From contig ONQD01000032.1 in NCBI GenBank assembly GCA_900319865.1, positions 1-32,995 on the forward strand: a stretch of 32,995 nt of DNA, read 5' to 3'. The notes under the pieces are model-generated. The model had not been told where the DNA came from. It did no database searches and worked only from the letters and a program-made list of their open reading frames with translations. The DNA is from an uncultured Bacteroidales bacterium. Its GTDB lineage: Bacteria > Bacteroidota > Bacteroidia > Bacteroidales > P3. The stretch's first letter is position 1. Every line of letters begins with the position of its first letter. This document shows positions 1-32,995 of this stretch, piece by piece. Position numbers and translations under genes: made by a program.

Positions 1-607
1 TGTCCAGCATCTTGCCGTGCGCCACTATCCACGGACCGCCGTCGCCCGAGTCCCACGTCAATGTGGCCCTGCCGTTTTAACATTTTAGGCTGATATTTGG
101 CCAGCATTTCATCGATGAAAAAGACACAATGTGTAGAAGCCCAATGGGCGCAACATCTCACATTGTTCAGTGGAGTATTTCAACCCTAAAAGCAACTTTT
201 CTATCTCCATTCCAGGTTCACTACCACTAAAGCTCTTAGTAAGTCCGTAGTAACCTTCTATTCACCTCAGCAGTGAAGAATGCCTGAAAAAAGGAGTGAT
301 TTGGAAGTGAACAGGAAGCAAAGCTGGATTTTTCTCAAAAGATTACTGTTCCGCCTTCGTAGCGAGTTGGTGTGCATTCCTGCCCACGGATTCAGCGGCA
401 ATGAGGCTTGAAACAGGTTGGCATTCAGGATAATCGTGTGTACAATATAAATGCCAGCTTCATTTATTGTGTTTCGCATAATCATTTGGCAGAAGGACCA
501 AAAGGATTGGGTGGATTCTGTTTTCCCCTTTCTAAAAGGGAGAACGAAGAAATAAGTGACGTTGTTGCTACATGACGGGAATTGCGGTGGGTCGGTCAGA
601 AATAACA
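1..607. other. Gene-poor region with possible gene debris
   Basis: No intact gene is convincing here. On the minus strand, positions 76-1 read open to the window edge as a Trp/Gly-rich stretch (containing TWDSGDGGPWIV), directly after an in-frame TAA, so it may be part of a broken or out-of-window gene. Positions 261-109 on the minus strand form another open stretch (EGYYGLTKSFSGSEPGMEI, later YSTEQCEMLRPLGFY) that ends in TGA and has a stop immediately upstream instead of a start. Both resemble natural protein more than random translation, but I recognise no family. A 113-codon minus-strand frame at 608-267 has unlikely composition and I do not call it. Confidence 0.3.
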
Positions 608-635
608 AAGAGGCGGAGCCGAAGCTCTGCCTCTT
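608..635. terminator. Hairpin terminator, probably bidirectional
   Basis: AAGAGGCGGAGC (608-619) pairs with GCTCTGCCTCTT (624-635) through one G-U pair around a CGAA tetraloop. On the minus strand the stem is followed by a T-rich stretch (TTTGTTATTTCT), so it could end transcription entering the debris region from the right. On the plus strand the tail is weaker. Confidence 0.6.
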
Positions 636-684
636 AATATGTTACTCTGTTATTATGTGACGATGTTATTTTGTAGAGATAACC

Positions 685-942
685 AGAAAGCGGGTCAATT
701 CCCAGAATTTGGCGAAGAAGCGCGGGCTGCCGATGGACGAGTTGAACCGTGTGGTGCGGACGTTGGCCGAGGGGCGCAAGTTAGCCGCCAAGTTCCGCGA
801 CCATCAGCTTGTGAGGCGTTACAAGGGTTGCCGCGAGTGCCACATCTAGCCCGACTGGCTGCTCATATACCGCATAAAGGAAAGATTCGGAATCCTCAAC
901 CTCATCGATACTGGCACTCACGCAGACTTGCTCGAAATGTAA
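685..942 (+). pseudogene. yafQ: Broken YafQ-family mRNA interferase toxin
   Basis: The frame beginning near 685 reads AKKRGLPMDELNRVVRTLAEG, then KFRDHQLVRRYKGCRECHI, a TAG stop at 847-849, and then PDWLLIYRI and LIDTGTHADLLEM, ending in TAA at 940-942. The blocks (KKRG, RDH.L, G.RECHI.PDWLLIY, TG(T/S)HADL) are those of YafQ/RelE-type toxins, which cleave mRNA at the ribosome. Two defects are visible: the residue between HI and PDW has become a stop codon, and there is no start codon or normal N-terminus upstream (a TGA lies in frame at 658-660). No DinJ/RelB-type antitoxin is seen beside it. The longest forward frame over this stretch, about 103 codons, is out of frame with these motifs. A real remnant is likely. 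Readthrough production of a toxin is unlikely. Confidence 0.8.
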
Positions 943-1070
943 TGGCGTAAGAGGTATCAGAAAACCTTACCCCAAAATCTCTGATGACCAATTTGGATTA
1001 CTTCTTTAAGGCATGAGGTTTTCTATCTGATTTCTTTCAATGTTTGATTTCTTCAAGCGCAGAAAATATT

Positions 1071-1102
1071 TTTGGTCATTCCGAAAATAGTTTGTATCTT
1101 TG
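1071..1102 (+). promoter_or_regulatory. Bacteroidota-type promoter of hicBA
   Basis: TTTG at 1071-1074 and TATCTTTG at 1095-1102 are separated by 20 nt, matching the Bacteroidota -33/-7 consensus. Transcription would start around 1108-1110, shortly before the hicB ATG at 1127. HicB-family antitoxins usually repress their own promoter, but no clear operator palindrome is visible. Confidence 0.75.
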
Positions 1103-1126
1103 CAAATTGAAAAAAAAAGTTTTCTT

Positions 1127-1480
1127 ATGAATAATAAAACCAATGGAGAGTACCGCTTTTCGATAGAGTATTACATCTTTCGCGAAGGTGATAATCTTAT
1201 AGCTTATTGTCCGTCGCTTGACATCAGTACTTCGGGCAAGGACTATAGCGATGCTGTCAAGAACTTCTATGAGAGGTTCCAGATATACGTTGAGACAAGC
1301 CTTGAATTGGGTACGCTTTGGGATGACCTCAAAGACCACGGTTGGAAAGTTACTGAGAAAAAACTAACCCCACCGTCCTTCAGCCGTCTTGTCCGTAAGC
1401 CGGAAGTATCCAAACTACTTGGTGGGCACATCAACTACGAAAAGGTGTCGGCTCCGATGCGTATAGCAGCAATGGCATGA
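1127..1480 (+). CDS. hicB: HicB-family antitoxin
   Basis: This 117-residue protein has the HicB partial RNase H-like fold: a beta-hairpin opening (YRFSIEYYIF), the hallmark LIAYCPSLDISTSGKDYSDA segment, and a helix (NFYERFQIYVETSLELG). HicB binds and neutralises the neighbouring HicA RNase and usually represses the operon. The C-terminal part (about residues 75-117) is short and I see no clear ribbon-helix-helix or HTH motif, so the DNA-binding role is uncertain. I chose the ATG at 1127: the frame is open back to a TTG at 1100, but that TTG lies inside the promoter -7 box, so it would not be transcribed. The stop overlaps the hicA start by 4 nt (ATGA), indicating translational coupling. The antitoxin-first order is the reverse of E. 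coli hicAB but is common in other phyla. Confidence 0.85.
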   Translation: MNNKTNGEYRFSIEYYIFREGDNLIAYCPSLDISTSGKDYSDAVKNFYERFQIYVETSLELGTLWDDLKDHGWKVTEKKLTPPSFSRLVRKPEVSKLLGGHINYEKVSAPMRIAAMA

Positions 1481-1710
1481 AGAAGTTGTCTAATATCACT
1501 GTCAAAGAATTCCGCGATTTGTTATTGCGGTTGGGTTTACAGCCACTGCGGACAGTTGGTGGTCATGAGATATGGACAAAGCCAGGTTTGCGGCGTACCA
1601 TTGTATTCCAAACCCATATTGAGCCCATCCCCGAATTTGTTGTCCGCAACGCTATCCGTGACCTCGAAATGACTCGCCAAGAATTCATGGAGGTACTTGA
1701 GTCAATGTAA
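1477..1710 (+). CDS. hicA: HicA-family mRNA interferase toxin
   Basis: This 77-residue protein has the size and dsRBD-like layout of HicA toxins. The N-terminal helix (TVKEFRDLLLRLGLQ) is followed by the catalytic-site block GGHEIWTKPG, whose His corresponds to the essential G-(S/T/G)-H histidine, then a strand (RTIVFQTH) and a C-terminal helix pair (FVVRNAIRDLEMTRQEFMEVL). HicA cleaves mRNA and tmRNA independently of translation until bound by HicB. It starts inside the hicB stop region (ATGA overlap at 1477-1480) and shares the promoter at 1071-1102. All visible features look intact, unlike the nearby yafQ remnant. A strong hairpin at 1831-1868 ends the transcript. Confidence 0.88.
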   Translation: MKKLSNITVKEFRDLLLRLGLQPLRTVGGHEIWTKPGLRRTIVFQTHIEPIPEFVVRNAIRDLEMTRQEFMEVLESM

Positions 1711-1830
1711 TAATAAATGTGCAATTTGCATCGTGAAACTAATACAACAATATTTGGAATAAAAAAGAAAATAAAGACTACATGGGCAGGGCGGGAAAGG
1801 AATTCATCGCATCTGGACATATAGTATGAG

Positions 1831-1868
1831 AAACAGCCTATTGCCATTCAAACGGCAATAGGCTGTTT
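1831..1868. terminator. Perfect 15-bp bidirectional terminator
   Basis: AAACAGCCTATTGCC (1831-1845) and GGCAATAGGCTGTTT (1854-1868) pair perfectly around an 8-nt loop. Both outer ends are A/T, giving a U-ending stem in either direction, so the element can end hicBA from the left and the long LRR gene from the right. The 120 nt between hicA and the hairpin hold nothing else that I can identify. Confidence 0.85.
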
Positions 1869-1892
1869 AGGACATATAAGGGGTTGGCATAT

Positions 1893-4800
1893 TTAGCGTA
1901 CAACGGCTTTCTGGGCTGGGGTACCTTCTACGCATACCAGATATACTCCAGCAGTGGGAACCGAGAAGGACTGTTTTTCGTCGGCTTTGGTCACAAGCGA
2001 GACCCGACGGCCCAACATATCGAATATGGCGACCGACTTGCCCGAAGCCCCGGAGACTATAATATTATTGTCCTGGGTGGTAATAGAAATGGCGGGAGAT
2101 TCGATGTCGTCAATGCCCAGAAGGTCGGTGAAGAGTGCAGTATAGGTGGCATTGTGGGTGACGGTAATCACGCGGCTGGGGTTGGTTTCGCCGTCGCTCC
2201 AGCCATCGAATCTGACCGAGGGGAAGGGGTGAGCTGTAAGAGTGACTTCACTACCATAATTGTATTTACCGGAACCATATACAGCACCCAAATCGGAGTT
2301 GTTGGGTTGGGCGGTAATAGTGAACTTTTCATAATCGAAAACAGCAGTGTAGGTGAAATCGCCAAAGACGGAGACTACACGGGGATTGTCGGTATTGCCG
2401 TCGGACCATTGTTCGAATACGTAGTGTTGGAACGGCGTGGCGCGGATTATAACGTTCTCGCCGCCGTAGTATCGGCCCGTGCCGCTGGTAGAGCCCATGG
2501 AGGGGTTGTTGCTGGCAACGGTGACGGTGTATTGCTCGAGGGCGGCGAAACGTGCATAAACCACACTGTCGGAGGTGAGCACCAGACGACGGGGATTGGA
2601 GGTGACTCCATCGCTCCACTGCTGGAAGTAGCAATGTTCGGCTGGTTGGGCCTCGAGAGTGACAAGTGTGCCGTAAGTATAGCTGCCGCCCGCTGTGACC
2701 TGTCCCAGAGTGGAGTCGTTGCTGTAGACCGAAAGCGTGAACTCACGGGCTTCGAAAAGCGCCGTAAAGACAGTGTCGGACTCGACATGGAGCATACGCG
2801 GATTCTGGGTGTTGCCATCATTCCAGCCTAAGAACCGATGACCGAAACGGGCCACAGCACTGAAAAAGATGTCGGTGCCATAAGGGATATTGCCACCGCC
2901 GGACACATAGCCCATGAGGGTGTCGGAAGAGAGGATGGAGACCACATGAGTGTCGATGGCAAACTGGGCGGTGAGAAGCGTGTCGGAAGTGACGACAAGG
3001 GTGCGAGGATTGGTGGTATCGCCGTCGCTCCAACCGACAAAATGGTGGTGTGGCACAGCAGTGGCGGAAAGAAAGACCGTGGAGAGGTAATTATATACTC
3101 CACCACCTGCCACAGTGCCGATGGTGGGATTGTCGGAGAGGGCAGTGACATTATAATCATTGACAGCAAATTGAGCCACTATCATGGTGTCGCCAGACAC
3201 CAGGAGAGAACGGGGATTGGCGCTGACGCCGTCGCTCCATTGCACAAAATGATAGCCATAGGAGGGAACGGCAGAGAGTGTGGCAGAGGAATGGTAGTTG
3301 TAGGTGCCGCCACCCGAGACAGTGCCAAAGGAGGGATTGTTGCTGGAAGCAGAGACCACATAGCTGTTGGGTGCAAACTGGGCAGTATAGGTGGCGTTCT
3401 GTATGAGGGTGATGAGCCGGGGATTGGCTGTGATGCCATCGTTCCATTGGACAAAATGGTAGCCGTGGTTGGGAATGGCCGAAATCATGATTTGAGTGTT
3501 GTGCACATAATTGCCGCTGCCCAAAACGGTGCCCATGCTGTCGCTGTTGCTGTTTACAAGCAAGGAATAATTATTGATGGCGAACTGGGCCGTATAGGTG
3601 ATATTGCCCGTTACAACGACGGTACGGGGATTATCGATATTACCGTCGTTCCATTGGACAAAATGATAGCCGAAGACTGGCTGGGCCGAGATGCTGGCCA
3701 CGTTGTTGTAGTTGTAGGAGCCACCGCCATAGGCAGCACCCATATTGGTGTCGCTTACTGTAACAGAGAGGGTGTAGACATTGGGGGCGAAGATGGCGGT
3801 GAAAACCGAGTCGCCGTCGACCAGGAAGGTGCGTGGATTGACAGTGCTGCTATCGTCCCATTGCACAAAATGGTAGCCATAATTGGGCGTGGCGGTGATT
3901 GTGACGGTGTTGTGATATTCATACAAGCCGCCGCCCGAAACGGTGCCCATAGTGGTATTGTTTGATATGCCCTGGATGTTATAGATATCGATGGCGAAGG
4001 AGGCGGTGAAAACAGTGTCCTGAGAGACGGAAATGGTGCGGGGGTTGACCAGCACGCCATCATTCCAGGAGACGAAATGATGGCCCGGCAGGGGGGTGGC
4101 AGAGATTACCGCCATATCCTGATAATTGTAGATGCCACTGCCCGATACAGAACCCATAGTGGGGTTGGCGTTCAAAACCTGCACAACCGAGATATTGGAA
4201 AGGAAGATAGCAGTGAAAACAGAGTCCTGAGTGGCGAGGAAGTAGCGGGGATTGGAGGTATTGCCATCGTTCCACCTCTGGAAATGATTGTTGGCGGTGG
4301 GGGTGGCGGTGATGACCACTGGCTGATTATAGCCGTAACGGCCGGAACCGGTGACTGTGCCACGGGTGGTGTCGCTACTATAAACAAAGATATTGGAGGT
4401 GTCGGATACGAAAACGGCAGTGAACGCGGTGTCGGACGAGACAATGAGCAGACGCGGATTGTTGGTATTGCCGTCGCTCCAGTGGATGAAATGATAGTCG
4501 GGGTTGGCAGTGGCCTGGATACGGGCTATGTGGCTGCTGCAGGTGGGTTGCAGGATTACTTCAGCAGTGCCCATGACGGGGTTGTTGACACCAACCGTGA
4601 CCTGGAAGGGGATGGACTCAGAATAGTTCTGGAGCAAATTCCAATAGTCTGCCATATAATAGTTGAGAATGGCGCCACAAGGCACATGGACAGCGGTCAA
4701 GGAAGTGGCCGAGGCAAAGGTGTTAGGCCCGATGGCCGGGGGATTGGCGGATTCCATAACGATGAGGCTGATGGGGGCAGAGGAATGGAAGGCACTGTCG

Positions 4801-6302
4801 CCGATGGAAGCGATAGACGAGGGGAAATGAAGTTCGGTCCCCACAGCGGAGCAATCTTTGAAAGCCGCAACTCCGATAGAGGTTAGACCATTGGGGAATG
4901 TGGGGGTGGCAAGACGGAAACACCCCTGGAAAGCATGCGACCCGATGGAGGAAACAGCGTTGCCCAAAGAGACACTGGTGAGGCGGGAACAACCGAGGAA
5001 AGCCGAATCGCCGATAGTGTGGGTATTGTTGCCGAGAGTGACCTGGAAAAGCCTGCTGCAGCCATTGAACGCATTGGCGGGGATATCGACATTGGCATTG
5101 CCTGTGTGGAAGAAGAGGAGACTATCGCAGTTCTGGAAAGCACCTATACCAAGACTTTGAAAGCCGGAAGGCAGGGTTACTGCACCTGTGAGCAGATGAC
5201 AACCTTGGAAGGCATGGCTGCCAATAGAAAGCAAAGCAGCAGGGAGGGAAAGCGTTCCAGCGATGGTTTGACCGATGAAGGCATTAGCAGGCACACGGGT
5301 AACACTGTCGCCCAGCACAAGAGTGGAAAGGGCTGAGAACGGACGAAAACCGCACTGTGGAAGGTCGGCGGTGTTGGCCGCGGTGAAGGAGGCATCGGAG
5401 ATGTTGCGGGCATTATAATAGAGATAGCTCACCTGACTGCAACCACCAAAGGCATTTTGACCAATGGAGGAGACGTTGACTCCGATGATTACGGTGTCGA
5501 GCTGTGTGGCCAAAGTAAACGTTGAAGGCTGGATGTACTGCACAGCGTCACCGATGACCAGTTTGTTGAGGGACGCAACGGGCAGGGCAGAACGTTGCCC
5601 CTGCGAGGTAGAATAGCCGCAAACGGCATTAACCGCATTATAGTAAAGATACTGGACGTTGTTGCAACCCGAAAAGATAGTGTGGGCAATATGGGTGAGC
5701 GAGTTGCCAATGTAGAGCGAATCGAGACCGGTGCAGTTGGAGAAAGCCCAGTTGCCCAAAGAGGTGACGGAGTTGGGAATGGACAACGAAGTGAGAGAAG
5801 AGCAGCCCTCGAAAGCAACGCTGGCAATGGTGGCCACAGAATTGCCCAAATGGAGGGAATGGAGGTTGCTGCAGCTTTGGAATGCAGCCACGCCGATAGT
5901 GGTTACATTATCGGGGATGACAATGGATGAGAGGGCGGTACAATTGTAGAAGGTGCCGTCGCCAATGATTGAGACAGAAGAGGGGATGGAGACAGCCATA
6001 AGGCCCGTGCAAGAATAGAAAGCATTGTTGCCCAAAGAGATGACACGATAGGAAGAGCCCCCATGGGAGACGGTGGCAGGAATCTGGAGAGTGCCCGAAG
6101 GCTTGATGTATCCATGATAGTAGGATTCATTGGAATAGTTGGGGTAGGTGACCGCAACGGTACTGTCGGACAAGATATTGTAGTACAAAGTCTGACCCGT
6201 GTTGCAAACGGAGGAGAAGTCATAGGCTTGGGCTGATGCGGCTGAGGCCATAATGAAGGTCAGCACAATCATTGCCTTGAACATTTGTATTCTATTCTTC
6301 AT
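1893..6302 (-). CDS. BspA-like LRR surface protein with InlB repeats and T9SS tail
   Basis: This is a 1469-residue exported protein. Residues 1-26 form a signal peptide ending in ASAQA. Residues about 40-565 carry BspA/LRR_5 repeats (pattern AFxxCxxLxxVxLPxSVxxIG), as in Bacteroidales and Treponema adhesins. Residues about 568-1391 hold twelve copies of a roughly 69-residue divergent InlB B-repeat (Flg_new_2 type; core GTVSGGGxYxY, ATPxxGYHFVQWNDG, NPRxxxV, TAxF). The last 78 residues are a linker plus a T9SS type A sorting domain (FDMLGRRV, AGVYLV, KAVVR), so the protein should cross the outer membrane by the type IX system and be anchored or released at the surface. Adhesion is the usual proposal for this architecture, but the ligand is unknown. 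It is the last gene of a minus-strand run, 93 nt after the Fn3 lipoprotein gene, and ends 24 nt before the strong hairpin. Confidence 0.9.
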   Translation of the reverse strand: MKNRIQMFKAMIVLTFIMASAASAQAYDFSSVCNTGQTLYYNILSDSTVAVTYPNYSNESYYHGYIKPSGTLQIPATVSHGGSSYRVISLGNNAFYSCTGLMAVSIPSSVSIIGDGTFYNCTALSSIVIPDNVTTIGVAAFQSCSNLHSLHLGNSVATIASVAFEGCSSLTSLSIPNSVTSLGNWAFSNCTGLDSLYIGNSLTHIAHTIFSGCNNVQYLYYNAVNAVCGYSTSQGQRSALPVASLNKLVIGDAVQYIQPSTFTLATQLDTVIIGVNVSSIGQNAFGGCSQVSYLYYNARNISDASFTAANTADLPQCGFRPFSALSTLVLGDSVTRVPANAFIGQTIAGTLSLPAALLSIGSHAFQGCHLLTGAVTLPSGFQSLGIGAFQNCDSLLFFHTGNANVDIPANAFNGCSRLFQVTLGNNTHTIGDSAFLGCSRLTSVSLGNAVSSIGSHAFQGCFRLATPTFPNGLTSIGVAAFKDCSAVGTELHFPSSIASIGDSAFHSSAPISLIVMESANPPAIGPNTFASATSLTAVHVPCGAILNYYMADYWNLLQNYSESIPFQVTVGVNNPVMGTAEVILQPTCSSHIARIQATANPDYHFIHWSDGNTNNPRLLIVSSDTAFTAVFVSDTSNIFVYSSDTTRGTVTGSGRYGYNQPVVITATPTANNHFQRWNDGNTSNPRYFLATQDSVFTAIFLSNISVVQVLNANPTMGSVSGSGIYNYQDMAVISATPLPGHHFVSWNDGVLVNPRTISVSQDTVFTASFAIDIYNIQGISNNTTMGTVSGGGLYEYHNTVTITATPNYGYHFVQWDDSSTVNPRTFLVDGDSVFTAIFAPNVYTLSVTVSDTNMGAAYGGGSYNYNNVASISAQPVFGYHFVQWNDGNIDNPRTVVVTGNITYTAQFAINNYSLLVNSNSDSMGTVLGSGNYVHNTQIMISAIPNHGYHFVQWNDGITANPRLITLIQNATYTAQFAPNSYVVSASSNNPSFGTVSGGGTYNYHSSATLSAVPSYGYHFVQWSDGVSANPRSLLVSGDTMIVAQFAVNDYNVTALSDNPTIGTVAGGGVYNYLSTVFLSATAVPHHHFVGWSDGDTTNPRTLVVTSDTLLTAQFAIDTHVVSILSSDTLMGYVSGGGNIPYGTDIFFSAVARFGHRFLGWNDGNTQNPRMLHVESDTVFTALFEAREFTLSVYSNDSTLGQVTAGGSYTYGTLVTLEAQPAEHCYFQQWSDGVTSNPRRLVLTSDSVVYARFAALEQYTVTVASNNPSMGSTSGTGRYYGGENVIIRATPFQHYVFEQWSDGNTDNPRVVSVFGDFTYTAVFDYEKFTITAQPNNSDLGAVYGSGKYNYGSEVTLTAHPFPSVRFDGWSDGETNPSRVITVTHNATYTALFTDLLGIDDIESPAISITTQDNNIIVSGASGKSVAIFDMLGRRVSLVTKADEKQSFSVPTAGVYLVCVEGTPAQKAVVR
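2130..4601 (-). repeat. Twelve tandem InlB-type B-repeat units within the LRR gene
   Basis: Twelve consecutive units of 64-70 residues (about 207 bp each) encode the stalk of the surface protein; boundaries are approximate. Units 4-7 share GYHFVQW, and their DNA is locally very similar around that block, while outer units are more diverged. The central units may therefore be the youngest, or may be kept alike by recombination. Unit 1 is shorter and lacks the GGGxY loop. Confidence 0.85.
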
Positions 6303-6395
6303 AATAACAATTTTCTTTTAGAAGACCGGGGGATTGGGGCCAGCAGGATAAACAGGAACACTTGCTGAGCGGAATCATTCCCACGTAATCATTTA

Positions 6396-7652
6396 CTATT
6401 GGGTGACAAATTCGAATTGTTCACCATAAACCGTGCCAACGCTATTGGTGGCATAGGCACGGAAGTAGTAGTGAGTGCCAGAAGCAAGATTGAGCAATTG
6501 GCTGGTGAAAGAGCCTGTTCCGGAGCCATCAGTGGTATGGAAACCATCGACAGTGGGCTGGGGAACGGTGCTATAGCATACGCCACGACGTATAACAGGG
6601 AAGCCTCCATCATCAGAGATGGAACCACCGGCAACGGCAGAAGTGGAAGTTACCTGGGAGGCAGGGCGAGTGGTGAGGACGGGAAGGCCAGAAGCGGTGG
6701 AGAAGGTCAACTGCTCACTGTAGGACACCCCTGCCCGATTTTGGGCATAGGCACGGACATAATAGACAGTGCCGGGCTGAAGCTGGGGCATATCGACTGA
6801 GAAGCGGCCAGTGCCAGCCCCGTTGGAGGTGTGGGTATTGGAAATGGTGGGCATGGGAGCAGTGCCCCAGCAAATGCCACGAGATGTCACGCTGAAACCT
6901 CCATCGTTCAGTACTTCGGCGACGGCGGAGGCAGCTGTTGCTGTGATATTGTTAATGCTCTGGACAGAGACCTCGGCCAGACCATTGAGCGTGGTGAAGG
7001 ACACTTGATTGCCATAGCCGACACCTAAACTATTGTATGCATAGGCGCGCACATAGTAGGTGGTGTGAGGGTCGAGAGAGGAAAGGACGGCATCGAAAGC
7101 TCCCTCGCCGCTGCCACATACCACCTTACGGTCGTTGACTGTGGGATACTGCATCACACTATAGACAAAACCATGTTCGACGATGGTGGAGTTGCGGGAA
7201 TCGACAATAGAGCCATAGCAGTGGGACGAAACCGGGGTGATGGCATCAACATAGTCGGTGGAGACAAAGGGTACATCGGGGCCTTGGATATAGAAAGAAC
7301 CCAACTGGTAGGTTTGAATGCCTAGCGGCATGCTGTCGAGTTTGATATCGAAAGCCTCGTAGAGCGAATCGGGCTGGATAGAAATATAGTATCCTTTGTT
7401 GAGCTGCTCAACATGAATATTGATATCGAAAGAGCCATCGGCAGCGGAATGGACGGTGTCGCCAATGATGAGGCCGTCGGTGGTGACAACCTTGAGACCC
7501 TCAATGGGTTGCAGGGTGGCCTCGTCAATAAGAACGCCGTGGCAACGAGTAGTAAGGTAGACACCCTCCTGATCAAGGTTCTTGATACAAGAGGAGAACA
7601 AAATGGGAGAAAGTAATAAGAATAATACAAAAAAGAACCTGTCTTTATTCAT
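6396..7652 (-). CDS. Lipoprotein with carboxypeptidase-like domain and three Fn3-type modules
   Basis: This 418-residue protein has a lipobox (ILFSSC, Cys about 22), so it should be a lipoprotein, probably carried to the outer membrane. Residues about 33-120 look like a carboxypeptidase regulatory-like/CNA-B beta-sandwich (GVLIDEATLQPIEGLKV, SAADGSFDINI). Three modules of about 97 residues follow, each with the Bacteroidota Fn3-like signature (NDGGFxVxxRGICWG, GSGTGSF, L.PGTxYYVRAYAxNxxGxxYGxxxxFxT). The first module is the most diverged. Such proteins are exposed binding or scaffold modules of unknown ligand. The gene starts 4 nt after the DUF5683-like gene and lies 93 nt before the LRR gene, so the three are probably co-transcribed. 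Confidence 0.85.
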   Translation of the reverse strand: MNKDRFFFVLFLLLSPILFSSCIKNLDQEGVYLTTRCHGVLIDEATLQPIEGLKVVTTDGLIIGDTVHSAADGSFDINIHVEQLNKGYYISIQPDSLYEAFDIKLDSMPLGIQTYQLGSFYIQGPDVPFVSTDYVDAITPVSSHCYGSIVDSRNSTIVEHGFVYSVMQYPTVNDRKVVCGSGEGAFDAVLSSLDPHTTYYVRAYAYNSLGVGYGNQVSFTTLNGLAEVSVQSINNITATAASAVAEVLNDGGFSVTSRGICWGTAPMPTISNTHTSNGAGTGRFSVDMPQLQPGTVYYVRAYAQNRAGVSYSEQLTFSTASGLPVLTTRPASQVTSTSAVAGGSISDDGGFPVIRRGVCYSTVPQPTVDGFHTTDGSGTGSFTSQLLNLASGTHYYFRAYATNSVGTVYGEQFEFVTQ

Positions 7653-7656
7653 AGTG

Positions 7657-8481
7657 TCAGAATCTAAGTGTTAAACCTGCCGTAGGGGCAATACTGTAGG
7701 GTGTAGCAATGATGGAAGGCTGGAAGGCCCACTCGTTGGAGCCTTTGGGCTGGAGGGTATAAGCACGGATAAGGTTGAAGACATACAAAGCACCCGCAAC
7801 ACCCCAAGCGATGTAGGATGTGGTTTGGAGGTTGTCGTATCGGTGGGATGCCACAGTGAAGTCGTTGATTGGGGTGGTTGGATTGCGCAAGATAGCCAGC
7901 TGGTTTTGGGCAGCCTTGTAGCAGGCAATGCCGCCCCCCACCAAAGCAGCTTCACCGACGAGGGTGGCAATACCCTCGCCATAATGGGACTTGCCCATCT
8001 GACCCCATCCGGGGATGAAAACGGACTTGAGGGAAGCCAGGAAATTGGATGTTCCGGAATTGAGACCCACGCGGTCCCATACAGGGGTCACGTTGCTCAT
8101 GGCAGCAACTTGGCAGAGCACATAAACCCAATACTCTCCACTCTTCAGTTGAGTGGAATAAACCCCAACCCGATTGACAGGAATATGGTAATTCTGGGAG
8201 ATGGTGCGGTAGTCGGTGCCGTTTTGCAGGGCAGTATAGACCTGTTGGACATCGAACGGTTCTCCAAGGCGGTTTGCAGTGCTCTGAAATACGCGGACCA
8301 TGGCCTGAGCCATAGCGGATTCGATAGTAGCACCTTCACCTGACTCACGCACATAGATATATGTTTCATTCCCTGGTCTGGGCAATTCTTTCATCCATGA
8401 TGGCTCCCGTTTGGCCTGACAGTCGAGCATCGAGACCAATAACAGCATCAGCAGGAAAAGGTATCTTGATTTCACGTGCAA
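7657..8481 (-). CDS. DUF5683-like membrane-associated protein
   Basis: This 274-residue protein begins with a hydrophobic export signal (residues about 6-20). A Cys follows at about 21, but the residues before it (MLD) fit a lipobox poorly. Residues about 25-135 (WMKELPRPGNETYIYVRESG, AQAMVRVF, YWVYVLCQVA) resemble a LPP20/FlgT-N-like domain. The second half is typical of DUF5683: SVFIPGWGQMGKSHYGEGI, a hydrophobic helix (ATLVGEAALVGGGIACYKAA) and another near residue 225 (YIAWGVAGALYVFNLI). Function unknown. The tight link to two surface-protein genes downstream suggests an envelope role. It lies 48 nt downstream of the acetyltransferase gene with no clear promoter between, so it may be read from the polysaccharide operon. 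Confidence 0.75.
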   Translation of the reverse strand: MHVKSRYLFLLMLLLVSMLDCQAKREPSWMKELPRPGNETYIYVRESGEGATIESAMAQAMVRVFQSTANRLGEPFDVQQVYTALQNGTDYRTISQNYHIPVNRVGVYSTQLKSGEYWVYVLCQVAAMSNVTPVWDRVGLNSGTSNFLASLKSVFIPGWGQMGKSHYGEGIATLVGEAALVGGGIACYKAAQNQLAILRNPTTPINDFTVASHRYDNLQTTSYIAWGVAGALYVFNLIRAYTLQPKGSNEWAFQPSIIATPYSIAPTAGLTLRF

Positions 8482-8529
8482 ATTATATTAATAAGGTTAT
8501 TACAATAAGATGTTTACTGGACTAATCAA

Positions 8530-9090
8530 TCAGTCTTGCTCCAGAAGAGCATCGTTGTTGAGATGATAATGGCGGCCACATGAACATACTAGACTATCGT
8601 CAAGACGGTTGCCACATTCACATACCCAACCAATACGACGGGCAGGGACACCTGCCATGAGGGCATAGTCGGGCACATTGTGAGTGACCACGGCACCGGC
8701 AGCAATCAAAGCGCTACGTCCCACCTGATGGCCACAAACCACAGTGCAATTGGCACCCAACGAGGCTCCCTCCTTGATTACTGTTTTGTCATAGACACCA
8801 TGAACGGGGAAATGGGCGCGAGGTGTAGTGACGTTGGTGAATACACAACTGGGGCCACAAAAGACATTGTCCTCAATTTCGACTCCCTCATAAACAGATA
8901 CATTATTCTGGATGCGCACACCATTGCCAATGTGGACATTATTCCCTACATTGACATTCTGACCAAAAGAGCAACAGGAGCCAATACGTGCTCCGCGCTG
9001 AATGTGACAGAAATGCCATATCTTAGTATCTTCGCCAATGATTACATCATCATCGACATAACTGCTTTCATGAATAAAAGGCTTGCTCAT
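8530..9090 (-). CDS. UDP-amino-sugar N-acetyltransferase (WlbB/WbpD-like), left-handed beta-helix
   Basis: This 186-residue protein is built of hexapeptide repeats: YVDDDVIIGEDTKIWHFCHI, RIGSCCSFGQNVNVGNNVHI, RIQNNVSVYEGVEIEDNVF. These match WlbB/WbpD-type enzymes, which acetylate the 3-amino group of UDP-2-acetamido-3-amino-2,3-dideoxy sugars using acetyl-CoA. The GPSCVFTNVTTPR block and the trimer-type end (AAGAVVTHNVPDYALMAGVPARRIGWVC) also fit. The last 35 residues add Cys pairs (CECG and CSCG), suggesting a small zinc-binding tail as found in some relatives. No partner dehydrogenase (wbpA/B) or aminotransferase (wbpE) is in the window, so the exact sugar is uncertain. It lies 60 nt downstream of rfbD in the polysaccharide cluster. 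Confidence 0.85.
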   Translation of the reverse strand: MSKPFIHESSYVDDDVIIGEDTKIWHFCHIQRGARIGSCCSFGQNVNVGNNVHIGNGVRIQNNVSVYEGVEIEDNVFCGPSCVFTNVTTPRAHFPVHGVYDKTVIKEGASLGANCTVVCGHQVGRSALIAAGAVVTHNVPDYALMAGVPARRIGWVCECGNRLDDSLVCSCGRHYHLNNDALLEQD

Positions 9091-9150
9091 TGTGAATTAT
9101 ACTTTTAAATATTTTTCTTGTTTCTTAAACTAAGACTACTGACAATACTA

Positions 9151-10011
9151 TTAAACCATGTGTTCCAGACATTTTTGAAGACTATCGGTCCAGTAGGGAA
9201 CCTGTAGCCCAAACGTCTGCTTGAATTTGGTCTTGTCCAACACAGAATAGCTGGGCCGCACAACCGGACTGGGAAACTCGTCGCTATGGCAGGGCTGGAT
9301 ATCACACCCAGTATGGCCTGACAAACGGGCTATCTTCATTGCGAAATCGTACCAACTGCAAACACCCTCATTACTATAATGATACAATCCCTCATTACCA
9401 CGAGACAAATCATTTTCCAAAATCGTAAAGATGGCATTGGCCAAGTCGCCGGCGTAAGTGGGGGTGCCAACCTGATCGAAAACCACATTGAGTTGAGGTT
9501 TGGATGAAGTGAGATTGAGCATGGTCTTGCAGAAATTCTTACCATATTCGCTGTAAAGCCAGGCTGTTCTGAAAATAATAAAACGACAACCCGATGCAAT
9601 GACAGCCTGCTCTCCCAACAATTTGGTACGGCCATATGCACCAGTAGGGTTCACGGGCTCGTCCTCGCGGCACGGAGTGTTATTGCGGTTGCCGCCAAAA
9701 ACATAGTCGGTGGAAATATGTATCAACAACCCATTGACTTCTGCCATGCATTCAGCCAAATAACCAACTGCAAGATGATTCAGTCTATCGGCATTCGGTT
9801 CATCACTCTCCGCCTTGTCGACATTGGTATAGGCAGCACAGTTGACAATAACTTCCACGCCATTATCGTGAACAAATGTGTGGATTGCCTCTTTGTTGCA
9901 AATATCCAATTCCTCAATATCGGTATAAATATACCTGTGTTGCGACTGGCTACTGCACAAACGGATGTGAGTTCCTAACTGACCATTGGCACCTGTTACA
10001 AGAATTGTCAT
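9151..10011 (-). CDS. rfbD: dTDP-4-dehydrorhamnose reductase
   Basis: This 286-residue protein makes dTDP-L-rhamnose by NAD(P)H-dependent reduction of dTDP-4-keto-L-rhamnose, the last step of the pathway. Visible features are the Rossmann nucleotide loop GANGQLG (residues 7-13), NCAAYTNVDKAE, the active-site block STDYVFGG, and the catalytic Tyr-x-x-x-Lys (YGRTK). Length is normal. It starts 24 nt after rfbC, and the run rfbA-rfbC-rfbD is an operon. rfbB (the 4,6-dehydratase) is not in the window and must be elsewhere. Confidence 0.95.
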   Translation of the reverse strand: MTILVTGANGQLGTHIRLCSSQSQHRYIYTDIEELDICNKEAIHTFVHDNGVEVIVNCAAYTNVDKAESDEPNADRLNHLAVGYLAECMAEVNGLLIHISTDYVFGGNRNNTPCREDEPVNPTGAYGRTKLLGEQAVIASGCRFIIFRTAWLYSEYGKNFCKTMLNLTSSKPQLNVVFDQVGTPTYAGDLANAIFTILENDLSRGNEGLYHYSNEGVCSWYDFAMKIARLSGHTGCDIQPCHSDEFPSPVVRPSYSVLDKTKFKQTFGLQVPYWTDSLQKCLEHMV

Positions 10012-10035
10012 GATATGAGAGATTTGGCGGTATTT

Positions 10036-10593
10036 CTAAAAACAGAAAGGAGACTGGAAATCACGCAACATGGGATGATGTCTATCCTTTTCGGAGAGAA
10101 GAACTTGGTCGGCAGGAAGATGCCAATCGATACCAAGATTGGGGTCGTTCCAGGCAATTGCGCCCTCACTCTGTGGCGAATAGAACTCATCGCACTTATA
10201 CTGGAAAATAGCCTCTTCGCTCAAAACAGAGAAACCGTGTGCAAATCCTTTGCCGATGAAGAACTGCCGATGGTTGTCCTCTGTCAACTCAACGGCCACA
10301 TGACGGCCATATGTGGGCGAACCCTTACGAATGTCGACAGCAACGTCGAGAACATGACCTTTGACCACCCGCACCAATTTGCTCTGAGCATACGGAGGGC
10401 ATTGGAAATGCAGCCCGCGGAGAACGCCATAGTGAGACATGGATTCATTGTCCTGCACGAAATTCACTTGCAATCCGGTCTTCTCGGCGAACTCTCTAGC
10501 ATTGAAACTCTCAAAGAAATAGCCACGGGCATCGCCAAACACACGCGGTTCGATGATGCACAACCCCTCAATAGCTGTCTTTACAACTTCCAT
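10036..10593 (-). CDS. rfbC: dTDP-4-dehydrorhamnose 3,5-epimerase
   Basis: This 185-residue cupin enzyme epimerises dTDP-4-keto-6-deoxyglucose at C3 and C5. Visible family blocks are the opening IEPRVFGDARGYFFESFN, QDNESMSHYGVLRGLHFQ (with the catalytic His in RGLHFQ), VLDVAVDIRKGSPTYG, and GFAHGFSVLS. Normal length. Its start codon follows the rfbA stop after a single nucleotide, so the two are translationally linked; rfbD follows 24 nt later. Confidence 0.95.
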   Translation of the reverse strand: MEVVKTAIEGLCIIEPRVFGDARGYFFESFNAREFAEKTGLQVNFVQDNESMSHYGVLRGLHFQCPPYAQSKLVRVVKGHVLDVAVDIRKGSPTYGRHVAVELTEDNHRQFFIGKGFAHGFSVLSEEAIFQYKCDEFYSPQSEGAIAWNDPNLGIDWHLPADQVLLSEKDRHHPMLRDFQSPFCF

Positions 10594-10594
10594 C

Positions 10595-11473
10595 TCACTG
10601 TTCCTTTATCAGATTTAACAAGTACTGTCCGTACTGATTCTTGGCCATCGGCATAGCAATACGGCGAAGGTCGTCGGCAGTAATCCAACCCTTTTCATAA
10701 GCAATGCTCTCAAGGCATGCCACTTTAAGGCCTTGACGCTTCTCAATCACCTCAATGAATGTGGAAGCCTCAGCCAAAGAGTCGTGAGTACCCGTGTCAA
10801 GCCATGCAAAGCCTCGCCCTAACAGCTGGACCTTCAGCTCTCCGTCCTCAAGGAACTGCTGATTGACCGAAGTGATTTCCAACTCACCTCGGGCGGAAGG
10901 CTTAATGCCCTTAGCCACAGAAACCACCTTATTGGGATAGAAATAGAGACCCACAACTGCATAGTTTGACTTAGGCTCTTTCGGCTTTTCCTCAATAGAA
11001 AGGACATTACCCTCTGCATCAAATTCTGCCACACCATATCTCTCGGGGTCTGCCACCCAGTAGCCGAATACAGTGGCCTTATTATCCTGTTCGGCTGCGA
11101 CAACTGCATCACGCAACATCTTTCCAAACCCATTGCCTTGGAATATATTGTCGCCCAAGACCAAACATACGGAGTCATTGCCGATAAACTCTTCTCCAAT
11201 CAAGAAAGCCTGGGCCAATCCGTCGGGAGAAGGCTGCTCAGCATAAGTAAACCGCACGCCGAAATCCGAGCCATCACCCAACAAGCGTTGGAAACCCGGC
11301 AAGTCACTTGGGGTAGAAATAATCAGTATATCCCTAATTCCAGCCAGCATCAAAGCCGAAATGGGATAATACACCATCGGCTTGTCGTATATTGGCAACA
11401 ATTGTTTACTAACTCCCTTTGTAATAGGATACAGGCGGGTACCAGACCCGCCTGCAAGTACGATTCCTTTCAT
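10595..11473 (-). CDS. rfbA: Glucose-1-phosphate thymidylyltransferase
   Basis: This 292-residue enzyme forms dTDP-glucose from dTTP and glucose-1-phosphate, the first committed step to dTDP-rhamnose. The N-terminus shows the nucleotidyltransferase signature [11 protein letters not shown] followed by [18 protein letters not shown]. Other blocks are [12 protein letters not shown] (metal-binding Asp) and [19 protein letters not shown]. Full length. It lies 43 nt downstream of the Wzc-type gene without an obvious terminator and is followed immediately by rfbC. Confidence 0.96.
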
Positions 11474-11516
11474 ACTATTGTATTCCTTTTAATATGAAAC
11501 ATCTTTTCTGTTACGA

Positions 11517-13976
11517 TTAGCTTTCCTTCTTTTTACTATCAGCATCGCTTGACTCACCGTAACCGTAACCATAGCCATAACCATAGCCATAGCCGTAACC
11601 ATAACCGTAACCATAACCATAGCCATAACCGTAGCCATAGCCGTAGCCGTAGCCACCATAACGGCGCTTGATAACGGGAACGTCGGTCATAATAATGGCC
11701 ATGTTCTTGAACTTACCCTTTTCATTCAATTCCTGTATGAAGGGGAACGAACTCTTGTTCAGATAGCCAACACGCATAATATATGTGGTCAAGTCAGCGC
11801 AATGGTTAATAATCGAAGAGTCTGCAACAATCTGGGCAGGAGTGGAGTCGAGGATGATATAATCATATCTCTCACGGAGATAAGCAACCAGCTTATCCAT
11901 TTTATCATCCAACAAGAGCTGCGTTGCATTTGGCGGAGTCTTCTCACAAACAATATAGTCCAGACAAGGCGAAGTCTCACTATGCATGATAATATTCGAG
12001 AATTCCTGTTCCTTGCCAAGCATATAGTGGATTAAGCCCATGCGGTTATGACGGTCAATTGTCTTAGACAAGCTGCGTTTACGCAAGTCGCAGTCAACCA
12101 AGATGGTCTTTTTACCCAAATAAGCCAACGACAATGCAAGGTTAAGTGCCACATAAGACTTACCCTCGCCAGGAATGGTCGAGACAGTCTGAATCACCTT
12201 CTGGCCTTCCTTCAAGAAGAACGGGATATTCGAATGTAATATTCGGAATGCCTCCGTGACCACATCGGTACCATTGGCTGTAACAATGATTTCGTCGTTG
12301 GCACGGCCTTCCGGCTTCTGCGGTATCTCGCCAAGGATAGGAATCGTCAAAGCCTTCTCGATATCAACTTTGGAACGGAGTTTCACATTAAAGAAGTTGA
12401 TTCCAAACATGATGAGAGCCGGCAGGGCGATACCAATGATAAGTCCGACCAGTATATGCATCGACAAGTGGGGACCCAGGTTGGAACGTTTAGCGGGTTC
12501 CACAATTTTGGCATTCTCCACCGTAACAGCAAGGTTCATGGCGTTCTCCTCGCGCTTGCTCAACAGATAGAGGTAAAGTTCCTCTTTAATCTTCTGCTGA
12601 CGGGTAACCTCGGTTACTGCCTTAGTCTGCGTAGGCATAGCCGAAATCTGCCCCTGAGCACGTGCCTCTTGCTGTCTGGCGTTACGCAACTTCACCTGGA
12701 GAGAATTAATGAGGTTATCAACTGAAGTGATAATTGCAGCACGGTTGGCGTCCATCCGCTGAACCTTCTCACGTACTTGCGGGTTCTGTGGACCGGCAGT
12801 ATTCAGAAGCTTGCGATACTCCAACACCTGTTGGTTGTACTGACTTATCATACTTTGAACGCCTGCATTGGAAATGCCCACATTTGCCGGAAGCAGTTCC
12901 TCCCTATTGGCAGGATCGCTCAAATATGAACGGATATCCTTAGTAATCGACAATTCGGCCTCAAGACTTACAACCTCGTCTGTATACCTTGTTCCAGTTT
13001 GGAGCAGCGTACCCGAAGCACTGGTCAAGTCCGGCAGACGGGAACTCTTTTTCAATTGCTCAACCTGAGAGTCCACATCCTCAAGTTCGCCCGAAATAAG
13101 GGCAATACGGTCTGACACGAATTGTTCAGTCTTTTCAGCAATCTGGTTCTTGTCATTAATGCCGTCTTCGTTATATGCTTCAACAATGGCATTGGCCACA
13201 TCTCTGGCCCTTGCCTCGTTCTTGTCGGTATACACGATGGCCAAAACAGAAGAAACCTTGTCAACGCGCGAAACGGACAAACTACCAACCACCTGATAGG
13301 CTTTGGTCATCACAGGGCATTCCGACATATCATATTTCACATTGAAATTATTCTTTGTGAAATAAGGAGTCTTGTCGATAGTGAACGATATCATTTTGGA
13401 CAACGCCACAGGCTCGGTGAAATATGCCACACCTTTCTTGCCGGCCGACCGTACATTATACTCGTATCGGCTCATATCCAATGGAGTCACCTCTACCGTA
13501 AGGTTCACCTCCGAATTTTCAGCATACTGTGTGTATACCTTCATCTCCAGAGGACTGTCCTTATAGTAAGAAATCTTGGTGAACAGGCCATTGCGGCTAC
13601 AAGTCTTATTCAGTCCATACTTGGTCACCACATTTTTTGCCAACGACGAAGAGCGCATCATGTGTATCTCATTCTCCAAAGAATGACTACCCATGTCATC
13701 GCCCATACTGTTCAATATGGCATCCATATTGCGGTACTGATAGAAATTCCTCGAGGACTGGTCCCTAACCATGATCGTTGTTCTGTACTCATAGGTCTTG
13801 GGCTTGGTCTTGTAAACCACACCTGCAATAACCAGACACACAAACAACGAAAGCGCAAACCAATACCAGTTATTGATTACCAAAAATACTATATCACGCA
13901 ACGAGATGGTACTTTCAGTATCCTGGTTCATGGATTGGGGGGAGTGCTGATTGATCATTTGCTGTTGAACTTCCAT
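11517..13976 (-). CDS. wzc: Wzc-type polysaccharide co-polymerase and tyrosine autokinase
   Basis: This 819-residue inner-membrane protein controls length and export of surface polysaccharide. It has a Wzz domain with a first membrane helix (residues about 28-47, NWYWFALSLFVCLVIAGVV), a long periplasmic coiled-coil region, a GNVR-type segment (VTRQQKIKEELYLYLLSKREE), and a second helix (MHILVGLIIGIALPALIMF). A cytoplasmic BY-kinase follows: Walker A STIPGEGKSYVAL, Walker A' ILVDCDLRKR, and Walker B YIILDSTP. The tail is a (Tyr-Gly)n tract followed by an acidic/Lys end. I start at the ATG at 13974-13976 (MEVQQQMINQHS): the frame is open upstream to 14099, but that would overlap the wza coding end, and the extra Cys/Arg-rich residues are not Wzz-like. 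It is 46 nt downstream of wza. Confidence 0.93.
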   Translation of the reverse strand: MEVQQQMINQHSPQSMNQDTESTISLRDIVFLVINNWYWFALSLFVCLVIAGVVYKTKPKTYEYRTTIMVRDQSSRNFYQYRNMDAILNSMGDDMGSHSLENEIHMMRSSSLAKNVVTKYGLNKTCSRNGLFTKISYYKDSPLEMKVYTQYAENSEVNLTVEVTPLDMSRYEYNVRSAGKKGVAYFTEPVALSKMISFTIDKTPYFTKNNFNVKYDMSECPVMTKAYQVVGSLSVSRVDKVSSVLAIVYTDKNEARARDVANAIVEAYNEDGINDKNQIAEKTEQFVSDRIALISGELEDVDSQVEQLKKSSRLPDLTSASGTLLQTGTRYTDEVVSLEAELSITKDIRSYLSDPANREELLPANVGISNAGVQSMISQYNQQVLEYRKLLNTAGPQNPQVREKVQRMDANRAAIITSVDNLINSLQVKLRNARQQEARAQGQISAMPTQTKAVTEVTRQQKIKEELYLYLLSKREENAMNLAVTVENAKIVEPAKRSNLGPHLSMHILVGLIIGIALPALIMFGINFFNVKLRSKVDIEKALTIPILGEIPQKPEGRANDEIIVTANGTDVVTEAFRILHSNIPFFLKEGQKVIQTVSTIPGEGKSYVALNLALSLAYLGKKTILVDCDLRKRSLSKTIDRHNRMGLIHYMLGKEQEFSNIIMHSETSPCLDYIVCEKTPPNATQLLLDDKMDKLVAYLRERYDYIILDSTPAQIVADSSIINHCADLTTYIMRVGYLNKSSFPFIQELNEKGKFKNMAIIMTDVPVIKRRYGGYGYGYGYGYGYGYGYGYGYGYGYGYGYGYGYGESSDADSKKKES
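11556..11660 (-). repeat. Tyr-Gly hexanucleotide tract in the Wzc tail
   Basis: Sixteen consecutive 6-nt units (TAY GGN) encode uninterrupted Tyr-Gly dipeptides at 11651-11556, preceded by one more Tyr-Gly-Gly. BY-kinases carry a C-terminal tyrosine cluster that is autophosphorylated in trans. Here the cluster is a low-complexity tract. Third-base variation (TAT/TAC, GGT/GGC) is scattered, so it is not a perfect DNA repeat. Confidence 0.95.
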
Positions 13977-14022
13977 AGTTGTTTTGATTATTTCTTTATG
14001 ATTAACTCCATTAACAAACTTA

Positions 14023-14844
14023 TTATCTGTTGAGATAGTATGTCGACAAGATATAATAGTAGAAGACCGACGACAACACCGACACAATCGACACAGCACT
14101 CGAGATGTAAGTCAAAATCATCGGGTCGCGTTCTGCATTACGTTTCTTGCGCATGTTTGGCTCAACATAAATCACATCGTTCTGATGTAAATAATAGTAC
14201 GGTGAATCAAAGACCGACTGGGAAGTCAAATCCAGCTCTCCGATGGTACGGAGGCCGTTCTCCTCACGTATGATAGTCACATTCTGACGCTGACCATAAA
14301 TGGTCAAATCACCGACCATACTCAGGGCTTCGAAAATGGTGAGACGTTCGCCCGACACCACAAGCTGTCCGGGACGCATAACATCACCGAGTACACACAC
14401 CCTGAAATTCATCAACTTGACAGTGACAACGGGGTCTGTAATATGCCCTTCCGATACCAGCCTCTTCTCTATCAAGGAAGCCAATTCGTTGTGGGTCAAA
14501 CCCAACACATGTATCTTGCCCAACACAGGGAAAATAATATCACCATCATGGTTAACCAAATAACCGGACACAACCGAGTGGCCCGGATTCATCACTGCTC
14601 CCGAAGGGGAAACAACAATCTTATTGGTTTCCTGGTTGAACTGGATAGTTGCCTCTGGCGTTTCACTCTCCACATAAATGCTGAGCAGGTCGTTAGCCTG
14701 GATACCGGCCGAAAACTGACCCTTCAAGGCAAATGCGGAATCCCTCTGCGCATCATGAATGTATGCAATCTCTTGCACATTTCTGCATGAAGCAAAGAGC
14801 ATTGTGAAACCAACCGCAAACAAAAATAACTTGTTTATCTTCAT
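14023..14844 (-). CDS. wza: Wza-type polysaccharide export outer-membrane lipoprotein
   Basis: This 273-residue protein has a signal peptide and lipobox (MLFASC, Cys 20). A Poly_export domain follows (LLSIYVESETPEA, GYLVNHDGDIIFPVLGKI, GLTHNELASLIEKRL), then an SLBB domain (VCVLGDVMRPGQLVVSGERL, FEALSMVGDL) and a C-terminal hydrophobic helix (ILTYISSAVSIVSVLSSVFYYYIL). It would form the periplasm/outer-membrane channel that pairs with the Wzc-type kinase encoded 46 nt downstream. It is the first gene of the minus-strand polysaccharide run, with a TATCTTTG promoter about 80 nt upstream. It is shorter than E. coli Wza (one SLBB unit rather than two), as is usual in Bacteroidota. Confidence 0.93.
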   Translation of the reverse strand: MKINKLFLFAVGFTMLFASCRNVQEIAYIHDAQRDSAFALKGQFSAGIQANDLLSIYVESETPEATIQFNQETNKIVVSPSGAVMNPGHSVVSGYLVNHDGDIIFPVLGKIHVLGLTHNELASLIEKRLVSEGHITDPVVTVKLMNFRVCVLGDVMRPGQLVVSGERLTIFEALSMVGDLTIYGQRQNVTIIREENGLRTIGELDLTSQSVFDSPYYYLHQNDVIYVEPNMRKKRNAERDPMILTYISSAVSIVSVLSSVFYYYILSTYYLNR

Positions 14845-14923
14845 AATTAATTAATATTTATTTCATTGTAACTCTGTCCATTGAAAGCACAAAAAAGTTG
14901 GATTGGTGCTTTAATGGATTTTG

Positions 14924-14960
14924 CAAAGATACAATTTTTTTTTATCATAAATATAATTCT
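14924..14960 (-). promoter_or_regulatory. Promoter of the wza-wzc-rfb run
   Basis: On the minus strand TATCTTTG (14931-14924) matches the Bacteroidota -7 box. Upstream is an A/T-rich stretch with TTTATG in the -33 region, not an exact TTTG. It leaves a leader of about 75 nt before the wza ATG. I see no UpxY-type antiterminator gene beside it. Confidence 0.6.
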
Positions 14961-14964
14961 TACA

Positions 14965-16005
14965 TTAAAAACAACCGTGTACCAAACATTTTTATACGTA
15001 TCAGTGATAGAAACAAAAGGAGAATAGTCTATAACTAAATGAGGATATTTCATTTAGAACAGAAACAGAGCATCAACAGCCAATGATTCATGCGGCACCT
15101 TTTGTGCTGACACCACACCTTATCTCCAAACCTGAAACACGATACTTATTCCAAATCCAAGGAACAGAAAAACAACCAACTCCAATCTGGAATCAATCTG
15201 TCTATTGCATCCCTCAATACTTTTGTATACCAAACTGGTCGATAAAATACGAGACATATTCTTTCCCCAGACAACGGCAAACGATCCACAACCGCACCTC
15301 ACCCTTTCAAATAGGGTACAGCGTTCCAGGCGGTACATATCGGAAAATTGATACCCAAAGCAATGATAATCAGAAATGCCTCCTGTGCCAGCCCCACCAA
15401 CAGTACACACACACCGCCACCTTCGTGACACTTTTTTTTAAAACTCCGCTGTCCAACCAGCATTCCATCCATTTGCATTCCATTTTCTGTTTAAGCCAAA
15501 TCCAACTTTGCTTGTTGTTCACCAATTCTTCACCACATAATAAGTTTCTCTTCACCATAGCGGTGAATAGCTGGATTCTAGGTAGTTGGTATATGGTAAA
15601 ATAGAAGTGGAGCCGGAAGAAATGCTGAAACTAAATAAATTGACCGTAAACAGAGGATGTAAAAAAGGGAGGCGGTAAAACGACCGATTAGGGGTAAACT
15701 AATCATCTTTAAGAGACTTATACAACTTGCCAGAGACGAGGGAGATTAAAACTAGCAGTATATGTGCACAATGGGAAATTCTGGGATTATTGTTGCATCA
15801 TGAAAAGTCATTGCTGGTGCTGGCTAATTGCTAGAAAGACTTTCACTCATGTTAGTTAACTTGATTACAATTTGTTAAAGTACATTGCTGTTGAAATTGA
15901 ATCATAAATGAATCGACTTGGGGTAAAGAGGATGATGGTAGAGGGCGTAAAGGCAGTGGCAATCTCTCATGGGTAAGATGTCTTTTTCACAAGACGGGAT
16001 TACAT
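14965..16005. other. About 1 kb without a convincing gene
   Basis: This lies between the divergent wza run and the plus-strand core genes. A 173-codon plus-strand frame (15083-15604) is rich in Ser, His, Gln and Cys and looks non-coding. On the minus strand a short hydrophobic stretch (around 15420-15310, reading VCVLLVGLAQEAFLIIIALG in one frame) is followed by stops and could be a decayed membrane-protein gene, but this is weak. From about 15620 to 16005 I see no gene, RNA or repeat. Confidence 0.4.
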
Positions 16006-16007
16006 AT

Positions 16008-16042
16008 TTTGTGTCATAATTATGAAAAAAAGTGTATTTTTG
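16008..16042 (+). promoter_or_regulatory. Promoter of the nucleotidyltransferase gene
   Basis: TTTG at 16008-16011 and TATTTTTG at 16035-16042, separated by 23 nt (slightly longer than usual). The position rules out an upstream ATG at 16022 as the start and points to the ATG at 16067. Confidence 0.6.
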
Positions 16043-16066
16043 CAAACTGAACAAACAAGGAAACAC

Positions 16067-16789
16067 ATGCAAGCATTTGTACTCGCCGCAGGACTGGGGA
16101 CACGACTAAAACCCTTGACAAACAATAAACCCAAAGCACTGGTTGAAGTGAATGGGCAGCCGCTATTGAAGATAACAATAGACAAACTTATCAAACAAAA
16201 GGTCACTCGCATAGTCGTGAACGTTCACCATTTTGCCGACGACATCTGCCAATATCTAGATTCACAAAAATGGGATGCCGAAATCCTCATATCGGACGAA
16301 TGCCAACAACTTCTAGACACTGGTGGAGGGCTGAAACACGCCGCACCGCTTTTTAGGAAAAATGAGCCAATACTGATACATAATGTCGATATCCTTTCTC
16401 ACATCGACTTCGGCGAAGCATTGGCGTATCATTCTTATTCCAAGAATATTGCAACACTTTTTGTATCGACTAGGAAGACCACACGTTACCTGTTGTTCGA
16501 CAATTCCAAACAACTAATTGGATGGGAGGATATTAGGAGCGGAGAGAAAAAATGGTCAAATCACCCGGCATCAGATTATACACCACTTGCTTTCAGTGGG
16601 ATAGCAATAATACAACCAGAGTTGACCGACCTTCTGCCCGAAGAAGACCATCCCTACCCTATTATACCCGCTTATCTTCAGATAGCCAAAACCCATAGAA
16701 TCAAATATTTTATTCACAATAGTAAAGACTGGTTGGATGTGGGGAAACCCGAAACCTTAGCACAAGCACAACAATGGATACTTTCTTAA
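16067..16789 (+). CDS. Sugar-phosphate nucleotidyltransferase, MurU/RmlA-like
   Basis: This 240-residue protein has the nucleotidyltransferase fold: AFVLAAGLGTRLKPLTNNKP at the N-terminus (nucleotide loop and conserved Lys), KALVEVNGQPLL, LDTGGGLKHA, and a metal-binding Asp in HNVDILSHIDF. The C-terminal WLDVGKPETLAQA is typical of MurU-like enzymes (N-acetylmuramate-1-phosphate uridylyltransferase, cell-wall recycling) and related sugar-1-phosphate transferases. The substrate cannot be fixed from sequence alone, and the amino-sugar kinase that accompanies murU in Pseudomonas is not seen here. I chose the ATG at 16067 because the in-frame ATG at 16022 lies upstream of the -7 box. The coding end overlaps the next gene by 16 nt. 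Confidence 0.8.
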   Translation: MQAFVLAAGLGTRLKPLTNNKPKALVEVNGQPLLKITIDKLIKQKVTRIVVNVHHFADDICQYLDSQKWDAEILISDECQQLLDTGGGLKHAAPLFRKNEPILIHNVDILSHIDFGEALAYHSYSKNIATLFVSTRKTTRYLLFDNSKQLIGWEDIRSGEKKWSNHPASDYTPLAFSGIAIIQPELTDLLPEEDHPYPIIPAYLQIAKTHRIKYFIHNSKDWLDVGKPETLAQAQQWILS

Positions 16790-19575
16790 GTGAAATCGCG
16801 CACAAACTGTACACCGAACATCCTAGGAATTTGGATAAAGTGACCGTCATTTTCAACAACAGACGCTCCGGACTGTTCCTGCGTCAGCAACTACTGAAAA
16901 TGACGAGCACACCATTCTTTCTTCCCCGAATAATAAGTATGGACCAACTGGTGTCCGAACTTGGGAATGTAGAGATTATCCCAAACGAATGGCTGCTGTT
17001 CGAATTGTTCGATATACACAAGCACCTGAACAACGAGGGCGGGAAATATGAAACATTCGAGGACTTCATTTCCTTTGGCGAGATGATGATGGCCGATTTC
17101 TCCGAATTGGACTTATATTGCGTTGATGCACAAGAGATTTTTGCCAATTTGCACGATCTTAAATCCATTGGGGAATGGGATATAGAGACAGGTAAACTAA
17201 CCCCATTCCAAGAAAGGTATCTTAGATTTTACAAGTCTCTCTACCAATACTATACACAACTCCATCAACGGTTACAGAAACGCAACAGGGCATATTCGGG
17301 AATGGCCTACCGAATTGTTGCCGAGCATATTGAAGAACTCTCGGTTAAAGAGGGCAGCGAGCATCTGTATTTTGTAGGATTCAACGCTTTGTCGACCAGT
17401 GAGGACAGAATCATCAGTCACTTTGTCAAAGGAGGCAAAGGCTCGATATTGACCGATGGAGATGCCTATTATGTGAATGACATCCAACAAGAAGCAGGTT
17501 TCTTTTTGAGAAAACACAGGGTGGACTATCCATCCATGAAAGAGTTCCCGGACCACTTTGCCATAGGGAAGAAAGAGATTACCATTATAAGTTGCCCGGA
17601 GAATGTGCTGCAATGCAAACACGCCGGCGAAATACTATCCGAGCATCTGAATGGAGACAATGCCAATACTCTTGGTTCCACGGCAATAGTATTAGGGGAC
17701 GAATCGCTATTGCTGCCCACACTCAACTCACTGCCCCCACAAATAAAGGCTGCTAACATTACTATGGGATTCCCTTTCCCGCAGACTTCGGCCCACTCGT
17801 TGATGTTAAAAATCATTTCACTTCAACAAAGGAGAAGGGACAAGACATTTTACTATCAAGATATTATTGACATTCTAACCGACATCTTCGTTTTGCCGTT
17901 GACCGGAATAACCAACATCTCACAAATAGAAGAGTTGTTCTACCGTGACAAGATTATTTATGCCGGCATAGAAACATTGGACAACCTGATTTCACAGATG
18001 GGGGGGCAACTGGGGCCAATAAAATACCTCTTTACCGCAGACAAGACCAATCCGGACGAACTGCTCGGCATTGCCAAACAATTGATTCAAACAATATACC
18101 TCGCCCAATCATTAGAAAGCGATATCCGGGAGAAAGAATCTCTTGCCTGCCTTCTGCAAATGGTCAACTATTTGCAGGATTTACAAGAAGAGTACCATTG
18201 CCTGGACAGCCTCACAGTGCTGCAAAAGATATACATACGATTATCGAAACGAAACTCCATTGCTTTCTATGGCGAACCACTTGAGGGATTGCAGATATTG
18301 GGTGTGTTGGAAACACGAAACCTTGATTTCAATCACGTTATCATGCTATCGGCCAACGAGGGGACAATACCCTCTGGTAAGAAACACAATTCGCTGATTC
18401 CATATAATTTGAGAGTTCATTTCGGACTACCAACATTTCATGAGAAGGATGCCGTCTACGCCTACAACTTTTACAGATTGATTCAACGTGCCGAAAGCAT
18501 CGAGATACTCTACAACACCGAGTCAGAAGGCATCGGCAAGGGCGAACCCAGCAGATTTGTGCTCCAGCTGCAGAATGAACTGGCAAAGAAGTATCCCAAC
18601 ATCTCAATTCATGAAAAGGTGCTATCGTCCACGAACGACAAATCATATACACCCATGCAGGATGTCGGGGTGAAGAACGACGTTGTGATGGATAGATTAC
18701 AGCATATTGCCGAAAAAGGATTCTCGCCATCAGCCTTGAACAAATATCGCGATTGTCCTTTGCGATACTATTATGAAAACGTGTTGAGAATTGAGGAGAA
18801 CAATCAAGTAAGCGAAGATTTGGAGCAAAACGAGTTAGGGACCTGCATACATTCTGTGCTCGAGAACATCTATTCGAAGGAACCCGACCACATCGTACGG
18901 AAGGAGACCCTGCAAGAGGCATTAGCGAACTTGGATTCACTAATCGAGCAATCGCTCAATGAGCAATTCCAGTACGGCAGGAACCGGCTGGGCAGGAACA
19001 TGTTCATGGAGTCGGTTGCGAAAATACAGATATCCAAATTCCTAAAAATGGAGATTTCCCAACTTGAACAAGGTAGCCATATTGAAATCGTGGGATTAGA
19101 AAAAGAGTTGTCGTACAAACTAGAGTGCGAACTCAGAGGGAAGAAATACGAAGCAACCATAGCAGGAACGGCGGACAGGATAGATTGCTGCGACGGCTTT
19201 TTCAGAATTATCGATTACAAAAGCGGTAAGTGCGACAGCAAAGAGCTGGTTGTTCGCGAAGCCGAGCCGGATGTGTTCAAAGTATCCGATAAATGGTTCC
19301 AAGTAATGTTGTATGAGTGGCTATTTCATAAAAGCACGAATGGCGACAAGCCCCATGTATCTGGCATATACCCACTTCAGCACAGCAACACTCAACTCAT
19401 GACGGCTAGTTGGGAAAACGAAACGGTAATCACCTCCAAACATCTATCTATATTCGAGACAATGTTGAAAGGGTTGATTAATGAAATCATGGACCCGGAG
19501 ATAGATTTCGAAGCTAATAAGGGATGTAAATCATGCAATTATTGTTCCTTCAAGGAATGCTGCGAACTTCAATGA
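16774..19575 (+). CDS. AddB-like PD-(D/E)XK nuclease/helicase-type protein
   Basis: This 933-residue protein is related to the AddB subunit of AddAB recombination nucleases. The N-terminus has VIFNNRRSGLFLRQQL, the place of a Walker A, but it lacks GKT, so ATPase activity is unlikely here. The mid-region LETRNLDFNHVIMLSANEGTIP resembles the AddB helicase fold. The C-terminal nuclease has SALNKYRDCPLRYYY, GTCIHSVLE, AGTADRIDCC and RIIDYKSGK (the D...DYK core). The Cys in YRDC plus the terminal CKSCNYCSFKECC fit the AddB-type iron-sulfur staple. It would resect DNA ends with an AddA helicase, which is not encoded next to it in this window. It overlaps the upstream gene by 16 nt. Alternative label: RecB-family exonuclease. 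Confidence 0.85.
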   Translation: MDTFLSEIAHKLYTEHPRNLDKVTVIFNNRRSGLFLRQQLLKMTSTPFFLPRIISMDQLVSELGNVEIIPNEWLLFELFDIHKHLNNEGGKYETFEDFISFGEMMMADFSELDLYCVDAQEIFANLHDLKSIGEWDIETGKLTPFQERYLRFYKSLYQYYTQLHQRLQKRNRAYSGMAYRIVAEHIEELSVKEGSEHLYFVGFNALSTSEDRIISHFVKGGKGSILTDGDAYYVNDIQQEAGFFLRKHRVDYPSMKEFPDHFAIGKKEITIISCPENVLQCKHAGEILSEHLNGDNANTLGSTAIVLGDESLLLPTLNSLPPQIKAANITMGFPFPQTSAHSLMLKIISLQQRRRDKTFYYQDIIDILTDIFVLPLTGITNISQIEELFYRDKIIYAGIETLDNLISQMGGQLGPIKYLFTADKTNPDELLGIAKQLIQTIYLAQSLESDIREKESLACLLQMVNYLQDLQEEYHCLDSLTVLQKIYIRLSKRNSIAFYGEPLEGLQILGVLETRNLDFNHVIMLSANEGTIPSGKKHNSLIPYNLRVHFGLPTFHEKDAVYAYNFYRLIQRAESIEILYNTESEGIGKGEPSRFVLQLQNELAKKYPNISIHEKVLSSTNDKSYTPMQDVGVKNDVVMDRLQHIAEKGFSPSALNKYRDCPLRYYYENVLRIEENNQVSEDLEQNELGTCIHSVLENIYSKEPDHIVRKETLQEALANLDSLIEQSLNEQFQYGRNRLGRNMFMESVAKIQISKFLKMEISQLEQGSHIEIVGLEKELSYKLECELRGKKYEATIAGTADRIDCCDGFFRIIDYKSGKCDSKELVVREAEPDVFKVSDKWFQVMLYEWLFHKSTNGDKPHVSGIYPLQHSNTQLMTASWENETVITSKHLSIFETMLKGLINEIMDPEIDFEANKGCKSCNYCSFKECCELQ

Positions 19576-19689
19576 CAATTTGTTGATGCCGTGTGGGAAT
19601 TGACAGATAGCCATTCGAAAGAAAACACTTCTGGATGGAAACAATGAAAAACATCCATTGGATGAAAAAAAGATTCTACAATCAAAAAA

Positions 19690-19745
19690 AATTCGTATCT
19701 TTGCAGATTGATAAAGAAGTCCTTTTTTAGGCAGGGGGAATGCCT
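19690..19745 (+). promoter_or_regulatory. Promoter and leader of the TPR lipoprotein gene
   Basis: TATCTTTG at 19696-19703 is a good -7 box; no exact TTTG is found at the -33 position. The roughly 90-nt leader has a short hairpin (AGGCA 19729-19733 with TGCCT 19741-19745). The stretch from 19576 to 19690 shows no gene. Confidence 0.6.
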
Positions 19746-19797
19746 ATGAAAGTGACTTATATATTGTTACGCAATAATAAATATATTAAATAAAAAG

Positions 19798-21627
19798 ATG
19801 AGAAAAGCACTATTAACGCTTCTGGTAGCCAGCTTGGTTCTTTTGACTGGTTGCAGTGGATTGTCCAAAATGAAATCCAACAGCAAAAAAATCCGCTATC
19901 AGGCCAATCCAGATCCTGTTGAGGTTCGGGATGACAAAGTTGTTGTTAACTTCACCGCATCTGTCCCACCGAAATATTTCAGTAAAGGCGTGGCATTATT
20001 CATTCAGCCTGTATTCACTTGGGAGGGCGGATCAACACCTCTTGACCCCATCACGGTGAAAGGCGAGTCGGTTTCCGGACCAGGAACCACCATTAACTAT
20101 ACCACGGGCGGTCGTTTCACCTACAACGACGTGCTGGACTATAAACCAGGGATGGAGACAGGTAAGGTGACATTGGCACCTGTGGGATACAAAACTTCCA
20201 CAGTTGACGACGAGGCACTCTTTGCCGACCAAATCGTGTCACAACATAAAGGTAAAGTGTTCCCAACAGTCGTCATCTCCGACGGTGTGAACATCACTTC
20301 GGAATGGATTGACATACGTGGTAACATTTCCATCGCTCCTCTCAACTACAACAAAAAACAGGGTGTTGTTGAGACTGCCGATATTTATTTCCCCAACGGT
20401 AATTCCGTACTTGACTGGAGCCATGACATGAACGTCCGCTTCAACTCCCAGTTCACCGTAAACGATTTGAAACGAGTCATGCTTGAGAATGGCCTTCCCA
20501 AACAAATCACTATAACTGGCTGGGCTTCGCCCGAAGGCGAGGAGACTGCCAATACCGGAGTTTCGAAGAACCGTGCCGACATTGCTACTGCAGAACTGCG
20601 CAGAGTATTGGACGATGTGCTCAACGCTATGGCAAGACGCGCCAAAGTCAAGCCTCAAGACATCGAATACTATAAACACAGCCAGCTCAAAAAGATGGTT
20701 ATCACCACCCGTGCTGCCGGTGAGGACTGGGTTCATTTCGTTGTAATGGTTGAAGAGAGCGATATCCAGGATAAACATGCCATTGTCAACGTGGTCGAGA
20801 CCCAGCAGAACCTTGTAAAACGCGAGCAGATGATTCGCAACTACGCTGAAACATATCCCCAACTGGAACGCGACATTTTCCCCAATCTGCGTCGTGCACA
20901 GATTGCATTATACTACTCTGAAGCTCGTCACACCGATGTTGAATTGGCAAAGCAGGCGACTCTCAATCCCTCCAAACTCTCTTTCGACGAGCTCATGTAT
21001 GCCGCTTACATCAACTACAACTACGATACCAAGATGAAATATTACAAATGGGCTACCGAAAACCATAGCGCCGAATGGGGTGCTTGGAACAACGCTGGTG
21101 CTATTGCTTTCTATCTTGGAGATTTTGACGAGGCAGAACGTTACCTCAAAGTTGCCCGTAACCTCAACCCCCACAACCCTGATGTATTGAACAACACCGG
21201 CTTGCTATGCTTGGCTCAGAAAGATTACACCCTGGCCAAATATTACTTCGAGGAAGCCAAACGCCAAGGCAGCTCCGATGCCGATGAGAATATGATTATT
21301 CTTAATTTGAAACGCGGCAACTATGAAGAAGCCCAAAAGCTGATGAAGGGCACCAGCTGCAGCTATAATCTGGCCTTCTCCCAGCTCATGAACGACCAGA
21401 CCGAGAACTGCATCCGCACACTGAACTGCTGTCTCGACCAGTCGGCTGAGGTCTATTACCTCCGTGCCATTGCCTATGCTCGCCTCGGCGACCGCGAAAA
21501 CTGCCTCAAGAATTTGCAAGGTTCCGTTGATCAAGAATACGAATACAAACGTAAAGCTGCTGTTGACACTGAGTTTAAAGCCTACTGGAACGACCCCGAC
21601 TTCAAACTTGTCATCAAACTTTACTAA
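19798..21627 (+). CDS. Outer-membrane lipoprotein with OmpA-like and TPR regions
   Basis: This 609-residue protein has a signal peptide with lipobox (LLTGCS, Cys about 19). Residues about 30-190 form a beta-rich N-domain. Residues about 200-300 look OmpA-like (ADIYFPNGNSVLDW, ITGWASPEGEETANTGVSKN, RADIATAELRRVL), with the G-(W/H)-(A/T)-(S/D)-x-x-G motif that would contact peptidoglycan, although the insertions make it divergent. The C-terminal third holds TPR units (AWNNAGAIAFYLGDFDEAER, DVLNNTGLLCLAQKDYTLAK). Such proteins are abundant envelope components of Bacteroidales, and the exact role is unknown. It is transcribed alone, with its own promoter, and has a strong terminator 27 nt after the stop. 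Confidence 0.8.
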   Translation: MRKALLTLLVASLVLLTGCSGLSKMKSNSKKIRYQANPDPVEVRDDKVVVNFTASVPPKYFSKGVALFIQPVFTWEGGSTPLDPITVKGESVSGPGTTINYTTGGRFTYNDVLDYKPGMETGKVTLAPVGYKTSTVDDEALFADQIVSQHKGKVFPTVVISDGVNITSEWIDIRGNISIAPLNYNKKQGVVETADIYFPNGNSVLDWSHDMNVRFNSQFTVNDLKRVMLENGLPKQITITGWASPEGEETANTGVSKNRADIATAELRRVLDDVLNAMARRAKVKPQDIEYYKHSQLKKMVITTRAAGEDWVHFVVMVEESDIQDKHAIVNVVETQQNLVKREQMIRNYAETYPQLERDIFPNLRRAQIALYYSEARHTDVELAKQATLNPSKLSFDELMYAAYINYNYDTKMKYYKWATENHSAEWGAWNNAGAIAFYLGDFDEAERYLKVARNLNPHNPDVLNNTGLLCLAQKDYTLAKYYFEEAKRQGSSDADENMIILNLKRGNYEEAQKLMKGTSCSYNLAFSQLMNDQTENCIRTLNCCLDQSAEVYYLRAIAYARLGDRENCLKNLQGSVDQEYEYKRKAAVDTEFKAYWNDPDFKLVIKLY

Positions 21628-21653
21628 AGAAAATAGTTTCTGAACTTTTATTC

Positions 21654-21693
21654 AGATGTAGGAATGATAATAATTGTTCCTACATCTTTTTTT
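21654..21693 (+). terminator. Rho-independent terminator of the TPR lipoprotein gene
   Basis: AGATGTAGGAA (21654-21664) pairs with TTCCTACATCT (21677-21687) and is followed directly by a run of T. Only about 15 nt separate its end from the pssA start codon, so pssA depends on readthrough or on a promoter overlapping this element. Confidence 0.9.
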
Positions 21694-21707
21694 AAGATAA
21701 TCCATAT

Positions 21708-22454
21708 ATGAAAATAATGACTGAGATAAAGAAACAAATTCCCAATCTGATAACCTTGGGGAATCTAATGTGTGGAGTATTTGCAACAGGATGCGCTGCC
21801 GATGGGGACATAGTCTCAGCATCACTATTAATCTGCCTTGGCATTCTGTTCGACTTCTTTGACGGTCTTGCCGCAAGGCTACTGGGGGTATCCTCCCCGC
21901 TGGGAAAAGAGCTGGACTCGTTGGCCGATGTTGTTACATCGGGAGTGGCACCAGCCTTCATACTACTCTCTTTTCTTAATGACCAATACCCCTACACCGA
22001 TTATATTAACTTGCTAGCTTTCCTCATCCCCGCTTTTGCTGCATACAGACTGGCAAAATTCAATTTGGACACACGCCAGAGCCATAGCTTTCTGGGGTTA
22101 CCTGTTCCCTCAAACGCCCTGCTATGGGTGGGTATAGCTCTTAGCAAGAACACTTTCATCAACCTTGCAGCCAATGGAACCCCCTTCTTCAACTCTAATC
22201 TATTCCCAATAGTTATCATTATTGTATCCCTCGTGACCGATATCTTGATGATTAGTGAACTACCCATGTTCTCGCTCAAATTCAACTTCAAGAACCTTCG
22301 ATGGAAAGATAACAGCACACAATATATATTCCTTCTAGGATGTTTGGCAATAATTGTCATAACATTAGAATGGTACGCCATATCCCTCATTATCCTTTGG
22401 TATATTATACTATCCATTCTCACCCAACACAAACAAAAAACCGATGCACAATAG
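21708..22454 (+). CDS. pssA: CDP-diacylglycerol-serine O-phosphatidyltransferase
   Basis: This 248-residue multi-pass inner-membrane enzyme makes phosphatidylserine, the precursor of phosphatidylethanolamine. The CDP-alcohol phosphatidyltransferase signature DG(x)2AR(x)8G(x)3D(x)3D is fully present (DGLAAR, then G, then KELDSLAD). The opening IPNLITLGNLMCGVFA is also typical of PssA. Several hydrophobic helices follow. An ATG at 21717 is a possible alternative start (MTEIKKQIPN). The coding end overlaps queA by 11 nt, and comF follows, so pssA-queA-comF probably form one transcript. Confidence 0.93.
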   Translation: MKIMTEIKKQIPNLITLGNLMCGVFATGCAADGDIVSASLLICLGILFDFFDGLAARLLGVSSPLGKELDSLADVVTSGVAPAFILLSFLNDQYPYTDYINLLAFLIPAFAAYRLAKFNLDTRQSHSFLGLPVPSNALLWVGIALSKNTFINLAANGTPFFNSNLFPIVIIIVSLVTDILMISELPMFSLKFNFKNLRWKDNSTQYIFLLGCLAIIVITLEWYAISLIILWYIILSILTQHKQKTDAQ

Positions 22455-23658
22455 TCCCAAAGACATAGCTATTGCGGATTACGACTATCCCTTGCCCGAC
22501 GAACGTATTGCCAAGTTCCCACTGGACCGAAGAGATCAATCCAAGTTGCTGATATACCGTAACGGTACAATAGCCGAGAGCCGTTTTAACCATATTGCCG
22601 AACAGATTCCGTCCGACAGCCTATTGGTTTTCAACAATACGAAAGTCATTCATGCCCGTCTTTTCTTCCAAAAACAGACGGGTTCTACCATCGAGGTATT
22701 CTGCCTTGAACCGTACAGAATGCCTCTTGCACAATCGTTTGAGCAACGTCAACAATGCACCTGGACATGCTTTATCGGAAACAATAAAAAATGGAAAGAG
22801 GGTCCACTGGTAAGGCAGCTTCATATTGATGGAAAAGAAATAACCCTCTCTGCAACCCGATTAAAAGCCATTGGAAATGCCTGGATTGTGGATTTCAACT
22901 GGACAGGGAACCTTAGTTTCGCCGAAATCATAGAATATGGAGGTGTAATACCTCTGCCCCCGTATCTGAATCGGGATGCAGTTTCTAGCGACAACGAACG
23001 TTATCAAACTGTATATGCCAAACATCAAGGGTCGGTGGCAGCCCCCACGGCCGGACTTCACTTTACACCTGAGGTATTTGAAAGTCTCAAACAAAAAGGT
23101 ATTTCCACAGATTTTATTACCCTCCATGTGGGAGCGGGCACTTTCAAACCAGTCAATACCGACACTATTGGCGAGCACGAAATGCACGTTGAGCAACTGG
23201 CCATCTCAGCCCAGAACATTACCAACATCATCAACCATCTAGGACACCCTATCATACCGGTCGGCACCACAACCGTCCGAACCTTGGAGTCCATCTACTG
23301 GTTTGGCGTAAAATTGTCAAAAGAGCCTCATCTCGACAGCATGCACATACTTCAATGGGACCCCTACGAATTAGAGGAAGAGAACGTCTCTATAGATACA
23401 GCTTATCGGAATGTATTGGAATGGATGGAACGCCATGATACCGATATGTTGTATGGCGACACCCAACTCATGATAGCCCCCGGATACAGATACCATGTTA
23501 TCAGTGGATTAATAACAAATTTCCACCAACCCAAAAGTACTCTTCTACTGTTGGTATCCGCGTTGATTGGCGATGCCTGGCGGCAATGCTACCGATATGC
23601 CCTCGACCATGAATTCCGTTTCCTCAGTTATGGGGACAGCTGTCTCTTCTTCCCGTAA
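22444..23658 (+). CDS. queA: S-adenosylmethionine:tRNA ribosyltransferase-isomerase
   Basis: This 404-residue enzyme transfers and rearranges the ribosyl group of SAM onto preQ1 in tRNA to make epoxyqueuosine. Family blocks seen are YDYPLPDERIAKFPLDRRDQSKLL, SLLVFNNTKVIHARL, GGVIPLPPYLNRD, YQTVYAKHQGSVAAPTAGLHFT, ITLHVGAGTFKPV and GLITNFHQPKSTLLLLVSA (quoted in part). It is longer than the E. coli protein (about 356) because of insertions, which is usual in Bacteroidota. It overlaps the pssA end by 11 nt and is 5 nt from comF. Confidence 0.95.
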   Translation: MHNSPKDIAIADYDYPLPDERIAKFPLDRRDQSKLLIYRNGTIAESRFNHIAEQIPSDSLLVFNNTKVIHARLFFQKQTGSTIEVFCLEPYRMPLAQSFEQRQQCTWTCFIGNNKKWKEGPLVRQLHIDGKEITLSATRLKAIGNAWIVDFNWTGNLSFAEIIEYGGVIPLPPYLNRDAVSSDNERYQTVYAKHQGSVAAPTAGLHFTPEVFESLKQKGISTDFITLHVGAGTFKPVNTDTIGEHEMHVEQLAISAQNITNIINHLGHPIIPVGTTTVRTLESIYWFGVKLSKEPHLDSMHILQWDPYELEEENVSIDTAYRNVLEWMERHDTDMLYGDTQLMIAPGYRYHVISGLITNFHQPKSTLLLLVSALIGDAWRQCYRYALDHEFRFLSYGDSCLFFP

Positions 23659-23663
23659 TCCCC

Positions 23664-24368
23664 ATGCACAGGTTTCGTTTCCGCCCGGTACAAGAGCTTC
23701 TAAAACTCATATTTCCATCCCTTTGTTGCCATTGTGGAGAGCCACTTGTGGGCGACGAGAAATACCTTTGCACCCAATGTCTTGTACACATTCCTTGGGC
23801 CAAACATGCATCTTATCCCAATAACGATGCCGAACTAAGACTATCCGGGCGTATTCCATTCCAAGCTGCAGCCGCACTGCTTCTATTCCGCAAGGGGAAT
23901 GTCGCACAAACCATTATTCACCAAATCAAATACTATGGCAATACGGGAATGGCAAATCAATATGGCACCATGCTGGGCATGGAGCTGAAACAGTCCAACC
24001 GTTTTAATGATATAGACTACATAGTACCAGTACCTTTGCACAGACGACGCAAACGCCAGCGAGGCTACAACCAAAGTGAACTGATTTGTGAAGCAGTATC
24101 CAAAGTATTCAATCGGCCTGTTGTGGCCAACAACCTTTATAGAAAACAATTCACCACTAGCCAAACTCACAAAAACCGGCAAGACCGAATGGACAATATG
24201 ACTAACGTATTCGATGTTCGACACCCGGAACAATTTGAAAACAAGCATATCCTACTCATCGACGACATCATTACCACCGGGGCCACAACCGAGAATTGTT
24301 ACCAAGCACTTTCGTCCATTCCCGACCTTCGCATCAGTATTGCAGCACTTGCTGTAACAACCTCGTAG
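23664..24368 (+). CDS. comF: ComF-family phosphoribosyltransferase-like protein
   Basis: This 234-residue protein has an N-terminal zinc-finger-like double-zinc region (CCHCGEPL, CTQC) and a C-terminal type I PRTase fold with the PRPP-binding motif ILLIDDIITTGAT. VPLHRRRKRQRGYNQSELI is the ComF family block. In naturally competent bacteria ComF aids uptake and processing of transforming DNA; the role in Bacteroidota is unproven. It follows queA after 5 nt and probably shares its transcript. A palindrome (24369-24390) follows directly after its stop. Confidence 0.9.
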   Translation: MHRFRFRPVQELLKLIFPSLCCHCGEPLVGDEKYLCTQCLVHIPWAKHASYPNNDAELRLSGRIPFQAAAALLLFRKGNVAQTIIHQIKYYGNTGMANQYGTMLGMELKQSNRFNDIDYIVPVPLHRRRKRQRGYNQSELICEAVSKVFNRPVVANNLYRKQFTTSQTHKNRQDRMDNMTNVFDVRHPEQFENKHILLIDDIITTGATTENCYQALSSIPDLRISIAALAVTTS

Positions 24369-24390
24369 AAATCACTACTTATAGTGATTT
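24369..24390. promoter_or_regulatory. 9-bp palindrome at the feoAB promoter (candidate operator)
   Basis: AAATCACTA (24369-24377) and TAGTGATTT (24382-24390) are perfect inverted repeats with a CTTA spacer. The right half overlaps the -33 region of the feo promoter. The stem is A/T-rich and has no U-run after it, so it is a better candidate for a repressor site than for a comF terminator. An iron repressor of the Fur or DtxR type would be the natural guess, but the sequence is not a textbook Fur box. Confidence 0.5.
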
Positions 24391-24418
24391 CACACATAAA
24401 ATAATATACCTATCTTTG
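24388..24418 (+). promoter_or_regulatory. Promoter of feoAB
   Basis: TATCTTTG at 24411-24418 with TTTC at 24388-24391, a 19-nt spacing. Leader of about 20 nt before the feoAB start at 24445. Confidence 0.65.
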
Positions 24419-24444
24419 CAAAACGAATATTACTAGAACTACCT

Positions 24445-26919
24445 ATGTTACTATCTGAATTACAAACTGGTGAGAAAGGTGTCGTTGTTCGTGTATCGGG
24501 CCATGGGGCTTTTCGCAAACGCATTATCGAGATGGGATTCATCAAAGGAGTCACCGTTGAATCCATCTTAAATGCCCCTCTCAACGACCCCATTAAATAT
24601 CGAATCATGAATTTCGAGGTGTCACTTCGTCGCAGTGACGCCACAAAAGTGGAAGTCATAAGCCTTGATGAATTCCAAACCAACCAATACTTCACTGAGA
24701 CTGAATCAACCGAAGACAGTCAACCCTCACCATCCAACACATCGTTCAGCGAAAACAAGTCACCACGAGGCACAATAAAGCCAAATCCCTTCAAAACAAT
24801 CAATGTTGCCCTTGTCGGCAATCCCAACTGTGGAAAAACCAGTATATTCAACATCGCTGCCCATGCACATGAACGAGTCGGCAACTACAGTGGCGTTACC
24901 GTCGACGAGAAAATCGGCACATTCCACCATGGTGGATACACATTCAACCTTGTCGACCTCCCCGGAACTTATAGCCTCAGCGCCTATTCTCCGGAGGAAC
25001 TATACGTACGCAAGCACATCATCGAGAAAAACCCAGACATCATTCTCAATGTCGTAGATGGAAGCAACCTCCAACGCAACCTCTACCTCACCACCCAACT
25101 CATCGATATGGATATCACCATGGTGATGGCTCTCAACATGTACGACGAGCTGCTCCGCAGTGGCGATAAACTCGATATCGACCAACTCTCCACATTGCTC
25201 GGTATGCCCATTGTGCCTACCACTGGACGAAATGGTGATGGTATCGACAAGCTATTCGACAAGATAATCGAAGTATTCGAAGGACGTGATACCAAATCCC
25301 GACATATACATGTAAACCATGGGAAAATCCTCGAGCAACACATCAGCACACTCCGCACCGAGCTCTACAATCATGGCTTCAGCGACAACCTCTCAACTCG
25401 CTTTCTTAGCATCAAACTTCTTGAAAACGACAAACAGCTTGAAACCTATGCCAATGAACACGACCCAGACGGAAGTGTGATTCGTATGAGAGATCAAATC
25501 GCTGAAGAGTATATACGAAACAGCGGACACGTCTTTGTCAATCAGATGAATGACAAAGGCCACAAAGTATCTCTCGATTCCCATCCACAAGACATCGAAA
25601 GTGCTATCACCGATGCCAAATACGCATTCGTCCGCGGTGCCTTGGCCGAGTGTTATGTCAAGAACGAGAAAACAACACTTCACCAACTCACCGACAAAAT
25701 CGACTCCATTGTCACCCACCGGTGGCTTGGCTACCCTGTTTTCCTCATCTTCATGTTCATCACCTTCTTCTGCACCTTCGCCATTGGGCAATATCCTATG
25801 GATTGGATTGACGCCCTTTTCACATGGTTTGGTGAAATTGTGGGCGATGCCATGTCGCCAGGCCCCCTCCGCAGTCTTCTTGTCGATGGTATCATCACCG
25901 GCATCGGGAGCGTTATCGTGTTCCTGCCCAACATTCTAATCCTTTATCTTTTCATTTCATTCATGGAAGACAGCGGCTACATGGCCCGAGCTGCTTTCAT
26001 CATGGACAAGCTGATGCATCGTATGGGTCTACATGGTAAAAGTTTCATCCCCATGATAATGGGATTCGGATGCAATGTTCCCGCCATTATGGCTACCCGC
26101 ACCATCGAAGACCGGAAAAGCCGACTCCTCACCATGTTGGTCATCCCCATGATGAGTTGTTCCGCCCGCATCCCCACCTATGTCATACTTATCTCGGCAT
26201 TCTTCAACCGCCATGCTGCCCTCATACTGACAGGACTCTACATGCTGGGCATGATTATGGCCGTTTTGATGGCCAAATTGTTCAGCCGTTTCGTAGTCAA
26301 GGGCGAGAGCCTTCCGTTTGTCATGGAACTCCCACCCTATCGCATGCCTACAGCCAAATCAGTTTTGCGCCACACATGGGAGAAAGGCAAGGAATATCTG
26401 AAAAAGATGGGCACTATCATTCTGTTCGCCAGCATTCTGGTATGGAGTCTAGGCTATTTCCCACACCACGACCGCTACGCTACCGCCCACCAACAGATGG
26501 AAAACTCCTATCTTGGTATGATAGGCAAGACCATTGAACCCGTCATGACTCCCTGTGGATTCGATTGGAAACAAAGCGTCTCTCTCCTGGCCGGTGTTGC
26601 CGCCAAAGAGGTCGTGGCCAGCACAATGGGTGTACTCTATGCCTCGGCCGAGGAAGAGTCACAACTCAACGAGGTAGGCCTCGATAGTGACGAGGGAGAA
26701 CTCCGCATAGCTCGCCTTGTCCACGAAAACATGACCCCTCTATCAGCTGCCAGCATGCTCATTTTCATACTCCTCTACATGCCTTGCCTATCCACCATCA
26801 TCGCTATCAAAAATGAAAGTGGCAAATGGAAATGGGCATTGTTCACTATGCTCTATACTATTGGCCTCGCCTGGATAGCGGCCACCGCATTCTTCCAAAT
26901 TGCCTCATTGCTACTATAA
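24445..26919 (+). CDS. feoB: FeoA-FeoB fusion, ferrous iron transporter
   Basis: This 824-residue protein imports Fe2+ across the inner membrane. Residues about 1-74 are a FeoA SH3-like domain (LLSELQTGEKGVVVRVSG, RIIEMGFIKG). A polar linker (about 80-115) joins it to FeoB. The G domain has Walker A GNPNCGKTS (residues 125-133), DLPGTYSL (G3) and NMYDE (G4). The membrane part has two gate motifs, with GCNVPAIMATRTI and MMSCSARIPTYVIL carrying the conserved Cys residues, and a C-terminal Gate block (LLAGVAAKEVVASTMGVLY). FeoA-FeoB fusions are typical of Bacteroidota. It starts at an ATG about 27 nt downstream of the -7 box. A small FeoB-associated Cys-rich protein is encoded 2 nt downstream. 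Confidence 0.96.
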   Translation: MLLSELQTGEKGVVVRVSGHGAFRKRIIEMGFIKGVTVESILNAPLNDPIKYRIMNFEVSLRRSDATKVEVISLDEFQTNQYFTETESTEDSQPSPSNTSFSENKSPRGTIKPNPFKTINVALVGNPNCGKTSIFNIAAHAHERVGNYSGVTVDEKIGTFHHGGYTFNLVDLPGTYSLSAYSPEELYVRKHIIEKNPDIILNVVDGSNLQRNLYLTTQLIDMDITMVMALNMYDELLRSGDKLDIDQLSTLLGMPIVPTTGRNGDGIDKLFDKIIEVFEGRDTKSRHIHVNHGKILEQHISTLRTELYNHGFSDNLSTRFLSIKLLENDKQLETYANEHDPDGSVIRMRDQIAEEYIRNSGHVFVNQMNDKGHKVSLDSHPQDIESAITDAKYAFVRGALAECYVKNEKTTLHQLTDKIDSIVTHRWLGYPVFLIFMFITFFCTFAIGQYPMDWIDALFTWFGEIVGDAMSPGPLRSLLVDGIITGIGSVIVFLPNILILYLFISFMEDSGYMARAAFIMDKLMHRMGLHGKSFIPMIMGFGCNVPAIMATRTIEDRKSRLLTMLVIPMMSCSARIPTYVILISAFFNRHAALILTGLYMLGMIMAVLMAKLFSRFVVKGESLPFVMELPPYRMPTAKSVLRHTWEKGKEYLKKMGTIILFASILVWSLGYFPHHDRYATAHQQMENSYLGMIGKTIEPVMTPCGFDWKQSVSLLAGVAAKEVVASTMGVLYASAEEESQLNEVGLDSDEGELRIARLVHENMTPLSAASMLIFILLYMPCLSTIIAIKNESGKWKWALFTMLYTIGLAWIAATAFFQIASLLL

Positions 26920-26921
26920 TT

Positions 26922-27113
26922 ATGTTACAGAACGTCCTGGTCATCATCATCATCGCAGCCGCAATCTTCTTTACTGTCTACAAATTGATTCAAACAGTCA
27001 AGGGCAATAAGGGATGCAACTGTTCTCACTGCCCCTACTCCGGCAAAGAGTCATCCCAATGCCATTGTTCTAATTGCTCCATAAAACTACCTGACATCAA
27101 TCCTGACAACTAA
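26922..27113 (+). CDS. FeoB-associated Cys-rich membrane protein
   Basis: This 63-residue protein has one N-terminal membrane helix (NVLVIIIIAAAIFFTVYKLI) and a Cys-rich tail (CNCSHCPYSG, CHCSNCS), matching the FeoB-associated Cys-rich family. It starts at the ATG 2 nt after the feoAB stop, so it is co-translated. The cysteines could bind iron or protect the transporter; the role is analogous to FeoC only by position and is unproven. The frame is open further upstream, but that part lies inside feoAB. Confidence 0.88.
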   Translation: MLQNVLVIIIIAAAIFFTVYKLIQTVKGNKGCNCSHCPYSGKESSQCHCSNCSIKLPDINPDN

Positions 27114-27271
27114 TTATCCATAACAAAGAGGGCGTCACAAAAGTCACCTTATTTGCCGATATGAGAAGACGACTGTTTCAAAGAAAAGAACAGATGAGGT
27201 TGGCAATCCCCCTCGCGAGGTTACAATGCGAGGAGATGGGGCATAGAAGAAGCAACAGTGATAACAAGGTC

Positions 27272-27313
27272 ATAAAAAATGAGCCACGGCAAGCAGAGTG
27301 TGCTTGCCGTGGC
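27272..27313 (-). terminator. Terminator of the first AraC gene (repeated element)
   Basis: A 12-bp perfect stem GCCACGGCAAGC/GCTTGCCGTGGC (27283-27294 and 27302-27313) with a 7-nt loop. On the minus strand it is followed by CTCATTTTTTATG, giving a U-run. A near copy ends the second AraC gene. The stretch 27114-27271 shows no gene. Confidence 0.85.
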
Positions 27314-27355
27314 TGTGGTAGTCTTACGGAATGCGGACTGTCGTAGGGTTGGGGT

Positions 27356-28258
27356 TTAGCTTTTGGCCTGCATCCGCTTGCGGTATTCGGCAGGGGTGAA
27401 GCCTGTACCTGTGCGGAAGAATTTGTTGAAGTTGCTCTGATCCATGCCGCCGAGCTCGAGGGCTATGGAGAATATAGACTGGTCGGAATATTGCAGCAGA
27501 CGACAGGCCTCTGTGAGGACACGTTCTTTGACAATAGCAGCCGGAGTGCTGTTCACAGTTGTGCGGACAGCACTGGCGAGTGCTTTTTCGGAAACAGCAA
27601 GACTCTCGGCATACTGCCACACAGACCAACCATCCTTGAAGTGTTCTTCCAACAGGTGACGGAAGCGGATGTACAGTGCATGGCTGGGGTTTGTAATGTC
27701 CATCGTCAAACCTACAAAGTTGGGAATCGAGCGCTGCACTATGATAAGGATGAGTTGGAACAAGTATTGCAAAGCCCTGCGGTGACCAAAGGCACTCGGA
27801 GGCTGGACACTCTCGGTACGAATATCTTCAATAAGGTCACGTATGATTGGAGCTGCCACACTGCTCAGTTGGTAGAAAGGCTGGGCATAGGCGGCATCAA
27901 GGATGTTGTATTTCAGTAGAAGATTTTCCTTGTGCGTGTCGTCCATAAGGAAACTTTCATTAAAACAGATGGATGTGCCGCAAGTTCCCTCGTTATGGGC
28001 GATATACATCACCTGTCCGGGCTGTACAATGAAGACGGTGTTAGGCCCGTAATGGTAGTTCTTTCCGTCAACTACGGTGATACCGTTGCCCGACGACACC
28101 CAAGCAACTTGGTAGAAATCGTTACGCTGAGGCTGTGCCGTCACTTCGCGATTGTTACCCAGTACATCCTCCAAATTGTACAATGTAAACCCCATCTCTT
28201 GGTCTTGAGGAAACAAACTATTTGTTTTTATCTCATTGTTATCCAGTTGCTTCTTCAT
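27356..28258 (-). CDS. AraC-family transcriptional regulator 1
   Basis: This 300-residue protein has an N-terminal cupin-like sensing domain (residues about 35-110: FYQVAWVSSGNGITVVDG, YGPNTVFIVQPGQVMYIAHN) and a C-terminal AraC-type double HTH. The first helix pair is WQYAESLAVSEKALASAVRT; the second is SIFSIALELGGMDQSNFNKFF, with GFTPAEYRKRMQ as the classical end. The effector is unknown. It is divergent from a 99-bp leader element and a set of exported proteins, which are its likely targets. The promoter (TATATTTG) is at 28291-28284. It has only weak similarity to the second AraC protein at 31851-32756, mostly at the HTH. Confidence 0.88.
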   Translation of the reverse strand: MKKQLDNNEIKTNSLFPQDQEMGFTLYNLEDVLGNNREVTAQPQRNDFYQVAWVSSGNGITVVDGKNYHYGPNTVFIVQPGQVMYIAHNEGTCGTSICFNESFLMDDTHKENLLLKYNILDAAYAQPFYQLSSVAAPIIRDLIEDIRTESVQPPSAFGHRRALQYLFQLILIIVQRSIPNFVGLTMDITNPSHALYIRFRHLLEEHFKDGWSVWQYAESLAVSEKALASAVRTTVNSTPAAIVKERVLTEACRLLQYSDQSIFSIALELGGMDQSNFNKFFRTGTGFTPAEYRKRMQAKS

Positions 28259-28283
28259 TTATCAGAACTTTGAATACATAGTG

Positions 28284-28291
28284 CAAATATA
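28284..28291 (-). promoter_or_regulatory. Promoter of AraC gene 1
   Basis: TATATTTG on the minus strand, about 26 nt before the ATG. The same GCAAATATACAAA context recurs before AraC gene 2 (32792-32804), so the regulator promoters are also alike. Confidence 0.6.
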
Positions 28292-28420
28292 CAAAAAAGC
28301 AATGATATAGAAATCTTTTTTATACTTCAGATTTCTGGTATATTTCCTCCTTTCGATGGTGAAATTCGAAAAGTACCATGAAAGGGAAGAATTAAATAAC
28401 TCCACACCCCAGCAATGGAT

Positions 28421-28519
28421 GTACTTTTGCATCAGAAAACAGGGATAAAAAAGTTTTCAACAAGTGACTGAAAAACCAAGTGATTAAGGGTAAAAATATC
28501 AATAAAGAAAGGATAAAAA
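28421..28519 (+). repeat. 99-bp promoter/leader element, copy 1
   Basis: These 99 bp are identical to 32897-32995. The copy starts exactly at a -7-like TACTTTTG (28422-28429), so most of it would be 5' leader RNA. Inside are a 6-bp hairpin (GAAAAC 28435-28440 with GTTTTC 28453-28458), a direct repeat CAAGTGA (28461-28467, 28477-28483; 16-nt period), and two GGATAAAAA motifs (28443, 28511). Sequence immediately upstream is only loosely similar between copies. It could be an AraC target, a conserved 5' UTR, or part of a repeat family. Confidence 0.95.
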
Positions 28520-28529
28520 CAGAAGAAAT

Positions 28530-28634
28530 GTGCGGCCTGACAGAAAGGACAGGATAGCGACCAAACTGTTTTATTGCAGTATCGTGGCGGTGATAATCGC
28601 TATAGACATATTGGCAATAATACTGACGAAGTAA
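28530..28634 (+). CDS. Possible 34-residue single-pass membrane peptide
   Basis: A GTG-started frame of 34 codons directly after the leader element reads RPDRKDRIATK, then LFYCSIVAVIIAIDILAIIL, then TK. This is a basic N-terminus followed by a roughly 20-residue hydrophobic helix and a terminal Lys, the typical layout of an inner-membrane small protein. A purine-rich AGAAGAAA precedes it. Against it: the start is GTG, the frame is short, and a competing out-of-phase ATG at 28528 gives only 9 codons. I recognise no family. Between it and 28789 only short frames are seen. Confidence 0.35.
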   Translation: MRPDRKDRIATKLFYCSIVAVIIAIDILAIILTK

Positions 28635-28788
28635 AAGTTAATCAACATAATGTTCAACCTCAAAAAACGACCATGAAAGAAGACACCAGTTAAAAACAAA
28701 ACATCAAACAGAAACACAAGGCAATGTACAAAAAAACAAACTTAAAAAACAATAATTTATCAAAGTAATAACATTTAAATTTTCAACA

Positions 28789-29694
28789 ATGAAAAAACAA
28801 ACTAAATTTTTCGTAGTGGCTATCGCAGCCTTAATCACAATTGGAAGCATCGTTTTTGTTTCCTGCAACAAGGAAAAAAACAATGATGCAAATGGGAATC
28901 TATCAAGAGGTCCGGAGAAAATCACACTTGAATCACCAAGAAATGCAAACAACCCGTATGACACAATTGGTGCTTTGCATAACATCCTGATGGATTATTG
29001 TAGGGAGAAAGTGAGGGAGTATTACATGGATTATGGGGAATGGGACGTTCCCGCTGCCGACGATATTGCAACAATAGTATTGGCAAACCATGGGATTACA
29101 GCACCTTATTTAAATTATGACTATATTACTTCATTATTTGCCGATAGTGCCTCATGCTATGTCGATTATGCATCGACATGCGGTGCCTCGACTATTGAAA
29201 AGGAGACAGTATACAACATCGTATCTTTAGTCAGGAATCTGGTGTTGACAAATGCACCATACTCTGAGATAAAGGAGCTTATAGTAAATCAGGAAGCGAT
29301 TGTCTTACAAAATCAACTTCTGAGCAGTAACGAAAAGTTTGATATTCTTTCTGCCACTTCGGTTCTAAGACATTCCTTGCATTATTGGTTAACCAATAAC
29401 GGCTTTGATGCAGGCATGAGCCTTCCTGCCAAAGATGACGATCCGCAGCCAACTGACAACAGAGCCAGTGTATGGGAAATCGCTTTGGCAGATTTAGGAG
29501 GAGCATTATCGGGTGCATTGTCAGGAGCGTCAACTGGTGCTAACGTTTCATCAAGTTTTGAAAACCCTGTACCAGTTATAATAGTAGGTGCTGTAATAGG
29601 TGCAATTGACGGTGCCGTGAAAGCAAGCTGCGATAAGGCAACAGAAAAAGCGAAAGAAAATCAGACTCAACAATCTCAGGGTGGAGAACAATAA
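28789..29694 (+). CDS. Exported lipoprotein with glycine-zipper C-terminal region
   Basis: This 301-residue protein has a signal peptide and Cys after ITIGSIVFVSC, probably a lipobox (the residue before Cys is Ser). Residues about 40-190 are mixed helical, with Cys at CYVDYASTCG. The notable part is residues about 228-285: a helix IALADLGGALSGALSGASTG followed by a second stretch VPVIIVGAVIGAIDGAVKAS. These are small-residue (G-x-x-x-G/A) patterns like those of glycine-zipper proteins and class II bacteriocins. The last 20 residues are Gln/Lys-rich. I do not recognise the family. It is divergent from AraC gene 1, downstream of the repeated leader, and followed by a strong terminator. The DNA is more A/T-rich than the next two genes. 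Confidence 0.7.
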   Translation: MKKQTKFFVVAIAALITIGSIVFVSCNKEKNNDANGNLSRGPEKITLESPRNANNPYDTIGALHNILMDYCREKVREYYMDYGEWDVPAADDIATIVLANHGITAPYLNYDYITSLFADSASCYVDYASTCGASTIEKETVYNIVSLVRNLVLTNAPYSEIKELIVNQEAIVLQNQLLSSNEKFDILSATSVLRHSLHYWLTNNGFDAGMSLPAKDDDPQPTDNRASVWEIALADLGGALSGALSGASTGANVSSSFENPVPVIIVGAVIGAIDGAVKASCDKATEKAKENQTQQSQGGEQ

Positions 29695-29695
29695 C

Positions 29696-29735
29696 AAGGA
29701 TAGGGGGAGTCCTTCCCCCATCCTTATTTCTTATT
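29696..29735 (+). terminator. Terminator after the glycine-zipper lipoprotein
   Basis: AAGGAT-A-GGGGGA (29696-29708) pairs with TCCCCCATCCTT (29714-29725) with one bulged A, followed by ATTTCTTATTATTTG. It is strong, so the beta-barrel gene downstream (38 nt later) is probably expressed at a lower level or from another promoter. Confidence 0.85.
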
Positions 29736-29773
29736 ATTTGAAATATTCGATTCATCGATAAATAACTTAAATC

Positions 29774-30391
29774 ATGAAAAAAGTTATCATTCTGCTGGCC
29801 TCGGTGCTGGCAATCAGCGCGGCAAGCGCGCAGGAGAAGAAAGGTGGCCTGGTCTTTGAGTGCGGGATAGGGACAACCCGGTACGGAAACTATTCTGCAA
29901 TGTCGGTCTTTGCCGACCCCAGCGACAGCTACAGCCTGCTGCCGACGAAGTATGTGACATTCGGCTACCGCCACAGCGACGGCTGGTTTGTGGGGCTGAC
30001 GCTGAACAACGACGAGGGGAACACATCGTTCCAGACCCTGAACGAGAGATTCATTAACTCAAATATCCTGCTCGACTTGCGCAGGTTTTTCACGATGACC
30101 GACAGGATAGAGCTGGTGACTGGTGTGGAAATGGGGTTGCTTATCCATAGAAACACCTTCGACTACGACAATGACCATTACTCATTCAGGCGGCATGGCA
30201 TGAGTGCCCGTTACCTGATGGGTCTGAACTACCAATTGACGAAGAACCAGATTTTCGGGATAAGGGTGCTGTTCCCCTGCTATGGCTCCCTGACGGGCGA
30301 CAAGCCTGAGCTGCCCACAGGGCTCTCGGCCAACGACAAGACTCAGTCCATCGGCTGTGGCTTTCAGTTCGGGTATGGCATTGAGTTCTGA
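29774..30391 (+). CDS. Small outer-membrane beta-barrel protein
   Basis: This 205-residue protein has a signal peptide (KVIILLASVLAISAASAQ, cut after SAQ). The rest is alternating strands with aromatic ends (FECGIGTTRYGNYSAMSVF, YVTFGYRHSDGWFVGLTLN, FGIRVLFPCYGS) and a final IGCGFQFGYGIEF ending in Phe, the usual outer-membrane insertion signal. A barrel of about 8 strands would fit the length. Function unknown; I cannot assign it to a named OMP family. It sits between the glycine-zipper lipoprotein and a GC-rich lipoprotein gene, 90 nt before the latter. The DNA is clearly richer in G/C than the gene before it. Confidence 0.7.
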   Translation: MKKVIILLASVLAISAASAQEKKGGLVFECGIGTTRYGNYSAMSVFADPSDSYSLLPTKYVTFGYRHSDGWFVGLTLNNDEGNTSFQTLNERFINSNILLDLRRFFTMTDRIELVTGVEMGLLIHRNTFDYDNDHYSFRRHGMSARYLMGLNYQLTKNQIFGIRVLFPCYGSLTGDKPELPTGLSANDKTQSIGCGFQFGYGIEF

Positions 30392-30481
30392 CATCCTATA
30401 GACTGCTGAATACACATCCGGCTGCATTCCTGTCGGAAGCTACTTGTTAATTATTCATCAACACACAAAACCTCAAAAGAT

Positions 30482-31276
30482 ATGAGAACATCGGCAATTA
30501 TCTTCGCGTCCATTTTTCTCGCTGCCGCAGTGTCGTGCAGCGATGGGGAGAAGGCTTCTCCCTCACCGTCGGGACGCGTGGCACGGATGACCGTCACGCA
30601 GCACACGCCCGACACAGCCTATACGCTACAGTACACATTCCAATGGCAGGACACGCTGCTGGAGTGTGTCAGCTGCCTGCTGCCCGACGGGCGCACCGAG
30701 CGGCTGGAGTGCCGCTACGGCGGAACACTCCCGGCGGAAACTGCCGTCTATGCCGCCGACGGCAAGATGCATGAACGGTGGACCTACCACTATGCCGGGA
30801 AGAGACTCGTCGGCCAGACCCTCACCATGGACTGCTGCACGGCAGAATGCACCTTCCGATACGAAGGTTCGCGCCCCGTAGGCATCAGCTACCGCCGCCA
30901 TGCCGCCGACGGCAGGGAACACGACTACGAACACCGCTTTGCATGGCAGGGCGGCAACGTGGCGGAAGAGACCTTGCTGGAGGACGGGGTCCCGGTGCAG
31001 CGCACCGCCTTCCGCTACGGCGATACTCCCAACCCCTTACGCCTTCCCCTCGGAATGGAGCTGTCCACCTGCTGGAGCCTGACCCGCACGGGTGTAATGG
31101 GAGATTATTACCACATGCTTCCGCTGCATTTCAGCGCGGGCTGCCCCGTGGCGGCAGACTGCGACGAGGGGGCGTCGTACACGGCCGAGTACACCTGCGA
31201 CGGCGACGGCCGCCCCACCACCGCCACGCTGCAACATGGCGACATACGCACCGAAATCACTGTTGCCTACTTCTGA
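30482..31276 (+). CDS. GC-rich lipoprotein, beta-repeat type (DUF4595-like)
   Basis: This 264-residue protein has a signal peptide with lipobox (AAAVSC, Cys 19). The body is repeated beta-hairpins: YTLQYTFQWQDTLLECVSCL, ERWTYHYAGKRLVGQTLT, AECTFRYEGSRPVGISYRR, YEHRFAWQGGNVAEETLLED, TAEYTCDGDGRPTTATLQHG. This is the YxFxWxxxxLxxxxxx pattern of DUF4595-like and RHS-like Bacteroidota lipoproteins, probably surface-exposed. The function is unknown. The G/C content is visibly far above that of surrounding genes, with codons ending in G/C nearly throughout, which may indicate transfer. It follows the beta-barrel gene by 90 nt and ends before a short hairpin at 31371. Confidence 0.7.
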   Translation: MRTSAIIFASIFLAAAVSCSDGEKASPSPSGRVARMTVTQHTPDTAYTLQYTFQWQDTLLECVSCLLPDGRTERLECRYGGTLPAETAVYAADGKMHERWTYHYAGKRLVGQTLTMDCCTAECTFRYEGSRPVGISYRRHAADGREHDYEHRFAWQGGNVAEETLLEDGVPVQRTAFRYGDTPNPLRLPLGMELSTCWSLTRTGVMGDYYHMLPLHFSAGCPVAADCDEGASYTAEYTCDGDGRPTTATLQHGDIRTEITVAYF

Positions 31277-31370
31277 ACGTTTTCATTAAGACGAGCGTAA
31301 AGAGGGTGTCTCAAATGTTTTTTGGAACACCTTTGAATTATCATAATAAGGTAGTTTCTATTGATAAATC

Positions 31371-31405
31371 GAGGGCGAGATGGTTAGTCTCGCCCTCGTT
31401 GTTCT
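31371..31405. terminator. Hairpin downstream of the GC-rich lipoprotein gene
   Basis: GAGGGCGAGA (31371-31380) pairs perfectly with TCTCGCCCTC (31388-31397) around a 7-nt loop, followed by GTTGTTCTT. A plausible terminator in plus orientation; it could also end the minus-strand DUF4248 remnant. The region 31277-31370 has no gene. Confidence 0.65.
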
Positions 31406-31461
31406 TAATGTTTAGGGTTCCTCGCTGTCGTTTGTTTGATTCAGCGGTGCTTGGTTCCCTT

Positions 31462-31661
31462 TCAGGGTTCGCCGAGGAAGGAGAAGAGGATTTGGAGCTG
31501 GCGGGGTGAGAGGCGTTTCTGAGGTGGGCGGTAGCCGGTGGGACGGAGGGCATCGAGGAGCCCTGAGGTGAGGTTGATTTCTCTTGCGAGGAGTCGGCTT
31601 GCGGTTTTCTTGCTGCAATGGGGAAATAGGCTGCCGCGAGGTCTTGCTTGAACTGGTACAT
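31462..31661 (-). pseudogene. Frameshifted DUF4248-family small protein
   Basis: On the minus strand the ATG at 31661 starts MYQFKQDLAAAYFP. The reading then continues in the +1-shifted frame as HCSKKTASRLLAREINLTSG, LLDALRPTGYRPPQKRLSP and RQLQILFSFLGEP, ending at 31462. Restoring one C in the C-run (GGGG at 31620-31623 on the plus strand) joins the two parts into a normal protein of about 66 residues. The tail (GLLDALRPTGYRPPQKRLSPRQLQ..F..LGEP) is the DUF4248 family signature of Bacteroidales. Such genes are often near HU-like proteins and amidases in accessory loci; none is seen here. A sequencing error in the homopolymer cannot be ruled out. Confidence 0.75.
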
Positions 31662-31755
31662 AATACTGAAATTTTTGATTAAACAATTGGCCAAGAAGGC
31701 CGGAATTATCGTTGTCAGGAAAATTTCATATTATGCATTGTGTCGCCACAAGGTC

Positions 31756-31797
31756 ATAAAAAATAAGCCACGGCAAGCGAGGTGTGCTTGCCGTGGC
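31756..31797 (-). terminator. Terminator of the second AraC gene (repeated element)
   Basis: GCCACGGCAAGC (31767-31778) pairs with GCTTGCCGTGGC (31786-31797) around a 7-nt loop, followed on the minus strand by TTATTTTTTATG. The stem is identical to that at 27283-27313. Over 50 bp (31748-31797 versus 27264-27313) there are only 4 mismatches, one between the A-run and the stem and three in the loop. Confidence 0.88.
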
Positions 31798-31850
31798 GAT
31801 AAATCAATAGAGTTGATGGGGCAGACTTGCAAACGAATACGGAGCAACTA

Positions 31851-32756
31851 TCAGTTGGAAGGTTTCTTCTTCCTGATTTCCTCTGATTTGGTTTTCCTGT
31901 ATTCAATAGGGGTGGCACCCGTCAGTTTTTTAAACACCCTTATCATCTGTGATGAGGAAGAGAAATTCAAGCGTTCGGCGATTTGGTCTACCGTTAGATT
32001 GTCTGGGTCAAAAAGTAGTAGTTTTATCTGTGTCACGGTTCTTATGTCCACCCACTCCATGACTGTGTGATCGGACCTTTCTTTAACCACGACACTTAGA
32101 TAGTTGGCCGAAACGCCAAGTTTATCGGCATAGTAGGCTATGGAACGCGGAGCAGGACCGTTTGCGTTGAGGAGTTGCATGAATTTTGAAACAATCGTCT
32201 GTTTTCGGTCACCCATAGCTGGAGCCTGAAATCCGTTCTGTGCAGAGTTGAGGCCCTGAATGCGGAAAAGCATGGAGATAACGAGATGCTCAAAATCGCG
32301 TTTGCCCGCCGTGGGCGATTTGAGTACTTGGTTCATCATTTGGAAGAAATTCTCGAATACCTGTTCCTCGTTGTAGCCGAGTCGTAGCTTTACGGCATCG
32401 TATCCCACCAGACCGGCATAGGCCATGTTTGCGAAACGGAAAGAGAGGACACGGGCGTTAAAGTCGCGCGAATGACCGTTAATATTGATAATATAGTTGG
32501 CAGGTATCATTAGCAATTCGCCCTCCGAAGTATGAAAGTCCACATAATTCAACGTATGGTCGACAGAGCCTTTCTTAACCAGCATTATACGGTGTTCGGG
32601 AGTACGCAAAGGCGCATCAATGACAGCATATTTCACTATTGCCGAATTATCCATAACAAGGCAGAAATCCTTCTCAATAATATTTGCTCCAGTATTGTCG
32701 ATAACGCGGAGTTCGGCCTTCATCGAATCGTCAATTACTTTTATCTTCTGAGACAT
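31851..32756 (-). CDS. AraC-family transcriptional regulator 2
   Basis: This 301-residue protein has an N-terminal cupin-like sensing domain (about residues 30-110: CLVMDNSAIVKYAVID, RIMLVKKGSVDHTLN, GELLMIPANYII). The C-terminal AraC HTH reads IAYYADKLGVSANYLSVVVK (helix 1 pair), LTVDQIAERLNFSSSSQMIRVF and KKLTGATPIEYRK, a classical AraC end. Compared with AraC 1 the protein is diverged, but the neighbourhood is the same: matching terminator, same-type promoter, and the identical 99-bp leader on the other side. Its target is probably that leader at the right edge of the window, whose downstream genes are not visible. Confidence 0.88.
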   Translation of the reverse strand: MSQKIKVIDDSMKAELRVIDNTGANIIEKDFCLVMDNSAIVKYAVIDAPLRTPEHRIMLVKKGSVDHTLNYVDFHTSEGELLMIPANYIININGHSRDFNARVLSFRFANMAYAGLVGYDAVKLRLGYNEEQVFENFFQMMNQVLKSPTAGKRDFEHLVISMLFRIQGLNSAQNGFQAPAMGDRKQTIVSKFMQLLNANGPAPRSIAYYADKLGVSANYLSVVVKERSDHTVMEWVDIRTVTQIKLLLFDPDNLTVDQIAERLNFSSSSQMIRVFKKLTGATPIEYRKTKSEEIRKKKPSN

Positions 32757-32792
32757 ATTCTTAACTGTTGTAATTTAAGTATTTTCAATTTG

Positions 32793-32826
32793 CAAATATA
32801 CAAATACTTTTTCACATATCGGCAAA
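32793..32826 (-). promoter_or_regulatory. Promoter of AraC gene 2
   Basis: TATATTTG on the minus strand (32800-32793), with TTTG at 32826-32823, 22 nt apart. The sequence just around the -7 box (GCAAATATACAAA on the plus strand) is the same as before AraC gene 1. Confidence 0.6.
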
Positions 32827-32896
32827 AGCGTGTGTCATCGTAGAGAAATTGAGCAAAGCCCGCAAGGAATCAGCAATTTTATTTGACAGAATGACA

Positions 32897-32995
32897 GTAC
32901 TTTTGCATCAGAAAACAGGGATAAAAAAGTTTTCAACAAGTGACTGAAAAACCAAGTGATTAAGGGTAAAAATATCAATAAAGAAAGGATAAAAA
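32897..32995 (+). repeat. 99-bp promoter/leader element, copy 2 (cut by window edge)
   Basis: Identical to 28421-28519 over all 99 bp, ending only because the window ends. It starts at the -7-like TACTTTTG (32898-32905). An A/T-rich TTTTATTTG lies just upstream (32877-32885), but TTTG itself is only 12 nt away, too close for a standard -33 box. Transcription would run off the right edge into genes not seen. Confidence 0.95.

Follow-up and report, generated by a model that had tools for sequence, protein, structure and literature searches.

The 99 bp at positions 28421 to 28519 of the window (the whole stretch of DNA analysed here, 32,995 nt, which makes up all of contig C64 in an 84-contig draft genome from an uncultured Bacteroidales bacterium) are the beginning of a longer leader that is common to a family of AraC-controlled operons for surface or secreted proteins in rumen bacteria. 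The same 99 bp stand again on the plus strand at 32897 to 32995, in direct orientation and 4,476 bp away; a repeat search and a genome search both gave 99 of 99 identical bases, and no third copy of this sequence was found in the 2.9-Mb draft genome. We consider it likely that recombination between modular AraC-controlled operons, acting through the shared leader, is behind this arrangement, and that the length of 99 bp comes from an assembler that stopped at one k-mer.

Much of what the initial annotation had described at these positions, including the base-for-base identity, was confirmed. Both copies are divergent to genes of AraC type, and both encoded proteins score above the curated Pfam cut-offs for the C-terminal HTH_18/HTH_AraC domain that marks this family. 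AraC1 (27356 to 28258, minus strand, 300 aa) matches HTH_18 (3.3e-16) and AraC_binding (1.3e-6) and is 97% identical in the relatives G021 and G071. AraC2 (31851 to 32756, minus strand, 301 aa) matches HTH_18 (1.7e-17) and is 98% identical in RGIG6036 and 97% identical in RUG360. As had been noted, the two proteins are strongly diverged from each other, with 63 of 273 residues (23%) identical. Their operators, or intergenic regions, lie at 28259 to 28420 for AraC1 (152/162 to G021 and 155/162 to G071, one gap each) and at 32757 to 32896 for AraC2 (138/140 to L092). To the left of the two copies only a background alignment was obtained (43/78 over the last 90 bp), and the first identical base is the G of GTACTTTTG. 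The word TACTTTTG at 28422 to 28429 (plus strand), found again at 32898, fits the sigma-ABfr -7 box TAnnTTTG at both sites and is conserved in relatives; a passage of PMC7366714 gives TAnnTTTG as the Bacteroides -7 consensus. Because identity starts at this -7-like box, the shared part would be transcribed leader, a proposal of the initial annotation that the sequence supports, and we take the leader to be a transcribed 5' UTR.

Three putative cargo genes follow the first leader on the plus strand. Cargo 1 (28789 to 29694) encodes a probable 301-aa lipoprotein, with an N-terminal signal and Cys recognized by eye and a Gly-zipper match below the curated cut-off. Cargo 2 (29774 to 30391) resembles an outer-membrane beta-barrel protein, by a Pfam OMP_b-brl match (9.6e-6) whose 26.3 bits fall short of the curated 28.7. 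Cargo 3 (30482 to 31276) is a probable lipoprotein with no Pfam family above cut-off, and its relatives recur in operons of the family: a similar N-terminal sequence was seen by eye in G021, G139, G110, G071, G122, and contig C52 of the window's own genome.

The 99-bp element that the initial annotation treated as a unit was not confirmed as one. The window being the complete contig, copy 2 is its last 99 bases and is truncated by the contig end, a probable k-mer boundary. The comparison drew on 29 of the 84 contigs, whole or in part; 5 of these were masked, and the 48 ends of the other 24 were compared with 553 kb of the genome. Four ends, at three junctions, recurred by at least 30 bases, and every one of them did so by exactly 99. 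They are the end of C64 and the start of C76, together with a pair that match one another, the start of C71 and the end of C82. A fifth end, that of C7, had a match of only 29 bases. One fixed overlap length is the trace that unresolved repeats leave in de Bruijn assemblies, and the recurring ends of this genome show just such a length. A passage of PMC5368935 likewise connects contig-end effects at position k with repeats that are beyond the resolution of assemblers. As the recurring contig ends overlap by exactly 99 bp, the 99-bp length and the right edge are most likely assembly-made: 99 is very probably the assembler's k-mer, with the length of identity set by the assembly, and the right edge most likely has no biological meaning. 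Since a single fixed overlap of 99 bases is what unresolved repeats leave, the true repeat is probably 99 bp or longer. All genomes compared here are drafts, and repeat lengths taken from draft contig ends can be k-mer sizes and not biology.

Relatives of the leader were sought in 120 genomes of the genus. The covariance model R1, built from 11 leaders, gave 16 matches above 67 bits in 12 of the 120 genomes; these are largely strong by construction, since 11 of the 16 went into R1 and the remaining 5 equal or closely resemble them, and most were already known from BLAST. Two of the 16 have a contig end some 100 bp or less to their left. Among the 14 strong leaders with a readable left flank, 13 have a divergent AraC gene to the left (in G086_C64 only the first part of the gene), assigned by alignment or similarity and not by Pfam, and by eye for G016_b and G081. 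An ordinary genome-wide repeat, the outcome that the initial annotation had named as refuting its reading, is ruled out by the low copy number (two in the window's genome, and 16 strong matches among 12 of the 120), and the regularity of the AraC neighbor points the same way. The distance from leader to AraC gene is 124 to 164 bp; only G016_b departs from this, its longest ORF starting at 22 bp. The one readable leader without a divergent AraC gene to the left, G016_a, precedes an operon that runs towards an AraC gene.

The model also gave 7 weak matches, of 33 to 44 bits, in the 120 genomes. A divergent AraC-like gene adjoins four of them; it resembles AraC2 or AraC3 in three cases and was judged by eye in the fourth. 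One is beside a LuxR-type (GerE) gene, and two look like chance. A looser BLAST search with 240 bp reached 29 of the 120 genomes at E <= 0.01, many of the matches being only 19 to 33 bases long, and an exact 61-base pattern had no match in genome_contigs. In named records, AraC2 has relatives in metagenome-assembled genomes from sheep omasum and roe deer rumen, in RUG360, and in another uncultured Bacteroidales bacterium; three of these four loci were taken as the same contigs as G111:C67, G139:C19, and G081:C36 and are thus not independent. Viral contigs were considered as a further source of AraC2 relatives, and none of the five candidate stretches encodes one. A literature search, which covered the best-ranked papers only and few subscription papers, returned no title on the leader family or on exchange of AraC cassettes.

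Loci of relatives, compared with each other, show the left edge at the TACTTTTG box again, and the first 45 nt of the window leader are 77 to 91% identical to all 14 other leaders compared. G071_C88, whose contig starts within the leader, was for this reason left out of the leader comparisons, and three short G086 matches (C112, C119, and C109) were omitted from the relatives' leader alignment. L092, added later, is absent from the alignments behind the left-edge, -7 box, and shared-cargo comparisons.

The leaders and their neighboring regulators differ in how far they have diverged from relatives. Both window AraC genes with their operators are 94 to 99% identical to their relatives; both leaders are only 83 to 86% identical to theirs, yet identical to each other. 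For AraC2, gene and operator match L092 (Prevotella sp. RGIG6036) at 1023 of 1046 positions and the leader at 83 of 98 (Fisher p = 1e-7), and the corresponding values against G111 are 1015/1046 and 83/97 (p = 7e-6). For AraC1 they are 1025/1064 and 81/98 against G021, and 1029/1064 and 81/97 against G071 (p about 1e-6 in both). These tests count mismatches only and take sites as independent. With the operator alone the comparison is weaker (p = 5e-5 for L092, 0.035 for G111, 0.006 for G021, and 0.001 for G071). The control pair L092 and G111 has no such break (leader 96/99, p = 0.5). The other control, G021_C57 against G071_C26, shows excess leader divergence too (p = 6e-6), which speaks against recombination as the cause here; this excess may reflect frequent exchange or simply a faster-evolving leader.

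Thus, a segment that is discordant with its flanks is alike between two loci, the pattern by which gene conversion is recognized. Both loci carry one leader, which differs from the leaders of the closest relatives identified for each locus, and the break falls at the -7 box, which is where homology between different loci begins and hence where it would be expected if inter-locus recombination were the cause. Gene conversion and a moving leader, two of the options listed in the initial annotation, are those to which the comparison with relatives points. A donor leader was not found in the draft genome or the 120 genomes of the genus. Across the family, leaders hardly track regulator class, mean identity being 0.861 within classes (23 pairs) and 0.828 between them (125 pairs). 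Against recombination, the two leaders of one genome are mutual nearest neighbors in only 2 of 5 two-copy genomes (G000 and G016), and for G016 this probably represents local duplication, since its operators are alike too; the relation is one-way in G021 and G081 and absent in G075.

The regions on the other side of the AraC genes are mosaic as well. A conserved 3' flank of AraC1 with a terminator-like hairpin (27264 to 27325) is 97 to 98% identical over 62 bp to sequences behind AraC3 of G021 and AraC4 of G110. Behind AraC2, and so behind both window regulators, there is a terminator-like repeat at 31748 to 31797, 92% identical to 27264 to 27313 and 94 to 95% identical over 53 to 61 bp to loci of G021, G110, and G139; it forms part of a longer left flank (31461 to 31797) held in common with the AraC3 locus of G021 (93.5% over 338 bp). 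Two G021 loci, whose AraC proteins are 27% identical, have closely similar leaders (91/97) and agree at 87 of the 95 bp that follow the AraC stop codon, with operators that align as background only, and the same 3' flank follows AraC4 of G110 (93/95 to the G021 AraC1 flank). The AraC1 coding region minus its last 60 bp is nearly the same in G021 and G071 (839/843), and their 3' flanks are unrelated. It counts against the recombination reading that a terminator-side flank (match of at least 33 bp) is present in only 5 of 12 relative loci searched. One further weak copy of the flank is on C54 of the window's genome (78%), with no AraC-like gene recognized by eye within 1.5 kb. Cargo also varies in its company: G122 and G086_C64 have different operators and the same first cargo, and the genes next to the AraC2 locus differ between the window, G111, and G139. 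Contig C52 begins inside a lipoprotein gene, with 199 bp that are 99% identical to the gene of G122, and the first part of this gene was not found in the draft at that level of identity.

We propose that the family comprises operons for secreted or surface proteins, in most of which a divergent AraC-type gene is the driver, and that the shared leader starts at a sigma-ABfr-type -7 box and extends beyond 99 bp. An AraC-plus-operator core would lie between the terminator-side flank and the leader, both of which recur around different, strongly diverged cores, and the cargo genes come after the leader. Cores and cargo could then be exchanged among loci, and across species too, by homologous recombination in the shared flanks. 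In the window's genome, gene conversion or unequal crossing-over would have given both loci one leader, either homogenized or duplicated. The sharp left edge would be at the -7 box for the reason that homology between different loci starts there, and the apparent length would be due to the assembler stopping one k-mer (99 bp) into the repeat. Recombination as the cause is what we infer from these comparisons. A more far-reaching proposal, which we offer tentatively and with more doubt than confidence, is a regulator-exchange system, in which AraC-plus-operator cores of about 1.07 kb are swapped as cassettes, within and between species and by ordinary homologous recombination, between the conserved terminator flank and the conserved leader, so that sets of surface or secreted proteins are put under new sensors. 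If this is right, two flanking sequences around strongly diverged regulators act as joints, and rumen Bacteroidales have a simple route to rewire which signal controls which surface proteins.

The leader was also inspected for features that might act in cis. A possible 5' hairpin, GAAAAC-N12-GTTTTC (28435 to 28458, plus strand), sits near the expected transcript start; RNAalifold predicts 6 pairs, each kept in 12 to 14 of 14 sequences, and both words occur in 15 of 18 leaders. None of the 6 pairs has changes on both sides in the 14 sequences, so that compensatory change is not seen. Folding z-scores against shuffles are -0.53 for the window leader, -0.82 for G142, and -2.15 for G021_C57. No Rfam match reached the gathering score in 26900 to 32995; the best one to overlap the leader, on the opposite strand, scored 21.8 bits where the cut-off is 40. 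These results do not show the leader to be a structured RNA. The CAAGTGA direct repeat of 16-nt period, earlier named as a candidate protein site, was rejected as one: the repeat is complete in 2 of 18 leaders, which are the two identical window copies, and is not conserved, the first CAAGTGA, taken by itself, occurring in 7 of 18 and the second copy missing from all 16 relatives' leaders examined.

Downstream of leader copy 1, alignment to relatives reveals a small hydrophobic ORF (28530 to 28634, plus strand, GTG start, 34 aa), a shortened version of one that in G021_C1 has 48 aa, an ATG start, and no Pfam match; similar sequences follow the leader in G139, G110, G111, and G071_C88. A mini-ORF, MKEDTS*, lies at 28673 to 28693 (plus strand). 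A pattern search for MKxDTS* gave 4 matches in 119 genomes, all downstream of leaders of the family (3 of the 4 being sequences used to make the pattern, so that only the G018 match is new), and none with the reversed control. Relatives of the window mini-ORF occur in leaders of G081 (twice) and G018, and it is possibly a leader peptide.

Functional constraint is one alternative to recombination. Purifying selection on a cis-acting RNA or regulator site within the leader, the functional reading of the initial annotation, would accord with the conservation of the first 45 nt and of the hairpin words across the family, the better-than-shuffled folding of G021_C57, and the mini-ORF downstream of family leaders. 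Selection of this kind should also have kept the leaders of close relatives alike, and these differ at 14 to 17 of 97 to 98 sites, with operators differing less; the missing compensatory changes, the z-score of the window leader, and the Rfam result weigh against it too. Selection alone does not explain the identity well, and we regard it as very unlikely to be what holds it. It is also conceivable, if improbable, that the identity of copy 2 is itself false, two similar leaders having been merged by the assembler at low k. Copy 2 coincides with the final 99 bases of a contig, where support is weakest, and at AraC2 the leader of the close relative L092 is a different one. Reasoning from how assemblers generally work, however, a k = 99 graph needs reads that join the AraC2 operator to the leader, and bubble removal needs shared ends on both sides, whereas here the left sides differ; the same unusual leader is, moreover, found mid-contig at locus 1.

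A tandem duplication, amplification, or excised circle of the 4,476-bp unit of leader 1, cargo 1, and AraC2, with the graph looping back into leader 1 and ending the contig there, has a comparably small chance of being correct. It would account together for the complete identity, the sharp edge, and the contig stop; no contig of the draft overlaps the right side of leader 2, and G016 offers a parallel with two direct leaders 2,966 bp apart and operators that are alike. Yet the last copy with its own leader should then break the contig about 21 bp into the leader and not 99, C52, which starts inside a cargo gene, could continue leader 2 after a gap, and nothing directly points to extra copies.

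Recombination through a shared leader resembles several known systems in part. As in intragenomic gene conversion and concerted evolution, repeated segments resemble each other within the genome more than they do the corresponding segments of relatives, and their edges are sharp at the point where homology starts. The homogenized segment here is, in contrast to typical gene conversion, a leader between strongly diverged regulators and not a gene, and the low proportion of two-copy genomes with mutual nearest neighbors departs from concerted evolution. In the surface-antigen systems sap of Campylobacter fetus and vsa of Mycoplasma, a conserved 5' region is joined to different cargos. The present family is similar in joining a shared 5' segment to different surface cargos and differs in that the readable loci, with one exception, have a divergent regulator of their own. 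Judged by excerpts of PMC4747536 and PMC8748976, Bacteroides invertible promoters have in common with it Bacteroidales surface functions and TAnnTTTG promoters, whereas the copies in the window are direct and separated by kilobases. Two inverted repeat pairs were detected in the window (14-base seeds, at least 20 bp), with arms 13.8 and 31.7 kb apart, and neither closely encloses a leader promoter. Long 5' UTRs with small ORFs have been described in B. thetaiotaomicron, for single mRNAs in the passage concerned (PMC7366714); the leader here, of about 360 nt, similarly has small ORFs before the first large gene, and differs in that one leader recurs before many operons.

Several additional observations were made. 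An imperfect 30-nt inverted repeat (87%) joins 1084 to 1113 with 32782 to 32811, its arms being 31.7 kb apart and the second one in the AraC2 operator. At G018:C45 (L110 / L157) a related leader is beside a LuxR-type (GerE) regulator in place of AraC, with apparent remnants of a cargo lipoprotein and a Gly-rich peptide downstream. Two G081 loci with different AraC genes (L095 and L086) share the leader from about +70 to +260 (174/183, 10 gaps), and another repeat with three dispersed copies in G086 (L087, L088, and L089) contains GAGTTTTCAACAAG, a word resembling one in the leader. Elsewhere in the window, repeats spaced 207 nt extend from 2137 to 4525 within a 1469-aa ORF (1893 to 6302, minus strand), and a 12-nt repeat array of the CCATAGCCGTAA type occupies 11544 to 11663, near the 3' end of an ORF at 11517 to 14099 (minus strand).
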